Part shown: positions 1-64,000 of the stretch, piece by piece
Layout of the letters: the number at the start of each line of letters is the position of its first letter
Position numbering within the stretch: the first letter of the stretch is position 1
From: Watersipora subatra
Lineage: Eukaryota > Bryozoa > Gymnolaemata > Cheilostomatida > Watersiporidae
DNA length: 64,000 nucleotides
Assembly (NCBI RefSeq): GCF_963576615.1
Contig: NC_088712.1
Coordinates: 30,099,870-30,163,869 of the forward strand
Direction: 5' to 3'
Notes under the pieces: model-generated
Told to the model about the DNA's origin: nothing
Database searches by the model: none
The model's input: the letters and a program-made list of their open reading frames with translations, nothing else
Program-made: the position numbers and the translations under genes

Positions 1-87
1 GGGAGGAATAGTTGTGAACATACTTATGTACATGCCAATCTTTGATGGCTTCATGTTTCAGCTCACTCACTAGAAAATAATGATTGC

Positions 88-492
88 TTGAGAGATCATG
101 AGGCTAGAGATTATGACGTGAGAGATCATGACGTGAAAGATGGTGACGCAAGAGATTGTGGCGCGAGAGATCGTGGCGCGAGAGATCGTGACGCGAGAGA
201 TCATGATGTGAGAGATCATGACGCGAGAGATTGTGATGCGAGAGATCGTGACGCTAGAGATCATGACATGAGAGATCATGACGTGAAAGATGGTGACGCG
301 AGAGATTGTGGCGCGAGAGATCGTGACGCGAGAGATTGTGATGCGAGAGATCGTGACGCGAGAGATCGTGGCGTGAGAGATCGTGACGGGAGAGATCATG
401 ACGTGAGAGATCATGATGTGAGAGATCATGATGTGAGAGATCATGACGTGAGAGATCATGACGTGAGAGATCATGACGCGAGAGATCATTAT
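88..492. repeat. 15-bp minisatellite
   Basis: About 27 tandem copies of a 15-bp unit of the form AGAGATCATGACGTG, with frequent C/T and A/G changes at CG/TG positions. The unit is five codons long, so both strands stay open (RDHDV on plus, VMISH on minus). These are not genes. It lies upstream of, or in a 5' intron of, gene A. Confidence 0.93.
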
Positions 493-524
493 GTAATCTA
501 TTTTCCTAACACTGGCTTGAGTTA

Positions 525-657
525 CAATAACTGCTCTTGTTTAGACTAGCTTAAGTGACTCCAATTCATTGGGTAAAGAAACTTAGCCAATTCAAAATAA
601 GTTTTTTATGTGAAAACTTTTTTTATTACCCGTGCAGTGTCGGGCCTTCATCTAGCG
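525..657 (+). mobile_element. Helitron-like 3' end fragment
   Basis: Shares its body (CTTAAGT, ATTGGGTAAAGAAACTTAGCC) and its end (TTATTACCCGTGCAGTGTCGGG, then CATCTAG) with copies near 29.9, 31.4, 34.9 and 37.9 kb. A small GC hairpin followed by CTAG resembles Helitron 3' termini. The class is an inference; the shared family is seen directly. Confidence 0.45.
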
Positions 658-898
658 TATATACAAGTATTTGCTACTTAAAAACATGTTCATTTTTATA
701 ATTTCTTCTCAGGTCTGCAATGCATTAATTCAATTTTAATTATTTTAAATTCGATTGACATGCATGTTAATTGATATACGAGAATTAGACTTTTATTTCG
801 AGGTATGACTGTACTCACTTGTTAGAGCTTGTAGTGAAATTTAGTTGCCATAGACCACATATCTTTTTCAACTATAAGTCCAGTTGTTTCTCTCACAG

Positions 899-1060
899 CC
901 ACTATCCTGACAGACACGGTATGTCTCAGAGAATCAGCTGGTAAAGTGAAACCACTAGATATTGCGATGGTTGAACGATTAGAGCAGGAGTTTGCTATGT
1001 CCTCAACGTCTAGAGAGGAGGTGTGGAGGGAAGTCATGGATGCCAAGTCTAACATAACTG
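899..1060 (+). CDS. Gene A exon 1 (first recognised)
   Basis: The acceptor is TTTCTCTCACAG ending at 898 and the donor is G|GTACCG at 1061. It encodes about 53 residues beginning TILTDTVCLRESAGKVKP and continuing with VERLEQEF and EEVWREVMD, which looks helical. Out phase is 1, matching exon 2. Upstream exons were not identified. Confidence 0.6.
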
Positions 1061-4000
1061 GTACCGAGCCTGTGTTCCTTCCGATCTTTCTAACCAACTG
1101 TTGACTTGATGAATTGTATAAACTAGTGTATTATCTTGGATAGTTTGTATCTGCAGTTCCGACAATAATCCCTCATTATTCGCTGTTAAAAGTCACCGTC
1201 TCATTAATCGTAAACATTTTTTTCTTTTTCTTAGGTTTATCGACAATTTTGAGAGTAATTAAGCATAATGAAAGGCCTCACAAGGTACGCTTTTACTCTT
1301 CACAAAGCGTGACAGAAACATAGCGCATCGCGACACTGACAGTTGCCTCCTCACTGGGCCAGAATATTAGAGACATTTATGTTTTTATATATTTTATTTC
1401 TTGGTTTGTTTATTTTCAGTTTTTTTTAATGAATTTTTTTACAAAGTACTAAAGCGGCGAAAATTGAGCCTTGAAGTAGCGAGGGATACAGGTACATAAC
1501 ACATATACCAGTACATAACATAGTGCACGTAATCCGCGCGTGGCAAGGTACTTCGTTAGCGACTTCGTGTAACGACGGACTCGAAAACTGCTGGAGTATT
1601 CGTTTAATGCAAATCTCTTGTAATTATGATGGTGCAGTGGCAGTTACAGTGACAGTTACAGTGGCAGTTACAGTGGCAGTTACAGTGGCAGTTACAGTGG
1701 CAGTTACAGTGGCAGTTACAGTGACAGAGTAGTTTTGCCTGCTCTGCTACTGTAACTTCCGTCGCATACGTATTATAAGTTTGCCACCATCTCTCACTCA
1801 GTATCTTCTCGCACTAATCATTTAGTCGTATGCTTTCTAGGATTACATCCGTACGTAGTGTTCGTTCTCAAGTTCAATACTCTTAGATTATTGGCAAAAA
1901 TAACTCATATTCTACTCTTCCAATAACATAATAACTATATAATAAAGGTGAAATAATAGAAAGTAAATAATACTTTATGTATGTATCGTCGAATGATGAT
2001 AAAATGGCTAGTTCCCATTCAATTTTGATATTTTAGTCGTGCCTGGCTCTTTACAATCTTAAAATTTATTAAATATTAAATGATAGGTTTATAATACTAC
2101 CAAAACAGTAAATAAGGCTTTCGTGTTTGAAAGGGGAAGAGTAAAATGTACCATATCATCGAATCGGGGCCTAACCTATGCAATGATGAACTGTTTTTCA
2201 ACGGTTTTTTTGGAACTAATTACCATCGATGGATGTCGACTACATGTACTACCTGTTACAGTACTCACACTTTCAAAACTATGAGATTCTAGTTTCAAAC
2301 TCACTTTTACTTTAGCGTTTATTTTCAGTTTTTTTACAACTTGAGCTCAACAGAAATCATGATTAACTAATGTTAAAAAATATATATATTCTTACATGTA
2401 ATATTTTGACCCTATATATCAAACCATTTATTTGATTTTAGTGGCTAACAGTTGCCCTTTTTTGTGGTTTTATTATTGTTGTATGGTATAATTTGAAAAA
2501 GATTCATGTTTGAAAAGAAATTATGGTCCAATTGTTATCAGTCTCTGACCTTGACCTTGAGACTCTTTGCTTACAGGGTTCACTACGGAGCAGTTATTGC
2601 GGAAGGACAGCAAAACATTTACAGTTTCTACTTCGACAATATCATCAACAGCCTATATGAGTTCTGTCAGTTTGTCTGTACAGGTACTGGCCTTCTATCT
2701 CAGTGCACCCACTCTTGAACATTTCATTACTGTGTTACTTTGGAGCGGCCGTATCTTTTTGCTGCTGTCCTCACACACTCGTAGCCAGTAAGGGTTGCTA
2801 CCAGTTATAGATGGTGTTCATATAGATATTTACTTGTCATTGTCCCCTGGCTTGATATAACTAACAAAAACAAATATAAACTAACAAAAAATACTGAACC
2901 CAAGTGTTGTATGACAAAGGCATATTTGTAGCTAACGTTATTAGAGTTAGCTAAGCATGCTTCCTTGATGGCTACGCCTTCACTGCTTTTCATGTAGACT
3001 ATTTTGACTTTTAGGGATTTCTAGAGAGAGATGACATCATGCGCGCCATCTCTAATCTGATGCTACAAAATGGCGCCAGGCTATTGGCTATTCTATGCAA
3101 TGGCGGTAGCGATGGGGTTTCAAGTAAACACTTTATTCTCTATACGGCAGACAATAATTTGAGGTCAAAGGTGAGCGTGTAAGACTTGTGTTATTATGAT
3201 GCGTGAATTCGCTAAATTGATTTTATATTTGTCATGTTGGCTCTTTACCATACTCCCAGAACTTTCTAGAATACAGTAGGCGCTCGTAAATGTAAATACA
3301 ACTACAGTGGAACTTCGGTTCTCGAACATAATCCGTTCCAGTAGGTTGTTTGAAAACCGGGTTGTTCGAGATTCGAAACAATTTTTCCCATTAGAGTTAA
3401 TATACATGTATATTAAGATAACAACTTCTGTACTGTGTACAACTGTAGTGTATACTACATACTCTAAATAAAAACGGGTAGATATAGATCGTGTTTAATT
3501 TTAATGAAAGATTTTTTACCTATGATGATGAAAACAGAAAACAAAAATGAAACATTTCGTATGTTTTGCTCTTAAAACATCAAAAATATTTTAGGTTAAG
3601 ATAAAATACCAGAAATTGATAATGAAACAGCGAAAAATACAACAGATCAGTTACATCAAAAATCGTGTGAAAAAGAAAATATAAACAGCAATGGCACGTT
3701 TACTTCACATCTTTGAAGAAGAATCCTCATACAAAACAATTTAGGGTAACTCGACTGGAGGGGTTATCTCCCTAGCACAGGGGTCAGCAACCCGCGGCTC
3801 CGGAGCGGCAAACGGCTCTTTCATCCCCTCACTCCGGCTCCCTCTGACTTTGGATTTTTTTCTTGTTTTTACCATACGCTGAGTAATTAGTAAAAATATA
3901 GAAATTTTATCACTAGGTTTTGTAATATAATTTCAAATTTTTTAATTATGGTGAAAAAGTGAAAAAATAACTTGACTGAAGGAGTTGTCTCTCTAGCAAA

Positions 4001-7000
4001 TCTCTTTGGTAGAAGGACGTCATCCCAGATAGTTTCTTCCTTTTTGTAAAGAATTTATAAAGTGTAACTTGCTTCTCTCTTTGCTAACGAATGTTTCCGT
4101 GCTGTTTCCAGAGCTGTTTCGAATGTTTAATTCTAATGCGCATGCTTTGGTTGAGAATTGAATTTATGTTCGAGATCCGAGACGAGCAGAACTGAAGCGT
4201 TCGAGAACCGAGGTTTCACTCTACAGCGTAAATAATGCGTTTCAGGAAGGTTTACATTATATGAGTTTTACGTTATAAGAACAGTAAAATACATGTAAAT
4301 TGCATGATTTGTTCTAAGATCTTTCCAAACTCTTTCCTTTGGCCATACAAAAAGGGAAATATTGACCTAACATTTTTATTTTGTGGGCTGTACCGTAACT
4401 GCATAATATTAACAATCGACAACTTTTCTCTTACTTATCATCAATCTCACTGGCTTTATAGACCTTGATTGCGGTGATTTTTACAATAAGTTGATGGGGC
4501 AGATCTTTGACGTTCACTTACAACAATTTGATTATTTGCTCTAAACATTAAAGTCTACTTTGCAAAGTAAACTTATAATAAATATTTTTTACATCTACAA
4601 GAAAGCAAAACAACAAAATATTTTACTAAAAAGCAGTAGGGGAGAAGTGGGTAATGTGGATAGTTTTTCTTTTTGTTACAGTTACCCCTATTCTATTCAC
4701 TTTAGAATACTCTAAATTATATCTTTAGCTTGCAGAGTTTGTTGGCTCTCTTTTCTTAATTGCTTGTTTTGTAATACAAGCAATAGTTTTTTCAGAATTC
4801 ACCATATCGTAAACCACATGTTTGTCCACATTACCTACCATCGGTGGGTAATGTGGACAGGTGCATTGGGTAATGTGAACATGTCATTTTTTTTCATTAA
4901 AAGTGAAAATTTCTCAAATATTTAAATAACTACAAGTAATATATGTATTTGGTTATATTCAATTTAACAGAAACTGTACAGGAATAATTCGAATATAAGA
5001 TAATTCTACTAAGTCTTGGTGATAAATCAGATGGTCTTTCGGTGTTGTTCGTATATCAAATTATGTCTCTCTTAAATTGAATGCTGATTGCTTAAAACCA
5101 AATATGAGTGCACTTCTGGTTCTTTCTGTATGTCCCTGTGACAGCGATTTAGGTAAGACTAATTCAAGCTGGCTGCGGCTCACATATTTACAATTTGGTA
5201 GGTCTGGCTTGAAAAGCTGCCCACTCGTGTGCCGGTAAAAGTCTACTTCCAACTCTTCAGAGGCAATAGTTTTAATTAAATTAAGGCAATTAATTTAACA
5301 TTCATTTTTCTAATTACAACATTTGAAAAAACTCGCGTCTATTAATCACAATCAATAGATGGTGCAAAACCACATTCACTTTTGCATTCGTAGTTATTGG
5401 CAAATAATTGTTGGACTGAGAAATTTACATGTACGTATATTAGTAAATTTACTAGTAAGCCTAGTAGTAGTAGTAAAAATTTAGACTTAACATCGAAACT
5501 AGCAAATTAAGCAGTTTATATCATATGCCTTGCAGCACAGTGTAATTTGGACATGGCATAAGGGTAATGTGGACATGTCCCCATTACCCCATCTTATATA
5601 TTATTACAAATTTTGATAAACCTCAATCATAGTCAGGAGTTGATTCTGACAATCAATAGAAATAAACAGCACAATATGCTTTGTTTGTGTACATATTGCC
5701 CCAAAAGTTCCAACAACGTCCACCCTATGTAACCCAGGTAGTAAAATTCAATTAAAAATTGCTATTTGTATGATAAATATTAAGATGCTTACAGATTGAT
5801 GTATGATGGATAGAAACTTCCAAATTAGCATGTGGCTTCTTCTAACAGGAAAAGGAAAGGTTTTATAATATGAAACAAGTGGAATTGGTTATAAACTTTA
5901 GCTAATAATTTAACTGTCCACATTACCTAGCTGTCCACATTACCCACTTCTCCCCTACTACCCGTCCATCGTCTCTCTGTATTCAGGGGGTCAAGGTTAG
6001 GATAAAAGATACTTTTGACGATACTCCAATTCGTGACATTTGGATTGGTGAATCGATTTTGTGACACCTGCACCAATCAATCGCCTTTGTATTTATGGAC
6101 AATCGCGCAGCTACCTGACTATTGATCACGACGAACTAGATTGTTGCGAAGTGTATACTTGTATATAATAGATATAATGCTGCACACACATTGTTTTTTT
6201 TCGAGTGCGGTGAGATAGATTAGCGTTTAAATTGAATTTCGCGACTTCCCCGACTTGACTTTACGTTATATGGAATTATTTACGTTATCTGGAATTAACA
6301 TTATAGGACCGTCTACTGTACTCTAGAATTGTCTCCAAAATTGCTTCTTGGTTGACTTATGACCTCTCATGACCTTTTCACTTCAAAAACTGAAAATATA
6401 CTAGCAGATTATATTATACTTTTGACTACATCTAAATGCATGATATCTTTAGCTGATGCATATGGTAGACTGTGATCCTGACCTTCAGTTTACTGATGCC
6501 CCTAGTATCTCTGGCTATGATGAACTAGCTGTGAGAAAACTTAAGAATGTACAGATCTCACGAAAACAGGTGCGTTTATTAAGCCTTAACTCCAACCTGT
6601 TTGCTTTACAATATGGAAGAGAAAACAGGCTTACGATTCGATGACAGGTGCACTGCATGTGAGATTCTTCACTGGATAAAATAAAATGGTCTATTCTAGT
6701 ATCCATACCTATAATATCTGTTATTACACTGTGCTGTGCATACATTTCCTATTCTCTTTCGCTTCCTCTCAGATAACTTTTTTTTCTGTTATTATCAAAA
6801 ACAAGTAGCTATTTTATGTATTAAACTTTAAAATGGTAGAATGTGTCGACTGTGATGTTGATATAAAAGTAATTTATGTGCATAGTTAATTTTAGGTACT
6901 CCGACATCTGCTGGCCAGCCAATCATATGTGACAGGTCATATCATTTTCAAAACAAATGAGGCCGGATTGCAAAACTGTTTTTCACCCTATGTAATAGAG

Positions 7001-10000
7001 AAATTTCTCAGCTTTTCAAAATTGTTTTGGGAATTGAAATTGAAGCAATTTAACCTGAGATGCAGCTTTTTATCGAAGGTGATGTTGGTCAATATGGTCA
7101 ACACAACAAACCAAAAATTTTTTCTCAAAGATGATAGGTTGGATTTTAAACAGTATTATTTGTTGATACTTGAAAGGTCATAAGGTCATAACAGCCGCAC
7201 ACTAAAAACATTACACTTTGATAAACGTTAGAAATGACTACATAAAAGCCACATTGACGATTTTCACTCTAGGAGCCTATTGTGCATCATATGAAATGCC
7301 TCATTTGTATTAAAAATGATTTGACCTGTCACATATCTTATGTAATCCATGCATAGACATTGCATGTTATTAGAATACACAAAATTGAGAGTTTTTGTGA
7401 TATTACGGCTAAATGTTGTGAAATTCATAATGCATAGCTTGTCCTGCTAATCCATAAATTACAAAGTTTTAATCATTTGCCCAACTTTGGTGGTAGATAT
7501 GACTCTGTACCCTGATATGCTTTGACCTTATTTGACCTACATCTTCTATTATCTACATATTACTTCTTCAGCAATAATTTAATCTCACTTGTAGGTGCTG
7601 CCTAAGTAATATAACCTCACTTGTAGGTGCTGCCTAAGTAATATAAGCTCACTTGTAGGTGCTGCCTAAGCAATATAAGCTCACTTGTAGGTGCTGCCTA
7701 AGCAATATAACCTCACTTGTAGGTGCTGCCTAAGCAATATAAGCTCACTTGTAGGTGCTGCCTAAGTAATATAAGCTCACTTGTAGGTGCTGCCTAAGCA
7801 ATATAACCTCACTTGTAGGTGCTGCCTAAGCAATATAAGCTCACTTGTAGGTGCTGCCTAAGAAATATAAGCTCACTTGTAGGTGCTGCCTAAGTAATAT
7901 AAGCTCACATGTAGGTGCTGCCTAAGTAATATAAGCTCACTTGTAGGTGCTGCCTAAGTAATATAAGCTCACTTGTAGGTGCTGCCTAAGCAATATAAGC
8001 TCACTTGTAGGTGCTGCCTAAGAAATATAAGCTCACTTGTAGGTGCTGCCTAAGCAATATAATCTCACTTGTAGGTGCTGCCTAAGCAATTTAATCTCAC
8101 TTGTAGGTGCTGCCTAAGTAATATAAGCTCACTTGTAGGTGCTGCCTAAGCAATATAACCTCACTTGTAGGTGCTGCCTAAGCAATATAAGCTCACTTGT
8201 AGGTGCTGCCTAAGTAATATAAGCTCACTTGTAGGTGCTGCCTAAGTAATATAAGCTCACTTGTAGGTGCTGCCTAAGTAATATAAGCTCACTTGTAGGT
8301 GCTGCCTAAGTAATATAAGCTCACTTGTAGGTGCTGCCTAAGTAATATAAGCTCACTTGTAGGTGCTGCCTAAGTAATATAAGCTCACTTGTAGGTGCTG
8401 CCTAAGTAATATAAGCTCACTTGTAGGTGCTGCCTAAGTAATATAAGCTCACTTGTAGGTGCTGCCTAAGCAATATATGCTCACTTGTAGGTGCTGCCTA
8501 AGTAATATAAGCTCACTTGTAGGTGCTGCCTAAGCAATATAATCTCACTTGTAGGTGCTGCCTAAGCAATATAATCTCACTTGTAGGTGCTGCCTAAGCA
8601 ATATAAGCTCACTTGTAGGTGCTGCCTAAGTAATATAATCTCACTTGTAGGTGCTGCCTAAGCAATATAATCTCACTTGTAGGTGCTGCCTAAGTAATAT
8701 AAGCTCACTTGTAGGTGCTGCCTAAGTAATATAATCTCACTTGTAGGTGCTGCCTAAGTAATATAAGCTCACTTGTAGGTGCTGCCTAAGCAATATAACC
8801 TCACTTGTAGGTGCTGCCTAAGCAATATAATCTCACTTGTAGGTGCTGCCTAAGTAATATAAGCTCACTTGTAGGTGCTGCCTAAGCAATATAATCTCAC
8901 TTGTAGGTGCTGCCTAAGTAATATAAGCTCACTTGTAGGTGCTGCCTAAGCAATTTAATCTCACTTGTAGGTGCTGCCTAAGTAATATAAGCTCACTTGT
9001 AGGTGCTGCCTAAGCAATATAACCTCACTTGTAGGTGCTGCCTAAGCAATATAAGCTCACTTGTAGGTGCTGCCTAAGCAATATAACCTCACTTGTAGGT
9101 GCTGCCTAAGCAATATAAGCTCACTTGTAGGTGCTGCCTAAGCAATATAACCTCACTTGTAGGTGCTGCCTAAGCTCAGAAGCTTCCTTCAAACAATCAC
9201 AATGTCCGAAGATCTGGTCACCAAGTTCAGGTCAGACTCAGATTTAACCTTTAACCTAGAGTTGTCTACTCCTGGAACTCCAGTTATCATTGAAAGCCCT
9301 GCGCCAGAGCTGTACTCCAGGTGAGAAGAACGAGGAAAGCTATTAATGTAGCACCATTAATATAAATTTAGTTTAGATTAATATGCTTCCAGAGCTGTAC
9401 TCATTTAAAGGCCGCGTGAATATATTGAGACTGCATGATTAGCCATGTGTGTGTTGTTATGAATTTCATGTTGTGACCAGATTTGAATGTTTGAACTCTA
9501 TCAAGATAATATGATAAGTATGATGTGACACGCTTGATAACAAAAAGCGGTCTCACTCCTTCGCTACGGAAAGCCTTTATAACAGCTAGCCTTGGTACCT
9601 TGACAAAAATATTCATCACGGGTCACAGAGTTAACAGATCCACCCAAAATTTTGGCTCACCAAATTTAGGATATTGGGTTATCATTTTAATAAAAAAACG
9701 AATCAGTTTGTTTTCTTTTACTTACAATTCATAGAATAATATCGGGGTTTCCAAATTCTTTTTCTTCAGTTTAGGAAGGATTAAAAGAAACATTGTATAC
9801 AACGACCTAACCATATTTCTGCTTGTGAAATTCTTCAACACGGTATCAAATATTTCTATAACTACATTTTTATATTAGAGAATGGACTGCGTTTTTTTTC
9901 AAACTGCGAAAACGGTAGCGGTTTTTTTGCATTTTGTTTCACAAAACCAACAAAAATACTAAACGTGGGCTTTTGATTTTTAAATGCATTGATTTTTGTT

Positions 10001-13000
10001 CAGAATTTTCTGCTGACTCCAAAAAACTTTAGATCAAAGCTCTCTCACTGAAGCTCTGGCTTTTACAGCAAAAATACCAAGTGAATGTCAGCAAAATTGG
10101 TAGTCAGTACTTTCACTTGTCGCTTGTGATGCTCAGTGGCAGTCAGTACTTTTACTTGTCACTTGTAGTGCTCAGTGGTAGTCAGTACTTTTACTTGCCA
10201 CCTGTAATGCTCAGTGAGTCAGTACTTTTACTTGTCACTTGTAATGCTCAGTGGTAGTCAGTACTTTTACTTGCCACCTGTAATGCTCAGTGGTAGTCAG
10301 TACTTTTACTTGTCACTTGTAATGCTCAGTGAGTCAGTACTTTTACTTGTCATTTGTAATGAAAATGTAATGAAATAGAGGGGTAAGGACAATAGACATG
10401 GTTTTATTGAATGCGTCAAGTATATTTGTGGAAATATTTCGACGAATGGCGTTGCATGAATGTGTAAACAGAAGCCATCGTGTTCAATTATGTCCCATAT
10501 ATGCCATTGTGGAAAGGGATTCCAATCTACAGCATTTTCATGATGGCTGCGATTAACTGTTTGTTTTTGAGCTTTTAAGAGGTTATAATCACATTTCCAC
10601 ACATTTTGCACCTACAAAACAGCAGAGTAAGACACAGTGAACCTTTTGATACCAAATAACTGTAATGTGAATTTTGTTGCAAGTCAACCTTTAAGGTATA
10701 TCCGTTAAGGTTTACTTAAATTAGGGATTTGTTGGAAAGCAATAGAAAGTGAGCTTATAACAAGATAAAATATAGAAAAAGGAATGATGGAAAAGAAAGG
10801 AAAGCTAGAAGACAAGTAAAAGTGAAGTAATTTGTGTTTTGTTACAGTCAGGAGAACTCTGGGAATCACACACCTAATCCAACCTTCCATGTGGAAGCTC
10901 CACCCAATTCCTTCAAAGACGCGACAGCCCTGGACTCAGTTACCTCGTTCTTGCCAAGCTTCAACAACTCAGAAATGGTTAAAAGGATTATGATCAAGAA
11001 GAACCGCTTAGGTTGGCATCTTTCACTTTCTTGTCTCTCGGGATGTTGATCCCTGTTTTTATAAGCTTATGTCGTCAAGAAAACAACTGCAAATATCTCT
11101 CACTACCTACCGGCTCATCTTCCGTAGTCTCAGGGTATCGATCATCATGTGTAGCCTAAGGTGTTGCTCACCGTGTGTAGCCAAAAGGTCTTTTTTAGCC
11201 TTCGCAGTGTTATCACTATTGACACTGAAGGTGGGGTTCAGCACAAATGTGACATAAAGGAAAAATAAAGGAAAAGGTTGTTAGCTTTTGAGCCATGCTG
11301 ATTAACAACTAGGTTCCCAAAATGAACCTTTCTGGACTAGCATGTCATTTATCAAAGGCTACTAGAGAGAAGGCTATTACAAGAATTGGTTTGAGTATAT
11401 GATCTCCTTACAGCTTCTTACTCGCTGTTAGAAAAAAGAACAGACAAGTTAGTCTAGACAGTTGCTTAGAGGAAAACCAACCTGGTGAACCAAATACACA
11501 TATTTTATTAGAGGCTACATTTGTTTTCACAGTTAACTAGCCCACATATATCATATACCACTAGCTATCATATAAAATATGGTAGGTATAATATAACTGA
11601 AAATGAAAGGTTGACAATTCTTCTAAATTTGTTTTTTTTTTGGAATTGTTTTTTGCAGTCTGTACCAGTTCATATCCGAAGTGATGGATCGATGCAGGTA
11701 TAAACGTTTCTTTGGTTGAGTTTACGAGGAGAATTTTAATCAGTGATTTTAACAACGCTGATTATTGAGAGAATGTCGACGGAGTTTTTACGGACAGCTC
11801 GCTTTATGCCTGACAGCCCTTTGCATCTTGAATCTGTACTAGTTCGTCACTACTAATCTGAATTCATTCTTATTGCAGCAGCTGACGATGCTGAAGAACC
11901 GTGTGCAGATGGTATAGAGAATAACAGTGGTAACAGTTCGTGTCCATTCACTCCGGCCAATTCATTTGCTGACCGATATGCAGTCGAAGACCTTCATCTT
12001 CCTTCCTTCAACAACAGAGAAATGCTGCATCGAATGCTGCAGAAGAAACTGCTCATTGGCAGTTCTGGAGACATATGTATGTTGCGCATCCTTTTGTACA
12101 TCTCTCTATACTCCCAAATCCTCCTATGTCCTTCTTTACAAGCCCAAATCATCTTATGTCCTCCTATACAAACCCAAATTCCCCTATGTCTTCCTATACA
12201 GGCCCAAATCTTCCTATGTCTTCTTATGTCCTCATACGTATTCCCAGATATTCCCGTGTTGTCTTCCTATCAGGATTGTGACCATTACAAAAACAATCAT
12301 AACTGCATATTGATAAGCACTCACTGATGCCCAGTTGCAAAATGCATTTCAGTTGCAGTTAATGTTTGCCTGGATATTTATGTAGTTGCATTAGCAGTGC
12401 AGTAGTAGTAGTAAGCGTGTCACACCAATGCAGTATGCAGTATAGTTGCATTACACACTTTTACTACTGCGCAGTACACAGTAGACATGCACTATACATG
12501 CAGTATATACGCACTATACATGCAGTAGACATGCACTATACATGCAGTATATACGCACTATACATGCAGTAGACATGCACTATACATGCAGTATATACGC
12601 ACTATACATGCAGTAGACATGCACTATACATGCAGTATATACGCACTATACATGCAGTATACATGTACTACTGTTTATTGATGTGCAGTAAGCAGTATTG
12701 CTGCAGTGGTGTTATTACCTACTGCACAGCGGGGCCTGATGGATGGAGTGGGAGTGTTGCTAGTGCGCATTCACAGTGCTAGATGCAGTAGAGACTTTAC
12801 CATTACACTGGGTAGACTTTACCATTACACTGGGTAGACTTTACCATTACACTGGGTAGACTTTACCATTACACTGGGTAGACTTTACCATTACACTGGG
12901 TAGACTTTACCATTACACTGGGTAGACTTTACCATTACACTGGGTAGACTTTACCATTACACTGGGTAGACTTTACCATTACATTGGGTATTTTCGTGAA

Positions 13001-14662
13001 AACTCGAATATAGAATCAAGTAAGTAGTCGATTTTGACGCAGCCACAACACGATTGCAAATGATAAACTCTGCTGAACTGTGGATGAGTGGGAAAACAGA
13101 TTGATCACAATTATCATGTTGTATTCTGTATGATTCAAATGAAAATATAATACATGACTCAAATTTCATCGATCAGAATGGTGGTAATGCCTGTCTTATT
13201 TCAAAGTGATATAGGAGTTCATCAGCTTGCTAAACATAGCATCTGACAATTTTGTACACTGCAGTACATGCTTGAAAAGTCAGCAGTGTCAGTTGATCCA
13301 TAATATCGACTTCATATTAATGCGCAGTTACAGTACACATGCTGTTCTAAGTTTTGAAGAAGTCGCGTTTGCAGTATGCGTGGAAAATTGCAGTAGGCAA
13401 TTTGCATTAGAAAGTTGTAATGCACTGCAAAATTACTGCGTACTGCACTGCGGGGATGTTGCGCGATTCTGATGTGTCCTTTGTCCTATATAGCCCCATA
13501 CCCTTCTACGTCTTCCTATATTGGAAGGTGTTGTAAAGCAATCGATTTAAGAAAACTGCCTTGGCTTTTCCTGCCTTTCAACCATGGCAAATAAGCTATG
13601 TTCATACTTCTAGACACCTTTGGTACTAGTAAAAGTAACATTCATTGATTTGAGTTTCACACCGTCTTGACGACAGGGAAAGTCTTTTTGAATCAAACTA
13701 AAGGAAATAGAGTGTTTGAAGGTTTTATAATGTTTCAGTTTCTGTGAAACATTCTAAAACCTAGCTAGCTTATAAAACCTGTAACATTAGCTCGGTGTAG
13801 CTCCTTCAAATGTTCTCTCTTCCCAAGGATACTAGGATGCGATTTTTGGCTCCAAACAGCTTTTGACATTTTGATTCCAGCTTCTCTTTGGTTTAAATAT
13901 TCAAGATTTTCTACTCTCAGACTATACATCAATGCTGTATGTATGTTCGCATCCTTGGAGTTGTGTAGGTAGATCTTCTACTCTCAGACTATACATCAAT
14001 GCTGTATGTATGTTCGCATCCTTGGAGTTGTGTAGGTAGGTCTTTTACTCTCAGACTATACATCAATGCCGGATGTATGTTCTCATCCTTGGAGTTGTGT
14101 AGGTATATCTTTTACTCTCAGACTATAAATCTATGCCATCTTTGTAAAATCAATTCCTCATGCACCCCAGGATATGGATGCAGACTGTTGCAGCCTTTTG
14201 AAAAGGGTTTACACCCAAGCATTTTGAAAAAGAATGGTCTGTAGTAGTGTTTCAATTAGGCATTAAAATGTTCATTGTTTTTGGGCTCAGCTCAATAGCT
14301 AGGATGCGCTGTATATCTATACAGTTCAATAACTAGGATAGGCATGACATACATAGTCATAACCATACGACTCTAAATAAACTACCAATTTAAACAAGCA
14401 GCACTCACTTGTAGCCCCTGCAGAAGATAGCTCTGCTCAGCAGATATTTACACCTCACAACAGCGAATGTGAAGGGGAGCTTGACTCTACTCTACAGTTT
14501 GACCAATCTGATCTGGAGAACAGGTTAAACAAGTTTGAAGCCTCCGAGTTATATGAATCTGGAAGGAGGGAGGTTGAAGATACAGCACATGCCGTAGTTG
14601 ACAGTGTAATGGAGCAGGCTATGCACAAAGTCAATGAAGATACAACTCTTGGGAAGCCATAG
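899..14662 (+). CDS. Gene A: uncharacterised multi-exon protein, 5' end not found
   Basis: A plus-strand gene rebuilt from ten exons with GT-AG junctions and continuous phase, except for one unresolved join between exons 2 and 3. It codes about 458 residues and stops at TAG 14660-14662. I do not recognise the family. The first half (exons 1-6) looks globular: an acidic/basic helix-like start, then VHYGAVIAEGQQN..., ERDDIMRAISNLMLQNGARL and FILYTADNN. The second half (exons 7-10) is rich in S, P, N and E and probably disordered, with a module repeated in exons 8 and 9 (P-x-NSF-x-D ... LPSFNN-EM--R). The last exon ends in a helix with small/hydrophobic residues at regular spacing (AHAVVDSVMEQAMHKV). 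No signal peptide or membrane segment is seen. Introns carry a transposon nest and several minisatellites. The start codon must lie upstream of 899 or outside the window. No function is claimed. Confidence 0.65.
1235..1284 (+). CDS. Gene A exon 2
   Basis: The acceptor is TTTTTCTTAG at 1234 and the donor AAG|GTACGC at 1285. Joined to exon 1 it reads GLSTILRVIKHNERPHK. It ends in phase 0, while exon 3 needs two carried bases, so a small exon may be missing between them. Confidence 0.5.
1633..1730. repeat. 12-bp minisatellite
   Basis: About eight copies of GTGGCAGTTACA between gene A exons 2 and 3. Each junction reads TTACAGTG, resembling a weak 3' splice site. The open frame across it is a consequence of the 12-bp period. 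Confidence 0.9.
2577..2683 (+). CDS. Gene A exon 3
   Basis: The acceptor is TTTGCTTACAG at 2576 and the donor is ACAG|GTACTG at 2684. The favoured frame reads VHYGAVIAEGQQNIYSFYF followed by DNIINSLYEFCQFVCT, and joins exon 4 in phase 1 as GAG. A second open frame (serine/threonine-rich) exists but joins nothing well. Confidence 0.6.
3025..3170 (+). CDS. Gene A exon 4
   Basis: Two AGs lie close together (3014 and 3024). The second, ATTTCTAG, is chosen because it keeps phase with exon 3. It encodes ERDDIMRAISNLMLQNGARL, LAILCNGGSDG and a hydrophobic stretch FILYTADNNLRSK. The donor is AAG|GTGAGC, a strong site. Confidence 0.65.
3305..4221. mobile_element. Nested Tc1/mariner-like TIR element
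   Basis: Inverted ends CAGTGGAACTTCGGTTCTCG (left) and CGAGAACCGAGGTTTCACTC (right) are flanked by TA. This is the typical CAGTNGAACCTCGNTT class of mariner-like ends. No transposase frame remains. It contains a hAT-like fragment at 3778-3853. Confidence 0.75.
3778..3853 (+). mobile_element. hAT-like terminal fragment
   Basis: CAGGGGTCAGCAACCCGCGG followed by CTCCGGAGC and CGGCTCTTTC resembles the conserved end of animal hAT elements. A related 31-bp block sits before it (3747-3777) and again after it (3968-3998), which may reflect a local duplication. The other terminus was not found. Confidence 0.5.
4639..5955. mobile_element. Nested TIR element with GGGTAATGTGGAC motifs
   Basis: Perfect 22-bp inverted ends start GGGGAGAAGTGGGTAATGTG at 4639 and end at 5955, flanked by TA. 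Inside, the word GGGTAATGTGGAC or its complement recurs near 4845, 4869, 5564, 5921 and 5936, like subterminal binding sites. No transposase frame is seen. TA duplication fits Tc1/mariner or a related superfamily; the exact class is not certain. Confidence 0.8.
6453..6569 (+). CDS. Gene A exon 5
   Basis: The acceptor is TATCTTTAG at 6452 and the donor CAG|GTGCGT at 6570. It has 39 codons in phase 0 at both ends, reading LMHMVDCDPDLQFTDAPSIS then GYDELAVRKLKNVQISRKQ. Phase agrees with exon 4. Confidence 0.65.
6896..6928 (+). CDS. Gene A exon 6 (33-nt microexon)
   Basis: The acceptor is AATTTTAG at 6895 and the donor is TAT|GTGACA at 6929. It encodes VLRHLLASQSY in phase 0, joining exons 5 and 7 cleanly. 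The alternative donor at 6941 would put a stop into the next exon. It may be optional or skipped. Confidence 0.45.
7586..9174. repeat. 32-bp minisatellite made of a 3' splice junction
   Basis: About 50 head-to-tail copies of a 32-bp unit that includes CTCACTTGTAGGTGCTGCCT then AAG and a variable YAATATAA part. Copies differ at only a few positions (G/C/T before TCAC, T/C/A before AATA). The last copy is not free-standing: its CTCACTTGTAG is the acceptor of gene A exon 7 and its GTGCTGCCTAAG is the first 12 coding bases of that exon. Every upstream copy therefore carries an identical potential acceptor. Confidence 0.95.
9163..9320 (+). CDS. Gene A exon 7, starting inside the 32-bp array
   Basis: The acceptor CTCACTTGTAG ends at 9162 and lies in the final array copy. 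The donor is CAG|GTGAGA at 9321. It encodes VLPKLRSFLQTITMSEDL, then an acidic, proline-bearing stretch ending SPAPELYS. Phase 0 in, phase 2 out, matching exon 8. Confidence 0.7.
10095..10358. repeat. 39-bp minisatellite
   Basis: About 6-7 copies of a unit containing GTCAGTACTTTTACTTG and CACTTGTAATGCTCAGTGG; some copies are 4 bp shorter. It lies in the intron between gene A exons 7 and 8. CACTTGTAG-TGCTC in one copy recalls the core of the 32-bp array, but the similarity is too short to claim common origin. Confidence 0.88.
10848..11011 (+). CDS. Gene A exon 8, first NSF/LPSFNN module
   Basis: The acceptor is TTTTGTTACAG at 10847 and the donor TTAG|GTTGGC at 11012 is rather weak. It encodes about 55 residues with NHTPNPTFHVEAPPNSF and then TSFLPSFNNSEMVKRIMIKK. 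The pattern P-x-NSF ... LPSFNN-EM--R recurs in exon 9, so the two exons probably arose by duplication. Confidence 0.75.
11879..12076 (+). CDS. Gene A exon 9, second NSF/LPSFNN module
   Basis: The acceptor is TTCTTATTGCAG at 11878 and the donor ATAT|GTATGT at 12077. The acidic start AADDAEEPCADG is followed by CPFTPANSFADRY and LHLPSFNNREMLHRMLQKK. It is colinear with the module of exon 8. Phases match exons 8 and 10. Confidence 0.78.
12105..12245. repeat. Degenerate 30-31-bp tandem repeat
   Basis: About four imperfect copies with CCCAAATC, CTTATGTCCTCCTATACA. The open frames across it are by-products of the low-complexity pyrimidine-rich strand. It lies just downstream of the gene A exon 9 donor. 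Confidence 0.8.
12466..12668. repeat. 22/44-bp minisatellite
   Basis: Alternating 22-bp half-units CACTATACATGCAGTAGACA and CACTATACATGCAGTATATA form a 44-bp higher-order unit, about 9 half-units in all. It sits in the intron between gene A exons 9 and 10. Surrounding DNA (12370-13460) is rich in CAGTA and TGCAG words. Confidence 0.9.
12790..12992. repeat. 22-bp minisatellite
   Basis: Nine nearly perfect copies of a unit containing TAGACTTTACCATTACACTG and GG. It is very homogeneous, so recent. It lies in the same intron of gene A. Confidence 0.95.
13905..14135. repeat. 67-bp tandem repeat
   Basis: About 3.3 copies with a 67-bp period (CTACTCTCAGACTATACATC starts at 13911, 13978 and, with small changes, 14045 and 14112). 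The core TGTATGTATGTTCGCATCCT resembles the sequence at the gene A exon 9 donor (12074-12095). Confidence 0.9.
14415..14662 (+). CDS. Gene A exon 10, terminal coding exon with TAG
   Basis: The acceptor is CACTCACTTGTAG at 14414, identical over its last 11 bases to the acceptor in the 32-bp array. It encodes SPAEDSSAQQIFTPHNSE, an acidic middle, LENRLNKFEASELYESG and a final helix AHAVVDSVMEQAMHKVNED. It ends KP-stop at 14660-14662. No close AATAAA was found, so the 3' UTR end is not defined. Confidence 0.8.
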
Positions 14663-14714
14663 CCGGAACTTGATAACTTTTCTTGTTGGAATATGATATA
14701 TGCATATTGACATC

Positions 14715-15062
14715 GCTAGAGCTATGAGGTCACGCGATCAGTGACATCACTAGCGTATGAGGTCACATGATCAGTGACATCACTAACGTATGAGGTCACA
14801 TAATCAGTGACATCAGTAGCGCTATAAGGCCACATGATCAGTGACATCAGTAGCGCTATAAGGTCACACGATCAGTGACATCACTAGCGTATGAGGTCAC
14901 ATGATCAGTGACATCACTAGCGCTATAAGGATCAGTGACATCACTAGCGCTATAAGGATCAGCGACATCACTAGCGTGTTAGGTCACATGATCAGTCATG
15001 CCACTAGTGCTACGAGGCCACATGATCAGTGATGTCACTATCGCTATGAGATCACATGATAA
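14715..15062. repeat. 33-34-bp tandem repeat with TGATCAGTGACATCAC
   Basis: About ten copies of a unit containing GATCAGTGACATCACTAGCG and TATGAGGTCACAT. Each carries TGACATCA and GAGGTCA words that look like CRE-like and nuclear-receptor half-sites, though that may be chance. It starts about 50 bp after the gene A stop, so it is in the 3' UTR or just downstream. Confidence 0.88.
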
Positions 15063-17220
15063 TCACATGCAAACAAGCGCTAGATCAATAATTGATTGTT
15101 TTTTCGTGAGAATAGAGCACTTTTTTGGCATTAATATTTTCCTGAGTTTGTAAAACAGAAATTCACATTCTGACTACACTTCATTTTAGAATTTTATTTG
15201 TATTATATTTTGGTGTAATCATGTGCTAGTATGTCATGCAGCGAACTGACATGTTTAAGAAAGTCTTATAAGCTAACATTGTTATAGTATCACTGGATAC
15301 AGCACTTGAGTTCTAAGCATCACTCCGGTGGCTTTGATAAACCAAAGAGCTTACACTGTCAACAGCCTGAGTGCGAGAGCTCAATGTTCCATATATTCCT
15401 CGCTGTAGCAACCTTTAATTTCTCCATGCTACGGTGTTTATTGAGTGGAGAAAATGTTATACTGCTAGAGCTAGTATATTAAACATGTTTTTATATAACT
15501 GGTGGTGGAGTTGTTCTCTCCACACCAAAACAAGTCCATTATTGTTGACGAGTCCAGTATTAATAATCAGACACTAAATGAAGTTGTTTGACTTCAAGCT
15601 CAAATCACATTTTATTATGCTTGTACAGCTGATTAACATGCTTAACTACCCTGTCCTCCATATGATTTTACATAATAAATTAGTGACATTTTAATCTATA
15701 TTTTTATCTTTAGATGGGTAAATGTATTATTTCAGTGATTATTTATCATCAGGTTGGTTCTTGTGTCAGGTAGCAATAGACAAAAGGCTGTTGAAACTGG
15801 CTGTGTATTACTGCTAACATTTCCGCAAATTTTCAACTTTTTTCCGCATTCAGCATTCTGACCTTCCTACATCTGTTACCGTATCTGCAAGATATTCCAG
15901 TCTTCGGTTAGCCAATCAGGTCACTGATGTAATTTTCGCTAATATTTTATAACATGGTTTCGCACATAAAATCTTAAGCGTTGCAGAAATTGTAAGAGCT
16001 AATAACTCCACAAGTGAATTTATCTGTTGCCGATTGTAAAGCTTGTCTATTGGATAGCAGTTCTGTGAGTTATATCATATATCTACACTTTAGCCACAGC
16101 AATTTGCTACTGCTATGATTAGATGCTGTCGGTTTGATTGTGAACATAACAGATGTTTGTTGGGCAGTCAATGAGCATCAGATCATGAGACATTAGCTTC
16201 ATCTGCAGGTGATATTGCAAGCGTAAGGATGGTCAAAGTTGACCTACTTACTATCTACCATTTTTCCAGGGAAAGGTTAGGATGTGTGATGTAAACTGAC
16301 TGAAACCGGTAAGGAATTACGTAATGTAACACTACATACTGGATAAGATCAGTTTACAGCCAGCTTTTATATTGGTATATATTATTTTATAATGGCTGAC
16401 AACTGACCATATTAAATTCTGTTAGCTTCAGGATTCTATTTCTGGAACATTCCATTTAACTCCTCACAGTAAAAACTGATAGAGCTAATAATGATCTAGG
16501 AAGATTCCAGGTACCTCTCAGTTCAGGTTTTGTAATCCTGTTATATGAAACAAGAGTGATAGTTTAATAGCCAAAGATAACAGATGGTTGTCTGACAAAG
16601 ACCTGCATTAACATCACATCAACAATCAAAAGCAAGGGTAGATGAATCAAGAAGTGGAGACAAACTCAATGGCTGCACCTGTTGTATCAACCAACAGAAC
16701 CCAAAAGAAAATCATTAAAGGTGCCAACATCATTGTATCTCTATCATTTATTGCCAGACAGCCGGGCAGGAAAACTACACAAAATTGTCACCTGTTTTCT
16801 AGCCACTGAGATATTTCAGCATGAGCCCTATCTAATGAGCCCACCCTGCAACATTACTTATATCTCAGCATAAATACTGCAACAGGGTACACCAAACATC
16901 CATGAAAGTTCAGCTACTCATCAGGGTTCTTGGGATCATCTGATGCTGGCAGATCTGGGAAAAGAGCATGAAAAGGTGCAACTTTTAACGGCTATTTTTT
17001 AACTTTTTGTCACTATTACTATCATTGTAGAATTTTGCTAGTTTGTATATTTCAGGTCTTGAACTTGTAGAAATAAAGATGCATCCTTTACTGGTAGCTT
17101 TTGGTCTTATTTACATCACTTCCAATAGTGTCTGTACCAATAATAATAAATTTGTTAACACAACCTAAGAAAAAGCACAAAAACTGTACATAGTTCAACT
17201 GGAGCTATGTCACTGGAAAC
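15063..17220. other. Intergenic DNA, nothing recognised
   Basis: This is AT-rich unique-looking sequence after gene A. No exon with splice signals and continuous phase, RNA gene or transposon end could be supported here. Possible polyadenylation words (AATAAA at 17072) are isolated. Confidence 0.5.
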
Positions 17221-17235
17221 GAGTCAGTTTTCAAA

Positions 17236-17342
17236 TTGTACATGGGATGGGCAGTTAGCCAAAATTGAGCAAAATATCCCAAGATGGTTCACATGGGATG
17301 GGCAGTTAGCCAAAATTGAGCAAAATATCCCAAGATGGTTCT
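17236..17342. repeat. 51-bp direct duplication
   Basis: Two adjacent, almost identical copies contain ACATGGGATGGGCAGTTAGC and AAAATATCCCAAGATGG. It is a simple recent tandem duplication in intergenic DNA. Confidence 0.9.
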
Positions 17343-17641
17343 TGGCAGTTTACAAAGAGTTTTTGCCGAGAACGTAAAATTAGTTGATCAATTCTTGTAT
17401 ATTGAATACATGGTAAAGCGAGCCGAGTTCTCGGCGTTGCACTGGTAGAAGAGTAATTACCTAATGGATTTGGGTAACTTATTTGGAAAGGTAGATATTT
17501 ACTAAAATAATACCGGCGTCTTGAGCCAGCTTAACAATCATTACGCGTAATGGTCAACGGTGCTAGTTATTAACCCCAAGCCAGCACTTTACCCGTAAGT
17601 ATCTTAATCAATAAAAAGACTATTTGGCCAATGAACCCAAT

Positions 17642-17835
17642 GTATACCGTGCAGCTTAGTGATTAAGTTCACCGCCTCTATATTTGGAGGTTCTGTGATC
17701 AAACCCAGTGATGTGCAGATTTATCATTACTAGATTTTAATTGCCATAACTGGACACAGAGCTTAACAAAAAGACAAACACTGAGATGTACATGTACATA
17801 TATAGATTTAGAACCACTCAACGTTGTGTTCAAAC
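17642..17835 (+). mobile_element. tRNA-derived SINE copy
   Basis: A tRNA-like head (GTGCAGCTTAGTGATTAAG, then CTGTGATCAAACCC as a B-box-like word) is followed by a body with CTAGATTTTAATTGCCATAA and GACAAACACTGAGAT. The same body occurs at 31686-31860, so this is a dispersed family. The head no longer folds as a good tRNA. Confidence 0.6.
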
Positions 17836-18187
17836 ATATTAAATTTGATACATTTATAACTATGACACACATGGAGAAATAAAACAGGATACATACATGT
17901 ACAGCATGCCGATTGATTAGTAAGCGGATACTCATTTTTGATAATTACGGGTAAGTATGCCTTTGTTTCATTTATATCATAGATTACATTTGGCTATGAC
18001 CAGTATTGCCTCTACAACTCTCGCGAGAACTACAAAAATGTTTGTCTGGTTTAGAGTAACGATCCCAACAGCCATATGCAGCATACTGACTACATAAGGA
18101 AGGCCTCCAACTCATGTTGCACAACGAGATGGCCCATCTCTAGAAGGAGGCTCAAGTTTAACAAGTATATCATTTAGAAATCTACTT

Positions 18188-18335
18188 GTGACAAGTATGA
18201 CAAGTGCTCTATGTATGAAAAGTGTCATATATATGGCAAGTGTCATATGTATGACAAGTATTCTATGTATGACAACTGTCACATGTATGACAAGTATTAT
18301 ATGCATGACAAGTTTCCTATGTATGAACGTTGCAT
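18188..18335. repeat. Degenerate 18-bp tandem repeat
   Basis: About eight diverged copies of TGTATGACAAGTGTCATA-type units. Open frames on both strands come from the 18-bp period. Confidence 0.8.
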
Positions 18336-18339
18336 TTCC

Positions 18340-20170
18340 TTGCCTTTTTCTTTTACCTTGTGTTTGTAAGATATTGACTTTTAGAAGTAAAGATGGTTGT
18401 TATACTATTGAGTATTGGTATTATAGTTTAGCATTTTTACGATTGCCTATATTATTATTGATCAATTGGTTCCTGATGGTCAAATCGGAATAAAATGATG
18501 AAGCAAATTCAAATCTGATGCATGTGCAAAGGGCAGAAAAATTGTGTAACATTATTTTTCTGGAAACACATTACATACATCATATTCATATTTTATACGA
18601 GAATGACCACAAGATCCACAGCTTGTGGCAAGCCTCATGAATTGTTGTGAACTCAAGAACTACCAAAATTTTTTACCAAAGACCATACGTGCAATGAGTG
18701 GCTGCCCAACTAACCACTAAGCATGATCAGTGATATTGCTGAACCCCGTGCCAAATACATCATAGCACACTGATAAAGATATGAGGAACTCTCACTACAC
18801 CAACAGTGACAATGGTGTTCTACCTCAGCAGAAGTTATGTTGTGTTGATTATTGATAGTATTGGATTATCCTACCAATTAATCTTACAACTGTTAGGGAG
18901 TAGCTGGAGCTTATTATTGAATGCAGATGCACTGCTTGATTTGTTGGTACTAAACTCAGATAGGCCTAATCCTAACTAATGACTGTTAACCAATGTTTTG
19001 TTGATTAACGTAATCAAGACCCTATAAAAGATCTTTCTAGATGTGAGAATCTAAGACTATGCTCTGAGAAAGGGAATCCCTAAGGTATGCAAAGAGGGGT
19101 TTGATAATACCTTATGTTTATTTAAAAACAAGAAAATATATAATAAGTAGCACTCCAGACTAAACTTATAAAACTATAAAAGTAATTTCTAAAGGCTTAG
19201 ATTATACTCACCCCCAAAAGTTGTTCTCCAAAAGTTGACTCTTCCACTTAATCCACTGACACGTCTGTCTACCATGATGAAGATGTATTGAAAGAGTGAA
19301 GTATATGGGTGAATATGCGTCCTTATATATGGGTTGAGAGTTAGCCTTGGTGTCCAAAAGTGGAGCTATATGTTTCAGCTCTTCAGTTCAGAGTATTGTA
19401 ATTTTTGGAGGTTCCTGTCTACATCTTGTTGTATTCTATCAGCAGAGATTTCAAAATGTGTAATCCCCAATCATAATGTTACATGTAGAACTGGTATAGA
19501 TCGGTGTCAGATGCAGAGCGTGCTATCGCATGACACAAGTTATCATAGTCTGTGTTAAGATTGTAATCTTTTGGCGATTATCTGAGATTTCCTTATGCCA
19601 AGTTCTCATTGTCTTAGTAGCACAATGGGTAAATTGGAACTAGAAATAGGTTTGTAATGGTGATCTTCTCATCTCCAGAATTTGTATATGTTTTTTTCGG
19701 GAGGATCTGTTAGGAAAGTTGATGTAGCTTGTTATTCTCTTCATGTATATCTGTACATGGCTGATTCTAGATATAACAGTTATTCAGAGGTAACTCTTAC
19801 ATTCACAATGACTGTTATCATTTTATATTCATATTACCATTACACTTAATTGTATGTCATTGTATTCGAATATCCGCTGTTCTTCATCCACAGTCAGGTG
19901 GGAGTCAGGTTTGCCTTCTAAACAGCCATAACAAACCAGCAGACGATCTGTTTACAGCAATTACAGTAGTGGGCAAGAGTTATGTTCCTACAAGATAAGA
20001 CAACTTTTATGCATAACCTTTTTGACATTGGCTAGTAGAAAAGGAGTTTAAAATCAAATAGAGAGCTTAATCATCACTCTTTGTAAGTCAATAGCTTTGA
20101 TATCAATCTGAAACTTCACCACTTCCAATACTAAAATATTAGGTAATCACTGGCCTATCACTGTAGCATC
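18340..20170. other. Intergenic DNA, nothing recognised
   Basis: No supported exon, RNA gene or transposon end. It contains only short AT-rich runs. Confidence 0.45.
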
Positions 20171-20257
20171 AGTATTGTTTAGTCTTCGATCGTATTTGAT
20201 ATCGATCGAATATACCGATCGTATATGATCAGTATTGTTTAGTCTTCGATCGTAGTT
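20170..20257. repeat. 27-bp direct repeat around a CGATCG-rich palindrome
   Basis: ATCAGTATTGTTTAGTCTTC plus GATCGTA occurs twice (about 20169 and 20228). Between the copies lie overlapping ATCGAT/CGATCG/ATACCGATCGTAT words that can pair with each other. It may be a hairpin or a remnant of a small element. Confidence 0.6.
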
Positions 20258-20259
20258 TC

Positions 20260-21570
20260 GGCAACTTACGCATCGATCTGTGCTATATTAGCGAGCCGCG
20301 TATAGTATTTTCGTTCACTAAAAACTCTCTAGTCTCTGGACGGGGTATCTTAACGAGGCGGGGTTACCTGTCGCCTCATCGCTGCTCAAGCGTTTACTAA
20401 GTGCCAGGCCGGATGTTTTTTTAGCATAGTGAAGTTGGCTTTAATACAGCAGTTTAACACTCGTAACACTAACAGTTTGTCAACAGGTGATATTCAAGCT
20501 TTCATACCAGATCTTCCATGTTGGATATGGTTAAATAATTAAGTTGGGTTCTGAGATATAAGGAGTGATGCAGGTTTAAACCCTTGGTTTTTGGATGTCT
20601 TTTAAGCGATGCTACTACACACACTTTGAACAACCCTTTAGCTTGGGATGTCTGCAGGTGTGTGCAGTAAAAGTGGGAGATCATCTACATATTCTTCTAA
20701 TTAACTTCCGAACTTTTGCAAGATTAAATAAATAAAATATCCAATGAGAGTGCATTGGGAATCAGGGTGTCTCCAATGTGCTTACAGTGCAATAAACTAA
20801 ACTGTATAAAAGGGGTAACAACAGTTTGTTGTTAGGGTTTTAGTTGTTTATAAACACTTGCTATCAGCAATCAGGTGATAACAATGGTTGTGGCTAGAGA
20901 TCAATGCAATATTTCAGTAGTGTCAAGTGTGTTTCCTGTTTGACAAGCATTCCTAACAGTTTATGGCATAAACTAATGTTTACTCTTTTCTAGCTGCGGC
21001 TTAGTTGTAATATTCATCTGTGGACAGTTTTTCAGTATTTCATCATAGGCTGATGATAGATCTTGAGAACATGCATCATCTCTCAGAGCATATGTAAGCA
21101 GTGGCAGCCGGTGATTTTGAGACGTGGCTTCTAGTGTCAGCACGCTTAACTCACTTTAAACAACACTTGCTGATACATTTAACAGCTTTATTTTGTATAT
21201 ATTCTTTACTGGCTCATTAATAGTTTTTTAGGTTGATTTGTGCAGTTTCAGCATAATCCAAGTTTGAAAGGCCATAAACTAGATTAGGCCAGAAACTGGG
21301 CTTTTGCAGGGGCATCATAGAGAGTATGTTTATGGCTTCAAGTATATAGCTTGATGTTTTTTCAAAGTTATGTGAAATAGAGCTTTCATGTAGTTTTCTC
21401 GTCTCATCTGAGCTTCGTAATTATACTTGCTGTTACCTATGACAATTATAATTAAAACCATCTATCACTAATAGCAAAAACTATACAGAGAATTAAGTAT
21501 GGTATGATAATGGGAGTTGGAAATGGAATGATTTGTGATATGATGAACCTTTTATGTCACTCCTTTGCAG
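20260..21570. promoter_or_regulatory. Region upstream of gene B, may hold promoter and 5' UTR exon
   Basis: Gene B's start codon lies just after an acceptor-like TCACTCCTTTGCAG (ends 21570). A non-coding first exon and promoter would then lie upstream in this stretch or earlier. No TATA box, initiator or CpG cluster stands out, so the promoter is not located. Confidence 0.3.
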
Positions 21571-21585
21571 ATTGTGCTGTTCTGG

Positions 21586-21618
21586 ATGAATGAAGAACGT
21601 AGTTTCGATGATGGATAG
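21586..21618 (+). promoter_or_regulatory. Short upstream ORF overlapping gene B start codon
   Basis: ATG at 21586 opens a 10-codon frame (MNEERSFDDG) ending at TAG 21616-21618. It overlaps the main-frame ATGs at 21590, 21608 and 21611 in another frame. Translation of gene B may depend on leaky scanning or on which ATG is used. Confidence 0.4.
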
Positions 21619-21677
21619 CAGCATTGGTCTGGGTGTTTTAGCTGTTGCTACTGCCCTCATTTACTTCACAAGATCAG
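21590..21677 (+). CDS. Gene B exon 1, start and membrane anchor
   Basis: Main-frame ATGs lie at 21590, 21608 and 21611, with an in-frame TGA directly before 21590. The peptide ends SSIGLGVLAVATALIYFTRS, a clear hydrophobic anchor. The donor G|GTTGAT at 21678 is weak, but its phase 1 matches exon 2. Confidence 0.65.
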
Positions 21678-24600
21678 GTTGATATTCCTAATTATTACCT
21701 AGTGCATTGACTAATAGTACTGCGACTACCCTAACCAGCTTGGTAAATATCAGCAAGTATAGCATGGGAATTGAGGGCGTTTTCTGCCAGCCTAATGCGG
21801 TCTAGGAGGCCTGACCTTAGAGCAACAGGTTGGGGTTCAGCTCCCAATATAGACCACCAGTGGTGACAGGATTAACATCCAACTTTAAATTGCTCTCCGC
21901 AACTGGGCATGTCTCTAGTTGTTGAGGCTCCTTTGCCACTGGTCTTATGCGTGTCCAGCTAAGATTACAGAGCCATTGTTTGTGCGACAACGCTCCCAAA
22001 AGCACCTACACAGTCTCTGCTTGCAGTGAACTAAGCAGACACCATAATCGATTTTCATGAGATTGCTAAAAAAATGCGGACATTCAGGTAGAATTCAGCA
22101 AGACTAGTGCTGTATATCCAGCAAGATGGACATTTGCTGTATATACTCCTGGAAAAATAATTTGTAAAAAATATATTTCTTATTCAGAGCTGTAGCCCAG
22201 CTTACTCTGGTATATTTTGCAAGTCTGAAGGAAGGCTACCCCACTCTCTAGTGTATAGTGGCTATCTTGAAGGTGTCATTAATATATGACATCTGCTTAC
22301 AAAGAGAGCTAAATATTTGTTCTTGTTTGCTCATATCTGCGTATTGAATGTAACTCTCAGAGAATTAAATGTATTCTAGTAATACATTTGCTATACTTTG
22401 TTGAGTGGGTCTGCTTTTCATTCTCACTTATTTTTCTGGGTACATAAACATGGTCACATCTGCGATTGTAGCATGGCTCAAGTGGTATATAACATTTATT
22501 GTGCGACAGACTATGGCTCGCCAGAAGCGGACAACTCTAAGTGATCCATCTGTATCATATGGAGCCCTCAATGATTCAGAGGTAACATGTGTAGCTGTTA
22601 CTGAATATGTCTTCAATATTTCCTCAAGGCTGTAAGGTCCAATAGGAGCATGTTTATGTTTCTTAGGTTTTATCCCTTATTATTACCCTATGGCACCAGC
22701 AGGCTTAGTGGGGCCAGCAGACCTAGTGTGGCCAGCAGACCTAGTGTGGCCAGCAGGCCTAGTGTGGCCAGCAGGCCTATTGTTGCCAGCAGACCTAGTG
22801 TGGCCAGCAGACCTAGTGTGTCCAGCAGACCTAGTGTGTCCAGCAGACCTAGTGTGGCCAGCAGACCTAGTGTGTCCAGCAGGCCTAGTGTGGCCAGCAG
22901 ACCTAGTGTGTCCAGCAGGCCTAGTGTGGCCGGCAGGCCTAGTGTGGCCAGCAGACCTACTGTTGTCAGCAGACCTAGTGTGGCCAGCAGGCCTAGTGTG
23001 TCTAGCAGGCCTAGTGTGGCCAGCAGACCTAGTGTGGCCAGCAGACCTAGTGTGGCCAGCAGACCTAGTGTGGCCAGCAGACCTAGTGTGTCTAGCAGGC
23101 CTAGTGTGTCTAGCAGGCCTAGTGTGGCCAGCAGACCTAGTGTGGCCGGCAGACCTACTGTGGCCGGCAGACCTAGTGTGGCCGGCAGACCTAGTGTGGC
23201 CGGCAGACCTTGTGTGGCCGGCAGACCTTGTGTGGCCGGCAGGCCTAGTGTGGCCGGCAGACCTAGTGTGGCCGGCAGGCCTAGTGTGGCCGGCAGGCCT
23301 AGTGTGGCCGGCAGGCCTAGTGTGGCCGGCAGGCCTAATGCGGCCAGCAGACCTAGTGTGGTCAGCAGGCCTAGTGTGGCCAGCAGACTTAGTGTGTCCA
23401 GCAGACCTAGTGTGGCCGGCAGGCCTAGTGTGTCCAGCAGACCTAGTGTGGCCGGCAGACCTAGTGTGGCCGGCAGGCCTAGTGTGGCCAGCAGACCTAG
23501 TGTGGCCAGCAGACCTAGTGTGGCCAGCAGACCTAGTGTGGCCGGCAGGCCTAGTGTGGCCAGCAGACCTAGTGTGTCCAGCAGACCTAGTGTAGCCAGC
23601 AGATCTAATGTGGCCAGCAGACCTAGTGTGGCCAGCAGACCTAGTGTGTCCAGCAGACCTAGTGTGTCCAGCAGGGTAGATATCAATATAACGTATGCTA
23701 TCAACATTCTCTGTAGTGTTTTTTAATTAAGTAACATCTCCAGTCACTGGCTCCTTTTGTTTCCTAGGTACATGTATTTATGTGCTGTCTAGACACACTA
23801 CAAGTGCATTGTATAGATGTTCTTTGGACATATGTACATAATGATTTGTTTGCTACTGACAGGGTGATACCTATGATGAGCTGAGTTTCCTGTGTGTAAA
23901 CGCTCGACTGGGCCAGAGTTTACATGCTGCTGTATGTAGAAAAGCTGACCGCAAGTCTTATGTTATGCTGACTTTAGGCATCAATGGTAAGTCAACACGC
24001 TGCCTGTTTGAATGGTATCATAATTCTGCAAATAATATTGTTCGAGCCACTGGTATTCGCTAGGCGTACCTCTATAAAATATATCTATCATTAGCGCGGG
24101 GATACAAGAGGAGGAATCATTGAGGCCCATATGTGCCCATAAACTTGAAGTTATTCTCTCTGTACCATTTTTAGCAATCTGCGATTGATTCGGTGGTTAT
24201 TTTTGTACAAGATGACCTTCATACAATCCAATAGAAATATTCTTTTACATTCAGCAAACATTTTAGACAAACAGTTGATTATTGTAGCCCACAAACACTA
24301 TTGCAATTATCTAAGACCATGCTTTGCAATGGTACATCAAGATGCATACACTTATCCTCTACCAACATGGTCACATATGCTCACTCACCTCATACCCCCA
24401 TATGCTCACTCACCTCATACCCCATATGCTCACTCTCCTCATACCCCATATGCTCACTCACCTCATACCCCATATGCTCACTCACCTCATACCCCATATG
24501 CTCACTCTTCTCATACCCCATATGCTCACTCACCTCATACCCCATATGCTCACTCACCTCATACCCCCATATGCTCACTCTCCTTATACCCCATATGCTC

Positions 24601-27600
24601 ACTCCCCTCATACTCCATATGCTCACTCACCTCATACCCCATATGTTTGCTCTCATACGCTCACTCACCTCATACCCCATACGCTCACTCACCTCATACC
24701 CCATATGCTCACTCACCTCATACCCCATATGCTCACTCACCTCATACCCCCATATGCTCACTCTCCTTATACCCCATATGCTCACTCCCCTCATACTCCA
24801 TATGCTCACTCACCTCATACCCCATATGCTCACTCACCTCATACCCCATATGCTCACTCACCTCATACCCCATATGTTCACTCTCATACGCTCACTCACC
24901 TCATACCCCATACGCTCACTCACCTCATACCCCATATGCTCACTCACCTCATACCCCATGTGCTCGTTCACCTCATACCCCATACGCTCACTCATCTCCC
25001 GTATGGCACCATTATTGTAAGCATATATACAAGAAAGTCTATACATTTAAGAATACGTAAATAAATGTATACGTTTTTCCCCTCTTTCATCAACTTTTGA
25101 ATTTTGTTGAAGGAAGAGGGGACTAAGGGCAGAGCGTTACTTGCTACTCAAGGTACTATAGAACAAAGTTAATTCGTATATTATAGATAGTAATAGCCTG
25201 GCAGTCTAGTGTACTGTGAGAGATTGTCATGTGTGCCGATAACGCACGGTGCATGAGTATATGGATAATAATTCTAAAAACAGAAGGTGAATGATTGGTG
25301 CAGTGGTTAGTGTGTCGGTCTATCAAACCGACGGTCACAAGTTTGAATCCTGTACCAAGCAACTATTTCCTAATATCCAACAATGGCTTCAGGTAGACAT
25401 GGCTCTATAATAGTAATATTTATAGAGAGCTTACCTCAGTAGGTATTAGATACGAATACAAGTCCTACCCAAGTCTCAAGGTTAGGTGAGGAGATAGAGA
25501 GGTGCTCATGATGACTAATTGACATCTAGGAACTGGGGTTGGACAGAAGAATAGTCTACTATCCATATGATTGTAGAGGTTGCCTATAGCCTTCCTGGAC
25601 AAGTTACAACATATAGCAATGGGTGTGAAGGTTTTGAATCAGCCGGACTAAGCATATCTTTGTTGGAAGAAGGCTCTAGGTGGAGACTGACCTACTCTGG
25701 ACCACTGAGGTGAATATCAAACACCAAAAGGGTTTATCTTCTTCAGCTATTACTATCTGCTCTTTTTAACACTCTGTTAAATGCTTGTTTACACTATAAT
25801 GGTAATATATTTTATATATAAATGCTTGTTTACACTATAATGGTAATATATTTTATATATAAATGCTTGTTTACACTATAATGGTGATATATTTTATATA
25901 TAAATGCTTGTTTACACTATAATGGTAATATATTTTATATATAAATGCTTGTTTACACTATAATGGTAATATATTTTATATATAAATGCTTGTTTACACT
26001 ATAATGGTAATATATTTTATATATAAATGCTTGTTTACACTATAATGGTAATATATTTTATATATAAATGCTTGTTTACACTATAATGGTAATATATTTT
26101 ATATATAAATGCTTGTTTACACTATAATGGTAATATATTTTATATATAAATGCTTGTTTACACTATAATGGTAATATACTTTACTAGCTAGTTACTTTGT
26201 AAAAGGATCACTGTAAATACTCCTCCATGTAAAGGCCGCACCCAAACTTTGAAGGTGAGAACACTCATTGGTCAACTGCCACATCCTTAACCAACGTGTG
26301 CTTGTGACGACAGACAGAGGCGGTGGACTCGGTGAATAACTCTAGTGGCTAGGTTAAATTAAGTGTGTTAAATGAATGGAAAAGTTGCGGGTACAGCTTG
26401 TACACGCTATATACCTGTAACTCAAAAAACAACCTTCAAAGTTTGGGTGCAGCCTCTACATCCTGATGGTCTATACACAAGGATTTACGGTATGTGATAG
26501 CCCCATTCAGTGTTACAAGTTTACTAATTTTTATATATTTAGATTTGGATTATTAAATTTGGTGTTTTTTGCCCTATTTACAAGCAAAAATACTTATTTT
26601 TATTCGTCCTGTTAACTGCTTTACGATCTCTAATGCCACCCACCAACATATTTCGATGAAATATTATATGGCTATTTTGGCATTCATAAACTTATACTTA
26701 ATGATTTAACAAACATTAGGAAACTACTCTACTATTTAGCTTATGTACTGTTAATTAGATTAAATTTATGTACAATAATGCAGAATAACGTTTACCAATT
26801 TTACCATTTCTTCCTGGTTTGGACCATTTTTGTCGGACTGCTGCCAGAAATTAATTTCATCTCGACAAAAAATCAACCCTGTGTAATGTTTCATCGCCGT
26901 TCGATTAGTGTCTGCTGTATTTGCTGGTTTCACTCTATTTGAGATACAGGGACTGTATCAATGTGTCGCAGCTTCAACTTATCCCACGACCAAACAAGAG
27001 CACACAACTCCTAAAAATTATCCATTAACGGCCATCACCAAATCCTTGCAACGAAATCCTATCAACAAATTTAACTATTTTTCAGTAAAGTCGTTCAAGT
27101 ATAATAATGATACAAAACGCATATAAACCTATTTAAATATGTTACCAAGCCTTTGAAAGGTTACCTCAAATTCCTAAAACTAACCCATCTGATCGGATTA
27201 TACACAAATAGACAGATTAATTTGGACGAAAATCGCCACAAAACGCTTGAAAAGCTTGGTTTAATAAAAGTTAAGACCGGAAATTGAAACGCCGAGCGAC
27301 AGAGAATAGAACGATAAATTATTGCGCATTTCACGAAAAAATAACGTGCACTTTTCACCAGTCTATAGCATTGTCGAATTGCCGAAGGTTTCGGCAATTA
27401 ACATAGGAGTACAGAAACCGTTTCATTTTTGCCGATTTCAATTTTTTCATTTTCATTTGCCGACACATTTGAGTACTTTCGTACTCTAACTGATGTCCAA
27501 CGCAGTGTAAGTAAAGGAAATGACGATGATATTTTTTTAACGGTTCTTATGAGATTATTACAATAATTAATTATATGTTTGGATGACTACAAAACAATGA

Positions 27601-30600
27601 CTACGTAGTACAGATTTTCTAAAAATCTAACGCAGTGTAAGTAAAGGGAATGACGATATTTTTTCTAACGGTTCTAATGAGATTATTACAATAATTAATT
27701 ATAAGTTTGGATGACTACAGAACAATGACTACGTAGTACAGATTTTCTAAAAATCTATATAAATATCACAACTTCGTGATATTGTTAGCTATGACGTTTT
27801 GAAATGTAAACAAAATTGTGCATTGGTTTTATATTATTACTATATTAATAATATTGGTTATTCTAATAATATCAGTGCATTTTACTTCTAATATCGGCCA
27901 ATATTGCATTTCTCTTTTTGTAGGAGGAGAGATATAAACATATAATCTTTTCCTTTCATTATTGCTATTTGTTGTATATAATAACACCCACACCCAGTAC
28001 ATTACAGCTACCATTGCAGTTATCCTATTGGACTGCTAATATTGCATTTCTCAACCATCAGTACGCTTTCTTTTTTCCAATATCACTTTGGTCGTGGGCT
28101 GTATGACAGTGGAATTTCTAGTATTACTGAAATATTATATTATATTACTATTATATAAACACATTATATTACTGTAAAAAAAAAAGGGTTTTATTCTTTT
28201 AGCTTTCATTCTATATCTGAAACATCTATCTTTTGTCGTGCATATCTTAAGGCTTAGCTACTTATTTTCATAGTTACATAGTTCCATAATGTCTTTCCTG
28301 GTTACATCATCACCCTTTCTGGATATAACCAGGTACTTTATAAGCCCTGTTGGGCCATCTTTAGCTGAAACAATCTGTTAATATCATGTTGTTAAGTCGA
28401 GTCTTTTATCTAGAATCACTAAACTTTTTGTCATATGAACCATCAGTCTTTGTAACCGGCTTTGACATACAGGCATACTTATCCGTGATTCGAAAAATAC
28501 CTACGGTCATTACCTACTGTCATTTAAAAAGAATTACTTCAAAAAAGCTAATGATTATCTTTGCTATGATGACTGTTGACAGCAGCTTGACATGCCCTGG
28601 ACAGTGGCTTGACATGCCCTGGACAGTGGCTTGACATGCCCTGGCCAGTGGCTTGACATGCCCTGTCCAATGGCTTGATATACCCTGGCCAGTGACTCAA
28701 GAAAGTCCTGGCCATGGCTTGACACGTCCTGATCAGTGGCTTGACAAGTCCTGGCCAGTAGCCTAACAAGTCCTCGCTGGAAGCTTGACAGGTCCTGACC
28801 GGTGGCTTGACAAGTTCTGACTGGTGACCTAGCAAGTCCTCATTAGTGGCTTGAAAAATGTTGGCTAATAATCACTTCATTTTCTGTTGAATCATTAAAG
28901 AATGGTATATTGAAGGAATGAGTTATCTCCTAATAGTACTATTTTTCCACATCTGTGCATGCTGACATTCTAGCATTTTAGGCAGAGGCTTCGACTGTTA
29001 GCTTATTACCTACACAGGAATAGCCATGACTTAGACAGGAACACTGCTCATTTTGTTTTCGCATCGAAATGTTGAAATTTGTTTTTCAGAGTTGGTAGAG
29101 ATGGGGTGGAGGTGGAAGGAAAGCTACTTCTCTTGTGAGTATGTCCAAAGGAGAACCAGTCAACTCAGTGACCAGACCTTTTTATCTATAAGATAACAAC
29201 TGCTAGCTGGGTGCTAGTCAAAACCATTGCATCTGTTGAAATTATTTGCAAAGAATTTTTGATCACACAAACTTGTTTATAAACTATCTTTTCCATAGGC
29301 AATATTTGTTGACTAAGGTTTTTCTTTAAGGTTGACTTTAGTTTTTCCTAAGGTTCTGTAAAGGCTAAATACTTTTCACGTGGACAATTGTATTATCTTG
29401 AGCAGGAATTGCCTTTATACATGTATTCTCTCCGTTCGATCAAACAAAGTATCAGACTAAGACAGTCCGATATCTCATTTTTATGTTTGTAGTACCAGTA
29501 TCGCAAGGTACTAGTATCGTCGTATTCAAAGTTTCGATGAATAGCTTCTGCTGCAACAGTAACTTTTTTCATACAAACACACTTTTATGCACTCACTGTT
29601 CTTATTAATTCAACATATTCATGATTTTTATTTTGTTTTCTCAGGTTGTATGAGTGTTTCTACCAATTGTTTACCAAATAATTTTTGAATATAATTGTAG
29701 CAAAACAGACTTTATGTATCCATTACTTGTAAGTTATTTCAAATTTATACACCTTTACAGTTGCTTTTTATTTTTCTCTCAAGTTACTTTAATTGCCCAA
29801 AACACTTTTCTCATAATATGAAGTTTGAAAGTTAGAAAGGTAAATGTTGTTATGCGTTCAATAAAAATAAATTTTCTGTGTAAAGACTTTTATTACCTGA
29901 GCAATGTCGGGCATTCGGGCTAGTAATAAAATAAAATGCTGTCGCCACAATATCTAATTCACGGGTAGCTCTTGTAAGATGTCTCTGATTTATCCAACTC
30001 ACATATAACTCTTGTAAGATGTCTCTGAGTTATCCAACTCACATATAATTCTTGTAAGATGTCTCTGATTTATCCAACTCACATATAACTCTTGTAAGAT
30101 ATCTCCGATTTATCCAACTCACGGGTAGCTCTTGTAAGATATCTCTGATTTATCCAACTCACATATAACTCTTGTAAGATGTCTCCGATTTATCCAACTC
30201 ACGGGTAGCTCTTGTAAGATATCTCTGATTTATCCAACTCACATATAACTCTTGTAAGATGTCTCTGATTTATCCAACTCACATATAACTCTTGTAAGAT
30301 GTCTCCGATTTATCCAACTCACATATAACTCTTGTAAGATGTCTCTGAGTTATCCAACTCACGGGTAGCTCTTGTAAGATGTCTCTGATTTATCCAACTC
30401 ACATATAGCTCTTGTAAGATGTCTCTGATTTATCCAACTCACATATAACTCTTGTAAGATGTCTCCGATTTATCCAACTCACATATAGCTCTTGTAAGAT
30501 GTCTCTGATTTATCCAACTCACATATAACTCTTGTAAGATGTCTCTGATTTATCCAACTCACATATAACTCTTGTAAGATGTCTTTGATTTGTCTAACTC

Positions 30601-33600
30601 ACATGTAGCTCTTGTAAGATGTTTTGGATTTATTCATATGTCATAGCATGTCAGTGTTTTTGTACGTCATAGCCGGTTGGTGTTATTATATGTCACAGCC
30701 TGTGGCTGTTATCAATTCTCACAAGCATCATAGTTTGTGAAAGTTGGTGCAACCGCAGTTCACTGCCAACTTCAATAGTTTATCTGAGCCTGTTTCTATT
30801 TTGTGATAACAATGCGCACTCAATTGTTGAATTTTAGCTTTCTTTTCAAACCCTTATATTGTTTCGTAGATGGAAAGTTCACACAAATCTCACAGATGCA
30901 GTTAACAATCCATACAATGCTCAGACGGTGGCAGACTATTTCTTCTACAAATGGCGGGATGGAAGCATGCAACTGAGAGATGTTAGCAGAGCTGTCAGGC
31001 GCTCTCTAGAAAGTGCTGATGACTCAACTCTCCAAGCAGGGGCATTTCAAGGTGAGACAAACCATGAATGTCCACAAATAGTCTATAGGTGTACTTAGAG
31101 TTTCTTGATTTAGTAGTATAGATCATATACGCTTGCTAACAGACGGGTGGGTAAGAAAACTATTGATATACAATTATTTAATAAATGGTTTGGTTCTGGC
31201 AATGGCTTATTCATCATTCTGGCAGAGTCTAAACTAACTGTAAAACTGATCGTTATAGAACAGTATCTACACTGACTGTACATGTGGTAGTTATCGAACA
31301 GCGTCTAAACTGACTGTACATATGATAGCTATAGAACAATATCTAAACTGGCTGTACATATGATAGTTGTAGGAGACTAGATGAAAGCTTAGTGTTGCAC
31401 GGGTAATAAAAACAACTTATAAACAGTGGCAGGTAATGTAGTTGATATTTGCTATGTTGGCTGATAAGCAAATGGCAAAATTAGCAGATTGGCTAATTTA
31501 AGTAACTTAAGCTAGTAACTTAAGGTTTTCTAAATCTTTACTATAATAAGAGCCATGAAGCTAGCTAGTAAACGCTACGTAATGATCTCTCACACAATCA
31601 ATCATGATCTTCAAGCGTGCCAGTAGTAACCATTAGTATTTTAACTAGTTTAATGACTATGTGCACAATTATTCTATTGCATAGCAATGCAGGCGTTTGG
31701 CCCAGTGAATAGAATGTCTGCCTGCAGACCTGGAAGTTCCAAGTTCCATTCCAGAGATTTGTCATTCCTAGATTTTATTGCTATAACCGCACACATGAAA
31801 GACAGATGACGGACAGACAGACAAATAAACACTGAGATTTTATATAAATATAAGCTTCTCAAGCTGATATATATATATATATATAGATATATATATATAT
31901 ATAGATATATACATGTATATATAGATAGTTAGATAGATAGGTTCTCAAGCTACAGTAGATTGTAGACTGTTGATGACTAGATAAGGTTGAGGAAACAGGA
32001 GACATTCAGGGGTAATACTTGTAGCGCACTTCGGCTTTTATAGATATGCTAAAACTGGTACATATACGATGTAAGAATCGTATGTGTAAATTTTATTTAT
32101 TGTATGTGTACAATATATATGCATGTGTAGATTTATATGCGCAAGTTATATAATGCATGTATATAGTTTATAAATTGTATATACAGGTTACTATGAGCTA
32201 TATATAAGACCAAGGCAACGAGTTGGCTGATGTTTATTGGTTCTGTATTTTGTTAGGATTTGTTCAAATAGCTGGAGAGGAGACAACACTAACACTCCGT
32301 GGTTTTAAGAGACGCTCCTTCGGTGAGTAGAGACTGAAATAATATAATATAATGCTTTTAGATGATATCGACCAACTTGTTTTAGATGGTTGTGTTATTG
32401 AGCCATCATAATATGAAACAATCTGTTAACATCTTGTTATACTGGAAATCTTTTACATAGAATTCTGAAACACCATTCTTATAACTTGCTCATATGTTTA
32501 TATTTTAGTCTAGAATTTGAACGTGATCCATTTCAATGTGTCATTTTAAGATGCATGTTTAATCTGATGTATCTTTCTTCATAATAGTTGACCAATGAAC
32601 TTGATGCATTCTAGCTTTACGCATTGAAAACCATAAATCTTCCAGTTATTCCGTAGTATAAAGCTAAGGGACTATTCGTTCTTACTTCTCTGTGATTTGT
32701 AATGAATATTCTTGTACGCTTAAATTACTGATTTTCTTCATAAAACAATGATATTCTTACAGTTTGACTAAAATCTATCCGTTGTGATAAAATACAGAGA
32801 ATAGACAGTGGCTGCATGATTAACAAACCGCAGTATAATTGGTTTGACCTCTATTGATATGCATTGAACTCTTGTATAGCAGAGTAAGATAATGAAACTG
32901 TAAGCATTCATATGATTCACGTTTTCAATGTAATAGTGCTATTGTAATGAAGCAGCACTCTCCAAAAGCTCATTTGATCATTTGAACGCAATAAAAACAG
33001 GTCACTATTCTAAAGATTTACATGTAGATTTTCATCAGTAAGTGTATTGTCATTAACGTATTATTATTAGAACAGTTGAGGAGTCTTTATGTGGGTTTGT
33101 ATGAACTAATGCCTGGGTAGCTGTATAAGTCTGTAATCAACATATCTGAGTAGACAGGTGAGCAAGAGGGACGAATCCAAATTAAGTTGCAGCTTTAATA
33201 ACAAAATCAAAACATAGTCCTGACAAGAATGTAACGTTTTGTTGTTACACCTTTGTATGGGTGACGTGTCCTGGTGATGTGTACATGTGATATGTATCGG
33301 TGATGTATACCTGTAACGTGTACCGGTGATGTGTACCGGTGGTTTGTACCGGTGGTGTGTTCGGGTAGTGTGTACCAGTGATCATGGCTCTGTACCAGAA
33401 AGCATGTTGACTTTAATACTAGATTTAGATTTTGTCTGCAAAGCGACACCAAAATTAATTTAACTGCCATAACTGTAGATTACCTGTGCGAGTAGTTTTG
33501 TGAGTGAGCAGAAGAGCTGTATTTGTTTTTTAGGGCAGATGAATTGTAAAGACACAAGCATATCTAGCCTTGAACATGTCATGGTTTCTGAGGTATTCAT

Positions 33601-36600
33601 CCCGGTTTCTTACTGCTTTCTTTCTGCTGTCATGTTTAATGCTTAATAATAGTAGCCATTAGAATTAATACTGGTGTAGCATGTTTTTGTTACCATTGTC
33701 TGACCATCTACTATGCACACATGCTTGTTAGTTTGAGTAATCTATAGTGCTATGCCAAATGCACATCAGCTTATGGTCAAAAAATTGTTTTACCGTTTCC
33801 TCCACCGTCCACTTTATTTTCTAAGATAAGCTGAAGCTACTCTGCTACTTCATATTTTATATAATCCTAACCTATTGGTTGATCCCCTTTCTGTAGGGCT
33901 GCACAGTAATAGAGATGCTCTCTGTTGTAGAGAGGTAATTACCAGTACATCAGAGCGTCCTTGGATGAAGGTTCATCCCTGTCAAGGTAAGATTGTATGG
34001 GGTGAAAGGTTATGGTTATGCAGTCAGTTTAGGGTTTAACTGACTTGCCTTGCTGAAGCTTCCTGCATGAGCTCACAACGTCATCATCTATATACGAGTA
34101 TATAAAATTCAGGTGTTTGTATTACTTGTATATTTGAAAGCTAAACAGCAACTGACTTACTACATAAGTGAGACAAGAGAGTAAAAGGATTATTACATAA
34201 GAATTACATAACAGATGAGTGAGTCAATATGAACAAAAAGTCTGACAACGGCAAATACAAATACAAGATAATGACTGTGGTCAATGTCAACAACTAGTAC
34301 ATATTCAACAGTTTGTGTGTCGTCGTATGTCCACTTAATAGCAATTTATTAAAATCCGCACACTTACAAGCTTCTGCGGTCCAGTGTGCAGTGAGAGATC
34401 ATATTGTGTAATGATTATACGCACAATTATTCCAAGGTGTGGCAAGGTGGCTGTAGTGGTAGTGCCCTTGCCTTCACATCTGTGCATTCGAATGGACAGG
34501 TTTGATTCCTGTCAGGTGCAATTTTTTTTATGTCGCTCTTAGCTGGTTTTGGACAGATACGGCTTTTATTATAGTAAAGATTAAAATAGTAGCTGGAGTT
34601 ACTAGCTGGAGTTACTAGCTTAAGTTACTAGCTGGAGTTACTAGCTTAAGTTACTAGCTTAAGTTACTCGAACTCATTGAGTAAAGAAACTAAGCCAATA
34701 GCAACTACAATACCTGCCACTGCTTATAAACTTTTTTAAATCTTGAGTGAATGTGTAGCATATGAAGTAAGAAGTGTTTTTCAACAATCTGTTTTAGCTC
34801 TGCTTTGAGGGTTCGAGTGTTTGAATTATGCATTGCTCGGACACACACAGAAATAAAAAAAATACCATTATTTAGAAATTAAAATGGTAAATGTTGTATA
34901 TGTTGATTAAAAATAAATTTTCTATGCAAAAACTTTTATATTACTCATGCAATGTTGGGCATTCAGTAATATATATAATAATATATATATATAAAATATG
35001 TAGAAGTGGAACTTCACTTTATAGGTTTAAACATTTTATTACTAATAGCTTCATGTGGTACAATAAGTAAGTACACATGAAACTATTAGTAACTCATATA
35101 TGTTACTTCTCGTATATGAACTTCTCTCTATATGTTTAACTTATAGAGAGAAGTTCCACTTTTACATATTTTATAATTTAGCTCTGATTCATCATTGAGC
35201 ACTCTATAACCAATTGTGCAACATACACTTCATATATATATATATATGTATATATATTATACTCATGCTACAGACAGTACTGTTTCGGCTATTGAAGCCT
35301 CATCAGTGCAGCTCAGAGCTTAGGCAAGGGACACAAATCCCATTACCAATGAGAGTTGACTTCCTGCCATGAAACAACAAAGTTGCCTCACAGACTTTAA
35401 GAAAGTCAATGTGCTGGCACCAGAGTGCTCAAATCACAAAAGTGATGAGCTTTGCACAAAGGCTAATAGTGCCGCACCTCTCACAGAGTGCTCAACCAAA
35501 CTGAAGTAAGGGAGCATATACTCATGCTACAGACAGTACTGTTTCGGCTATTGAAGCCTCATCAGTGCAGCTCAGAGCTTAGGCAAGGGACACAAATCCC
35601 ATTACCATTCTGTATATATATATATATATATTATATATACATGTGTATATATATGATAATGGACTTACCATCTAACTACACAACCGTTTTTACTGTATTT
35701 TATTATATGATTGTTCTATTATAAATCAGCTCATGGATAATTCAATTTACTACTTCGTGTTTCTCAAGATAAGCGCGACAAGAGTCAGCTAAAAGGAAGC
35801 ACTATGTGCATGCTCTCTTCATCATAGAGCTGCTGTTGAGGTGTTTTATAGCTTGCGTATCTACGATAGTTCCACTGACACTAGATATGAGCCTTTCAAA
35901 AGTTCTTTTATTTGACTGTTTTCTTCAGCAAAATACTGATGTTCCCTAAACACTTTTTTTATTGCATAATTACAATAATTATAACAACTTATCTTTGGAA
36001 AATGTGCTGCCTCCTGATTAACTTTGCTATTGCTAAGTTAGGTAAATAATTCACAAACTCTAGCAGATATTATTAACCATGTTACTCCAAGTGTATCCAG
36101 TATCTTTAATTTTCCTTGGTATGCTTTGTGTATACCCTGGCACGCACAGGTTCATATGCACACTGAATGTTTATACCCTGGTATTTACAAGTTCATATGC
36201 TCACTAAATATTTATACCCTGGTATTTACAAGTTCATAAACTCACTAAATATTTATACCCTGGTATTTACAGGTTCATATGCTCACTGAATGTTTATACC
36301 CTGGTATTTACTGGTTTATATGCTCACTGAATGTTTATACCCTGGTATTAACAGGTTCATATGCACACTGAATGTTTATACCATGGTATTTACAGGTTTA
36401 TATGCACACTGAATGTTTATACCCTGGTATTTACAAATTCATATGCTCACTGAATGTTTATACCCTGGTATTTACTGGTTCATATGCTCACTGAATGTTT
36501 ATACCCTGGTATTTACAGGTTTATATGCTCACTGAATGTTTATACCCTGGTATTAACAGGTTCATATGCACACTGAATGTTTATACCATGGTATTTACAG

Positions 36601-39600
36601 GTTTATATGCACACTGAATGTTTATACCCTGGTATTTACAAATTCATATGCTCACTGAATGTTTATACCCTGGTATTTACTGGTTTATATGCACACTGAA
36701 TGTTTATACCATGGTATTTACAAGTTCATATGCTCACTAAATATTTATACCCTGGTATTTACAAGTTCATATGCTCACTGAATGTTTATACCCTGGTATT
36801 TACTGGTTCATATGCTCACTGAATGTTTATACCCTGGTATTTACTGGTTTAAATGCTCACTGAATGTTTATACCCTGGTATTAACAGGTTCATATGCACA
36901 CTGAATGTTTATACCATGGTATTTACAGGTTTATATGCACACTGAATGTTTATACCCTGGTATTTACAAATTCATATGCTCACTGAATGTTTATACCCTG
37001 GTATTTACTGGTTTATATGCTCACTGAATGTTTATACCCTGGTATTTACAGGTTCATATGCACACTGAATGTTTATACCATGGTATTTACAGGTTTATAT
37101 GCACACTGAATGTTTATACCCTGGTATTTACAGATTCATATGCACACTGAATGTTTATACCATGGTATTTACAGGTTCATATGCACACTGAATGTTTATA
37201 CCATGGTATTTACAGGTTTATATGCACGCTGAATGTTTATACCCTGGTATTTACAGGTTCATATGCACACTGAATGTTTATACCATGGTATTTACAGGTT
37301 TATATGCACACTGAATGTTTATACCATGGTATTTACAGGTTTATATGCACACTGAATGTTTATACCCTGGTATTTACAGGTTCATATGCTCACTGAAAAT
37401 GTATCCAAACAGCGAACAAACCTTAACAGATATTCGGTACATCTATCCAAAACTGATGAAGAAGGTAGAGTCTAAACAAGGCCTTACCACGTTAGGTAAG
37501 AACGGCAAATGACTATTCGACTGCTAAGATTTCCATGAATGCTCTTCTTTTATCATCACTTTCTTTGAAGTTTAGTTCAATCACTTTTTGTGATTAGCGT
37601 GTCCAATAATATACAACCTTGTTTTTGAAAAAGTTACAGTGCCATCTTTTTGGTGTACGATTGGTCCAACGACATCATTGGTCTAATGCTGATTGGTCCA
37701 AATATACAGATTGGTCTAATTACTGTGCCAAATTTCTTTATTTTAGCTACTGCTATTTTTCTTGCTATTTTCTGAGCCAGAAAAAATTCGCTTCGCAAAT
37801 TGAACTCGGAATTGAATTTTGAATCTCCAGTTGCAAAGACAGGCATACTATTCATTACACTACACGTACAAGTGGCTATACTGTGGAATAATTATGCCGA
37901 TTGGTTAAAATAGCATGCTTTACGCTTCAGTAGCATGCAACGCCGGGCATTCACCTAGTTAATTATTAAAGCTCAATACTAATAACGTTGTTATTTTAGT
38001 TCAAATTTTCATGCTAGAAATAATTAGTTTTGAGCTTAGGGCAGTGCCTATTCTGACAAGTTTGTTTTCAAACTGTCCATTAAAATCTGTCTCAAACCCA
38101 ATTCACTTTCATGACATCTATCATATCTACCATATCGTACATACCATGCCCCATATGTATTTTTGTGCATTTTCTGCAAGATAACGGCAGGTACTATGAA
38201 AAGGTCCTGCGCAGCACTAGAGCCACGGTTGTCTGGCACCTGTACATGTATTTGTAAACAAACATCCTATTTTTGCAATGTCTGCTAAGACAGGCTACCG
38301 CCATTGATGGGTTATTGTCTGGTGCTGCACTTTCTCCAATTATTACTAAGTTTTTATACAGTGCTAGTCTAGCGACTCCTGGGTGGTCTAGCTAGTCTAG
38401 TGACACCTGGGTGGTCTTGCTAGTCTAGCGACAACTGGGGGTCTAGCGATACCTGGGTGGTCTAGCTAGTCTAGTGACACTTGGGTGGTCTTGCTAGTCT
38501 AGCGACAACTGGGGGTCTAGCGATACCTGGGTGGTCTAGCTAGTCTAGCGACACTTGGGTGGTCTTGCTAGTCTAGCGACAACTGGGGGTCTAGCGATAC
38601 CTGGGTGATCTAGCTAGTCTAGCGACACCTGGGTGGTCTAGCTAGTCTAGCGACACCTGGGTGGTCTAGCTAGTCTAGCGACACCTGGGTGGTCTAGCTA
38701 GTCTAGCGACACCTGGGTGGTCTAGCTAGTCTAGCGACACCTGGGTGGTCTAGCTAGTCTAGTGACACCTGGGTGGTCTAGCTAGTCTAGCGACACCCGA
38801 TGTACCAGTGCTGAAGCGCTACGCCGAGCCGACAAGCAGATCATGTTTCCATAGGGTGCTATGGTAGTGTGATGGTTGTGCGACGCATTATGTATCCAAA
38901 TTGAAAATTTTGATTTCAGGGTTGGTTCATACAGCCTTCTCTTCAGTCATTATCTGTTTCAAATAAAAACAGAAAGATTAGAGCGTTTCAGCAACAAAAA
39001 ATTCTGTACATGTATATGAAACGACAGGAAAGCAAGACCTATGAGCTCACAAGTGCAATGCCGAAGACAATGATTGCAGTGATTGACAGTGGTTGCTAAG
39101 ACAATGACAATTAGACAATTAGACAATGACGATGAGACAATAATATTGTCTCACCGCAAGATGTTGCATCGAATGACTGTTTTGCTTCCAAACAGCCACA
39201 TTGAATCACGATAGAATGAGGGTGACACGGCTGTTTCCATGATGTTATTGCAGCTCTATATGGGGGTGTGTGGCTACGCTATCACTGTATGGGACCTTGG
39301 TATATACATGTATTTTACTTGTTTTATGGCTCAGTTCTTTTCATTCTATTGACCTCTTAAATTTCTAGACTATGTGTTTACTGAACCACTCAACTGCTAC
39401 TCGCTGACAGACAGTCAGCAAAGAGATAGGCAGTCTCCTCTCTACCATTTCTCTTTCCAACAGATGGTTCCTTCTATTTCTGTCCCCGATCATGGAAGAG
39501 GCCTCCTGCTTCTGAACAATATGTAAGTAACTTTCTCCTGGTGTACACATGTACATTTAGTTATTTATTAGTATACACACGTGTATGTAGGTATTTATTA

Positions 39601-42600
39601 GTATACACATGTGTATGTAGGTATTCCCACGACCAAACACGAGCGGAGCGACTGGTTAAGAGATTTATGATAAATGCATGTGCACACAACTCACGAAAAC
39701 TATTCATCAACCCTGTCGCAAACCCTTGTACTGAAATCTCATCAACAAATTTAACCATTTTTCAATGGAGTCGTTTAAGTATAATAACGACACAAAACAC
39801 ATAAAAACCTATTTAAATACGTTACCAAGTCTTTGTAAATTGTCGACAATATTTTAAAACTTACCCATCTGATCGGATTATACACAAATAGACAGATTAA
39901 TTTGGACGAAAATCGTTATTAAAACTTGCCAAGCCTTATTTTTATCAAAATTAAGACAGGCAAACGAAAGGCCGAGCGACAGAGAATAGAACCATTAGGT
40001 CGTGCGCATTTCACGAAAAAAGAACGTGCACATTTCACCAGTCTATAGCATTGTTGAATTGCCGAAGGTTTCTGTAATTAACGTAGAAGTACTGAAATAT
40101 GATCATTTCTTTTTTGCTGATTTCAAAGTAACTGACATTTTGGACACTTTTGAGTACTTTGGTATTCTAACTGATGTCCAAAGCAGTGAAAGTAAAGGAA
40201 ATGATGATGATATTTTTTTCTAATGATTCTTATGAGATTATTACAATATTTAATTATAAGTTTGGATGACTATTGAAGTGTAATAGTCACACTAACAACA
40301 TCGATGATGGGCAATATGTTACTGTTATTATTTTTTCTAAATAGTTTTGTTAAATAAATTTTCTAAAAATCTATATAAATATCACAACTTCTTGATATTG
40401 TTAGCTGTGACGTTTTGAAATGTAAACAAAATTGTGCATTGGTTTTCTATTATTACTGTATTACTGTATTAATAATATTGGTTATTCTAATAATACCAGT
40501 GCATTTTACTTCTAATATTGCATTTCTCCTATTGCAGGGGGAGAGATATAAACATATAATCTTTTCCTTTTATTATTGCTGTTTGCTGTACATAATAACA
40601 CCCACACCCAGTACATTACAGCTACCATTGCAGTTATCCTATTGCATTGCAGTGCCATTTGACTGCTAATATTGCATTTCTCAACCATCAATACCCTTTC
40701 TTTTTTCCAATATCACTTTGGTCGCGGGCTGTATGACAGGGGAATTTCTACTTATTAGTATACACATGTGTATGTAGCTATTTATTTGTATACACATGTA
40801 TATGGGTTTTTACTAGTATAAACTGTTCTAAACATTAGCCACTCAACTTTTATAGACTCTTTGAAGAAGGAGGTACTGACTGGCAGCCGCTGACACTTAA
40901 GGTAATATATTATATTTCTCATATCTCTTCTATCAATGTCAAGCAAGAATATGCCCATTTAACCTTCAAATTTTGCAACTAGCACCGGATTGGCTGGTTC
41001 GTAACAAAAAACAACCAATCATAGTCTTAGATTTTTTTTAACAGCCTCATTTAAAGGTTAAAGATTTAATGGTTAATTTACACAAAATTTTAGTGGATTT
41101 TATCAAAAAGTATCGGTATTTTTCTACCATTTGTGATTGTTTTTGATTTTGATGTTTGAGGTAATTTGATTGCTGGGATGCTTCAGGATTAAAATCAACA
41201 AAACTTGGATCACGATTAAAGCGCTCTTTATTTATTAATTAATGATTATTGGTATAAATAGATGCTATTTTAAGATACTATCAATCTTTTAAACTTTGAA
41301 GCATTTTTCAAGTTCAAATAATCAACAACAAAGCTTGTTTCTTGTAGTTTCCTTTTAGCGATTGGAGTCTTTTAGCTCAATCGGTCATATAAATCGCAGA
41401 AATGCATAGTTTAAATACTCTCACTTGTCAGAGGTCAGTAAGTAATGCGCTTGTGCAAGCATCCGCCTTGTCGATTAAAAAATAAAAAAGCTCTCTAGTC
41501 CAAAGGTGAGAACACTCGTGGTGCTTTGAAATTCTGTTTACACAAATCTGAAAGCATTATGGATCACAAGGTCTAGTCATGTGGCGGCAAGCAATGATTT
41601 CACTGGTTCTGGTCATAGTAGTTATGCGATTCGTCAGTGATGCAGGAACTTTGTGCATTGTCCCTTGCGCCACCTCGCTAGTTTTATCTAGGCTTAAAGT
41701 TTATTAGAAAATCGCCTAAAAAGTATAGGAAACAGCATCTTGTGTTTTATCTGTTTTAACCCTTTGGAAGGCGAATTTATTTTTTGGAGTTTCCCCCTCC
41801 GTATGCAAATTATTTCTGAGAAAATTATCCATATGTTTTACGTTCACTATCTTGGTCATAACTTGAAAACAGTTTGCTTAATCTTTGTGAACTTGCAATA
41901 AAAAGTGATCAGCTGATAATGTTTCACAAAATGGTAGCAATAATGACTTGATTACATCATCATCTATGAATTCTTTTGTCATTGTTGTCGTGGTTGCCAT
42001 GGTTTAAGTGACAAGCGTACCTGAGAAAATCGATCAACAGATTAATCAAAACTACACTCTGTTCAAAGTCACAAAGGTCTAAATTGGACTTATTGTCATC
42101 AGATTCGTCCATAAGGTGGTTCACATCCTGATCTGAACACCTTGCAATGTTGGAACCACCATTGGTGCGGCTTATCCAAGTTTTTTTCTAAAAATTTTTT
42201 TAGTTTTTTTCTCAAAACTCTGAGATTAACATAATTGAAATAAGTAGTTAATCTAATCAGTGCAACATGTTTCACTTAAAAGTAGTCCTTGCTTTCTCCG
42301 TCTGATACTTCAACATACATAAAAAACAGTTCTAAAAAATGCTGACCTAACCCCCTCCCCCCCTCCCCCTCTCCACCTCCCCCTCGTGGGACATCAATGT
42401 TGCTCTGTCCGTCAAAGGGTAAGGGACATTTATATGTCACTAATAGACATAATCACCATAAACAGTCACTAATATTAACTACTGATATTAGCAACTGTCA
42501 ATGTGGGAGTGCAAAGAGTCAAACCTTTCTTTATGTGGCTGGAAAAAGTTGATTATAAGGAATGCTTTATAATGTAGGGGTGGCATGTGCTCTTATTTCC

Positions 42601-45600
42601 TACTAAAAGAAAATACTAAGAAATAATGATCTTTCTTTCAAGGATCTTCTACCATATAAAAAGTCCCTTAGCAAACCTCTGCTCGCTACAATATCGGTTG
42701 CTGCACCTGCAAGAGCTGTCACAATATCACAGCCATCTGATCTGATAATAGCATTAGATCACCCAGACTGCAAGAATAGCGCACAAGTTGGTGGCAAAGG
42801 CAGTCAGTTAGCCGTGCTCTATCAGGCGGGCCTTCAGGTAAATATTCCATTAGTAATTATCAACTGAAGTAAATTACTGCTAGTAATAAGATATGATTGG
42901 ATAGCTCTGTAATATTATATATAGTAGTAAGATATGATTAGATAGCTCTGTAATATTATGAATAGTAATGAGATATGATTGGATAGTTCCATAATATTAT
43001 TGATAGTAAAAAGATATGATTGGATAGCTCTGTAATATTCTTGATAGTAATAAGATATGATTGGATAGCTCTGTAATATTCTTGGTAGTAATAAGATATG
43101 ATTGGATAGCTCTGCAATATTCTTGGTAGTAATAAGATATGATTGGATAGCTCTGCAATATTCTTGGTAGTAATGAACACATTTCTGCAAAGTGAGTGCA
43201 TAATATAGTTGCTCAAATGTATGCAGAACAGAAACGTACACAAAGGTTTTTACTGTGCTACCAAGACTTGATGGTTAAACAGGACTTGATGGTAGAGCAG
43301 CATATGGAAATTATTTATAGCTATTTTTATGGCTGTTTCATCGTTATTTCTTCTCTTTAATTTGTATCACTATTTCTTATTGCAACGTGTAGTTTATCGT
43401 TATTCCATGTATTGTTTATGATAAACACCTCGCAGTATGTCTTATTACAAATGTCAAGGTCAGTATGCGAGGATGCTGCACTACCTCTGCTAGAATAGCA
43501 AACTTCACTATTATAGTGGGTAACAGATAAATATTTGTCAATATTTTTATCTGTTGTGAGCAGTGGATCCGCATTTGAATTCTGTTTTACAGATTATTTT
43601 CACTAGAGCCTTTGTGACGCGCTGCACTTTCTAAATATAAAACATAAAATGACTATTCGAAGGAACAAATAAACCTGAAAGTGAATTGAAACAGTAGTCA
43701 ACGCTGAGGCTTGTTTCATCTTAGCTTGTTATTTACTGTTGTTATTATTGTTGTAGTGCTGCATTCCTATGGCTGCCTGTCTCACTGTTGAGGCATTCAA
43801 CTTACAGCTTGAAACCTGTCCACATCTGTCAGTGTTGTTCTCCCAATTAAACTCAAGTGTTGATGCTTCCATAGAGAGTGTTAAGGTGAGACACCTGTTG
43901 TATCATATTATGTTTATTTCTATGTAACAAGCAGGGTTGGCATATTATTCCTGGTGCGGTAAATACGTGCGGTGAATACGCGCGGTGAATACGCGCGGTA
44001 AATACACGCGGTAAATACGTGCGGTAAATACATGTGGTAAATTTGGGTATATACCGGTAAATACCAGTGGTATTTACCAGTATTTACCATCCTGGAATAA
44101 AGTATGAATATTTACAGTTTGCAAAAAACTGGAATTATAGTTTGCTAATTTAGATACATGTATATTAAAGATTTATCGATTTATAAATCAATTTTATAAC
44201 TTTATTTTCGGTAATAATATGCATATATTGTAATATATATATTATATACAATAAATATACACGGGGAAACATTAATTTTCAAATTACATGTAAATATCGA
44301 AAGACACAACTTGCAATATTGAACTTTTGAACAATGTTGAACTCGAATAAAAATTAAGTAAGAAAATGATACTTGTAGACTCGTGTATGATGAATATACT
44401 GATACGTAGTGTTCTATAGTCTTTCTCACAATTATTACATTGTCTTTGAATTAACTACATGTATTGAGCTGAACTGAGCATGTATACATGTATATATGTT
44501 CACTCATTAATAAAGTCTCAGCCCAGAAGAACTCACCTACTGATTCACTCTAACTTTTTAATAATCCACTCAGAATTTCACTCAAAATTCTGCCCGGGCA
44601 AGTATTTTCCCACATCCCATTCCTGGCAGCAATAAACTGTATGCATGAACCAAATTGTTGGCAATCATAAAAGAATAATCAACTAATTCTTAATATAGTT
44701 CTATTTTTCAGGATTGTGCCTAGGTTATTATCTGTTCACCATGTGCAGGATTTGTCATTAACAAATACATTTGACCATATCAGATTTTTAAGCTGGCAAT
44801 ATGAGATATCTGCTGCTCTCTGCTTGGAGTATTCGTCAACTGTGATATTAATAGTTACGACAGGCAGTTATATCTTATAACTATCTTTCTCACAGGAGCT
44901 GTGCGATAAACTCAAACAGTGTATCTTAGCCTCTCAAGTTCACGCGAAGGTAAGGGCGGCTATAGAAGGCGTTGTATCAGACTCAGGGATATTCCATGAA
45001 GATTGCAGGCTTGCCGTCAGGTCATCTTCGATTGGTGAGGATAGTTTGCATTATTAAACCGTCTCTAATCACCTCTACAACATAAATATTGTCTATTGAC
45101 AAGTAGGACTTATTATTATAAAATCCTTAAATGTTAACAGATTGAAGACCATTCTCTGATTAATCATCTCTAAAAGGTTGCCTGTATCTGACCCGAAACT
45201 GCAATTTAATCTATTAGTAATTAGGTGTGACTAGTTATTATCATATTATCTAAAATATTTATGGGTATATAACGCGTGTTCGCCTCACAGAAATGCTGAG
45301 TTTCGAAATTGCAGCCCCTCTTTGCTTACAAACTTTCACAAATAGATGTGCCTGCAAAGTTTTTTTTTAACTTTGCCGTGGTTTAGGAAACAGAAAGGGT
45401 ATGCATAGGGTATCCAGAAGTGATCTCTGTTGAAGTGATCTCTGTTGAAGTGATCTCTGTTGAAGTGATCTCTGTTGAAGTAATCTCTGTTGAAGTGATC
45501 TCTGTTGAAGTGATCTCTGTTGAAGTGATCTCTGTTGAAGTGATCTCTGTTGAAGTAATCTCTGTTGAAGTGATCTCTGTTGAAGTGATCTCTGTTGAAG

Positions 45601-48600
45601 TGATCTCTGTTGAAGTGATCTCTGTTGAAGTGATCTCTGTTGAAGTGATCTCTGTTGAAGTGATCTCTGTTGAAGTGATCTCTGTTGAAGTGATCTCTGT
45701 TGAAGTGATCTCTGTTGAAGTGATCTCTGTTGTGCCAAATATAAACTTTTGTACTTGATTTTAAGCTACTGCATCCGTTGGAGTTTTCTTCTCTTATGTT
45801 TTTATGTTTTACGAATGTTCACCCAGACTCTGTTAAAAGAATGTGAGTAGTTTTCTCAGCAGGTTATTTCAGGTAGGAGTTATTCATTTTCTGAGTTTCC
45901 GCATGGCTATTGTGAACACTAGAATAATATTATAATCCTAAGGACATTAGAGTATCCATCATATTTGTAGTTCTTAATTGTTTATCTTTACATTAGATGA
46001 TAATTAAATACAATGTATATATGATTATAGCATATCCTGTTAAAATTTGCAGGTGAGGATGGAGTTGACCAGTCTGCTGCTGGCCAAATGGACACAATTC
46101 TTGGGGTTAAAGGTCAATCACGAGTGCTTGAAGCTGTGTTGCAGTGCTGGGCTTCTTATTTTTCATTTACTGCAGTCCAGTACAAACGGTAGGTACACCA
46201 TTCTCACTGTTCCGCAGCAGGTGCCGGCAACTTGATTCTAAATAGTCTTACATATGCAGTGATTGCTTTCATATTATATCTTTATTTCTTGTACAAGAGA
46301 TTTATAGGTAATCTATATCAAGTAACAGAGTATTTAGTTGCTAGAGTTGATGAGCATGTGAGCTACATAGAGTGAACAGGGGACACCTGTATTTATCTGT
46401 CAGATGAGTGAACAGGGGACACCTGTATTCATCTGTCAGATGAACGCGTTTAATATTTCAATCCTGAGTGTAATTCATGAATAGGAAATTCCTTCATAAC
46501 ACCAGATCCCATAATGATCTCTACTACACACCGAAATTGATTGAGTTAACTAGCTCTACCGCTGACTAAGTTCAAGGTGAAATCTAACTAAAGAAATCTA
46601 AACACAGTAGACGCTCTTATAACGTGAATCTTGTATAATATCAATTCCGTCTTCCGTAAAAAATTTGTGTTAAATTTTTGATTCATTTTCTATAAAAAAT
46701 TCTATATGACACAAGTGTCTATACGGTGTGAGTTTTCTAGCTGGATTTGAATAACAAAAATCTCATGGCTAGCCTTTTAAATGTCGTTTTCTCTCTCGCC
46801 GCTTGTTGGGTAGAAAATGATGTATAAGGGTATCTTTATTATACAAATCACAGACAGCTGCACAATTAATCAAAATTATTCAGAGGTGGTTGATTGGTGC
46901 AGATGTTAGAGTGTCAGCCATGTTGAATGTGTCACGAGTTGGAGTCTTGTTGAAAGCAATCTTAATCTTATCTTAGTTTGCTCTTAACCTTTAACCTTCG
47001 GACAGACGGACAAACAGACGGACAAACAGACAGACACAGCTCGTATTATAGTAAGGATATAGTTGTGTTTTACCATATTTTTGATATATACAATTTTTTT
47101 TTCTCCTGCAGCATACATCCTGCTGTCTAAAAACAATTCACATTTAAATTGACATTGAAGGTGTGCACTACCCTTGATTTAACGTAAACTTACCCTAAGT
47201 CTGATCATGAACCCTAAACCAAGTGAAAATGATAAGAAAAAATGGAAAAAGTTGTTTATACAAATCAATAATACTAAAGCTATTGTACAGCCATTAAATT
47301 GAGAGGTTTATTGTTTTCTTTTTGAAGGGCCAAGTTGGTGAGTTTCTGAATGTTTTAGGACAGATTAGGCAGTTAACACTTATTTTACTGCTCGCATAAC
47401 ATAAAATCCCTACAATGCAAACATTCTCGGAACTGATTATTTATGTTGTAAGAGCATCTACTGTGTGCGTATTTGGTTGTGGCTCCTTACTCTCTCTTTC
47501 CTCTTCTTTCCTTCCTTTCTCTTTGCTCTTTTCTCAAACAATAATAGACTGATGTCATAATGGCTAGATGTGTAGATGGCTAGATGCGTAGATGTGTAGA
47601 TGTGTAGATGTGTAGATGTGTAGATATATGAAAATTTGCCAAAAACTGCTTTTAGTTTTCACTTCTTTTTCTGGCTTAATACTGTTGAAGATTTATTTTT
47701 CTAATTTAATAATCTTCAGCTCTCATGAGTTCTGTTACCATGGCAACTCAAGTCATGATGTGCTCAGCTTGAGTCGATAAGGTTCATGAAAAGGTGAGAA
47801 AATGAGTAACAATTCCTTTAGTTTTGCCCACTGTCATAATATAAGGCAGCACAAAACTGTGCTTTTTACTTTGTGCAGAGAGCATGGCCAGCCACTTCAC
47901 ACTGGCATGGCTGTCGTCATCCAAGAGATGGTAGATGCCGAGGCTGCTGGAGTCCTTTTTACTTATCATCCTGTCACCAGCAGCATTTCAACTATGGTTC
48001 TGAATTCTAACCTTGGCCTTGGAGAGGTAAGTCGTACCTAAATCGTTTCTTCGTTTTTAATAAAACATCAAAATCCAAACAGCAATCATCGCTTGCTCTA
48101 GCAGTGATATTGTTACTTGCAGGTGAGTTTACTTCAACTAGTACTACAGGGTATACAGTATAACATACTCTAACTAGTACTAGGGGATACACAGTATAAC
48201 ATACTCTAACTAGTACTAGGGGATACATAGTATAACATACTCTAACTAGTACTAGGTTATACACAGTATAACATACTCTAACTAGTACTAGGTGATACAC
48301 AGTGTAACCTACTCTAACTAGTACTAGGTGATACACAGTGTAACCTACTCTAACTAGTACTAGGTGATATACAGTATAACATACTCTAACTAGTACTAGG
48401 TGATACGCAGTGTAACCTACTCTAACTAGTACTAGGGAATACACAGTGTAACCTACTCTAACTAGTACTAAGTGATACGCAGTGTAACCTACTCTAACTA
48501 GTACTAGGGAATACACAGTGTAACCTACTCTAACTAGTACTAAGTGATACACAGTGTAACCTACTCTAACTAGTACTAAGTGATACACAGTGTAACCTAC

Positions 48601-51600
48601 TCTGACTAGTACTAGGTGATACACAGTATAACCTACTCTAACAAGTACTAAGTGATACACAGTGTAATCTCCTCTAACTAGTACTAAGTGATACACAGTG
48701 TAACCTACTCTAACAAGTGCTAAGTGATACACAGTGTAACCTACTCTAACAAGTACTAAGTGATACACAGTGTAACCTACTCTAACTAGTACTAAGTGAT
48801 ACACAGTGTAACCTACTCTAACTAGTACTAAGTGATACACAGTATAACCTACTCTAACTAGTACTAAGTGATACACAGTGTAACCTACTCTAACAAGTAC
48901 TAAGTGATACGCAGTGTAACCTACTCTAACTAGTACTAGGGAATACACAGTGTAACCTACTCTAACTAGTACTAAGTGATACGCAGTGTAACCTACTCTA
49001 ACTAGTACTAGGGAATACACAGTGTAACCTACTCTAACTAGTACTAAGTGATACACAGTGTAACCTACTCTAACTAGTACTAAGTGATACACAGTGTAAC
49101 CTACTCTAACTAGTACTAGGTGATACACAGTATAACCTACTCTAACAAGTACTAAGTGATACACAGTGTAATCTCCTCTAACTAGTACTAAGTGATACAC
49201 AGTGTAACCTACTCTAACAAGTACTAAGTGATACACAGTGTAACCTACTCTAACAAGTACTAAGTGATACACAGTGTAACCTACTCTAACTAGTACTAAG
49301 TGATACACAGTGTAACCTACTCTAACTAGTACTAAGTGATACACAGTGTAACCTACTCTAACTAGTACTAAGTGATACACAGTGTAACCTACTCTAACTA
49401 GTACTAAGTGATACACAGTGTAACCTACTCTAACTAGTACTAAGTGATACACAGTGTAACCTACTCTAACTAGTACTAAGTGATACACAGTATAACATAC
49501 TCTAACTAGTACTAAGTGATACACAGTGTAACCTACTCTAACTAGTACTAAGTGATACACAGTGTAACCTACTCTAACTAGTACTAAGTGATACACAGTG
49601 TAACCTACTCTAACTAGTACTAAGTGATACACAGTGTAACATACTCTAACTAGTACTAAGTGATACACAGTGTAACCTACTCTAACTAGTACTAAGTGAT
49701 ACACAGTGTAACATACTCTAACTAGTACTAAGTGATACACAGTGTAACATACTCTAACTAGTACTAAGTGATACACAGTGTAACCTACTCTAACTAGTAC
49801 TAAGTGATACGCAGTGTAACCTACTCTAACTAGTACTAGGGAATACACAGTGTAACCTACTCTAACTAGTACTAAGTGATACACAGTGTAACCTACTCTA
49901 ACTAGTACTAAGTGATACACAGTGTAACCTACTCTAACTAGTACTAGGTGATACACAGTATAACCTACTCTAACAAGTACTAAGTGATACACAGTGTAAT
50001 CTCCTCTAACTAGTACTAAGTGATACACAGTGTAACCTACTCTAACAAGTACTAAGTGATACACAGTGTAACCTACTCTAACAAGTACTAAGTGATACAC
50101 AGTGTAACCTACTCTAACTAGTACTAAGTGATACACAGTGTAACCTACTCTAACTAGTACTAAGTGATACACAGTGTAACCTACTCTAACTAGTACTAAG
50201 TGATACACAGTGTAACCTACTCTAACTAGTACTAAGTGATACACAGTGTAACCTACTCTAACTAGTACTAAGTGATACACAGTGTAACCTACTCTAACTA
50301 GTACTAAGTGATACACAGTATAACATACTCTAACTAGTACTAAGTGATACACAGTGTAACCTACTCTAACTAGTACTAAGTGATACACAGTGTAACCTAC
50401 TCTAACTAGTACTAAGTGATACACAGTGTAACCTACTCTAACTAGTACTAAGTGATACACAGTGTAACATACTCTAACTAGTACTAAGTGATACACAGTG
50501 TAACCTACTCTAACTAGTACTAAGTGATACGCAGTGTAACCTACTCTAACTAGTACTAGGGAATACACAGTATAACATACTCTAACTAGTACTAAGTGAT
50601 ACACAGTATAACATACTCTAACTAGTACTAAGTGATACACAGTGTAACCTACTCTAACTAGTACTAAGTGATACACAGTGTAACCTACTCTAACTAGTAC
50701 TAAGTGATACACAGTGTAACCTACTCTAACTAGTACTAAGTGATACACAGTGTAACCTACTCTAACTAGTACTAAGTGATACACAGTATAACATACTCTA
50801 ACTAGTACTAAGTGATACACAGTGTAACCTACTCTAACTAGTACTAAGTGATACACAGTGTAACCTACTCTAACTAGTACTAAGTGATACACAGTATAAC
50901 CTACTCTAACTAGTACTAAGTGATACACAGTGTAACCTACTCTAACTAGTACTAAGTGATACACAGTGTAACCTACTCTAACTAGTACTAAGTGATACAC
51001 AGTATAACCTACTCTAACTAGTACTAAGGGATACACAGTGTAACCTACTCTAACTAGTACTAAGTGATACACAGTGTAACCTACTCTAACTAGTACTAGG
51101 TGATACACAGTGTAACCTACTCTAACAAGTACTAGGTGATACACAGTGTAACCTACTCTAACAAGTACTAAGTGTTACACAGTGTAACCTACTCTAACTA
51201 GTACTAAGTGATACACAGTGTAACCTACTCTAACTAGTACTAAGTGATACACAGTGTAACCTACTCTAACTAGTACTAAGTGATACACAGTGTAACCTAC
51301 TCTAACTAGTACTAAGTGATACACAGTGTAACCTACTCTAACTAGTACTAAGTGATACACAGTGTAACCTACTCTAACTAGTACTAAGTGATACACAGTG
51401 TAACCTACTCTAACTAGTACTAAGTGATACACAGTATAACCTACTCTAACTAGTACTAAGTGATACACAGTGTAACCTACTCTAACTAGTACTAAGTGAT
51501 ACACAGTGTAACCTACTCTAACTAGTACTAAGTGATACACAGTATAACCTACTCTAACTAGTACTAAGGGATACACAGTGTAACCTACTCTAACTAGTAC

Positions 51601-54600
51601 TAAGTGATACACAGTGTAACCTACTCTAACTAGTACTAGGTGATACACAGTGTAACCTACTCTAACAAGTACTAGGTGATACACAGTGTAACCTACTCTA
51701 ACAAGTACTAAGTGTTACACAGTGTAACCTACTCTAACTAGTACTAAGTGATACACAGTGTAACCTACTCTAACTAGTACTAAGTGATACACAGTGTAAC
51801 CTACTCTAACTAGTACTAAGTGATACACAGTGTAACCTACTCTAACTAGTACTAAGTGATACACAGTGTAACCTACTCTAACTAGTACTAAGTGATACAC
51901 AGTGTAACCTACTCTAACTAGTACTAGGGGATACACAGTGTAACCTACTCTAACAAGTACTAGGTGATACACAGTGTAACCTACTCTAACTAGTACTAAG
52001 TGATACACAGTGTAACCTACTCTAACTAGTACTAAGTGATACACAGTGTAACCTACTCTAACAAGTACTAGGTGATACACAGTGTAACCTACTCTAACTA
52101 GTACTAAGTGATACACAGTGTAACCTACTCTAACTAGTACTAAGTGATACACAGTGTAACCTACTCTAACTAGTACTAGGTGATACACAGTGTAACCTAC
52201 TCTAACTAGTACTAAGTGATACACAGTGTAACCTACTCTAACTAGTACTAAGTGATACACAGTGTAACCTACTCTAACTAGTACTAAGTGATACACAGTG
52301 TAACCTACTCTAACTAGTACTAAGTGATACACAGTGTAACATACTCTAACTAGTACTAAGTGATACACAGTGTAACCTACTCTAACTAGTACTAAGTGAT
52401 ACGCAGTGTAACCTACTCTAACTAGTACTAGGGAATACACAGTATAACATACTCTAACTAGTACTAAGTGATACACAGTATAACATACTCTAACTAGTAC
52501 TAAGTGATACACAGTGTAACCTACTCTAACTAGTACTAAGTGATACACAGTGTAACCTACTCTAACAAGTACTAGGTGATACACAGTGTAACCTACTCTA
52601 ACAAGTACTAAGTGTTACACAGTGTAACCTACTCTAACTAGTACTAAGTGATACACAGTGTAACCTACTCTAACTAGTACTAAGTGATACACAGTGTAAC
52701 CTACTCTAACTAGTACTAAGTGATACACAGTGTAACCTACTCTAACTAGTACTAAGTGATACACAGTGTAACCTACTCTAACTAGTACTAAGTGATACAC
52801 AGTGTAACCTACTCTAACTAGTACTAAGTGATACACAGTGTAACCTACTCTAACTAGTACTAAGTGATACACAGTATAACCTACTCTAACTAGTACTAAG
52901 TGATACACAGTGTAACCTACTCTAACTAGTACTAAGTGATACACAGTGTAACCTACTCTAACTAGTACTAAGTGATACACAGTATAACCTACTCTAACTA
53001 GTACTAAGGGATACACAGTGTAACCTACTCTAACTAGTACTAAGTGATACACAGTGTAACCTACTCTAACTAGTACTAAGTGATACACAGTGTAACCTAC
53101 TCTAACTAGTACTAGGTGATACACAGTGTAACCTACTCTAACTAGTACTAAGTGATACACAGTGTAACCTACTCTAACTAGTACTAAGTGATACACAGTG
53201 TAACCTACTCTAACTAGTACTAAGTGATACACAGTGTAACCTACTCTAACTAGTACTAAGTGATACACAGTGTAACATACTCTAACTAGTACTAAGTGAT
53301 ACACAGTGTAACCTACTCTAACTAGTACTAAGTGATACGCAGTGTAACCTACTCTAACTAGTACTAGGGAATACACAGTGTAACCTACTCTAACTAGTAC
53401 TAGGTGATATACAGTGTAACCTACTCTAACTAGTACTAAGTGATACACAGTGTAACCTACTCTAACTAGTACTAAGTGATACACAGTGTAACCTACTCTA
53501 ACTAGTACTAAGTGATACACAGTGTAACCTACTCTAACTAGTACTAAGTGATACACAGTGTAACCTACTCTAACTAGTACTAAGTGATACACAGTGTAAC
53601 CTACTCTAACTAGTACTAGGTGATACACAGTGTAACCTACTCTAACTAGTACTAAGTGATACACAGTGTAACCTACTCTAACTAGTACTAGGTGATACAC
53701 AGTGTAACATACTCTAACTAGTACTAGGTGATACACAGTGTAACCTACTCTAACTAGTACTAGGTGATACACAGTGTAACATACTCTAACTAGTACTAGG
53801 GAATACACAGTGTAACCTACTCTAACTAGTACTAAGTGATACACAGTGTAACCTACTCTAACTAGTACTAAGTGATACACAGTGTAACCTACTCTAACTA
53901 GTACTAAGTGATACACAGTGTAACATACTCTAACTAGTACTAAGTGATACACAGTGTAACCTACTCTAACTAGTACTAAGTGATACGCAGTGTAACCTAC
54001 TCTAACTAGTACTAGGGAATACACAGTATAACATACTCTAACTAGTACTAAGTGATACACAGTATAACCTACTCTAACTAGTACTAAGTGATACACAGTG
54101 TAACCTACTCTAACTAGTACTAAGTGATACACAGTGTAACCTACTCTAACTAGTACTAAGTGATACACAGTATAACCTACTCTAACTAGTACTAAGGGAT
54201 ACACAGTGTAACCTACTCTAACTAGTACTAAGTGATACACAGTGTAACCTACTCTAACTAGTACTAAGTGATACACAGTGTAACCTACTCTAACTAGTAC
54301 TAGGTGATACACAGTGTAACCTACTCTAACTAGTACTAAGTGATACACAGTGTAACCTACTCTAACTAGTACTAAGTGATACACAGTGTAACCTACTCTA
54401 ACTAGTACTAAGTGATACACAGTGTAACCTACTCTAACTAGTACTAAGTGATACACAGTGTAACATACTCTAACTAGTACTAAGTGATACACAGTGTAAC
54501 CTACTCTAACTAGTACTAAGTGATACGCAGTGTAACCTACTCTAACTAGTACTAGGGAATACACAGTGTAACCTACTCTAACTAGTACTAGGTGATATAC

Positions 54601-57600
54601 AGTGTAACCTACTCTAACTAGTACTAAGTGATACACAGTGTAACCTACTCTAACTAGTACTAAGTGATACACAGTGTAACCTACTCTAACTAGTACTAAG
54701 TGATACACAGTGTAACCTACTCTAACTAGTACTAAGTGATACACAGTGTAACCTACTCTAACTAGTACTAAGTGATACACAGTGTAACCTACTCTAACTA
54801 GTACTAGGTGATACACAGTGTAACCTACTCTAACTAGTACTAAGTGATACACAGTGTAACCTACTCTAACTAGTACTAGGTGATACACAGTGTAACATAC
54901 TCTAACTAGTACTAGGTGATACACAGTGTAACCTACTCTAACTAGTACTAGGTGATACACAGTGTAACCTACTCTAACTAGTACTAGGGGATACACAGTA
55001 TAACATACTCTAACTAGTACTAGGGAATACACAGTGTAACCTACTCTAACTAGTACTAAGTGATACACAGTGTAACCTACTCTAACTAGTACTAGGTGAT
55101 ACACAGTGTAACATACTCTAACTAGTACTAGGTGATACACAGTGTAACCTACTCTAACTAGTACTAGGTGATACACAGTGTAACCTACTCTAACTAGTAC
55201 TAGGGGATACACAGTATAACATACTCTAACTAGTACTAGGTGATACACAGTGTAACCTACTCTAACTAGTACTAAGTGATACACAGTGTAACCTACTCTA
55301 ACTAGTACTAGGTGATACACAGTGTAACATACTCTAACTAGTACTAGGTGATACACAGTGTAACCTACTCTAACTAGTACTAGGTGATACACAGTGTAAC
55401 CTACTCTAACTAGTACTAGGGGATACACAGTATAACATACTCTAACTAGTACTAGGGAATACACAGTGTAACCTACTCTAACTAGTACTAAGTGATACAC
55501 AGTGTAACCTACTCTAACTAGTACTAGGTGATACACAGTGTAACATACTCTAACTAGTACTAGGTGATACACAGTGTAACCTACTCTAACTAGTACTAGG
55601 TGATACACAGTGTAACCTACTCTAACTAGTACTAGGGGATACACAGTATAACATACTCTAACTAGTACTAGGGAATACACAGTGTAACCTACTCTAACTA
55701 GTACTAGGTGATACACAGTGTAACCTACTCTAACTAGTACTAGGTGATACACAGTGTAACCTACTCTAACTAGTACTAAGTGATACACAGTGTAACCTAC
55801 TCTAACTAGTACTAGGTGATACACAGTGTAACATACTCTAACTAGTACTAGGTGATACACAGTGTAACCTACTCTAACTAGTACTAAGTGTTACTAATAA
55901 AGATGTTCAAGATTTTTCAATATAATTTTTGCATTTAGATTGTAGCAGTTTACTTGATTTGTAGTCTGTGGTTTCTGGAGTTTCAGAGCCTGATACGTTT
56001 TACATCACTCGTTCAGCGGATAACGAGCTGTTGCTGAGTGATAAGAAGCTAGGAAGAAAGGAAGTACAGTACCTAATTGATGGTAACTCTATTTTTGTTA
56101 GACCAACTTGATTGTAGTGAAAATCTATGCACAGGGTCCTCTCGTCAAAGTACCATAGTATCATACTAGTTTCATAACTTCTTTTACGGTTCTTTCCTTT
56201 AGTCTTTGCTGATTTTCTCTTTTCAGCACTACCAACACTTCAAATGGTTTTTTTGGATTTGATGATTTCAAAAAATTATAAAAGGGAAGTACGAAGCTCT
56301 GTTTAATATTATTCAAACACCATAAAACCAATTTGAGCGACGGAGAACTTTGTAAATATTTACACTGATTTACGAAACTGTGATTTTTAGAGGAACTTTA
56401 GAGTTTGGATGTTGAGTCAAATCTTTACTCTAATTCTACACAATATGTTGAAACATGTGCTTACCAAGGGATGATAACTCTAATTCTACACAATATGTTG
56501 AAACATGTGCTTACCAAGGGATGATAACTCTAATTCTACACAATATGTTGAAACATGTGCTTACCAAGGGATGATAACTCTAATTCTACACAATATGTTG
56601 AAACATGTGCTTACTAAGGGATGATAACTCTAATTCTACACAATATGTTGAAACATGTGCTTACTAAGGGATGATAACTCTAATTCTACACAATATGTTG
56701 AAACATGTGCTTACTAAGGGATGATAACTCTAATTCTACACAATATGTTGAAACATGTGCTTACTAAGGGATGATAAATTGAGGTATGTTTGTCCTTCCA
56801 ATTCAAAAAATCAGTTGACCGTGTATATGGTAATTTATCGTTTTAGATTCGGGTGAAGTCACTCGGCAGATGGCAACTCATAACTCCGGTTTCTCCATCT
56901 CCGACGACATGGCGCTTCTGCTTGCCCGTGTTGGGTTAGAGCTAGAGCAAGGCTTCGGACATCCCTGCGACATTGAATGGGCTGTTTGTCAAAGTCGCAT
57001 TTATCTTCTTCAGGTGAGTCCTTTCAGCATAAAACTTTGGTTTTTATGCGTAGTTTTTTAAAGCACACAGATTCTGTCTCATTAAAAAGTAGTTTTTGAA
57101 AACAGGAAACATTAAAACAGGAGGTTGTAGAGCAAATTACTTCTGTGTTTAATTGTGAGTCCTGTTGTTTCCTTGATCTTTCATATCCACTGTTAGTTCT
57201 TTGCCTTTAATATAATTGGATAAAACTGGAACAGAGTGCAGTTTAGTGTCACATGATGTCTAGCAACTTGCCAAATCCCTTCTAATGTTAACATATAAAC
57301 CATAAAGGAGACATTGCTTTGCAGAACATGTAAGGATAGTTGATAAAATAGAATTAAAAAAGGAGTCAGGGAATGATGCATATATACTGTGGTAAGGTCG
57401 CTATTGTCTGACTACTGCATGATGCATATTTTGGTTTAGAGCCGCCCGATCACAACGCTGCATACGGAAACTCAGTATGAGCTCTTGCACGAGTTTGACT
57501 CTCCACTGGTGATGGACCACGAGATGCTTTCTACCATGAATATAGGGTGTGTAAGCCTATGCAGATGATTCATGTCAGCAGGTGCTCTCATTAACTCTCT

Positions 57601-60600
57601 GCTGTCAGATTGCAAGTATAAGTTGTACCTATTAGTTTTATCGACTGGGCTCAAGATTTAACCGGCAGGTTAAAAGATAAGCAGTAGCATGGTAGATCAG
57701 CAGGTGCAAAACTGATATAATCCCTGGCCGGTCATCAGCTGTCAGGTGTCAGCAGGTGGCCGCTCATGTCACTGTATGTCTCCTTGAACACAGTTTTAAC
57801 AGCCATTCCTGAACATTTTGATATGTAACATAATATTCAATTTTTAAAAGATGCTTGAAGCTGCAGTTAAAGAATTACCTGTCGGCACTTCAAGGCCACT
57901 AACTAGTTGGGCCATTGGTCATGTTCAGCAGTAGTATGCTAAGAGAAGTCACATGAACCTTCCAACTTTTGATTTTACCCATGATGTATTGAATGTCCTT
58001 AAAAACATTTGATAAATGTTTGTAAATATGTCGTAGTTCTGTTTTAAGACATAATTACCTTGTTCACACACGATTCTAGCGGCTAAATAATAATGATTGA
58101 GTCTTTTTACTATGTAGACTTCAAGTACAGGTGGTCGATATTCTACTTAAAAAGCTAACCCGCTCCTTAGAAAATCCTAAAGCTTTACCAAATCATTTGT
58201 ATGAAGTTCTAGACATGCTTTTTCTCTTGTATAAGACATGATTTCCGAGTTGGATTTTTTTCATTAGTCTATCAAGTATAAAAAAACTTGGATTCCTGTC
58301 TCCATCATTCATCATTTAATTTTAGCTAAATAAATTATTTACTTTGAGTTCAAAGACTTAATCATATATCATTGTATAGGTTGAACGTATCAGAATTTTA
58401 TTGAGTCAATTTGCTTGCATTTTTATTATCTACAACTGTGACAAGGTAAGTTATTATGTACCGAAAGCCAAAGTTTGTTACAGCATTCTTTATTAACATA
58501 AAATTTGGTCATAATAGCTGTAATCGTAATGCAGTTTTGTTTAAATGGTCATTAAATTTTTATACACAAGTTTAATTACAATTACGATTACTCAAGTTAG
58601 GAGGCGCTCTTTTATTGCAGCTGTTTATAAATTACTTGCAAAACTGAAATACGCTCTCAAAGTAGATTGTCAGTTTCCTATTTAATTTCTATCAAGTAAA
58701 TTGGTGTTCATGTGATGTGTAAACACATTAGGAGACTACAACATAAGTAGTTTGAAGGAGTAATGTTTGCTGTTCAATCAGACGAAAGGATTTTTAGTTT
58801 CTATGGCAGTAAAGCAAAAGGTGCTCTGTCTGACATCGAGAGTGTTAAAAATGCTACTGCTCTGGGCACTCTTTGGCAGTATGTCTGTTTTAGTCGCATG
58901 TGGAGATAATCATGTGAACCTTTAGCGATGTGACGAGTCAAATAAATTGATAAGTATGTCAGTTGACTGGTTGCTGACTGTGAGAGTAAAACAGATGGTT
59001 TGCATATAAAACTAACAATGATTTAGTACATTCCAAGTGAGGTTATCCAATTACCTTATAAGTATTCACCTACATGAGTTGGAAGCAAGCAAACTGATAT
59101 AAACGGCATCGATTAAACTGTTCATTCCATGTGTACTACTGCTACATGTGTACTAGTACTAGTGTTACAGTACTACTGCTTGAACTAGCTTCAAATAAAA
59201 CAAAGCAAATCTCTAGATATATGCCTTCAAAATAGTTGAATACATTTATATCATTGATCTGATTCACACTTGTCTCCTATTTTTTTACTAAAGCTGTGTT
59301 AGAATCTGTTTACCGGAACAAAAAATGGGCGACTTTGTGTCACTGTATATATAAATATTTGCAGAGAGGTGATACCTGAAGCAGTGTGTCCTTTGACTTA
59401 CTCTACCGTCATATCTTGCCTTGAGCATGCTATGCAAGTACGTGTATTCCAATGTTATGCAAGTAAATATATTCCAATATTATGGAAGTGTTTTCCAATG
59501 TTATGCAAGTAAATATATTCCAATGTTATGTAAGTAAGTGTTTTCCAATGTTATGTAAGTGTGTTCCAATATTATGTAAGTAAGTATATTCCAATATTAT
59601 GTAAGCTAATATATTCCAATATTATGTAAGTAAGTATATTGCAAGGAATGTTATAACAGTTAGATAAACCCCTGCAGATAGCGTTGAGTTATTTCTGTTT
59701 GAAGAAATTTGTGCGAAATTTGGGCCATCGATGCTCAGCAGATGCCATGATTACAGTCAAGATCTTCTACAGCAGACTCTTCATAAATGTGCATGTGAGT
59801 TGTTCTTCCCCTTTCATACTTCCTACACTTCAAATATATTAATATAGCATTCAACAAAAACTAATTTTTTAAAGTACGTGTGTGAGCCAAAATTTTAACT
59901 TATTATTTATTTATAATAAGTTTTCAATATTTATTTATTTTAACTTTTTTACTGCTTTCTAATTAATTTAATTGTATTGTTTTTGTTTCAGTGAACATTT
60001 TTTAACCACGAATTACTGAAACCGTGAAAGGTAAGCCGCCACGTAACGAGGGATTATACACATGTAATAAGAGGGGAGGTAATATCGGTCATGTAAACAA
60101 TGGACCAGGGTACTAGTGCCAATAATATCAGTGTTCGGGTTTACACCAAACACCCGTTTAAGCATCAAATATGAGGTTATTCTTTTGCCATTGACATTGA
60201 AGGAAATCACTTTTTCAAAGTTTATATCTATATACTTTGCTGCCTTAGAAGTCAATTGAAACGTTATAATGGCTGAAGTGAACATCTTCTTCTCAGTCAC
60301 TCGAAGTGCACAAGGGACGTTCACTGCTAGCTGATAGAAGAATGATGGAATTGGCATTGGCTGGCCACATGATCGACTCGATGACTGATGATGAAGTCAC
60401 ATCCTATCATCATACAGTTCCTTTCCTTGATAGACTATTTAACAGTTTCCGCTTTGTCTATGTGAGTCTATCGCACACTCTTCATTCAAATGCTATGACT
60501 TGCTCTTTAGGAGTTGTCTTATTTCTAATTTGGTAATCAATTTCATTTGTAAACTTTTCTTAATTAAAAATGCTGTTTTTTGGGTTTACTAACATAAATT

Positions 60601-60800
60601 TTGTAATGTTTTAATCTTCAACATAGAGTCAAAGCAATCAAACTAAATGAGGATTTTTCTTCTCTTTACAGTCAATATGGACAGGCTTGGGGCGATGCTT
60701 AGCTCACAAACAAAAAGTAACTAAGATGTCTCTGCCGGAGACTACTGACTGCATGGAGCTCATGGCGCACATTGAGGAAGGTCTCAGTGTTCTCCAAGAG
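21590..60800 (+). CDS. Gene B: metazoan phosphoenolpyruvate-synthase-like protein, 3' end outside window
   Basis: Twenty-three exons give about 885 residues in continuous phase. In order: a short N-terminus with a single hydrophobic anchor (about residues 11-27), a basic linker, a divergent family-specific region (about 60-390), then the PEP/pyruvate-binding ATP-grasp domain. Landmarks are VGGKGSQLAVLYQAGL (about 393-408), AVRSSSIGEDGVDQSAAGQ (about 492-510), MAVVIQEMVDAEAAGVLFT, GESVVSGVSEPDT, PCDIEWAV (about 672-679) and LLQSRPITTL (about 686). After it comes NIGEVIPEAVCPLTYS, typical of PEP-synthase/rifampin-phosphotransferase-like proteins. Bacterial relatives use ATP to phosphorylate pyruvate or a drug through a swivelling phosphohistidine domain. 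That domain is not in this window and should be coded downstream of 60800. The role of the animal proteins is not established, so a PEP-synthase reaction is only a family-based possibility. Two or three loops look short against my recollection of the family, so small exons may be missed between 23986 and 30870. Confidence 0.88.
22472..22581 (+). CDS. Gene B exon 2
   Basis: The acceptor is GCGATTGTAG at 22471 and the donor GAG|GTAACA at 22582. It reads AWLKWYITFIVRQTMARQKR, then TTLSDPSVSYGALNDSE. The aromatic/basic start probably lies at the membrane face. Confidence 0.7.
22690..23672. repeat. 18-bp minisatellite, about 54 copies
   Basis: Unit CCTAGTGTGGCCAGCAGA with A/G, CC/TC and AG/GG variants arranged in runs (a GGCCGGCAG-rich block lies at about 23140-23340). 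It is the most GC-rich stretch of the window. The 18-bp period leaves three long frames open on both strands; reading from exon 2 into the intron meets a stop before the array, so it is intronic and not coding. Confidence 0.95.
23863..23986 (+). CDS. Gene B exon 3
   Basis: The acceptor is TGCTACTGACAG at 23862 and the donor G|GTAAGT at 23987. It encodes GDTYDELSFLCVNARLGQSL followed by HAAVCRKADRKSYVMLTLGIN. This beta-rich segment matches the family pattern of a small N-terminal sheet. Confidence 0.8.
24370..25005. repeat. 24-bp minisatellite with a 183-bp higher-order duplication
   Basis: About 26 copies of CCTCATACCCCATATGCTCA plus CTCA. A variant block (CTCTCCTTATACCCC, CTCCCCTCATACTCC) occurs at about 24577 and again at about 24761, so a roughly 183-bp multi-unit segment was duplicated as a whole. 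Open frames in five frames are by-products. It lies in the gene B intron after exon 3. Confidence 0.93.
25285..25370 (+). mobile_element. tRNA-like SINE head
   Basis: GATTGGTGCAGTGGTTAGTG resembles an A-box region and CACAAGTTTGAATCCTGTAC a B-box region, about 35 bp apart as in a tRNA. The acceptor stem does not pair well, so I call a SINE head rather than a functional tRNA. Confidence 0.55.
25783..26178. repeat. 41-bp minisatellite, nearly perfect
   Basis: Nearly ten copies of a unit with AAATGCTTGTTTACACTATA and ATGGTAATATATTTTATATA. Only one or two base changes are seen among copies, so it is recent. It lies in the gene B intron between exons 3 and 4. Confidence 0.96.
26211..26491. mobile_element. 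MITE with long inverted ends
   Basis: Left CTGTAAATAC...CGCACCCAAACTTTGAAGGT and right ACCTTCAAAGTTTGGGTGCA...GGATTTACGG are imperfect inverted repeats of about 45-60 bp. Total length is about 280 bp and no coding frame is seen, as expected for a MITE. Confidence 0.75.
26983..28112. mobile_element. TIR element, copy 1
   Basis: Starts CCCACGACCAAAC and ends GTTTGGTCGTGGG-like (right end CTTTGGTCGTGGGCTGTATG). It is homologous over about 1.1 kb to 39624-40744. A segment of about 120 bp (ACGCAGTGTAAGTAAAGG...GTAGTACAGATTTTCTA) is tandemly duplicated at 27500-27760 in this copy only. No transposase is recognised. Superfamily unknown. Confidence 0.75.
28570..28862. repeat. Degenerate 22-23-bp tandem repeat
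   Basis: About 12 diverged copies of AGTGGCTTGACATGCCCTGG. Divergence rises towards the right end. It lies in the gene B intron before exon 4. Confidence 0.85.
29090..29138 (+). CDS. Gene B exon 4 (49 nt)
   Basis: The acceptor is TTTGTTTTTCAG at 29089 and the donor GA|GTATGT at 29139. It reads ELVEMGWRWKESYFSCE across the junctions, in phase with exons 3 and 5. It is small, and an extra exon may be missing on either side. Confidence 0.6.
29820..29937 (+). mobile_element. Helitron-like 3' fragment
   Basis: AATAAAAATAAATTTTCTGT, then TTTTATTACCTGAGCAATGT and CGGGCATTCGGGCTAGT, matches the family at 34880-34975 and 37925-37962. CTAGT after a short GC hairpin is the Helitron-like signature. Confidence 0.5.
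29945..30632. repeat. 40-bp minisatellite with donor-like core
   Basis: About 17 copies of a unit with TCCAACTCACATATAACTCT and TGTAAGATGTCTCTGATTTA. Each copy contains CTTGTAAGAT, close to a 5' splice site. It lies about 240 bp upstream of exon 5, and no true donor borders it. Confidence 0.95.
30870..31051 (+). CDS. Gene B exon 5
   Basis: The acceptor is TTGTTTCGTAG at 30869 and the donor CAAG|GTGAGA at 31052. It reads WKVHTNLTDAVNNPYNAQTV, then ADYFFYKWRDG and a helical RDVSRAVRRSLESADD. The N-P-Y/F...A...W-x-D/S arrangement fits the family's N-terminal region. Confidence 0.85.
31388..31560 (-). mobile_element. Helitron-like fragment, reverse orientation
   Basis: The complement reads TTTTATTACCCGTGCAACAC...CATCTAGT with the same body (CTTAAGTTACTAGCTTAAG, TTTACTATAAT) as the 34565-34985 copy. 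Confidence 0.5.
31686..31862 (+). mobile_element. tRNA-derived SINE copy
   Basis: The head GCGTTTGGCCCAGTGAATAG and B-box-like GTTCCAAGTTCCATTCC are followed by CCTAGATTTTATTGCTATAA and GACAGACAAATAAACACTGA, as in the 17642 copy. It is followed by TATATA microsatellite (31869-31925). Confidence 0.6.
31869..31942. repeat. TATA/GATA microsatellite
   Basis: A run of (TA)n broken by GATATA and ending in TAGATAGATAG. It forms the tail of the SINE just upstream. Confidence 0.9.
32257..32322 (+). CDS. Gene B exon 6
   Basis: The acceptor is TTTTGTTAG at 32256 and the donor TTCG|GTGAGT at 32323. It reads GFVQIAGEETTLTLRGFKRR then SF, a beta-strand-like piece, in phase with exons 5 and 7. Confidence 0.82.
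32323..33533. other. Gene B intron 6, mostly unique
   Basis: No exon or transposon end recognised. A degenerate 14-15-bp repeat with GTGTACCGGTGATGT lies at about 33255-33385. Confidence 0.5.
33534..33592 (+). CDS. Gene B exon 7
   Basis: The acceptor is TTTTTTAG at 33533 and the donor GAG|GTATTC at 33593. It reads GQMNCKDTSISSLEHVMVSE across the junction, phase 0 out. Confidence 0.75.
33897..33934 (+). CDS. Gene B exon 8 (38 nt)
   Basis: The acceptor is CCCCTTTCTGTAG at 33896 and the donor AGAG|GTAATT at 33935. It reads GCTVIEMLSVVE. The splice must occur here, since reading through gives AGG TAA. Its phase 2 matches exon 9 exactly. Confidence 0.75.
34435..34585 (+). mobile_element. tRNA-like SINE fragment
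   Basis: GGTGGCTGTAGTGGTAGTGC (A-box-like) and GGACAGGTTTGATTCCTGTC (B-box-like) precede a T-run and GGACAGATACGGCTTTTATT-ATAGTAAAGAT. It is not a cloverleaf-forming tRNA. Confidence 0.5.
34565..34985 (+). mobile_element. Helitron-like copy with an internal 15-bp repeat
   Basis: Longest copy of the family seen also at 525, 29820, 31388 and 37925. It includes seven copies of GTTACTAGCTGGAGT or GTTACTAGCTTAAGT (34590-34668) and ends CATGCAATGTTGGGCATTC. Confidence 0.5.
34988..35172. mobile_element. Short foldback element
   Basis: AAATATGTAGAAGTGGAACT on the left pairs with AGTTCCACTTTTACATATTT on the right. A second inner inverted pair (ACTAATAGCTTCATGTG / CACATGAAACTATTAGT) continues the palindrome. 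About 180 bp with no coding content. Confidence 0.65.
35255..35640. repeat. 258-bp period duplication within TA microsatellite
   Basis: A block of about 90 bp (ACTCATGCTACAGACAGTAC...GGGACACAAATCCCATTACC) occurs at 35261 and again at 35519, both bordered by TATATA runs. The spacing fits 1.35 copies of a 258-bp satellite-like unit. Confidence 0.8.
36120..37396. repeat. 41-bp minisatellite made of a 3' splice junction
   Basis: About 31 copies of a 41-bp unit with TTTATACCCTGGTATTTACA, GGTTCATATGCTCACTGAAT and G. The last copy contains the acceptor TGGTATTTACAG (ends 37379) and the first coding bases GTTCATATGCTCACTGAA of gene B exon 9. All upstream copies carry the same potential acceptor. Copies with CACACTG versus CTCACTG and CCATGG versus CCCTGG alternate in patterns that suggest multi-unit duplications. 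Confidence 0.95.
37380..37495 (+). CDS. Gene B exon 9, starting inside the 41-bp array
   Basis: The acceptor is GGTATTTACAG at 37379 and the donor TTAG|GTAAGA at 37496, a strong site. Joined to exon 8 it reads RFICSLKMYPNSEQTLTDIR, then YIYPKLMKKVESKQGLTT. Phase fits exons 8 and 10, supporting this acceptor rather than an earlier copy. Confidence 0.75.
37918..37962 (+). mobile_element. Helitron-like 3' terminus
   Basis: GTAGCATGCAACGCCGGGCA then TTCACCTAGT matches the terminal motif of the family. The 5' extent was not traced. Confidence 0.45.
38362..38802. repeat. 28-bp minisatellite with composite higher-order units
   Basis: Basic unit CTAGTCTAGCGACACCTGGG plus TGGTCTAG. In the left half, units alternate with a shorter variant (GCGACAACTGGGGGTCTAGC); in the right half the basic unit is homogeneous. 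It lies in the gene B intron between exons 9 and 10. Confidence 0.94.
39369..39522 (+). CDS. Gene B exon 10
   Basis: The acceptor is TTAAATTTCTAG at 39368 and the donor AT|GTAAGT at 39523, strong. It reads DYVFTEPLNCYSLTDSQQRD, then FSFQQMVPSISVPDHGRGL. Phase fits both neighbours. Confidence 0.85.
39535..40830. repeat. 30-bp tandem repeat split by a transposon
   Basis: Units with TATTTATTAGTATACACATG and TGTATGTAGG occur at 39535-39625 and resume at 40748-40825. The intervening 1.1 kb is the TIR element at 39624-40744. The array therefore existed before the insertion. Confidence 0.82.
39624..40744. mobile_element. TIR element, copy 2
   Basis: Left TTCCCACGACCAAACAC and right CTTTGGTCGCGGGCTGTATG, ending ACAGGGGAA. 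Homologous to 26983-28112. The right end suggests that the ancestral terminus was longer (CCCCTGTCATACAG) and that the left end has lost about 14 bp. No transposase recognised. Confidence 0.78.
40856..40901 (+). CDS. Gene B exon 11 (46 nt)
   Basis: The acceptor is CAACTTTTATAG at 40855 and the donor AAG|GTAATA at 40902. It reads ILFEEGGTDWQPLTLK across the junction, continuing into exon 12 in phase 0. Confidence 0.85.
41038..42640. other. Gene B intron 11, one TIR-family fragment and a C-rich tract
   Basis: 41057-41215 (GGTTAAAGATTT...TTACACAAAATTTTAG) matches the long-TIR family at 60838 and 62385. 42347-42386 is a C-rich run (ACCCCCTCCCCCCCTCCCCC) that would make a G-rich minus strand. Nothing else recognised. 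Confidence 0.6.
42643..42837 (+). CDS. Gene B exon 12, start of the ATP-grasp domain
   Basis: The acceptor is TCTTTCTTTCAAG at 42642 and the donor CAG|GTAAAT at 42838. Its 65 codons include DLLPYKKSLSKPLLATISVA and end in AQVGGKGSQLAVLYQAGLQ. The GGKG-x-x-L motif marks the start of the PEP/pyruvate-binding domain, where the lysine contacts ATP in the family. Confidence 0.92.
42880..43172. repeat. 40-41-bp minisatellite
   Basis: About seven copies of a unit with AGTAATAAGATATGATTGGA and TAGCTCTGTAATATTCTTGG, starting about 45 bp after the exon 12 donor. Confidence 0.93.
43757..43885 (+). CDS. Gene B exon 13
   Basis: The acceptor is TTATTGTTGTAG at 43756 and the donor AAG|GTGAGA at 43886. It reads CCIPMAACLTVEAFNLQLET and a helical continuation. 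It corresponds to the VPxGF-LT-xAY stretch of the family, with unusual residues (MAA) where PxG is typical. Confidence 0.88.
43945..44075. repeat. 12-bp tandem repeat
   Basis: About nine diverged copies of GCGGTAAATACG, running into GGTAAATACCAGTGG words. Confidence 0.8.
44896..45034 (+). CDS. Gene B exon 14
   Basis: The acceptor is TTTCTCACAG at 44895 and the donor ATTG|GTGAGG at 45035. The helical ELCDKLKQCILASQVHAKVR is followed by HEDCRLAVRSSSI. The arginine of VRSS contacts phosphate in PPDK/PEP synthase. The motif continues as GED in exon 15. Confidence 0.92.
45420..45731. repeat. 15-bp minisatellite, nearly perfect
   Basis: About 21 copies of GTGATCTCTGTTGAA with only two G/A variants. 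Frames on both strands stay open because of the period. It lies in the gene B intron between exons 14 and 15. Confidence 0.96.
46053..46188 (+). CDS. Gene B exon 15
   Basis: The acceptor is AAAATTTGCAG at 46052 and the donor CG|GTAGGT at 46189. It reads GEDGVDQSAAGQMDTILGVK then a helix ending SYFSFTAVQYKR. It completes the VRSSS-GED signature and the AGQ-x-T-x-L-x-V motif. Confidence 0.93.
46605..47463. mobile_element. CAGTAGACGCTC TIR element with SINE insertion
   Basis: Left CAGTAGACGCTCTTATAACG and right GTTGTAAGAGCATCTACTG are imperfect inverted repeats of the same kind as at 3274-6318. A tRNA-like SINE lies inside (about 46885-47062: GGTTGATTGGTGCAGATG head, GACAGACGGACAAACAGACG tail). 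No coding frame. Confidence 0.65.
46885..47062 (+). mobile_element. tRNA-like SINE with GACA-rich tail
   Basis: TTGATTGGTGCAGATGTTAG and CACGAGTTGGAGTCTTGTTG mimic A- and B-box regions. The tail has repeated GGACAAACAGAC and ends TATTATAGTAAGGATATAG, similar to the SINE at 34435. Confidence 0.55.
47879..48026 (+). CDS. Gene B exon 16
   Basis: The acceptor is CTTTGTGCAG at 47878 and the donor GAG|GTAAGT at 48027, strong. It reads REHGQPLHTGMAVVIQEMVD, AEAAGVLFTYHPVTSS and NLGLGE. This is the most conserved stretch of the domain (MAVVIQ-MV...AAGV-FT-xPVT). Confidence 0.95.
48128..55893. repeat. 36-bp satellite-like array, about 215 copies
   Basis: About 7.8 kb of a 36-bp unit with TGATACACAGTGTAACCTAC and TCTAACTAGTACTAAG, filling the intron between gene B exons 16 and 17. 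Variants (TGTTACAC, CCTCTAAC, GGGAATAC, GTATAACAT) recur at fixed multiples of 36: 540 bp near 51.2-51.7 kb, 1440 bp between 51181 and 52621, and 216 bp for four copies at 54986-55634. These show multi-unit duplications. The long minus-strand open frames (period YHLVLVRVGYTV) are artefacts of 36 being divisible by 3. Each unit contains CTCTAACTAG, resembling a branch-point word. Confidence 0.97.
55965..56082 (+). CDS. Gene B exon 17
   Basis: The acceptor is TTGATTTGTAG at 55964 and the donor GATG|GTAACT at 56083. It reads SVVSGVSEPDTFYITRSADN followed by a lysine/arginine-rich loop. With exon 16 it forms the GESVVSG...PDT motif across the 7.9-kb intron, which proves the join. Confidence 0.93.
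56405..56778. repeat. 50-bp minisatellite
   Basis: About seven copies of a unit with GATAACTCTAATTCTACACA, ATATGTTGAAACATGTGCTT and AYCAAGGGAT. The first three carry ACCAAGG and the later ones ACTAAGG. It lies in the gene B intron between exons 17 and 18. Confidence 0.95.
56847..57013 (+). CDS. Gene B exon 18
   Basis: The acceptor is TATCGTTTTAG at 56846 and the donor CAG|GTGAGT at 57014. It ends with EQGFGHPCDIEWAVCQSRIY, LLQ. DIEWA holds the acidic metal/ATP residue of the family. Both splice sites are strong. Confidence 0.95.
57440..57546 (+). CDS. Gene B exon 19
   Basis: The acceptor is TTTTGGTTTAG at 57439 and the donor GG|GTGTGT at 57547. It reads SRPITTLHTETQYELLHEFD, then SPLVMDHEMLSTMNIG. 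SRPIT directly follows LLQ of exon 18, closing the ATP-grasp domain. Confidence 0.92.
57547..59364. other. Gene B intron 19, nothing recognised
   Basis: AT-rich unique-looking DNA. I see no exon with proper phase and no repeat or transposon end. Confidence 0.5.
59365..59437 (+). CDS. Gene B exon 20, its donor seeds a repeat
   Basis: The acceptor is AATATTTGCAG at 59364 and the donor CAA|GTACGT at 59438. It reads GEVIPEAVCPLTYSTVISCL then EHAMQ. N-x-GE-x-P-x-A/V-x-PLT is typical of the linker after the ATP-grasp domain. The exon end TATGCAAGTA is copied in the array that follows. Confidence 0.9.
59428..59648. repeat. Degenerate tandem repeat derived from a 5' splice junction
   Basis: About eight units of 20-28 bp with ATGTTATGCAAGTAAATATA and TTCCA. 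The first unit is the exon 20 end and donor itself (CATGCTATGCAAGTACGTGT, then ATTCCA). Later units read TATGTAAGTAAGT or TATGCAAGTAAAT, so several keep a donor-like GTAAGT or GTAAAT. Confidence 0.85.
59678..59794 (+). CDS. Gene B exon 21
   Basis: The acceptor is AAACCCCTGCAG at 59677 and the donor CAT|GTGAGT at 59795. It reads IALSYFCLKKFVRNLGHRCS, then AMITVKIFYSRLFINVH. It is part of the helical linker/substrate-binding region. Confidence 0.85.
59795..60296. other. Gene B intron 21
   Basis: AT-rich intron. A minus-strand open frame of 114 codons overlaps it but has no splice support or family resemblance. Confidence 0.5.
60297..60461 (+). CDS. Gene B exon 22
   Basis: The acceptor is TCTTCTTCTCAG at 60296 and the donor TAT|GTGAGT at 60462. 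It reads SLEVHKGRSLLADRRMMELA and LAGHMIDSMTDDEVTSYHHT, all helical. 55 codons in phase 0. Confidence 0.9.
60672..60800 (+). CDS. Gene B exon 23 (last in window)
   Basis: The acceptor is TTCTCTTTACAG at 60671 and the donor GAG|GTAAAT at 60801. It reads SIWTGLGRCLAHKQKVTKMS and MELMAHIEEGLSVLQE. It ends in phase 0 and has no stop, so the gene continues past 60800. Confidence 0.88.
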
Positions 60801-60837
60801 GTAAATTTTATCATTTTTTTCTACGAGTTTTTCATCA

Positions 60838-62385
60838 TTAAAGATGATCTTACACAAAATTTTGGAGATTATCAGAAAGTATCGGTATATTTCTATCACT
60901 TCTGATTGCTTCTTGATGTTAGAGGTGGTCTGGCTGCCAGGATGTTTCAAGATTAAAATCGACAAAACTTGATTGCATCAAACTATGAGCAATGTTTTCA
61001 GCATTTTAGAGACAAAATGAAATTATATTTACACACTTGTTTATGTTTGAGACTAAAAAGTTCAACGAAAGGAATCTTTTGATTTGACAAATACTTTTGA
61101 TTGCGGTTAAAATATCAGATCAATCGAAAGTGCGATTATGATGTCGATAGTTGCAAAGAGACCGACAGACTAGAGACGCGTAATGCTGCAACCTGAATGC
61201 AACTCGTATTCAACTATGTATAGCATTGATAACAACTAGTGACGCCATTTTTGTATATACTTTTCTTTTGACCGCTTTGAACTCTAACCTTGTACAGTAT
61301 GTACAAGTTGTACAAGTATACAGTTATGTACAGTATGTACAAGTATGTACAAGCGGGTCCCCTGATTCTAGACTATATTGACAACTTTCAATCAACTTTG
61401 AAAGCACTTAGAATAGCACAATTTCTTTTAAACTGTGTACCATATTGAAGCTCCAAGCTATTAGGACTCAATAAAAAAAACAAAAATTTAATATAGCAAA
61501 TATTTTTTTTCTCACATTTTTTCAAAGATGTCAGGTTTTAGAGGCAACTGAAGAAACATAATGGATGGTGTAAATCGAGTCTGATACTGAGTCTAATAAG
61601 AGTGAGTATATTTAAGAATAGAAAAACAATTAGTTTTACTGTAAAACTCTTGTTGCTGGGGAGAAGAAGCTTTTTCGTTTGATTTTTCGGTAAGCTCACC
61701 CAGTTTTTATCTTTATTACAAATAGTTTCAATCAATATGACTATAGAAACTAATGTTCAACAGCCATTTCTTATTTCTCAATCGGGTAGAAGTGTCATTT
61801 GTATTTCGGCAACTCGGTATTTCCATAACTAACAGTCTAATCAACTTTAAACTTTTGCATTATGCTGAAAATATTGAAAATACACAAAACAATCAAAGTT
61901 TGTTAATCCTGCGTGAACTGGAAGTACAAAAGTGCCAAAAGAACTAATGTTCTGTTAGCAGCTGAATTTCATTTCTCATTTGGATAAAAGTGTTGTCGGT
62001 ATATTTGCTATATTTAAAAAACCAGTCATATTGACTTGAAACTGTGGAATTCTGCTAAAATGCTCTACCAGACGAAGCCACCAAAATTTCATAATCTCCC
62101 GTACACCGGAAGTACGTAAAAACACCGGAAGTATGTAAAAACACTGGAAGTACGTAAAAACACCGGAAGTACGTAAAAACAAAGCTAAACTAGGAATCCA
62201 AGTTTACTCAGGCGTAGGATCAGGTGGATCAGCCTTCAGAGTGTTAACCGTGATCAAGCTTTATCAATTTTAATCTTGAAACATCCTGGCACATCACCTT
62301 AAACATCAACAACCATCGCAAATGATAGAAAATGCCGATACTTTCTGAGAAAATCTACTAAAATTTTGTGTAAGTCCATCTTTAA
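60838..62385. mobile_element. Long-TIR element with TTAA ends
   Basis: TTAAAGATGATCTTACACAA at 60838 is repeated in inverted form ending ATCTTTAA at 62385, with homology over about 150 bp at each end (including AAAGTATCGG and GGATGTTTCAAGATTAAAAT). TTAA at both edges would fit piggyBac-type target duplication, an inference only. A 19-bp repeat (ACACCGGAAGTACGTAAAA, four copies) lies inside at 62100-62180. No transposase recognised. Confidence 0.7.
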
Positions 62386-62570
62386 GGATCCAATTGTATT
62401 TCTTAGATAAAACAAATGATCAAATATTTGGAAATGACAACGAATAAAGCTTTGATGAAAGACCTGATCTCACTACTAGGACATGTGGTCGCTAATTAGC
62501 TTTTTCTTAAATATTTTGTAACCAACCAAATCTCTACTACATGTAGACATAAACTCGCTAGTATGTTTAG

Positions 62571-63911
62571 TTAAAGATGCGGTTGCGTCAAAAAATTCGA
62601 TTTAATGAAATTAAGACCCATAAAAGGCTAAACCATCAGCTACAATTTGATGCCATTTTTGTCTTTGTAGACCAACCCTGTCCAGAGATATATGCGTTTG
62701 AATAAGGCCCTCTTTTAAAAAGCTCACATTCCAGCGGGTCCTTCTTTCGTGACGTCACTAGCAATACATCTGAAAAGAAACCACGAGCGTTAAATATGAG
62801 GTCGTTTCGTTAGCCAATCATCAGCGCGAAATTTTTTTATAGGTCGTAATAAATGTTATCACTCGTAAAACGCGTTGTCTGTGATCTCAAATTTAGAGAT
62901 TTTACTCTATTATTAAATCGCATGGACATCGATATTTACTAAATGAATTAACATCGTTACTTTAATGAATTGCTCGATCGACACGTTTTATTGGCGAACA
63001 ACATAATTGTAAAAATTGCTGTGAAATTACTGCGATGGTGACTCCGAGTTTTCTGGGCATCAAAGCTCTATGGAGAAAGATCGTAGAATGGAGGTAAATG
63101 TATTTTTTACTTTGAGACTCCTATAGAGTTTCCTGTTGAGTTTACATTCAGATTATATTTATCTGTTTGAGGCTAAAATGTAATTTCCAGGGCGTGCGAG
63201 ATACGTATGTACAATGAGTTCTTGACGGCATCTTTTTAATCTTTAGCATCTAGCAATACAGTGGCTTAGATTGATGAATATACTAAAGGTAATATTTTAG
63301 TACTCATTAATACATGTACTAATTAATAAATAGGATAGGCGACGGACATAATGTGGGCGGGGCTTTTGGGAGGCTGTATATCGTTAGTGTGGGTAGCGGC
63401 GGAACTGTGCTGATACAAAGACCTTGTTCTACATAGTTTGCTTGACAGAATTACCGTAGACCGGTAAAATTGGTAGTCGGTACTCAAATGTTTACACAGC
63501 ATTTGGAGAAAATGAGTAAGACAAATTTTCAATTTTCGTTATTTGAGGCCTTTGAAACATTCATAATAATGCATCTGTAGCGGGGTTTAAAATTTTATTC
63601 TAACCAACACGGGCAAATACAAAATAAAATATATGCCAATAGAGTCGCGTATGACTAGACATTTATCGCAAATAGCCGATGTGAATACGAGATATATTGA
63701 CAGATAAATCACGCGTGACATCATTTTGGTCAAATCTGGGCATGTTTTTTTTGGCCTGAGCGTTTTTCCCGCGATCAGATTTTTTCGATTTTAATCTTCA
63801 AATATCTTGGCAATGAGATCGCCTAACACAACAAACAACATATCAACTGATAGAGAAAAAAATGCTTTCTTTTAAGATTAACTCAAAATTTGACACAAAC
63901 CACATCTTTAA
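62571..63911. mobile_element. Second long-TIR element of the same family
   Basis: TTAAAGATGCGGTTGCGTCA on the left and the inverted ...TTGACACAAACCACATCTTTAA on the right (ends 63911) match in inverted orientation and resemble the 60838 element. Divergence is higher than in the first copy. No coding frame of note inside. Confidence 0.6.
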
Positions 63912-64000
63912 GAGAGGATATTTGTTTGCAGTAGTCATATGTTGTTTTGTGTGTATTACATCAGAGACACCCGAAATAAACCACTCGTACTTAAAAGGAG

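Follow-up and report, generated by a model that had tools for sequence, protein, structure and literature searches.

How does a tandem repeat come to lie across an intron-exon boundary, and which of many near-identical acceptors is then used? The question is raised by a gene, here gene B, in the 64,000-nucleotide stretch of DNA that we analyzed (the window), where intron 8 ends in a 41-bp minisatellite that runs into exon 9. Judging from sequence, we consider it highly probable that this is a boundary-spanning minisatellite, or "mirage", in a PEP-synthase-like gene, passive and spliced to the copy closest to the exon.

The array and the gene that carries it

The array was delimited by TRF at 36127-37397 (31.0 copies, 91% matches, 0% indels) with a score of 2045, which is beyond a chance match. 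Stepping backward from 37380 by 41 nt recovered 31 copies in register, while the next step gave 34 mismatches to the consensus. In each unit, 23 intronic nt lead up to the acceptor and 18 exonic nt follow it; a CTGA resembling a branch point seems to be present as well, with a short run of pyrimidines. The copies comprise 19 distinct units with a mean pairwise identity of 0.915. A weak higher-order periodicity of five units is visible: identity is 0.934 between copies five apart, versus 0.911-0.927 for the remaining lags up to 10. The original prediction had placed about 31 copies before exon 9; the array is confirmed, but with 30 copies ahead of the exon and the 31st coinciding with the boundary, where it supplies, as had been proposed, the acceptor and the first 18 coding bases. 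The AG of the acceptor is present in 18 of 31 copies and lost in 13, and it is intact in the nine copies closest to the exon (the exon copy and eight upstream). In the coding part of the unit, the GCTCAC originally given is that of the exon copy and 15/31 copies overall, but GCACAC is slightly commoner (16/31). The features of this region, all on the + strand, are as follows.

33931..33986, +, exon 8 of gene B, 56 nt, leaves 2 bases (open joined frame)
33987..37379, +, intron 8 of gene B, 43% tandem repeat
36127..37379, +, stretch of the 41-bp minisatellite within intron 8: 30 full copies upstream plus 23 nt of the last (TRF, copy tables)
37380..37397, +, portion of the last array copy within the coding exon, 18 nt (TRF, copy table)
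37380..37495, +, exon 9 of gene B, 116 nt, takes 1 base, leaves 1 (joined frame; acceptor 7.5, donor 9.0)
39464..39522, +, exon 10 of gene B, takes 2 bases (open joined frame)
42643..57546, +, span of gene B exons 11-18 with the PPDK_N match; exon 11 start uncertain (Pfam, PDB)
59365..59437, +, exon 19 of gene B (open joined frame)

Splice sites were scored with weight tables from general knowledge, and exons were chained by phase, by hand. When joined, the 18 exons from 2 to 19 (23863-59437) give 684 codons with no stop, all introns being GT-AG and all phases matching, and the frame stays open across exons 19-22; the model is partial and covers exons 2-22. The phase continuity proposed from exon 8 through exon 9 to exon 10 is thus borne out.

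Gene B was identified through its product. Residues 328-637, encoded by exons 11-18, match Pfam PF01326 (PPDK_N) with an E value of 1.8e-67, the ATP-binding domain of the PEP synthase / rifampicin phosphotransferase type, and a PDB search matched chains named phosphoenolpyruvate synthase, among them 5hv1 (E 1.6e-45), which we take to be a rifampicin phosphotransferase. With the partial model, none of the 16 listed NCBIfam families of the same group reached its cut-off (best 212.9 versus 1300). The N-terminal part of the product, including exon 9, matched no family searched in Pfam or NCBIfam and no PDB chain; its first 299 residues gave two weak matches among plasmids (E 6), and a search for relatives in viral contigs yielded none that was confirmed. 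The introns mark the gene (23863-60800), whose product falls in the bacterial-type PEP-synthase group, as eukaryotic and most likely from an animal.

Repeats at other junctions in the window

To each of the 40 junctions of exons 2-22 we applied a comparison with its own intron, with 40 shuffles per junction. Two were outliers, the exon 9 acceptor (z 23.7) and the exon 19 donor (z 12.1), the next highest value being 3.7. This belongs to the exon 18 acceptor, which scored above all 40 shuffles; together with the exon 16 donor (3.2), the acceptors of exons 13 (2.8) and 21 (2.3) and the exon 4 donor (2.2), it forms a set of weak resemblances that may be chance among 40 tests. The exon 19 array is the donor-side mirror of the exon 9 array: eight of its nine donor copies have GT, and the frame is open through exon 22 from one of the nine, the exon-proximal copy.

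A third case lies in another gene, gene A, where the original prediction had seen the same architecture at 7.6-9.2 kb with an unrelated unit. The array found there is built alike, and its unit is not detectably related to that of exon 9, as the alignment score of 17 was reached by 133 of 2000 shuffles. The gene A exon is a candidate identified by phase and codon score (+9.9): it fits in phase with 6489-6569 and 10848-11011, giving 134 open codons, and matched no protein family above cut-off. All 49 upstream copies of its array have the AG, and all 49 lead to a stop.

7576..9175, +, 50 copies of a 32-bp unit, the last including the acceptor and the opening 13 nt of the gene A exon (TRF; AG in 50/50)
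9163..9320, +, candidate gene A exon, takes 0 bases, leaves 2 (phase fit, codon score)
59427..59644, +, 25-bp array at the exon 19 donor, its first copy including the final 11 nt of the exon together with that donor (TRF, z 12.1)

Ranked by variability, the two AG columns of the exon 9 array come fourth and fifth among the 41 unit positions (minor fraction 19% and 23%), a loss that the gene A array does not show. Selection against decoy AGs is not claimed, because gene A holds the AG in 50/50 copies.

We also asked whether repeats favor splice junctions. Tandem arrays are present in 15 of 20 introns of modelled gene B and account for 14,066 of 34,475 intronic bases (40.8%). From a list of 46 arrays, hand-merged from 77 TRF rows, the 27 intronic ones were placed at random within their own introns, reaching at most 25 nt into exons, in 20,000 draws. 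At least two junction overlaps, the number observed being two, occurred in ~47% of draws; a preference for splice junctions is therefore unsupported, and no attraction of repeats to splice sites is needed in this window. A common seed for the arrays was likewise rejected. The array in intron 2 (24374-24998) and the exon 9 unit, at its coding start, have the 12-mer CATATGCTCACT in common, and none of 2000 single-pair shuffles reached the score of this pair; however, when all 406 pairs of 29 units were considered, 18 of 40 shuffled sets reached the same maximum, so the likeness is not significant.

Origin of the array and choice of acceptor

Joining exon 8 to an upstream copy leads to a stop in 30 of 30 cases, at the same codon in 29. 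Because the unit is 41 nt long, the frame changes with each copy added, and TGA occurs in one of the unit's three frames. The expectation that every third copy would keep frame fails because it counts length only, and such use from exon 8 is ruled out. The sole open use of an upstream copy that we found is hypothetical: exon 8 would be skipped and exon 7 spliced to the first upstream copy. Overall, what had been observed from the sequence was right, and its reading mostly so.

What is observed is the array, the stops and an exon frame that stays open; from these we infer an order of events, a splice choice and a fate for misjoined messages. A duplication of ~41 nt would have straddled the intron 8 acceptor, the copy with coding sequence would then have been fixed by protein-coding need, and the remaining copies may have multiplied into the intron via slippage or unequal exchange. 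Coding need would hold the exon-side copy in place and leave intron-side copies free to multiply, which would explain arrays growing away from the exon. The spliceosome would join exon 8 to the exon-proximal copy at 37380 and remove the 30 upstream copies with the intron, whereas use of an upstream copy would bring an early stop into the message, with decay as the expected outcome. Position 37380 is probably chosen by exon definition, because no other copy borders a complete exon that ends, 116 nt on, in a good donor; the upstream acceptors would give exons of 157 to 1346 nt, compared to 116 nt and a donor score of 9.0 for the modelled one.

To call the array built from the acceptor, as the original prediction did, is to presume a direction of origin. 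The opposite direction, in which a minisatellite of intronic origin extended across the boundary, overwrote the first 18 nt of the exon and moved or remade the acceptor, strikes us as unlikely. In its favor, the exon copy is one base from six copies and so does not look like an outlying ancestor; because these six are scattered along the array, copy distances do not prove that the exon copy came first. The share of arrays among the intron bases of gene B also suggests that they often arise without splice sites. Against it, the frame and phase of exon 9 are continuous with those of its neighbors, and the residues at the exon 8-9 join resemble what we take to be a strand typical of the PEP-synthase protein group.

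The array could also be a regulatory switch rather than passive, with upstream acceptors used at a set rate, unproductive messages as the result and copy number tuning expression. Acceptor scores of the 17 AG-bearing copies among the 30 upstream range from 5.2 to 7.5, near the 7.5 of the modelled site, and all of these copies lead to a stop; for human CBS, a review (PMC5188458) relates more 31-bp repeats to lower activity. In contrast, the lancelet data (PMC3087553) suggest that such arrays do not interfere with regular splicing, and the gene A decoys hold the AG in 49/49 copies with no tuning pattern visible. We regard a switch as quite improbable.

If the exon 9 model were wrong, the array would coincide by chance with non-exon sequence, which we consider very unlikely. 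The exon lies outside the homology matches, and its codon score of -3.2 is moderate (per codon like exons 6 and 10): of 1403 overlapping intronic windows free of stops, 152 score as high. At 35929-36041, a competing candidate exon with identical phase has a nearly equal site-and-length score (25.4 versus 26.2) and a stronger acceptor (9.6 versus 7.5), but its codon score is much worse (-14.6). Among phase-matching candidates between exons 8 and 10, compared without those starting at 36127-37300 within the array, exon 9 had the top score; arrays of the same geometry are also found at exon 19 and in gene A. Taken together, exon 9 is likely to be real, though not proven.

A bolder proposal, to which we give very slight credence, is that splice boundaries repeatedly seed minisatellites in the genes of this animal, outside lancelets, and that the 17 upstream AG acceptors of exon 9 form a copy-number-dependent trap. 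If so, more copies would yield more early-ended messages, and the array would be a length-variable dial on expression. Recursive splicing, with the AG/GT of each copy as a zero-length exon and the intron removed in 41-nt steps, has virtually negligible probability: CAG/GTTCAT or CAG/GTTTAT occurs in 16 upstream copies, but these donors score 1.5-2.2, whereas none of the 21 modelled donors falls below 3.6, and the highest donor-like score anywhere in the array is 3.4. By these scores, the acceptors are not followed immediately by a usable donor.

Comparison with known boundary-spanning repeats

Boundary-spanning minisatellites are already known from lancelets and one human gene. In lancelets, tandem repeats spanning an intron-exon boundary were named mirages and described for Adh3 and the globins BflGb6 and BflGb9 (PMC3087553), to which PGBD5 and troponin C were added (PMC3902484); all cases that we encountered under this name come from lancelets. 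The exon 9 array shares three features with this class. First, its 31 units each combine 23 nt of intron and 18 nt of exon sequence from one boundary, that of the modelled exon. Second, as in the lancelet cases accessible to us (PMC3087553, PMC3902484), the duplicates lie beside an authentic boundary, recognized here by phase and open frame, and many keep AG or GT. Third, the lancelet examples occur on the acceptor or the donor side, and our window holds acceptor-side arrays at exon 9 and in gene A and a donor-side array at exon 19. In the same excerpts, Adh3 units measure 10-72 bp, a range that includes the 41 and 32 bp found here, whereas BflGb6 has six or three units of 150-160 bp depending on haplotype, compared to our 31 x 41 bp and 50 x 32 bp. 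RT-PCR and length instability are reported there for lancelet mirages, while the present arrays are known from one sequence.

The human CBS gene likewise contains a minisatellite at an exon-intron boundary, a 31-bp VNTR designated c.1444_1467+7(16_21) in the parts seen of PMC2630376 and PMC5188458. As we read it, this name means 24 exon and 7 intron bases per unit, a reading that does not fit the excerpt of PMC5188458 in which the repeat is called non-coding. The CBS repeat differs from the exon 9 array in lying on the donor side, in another gene and host, and in varying from 16 to 21 copies between people. Tandem repeats that modify human gene structure are the subject of PMC2812944, to judge from the part available; no further boundary-spanning case stood out in the open-licence literature, judged from listings.

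Tandem copies with splice signals are also a feature of two intron-gain systems. Zhuo, in 2007, reportedly traced human introns to tandem arrays. Rogers (1989), as cited in the accessible part of PMC3087553, proposed that introns can be gained when AG/GT proto-splice sites are duplicated in tandem. Unlike in either system, no new intron position is seen here, and the repeats lengthen an existing intron.

Such arrays offer a natural test of how the spliceosome chooses among near-identical sites: gene A offers 50 AG copies, gene B offers 18 at exon 9, including the modelled site, and the exon 19 donor array adds eight GT copies. Consistent use of the exon-proximal copy would favor exon definition over choice of the first AG. 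Should the host be other than a lancelet, mirages would be more widespread than the cited papers suggest.

Several other features of the window were recorded. A 36-bp array of ~215 copies at 48136-55894 fills 98% of gene B intron 15. The gene A candidate exons 10848-11011 and 11879-12076 encode peptides that are similar by eye (LPSFNN-E), possibly through exon duplication. Inspection by eye showed two occurrences of a ~90-bp stretch within 35260-35610, ~260 bp from each other; this could be a dispersed repeat, and 32 of its bases had no match in viral contigs. Finally, Rfam at gathering thresholds gave one tRNA match, at 25289-25361 inside gene B intron 2, which is perhaps the head of a SINE.
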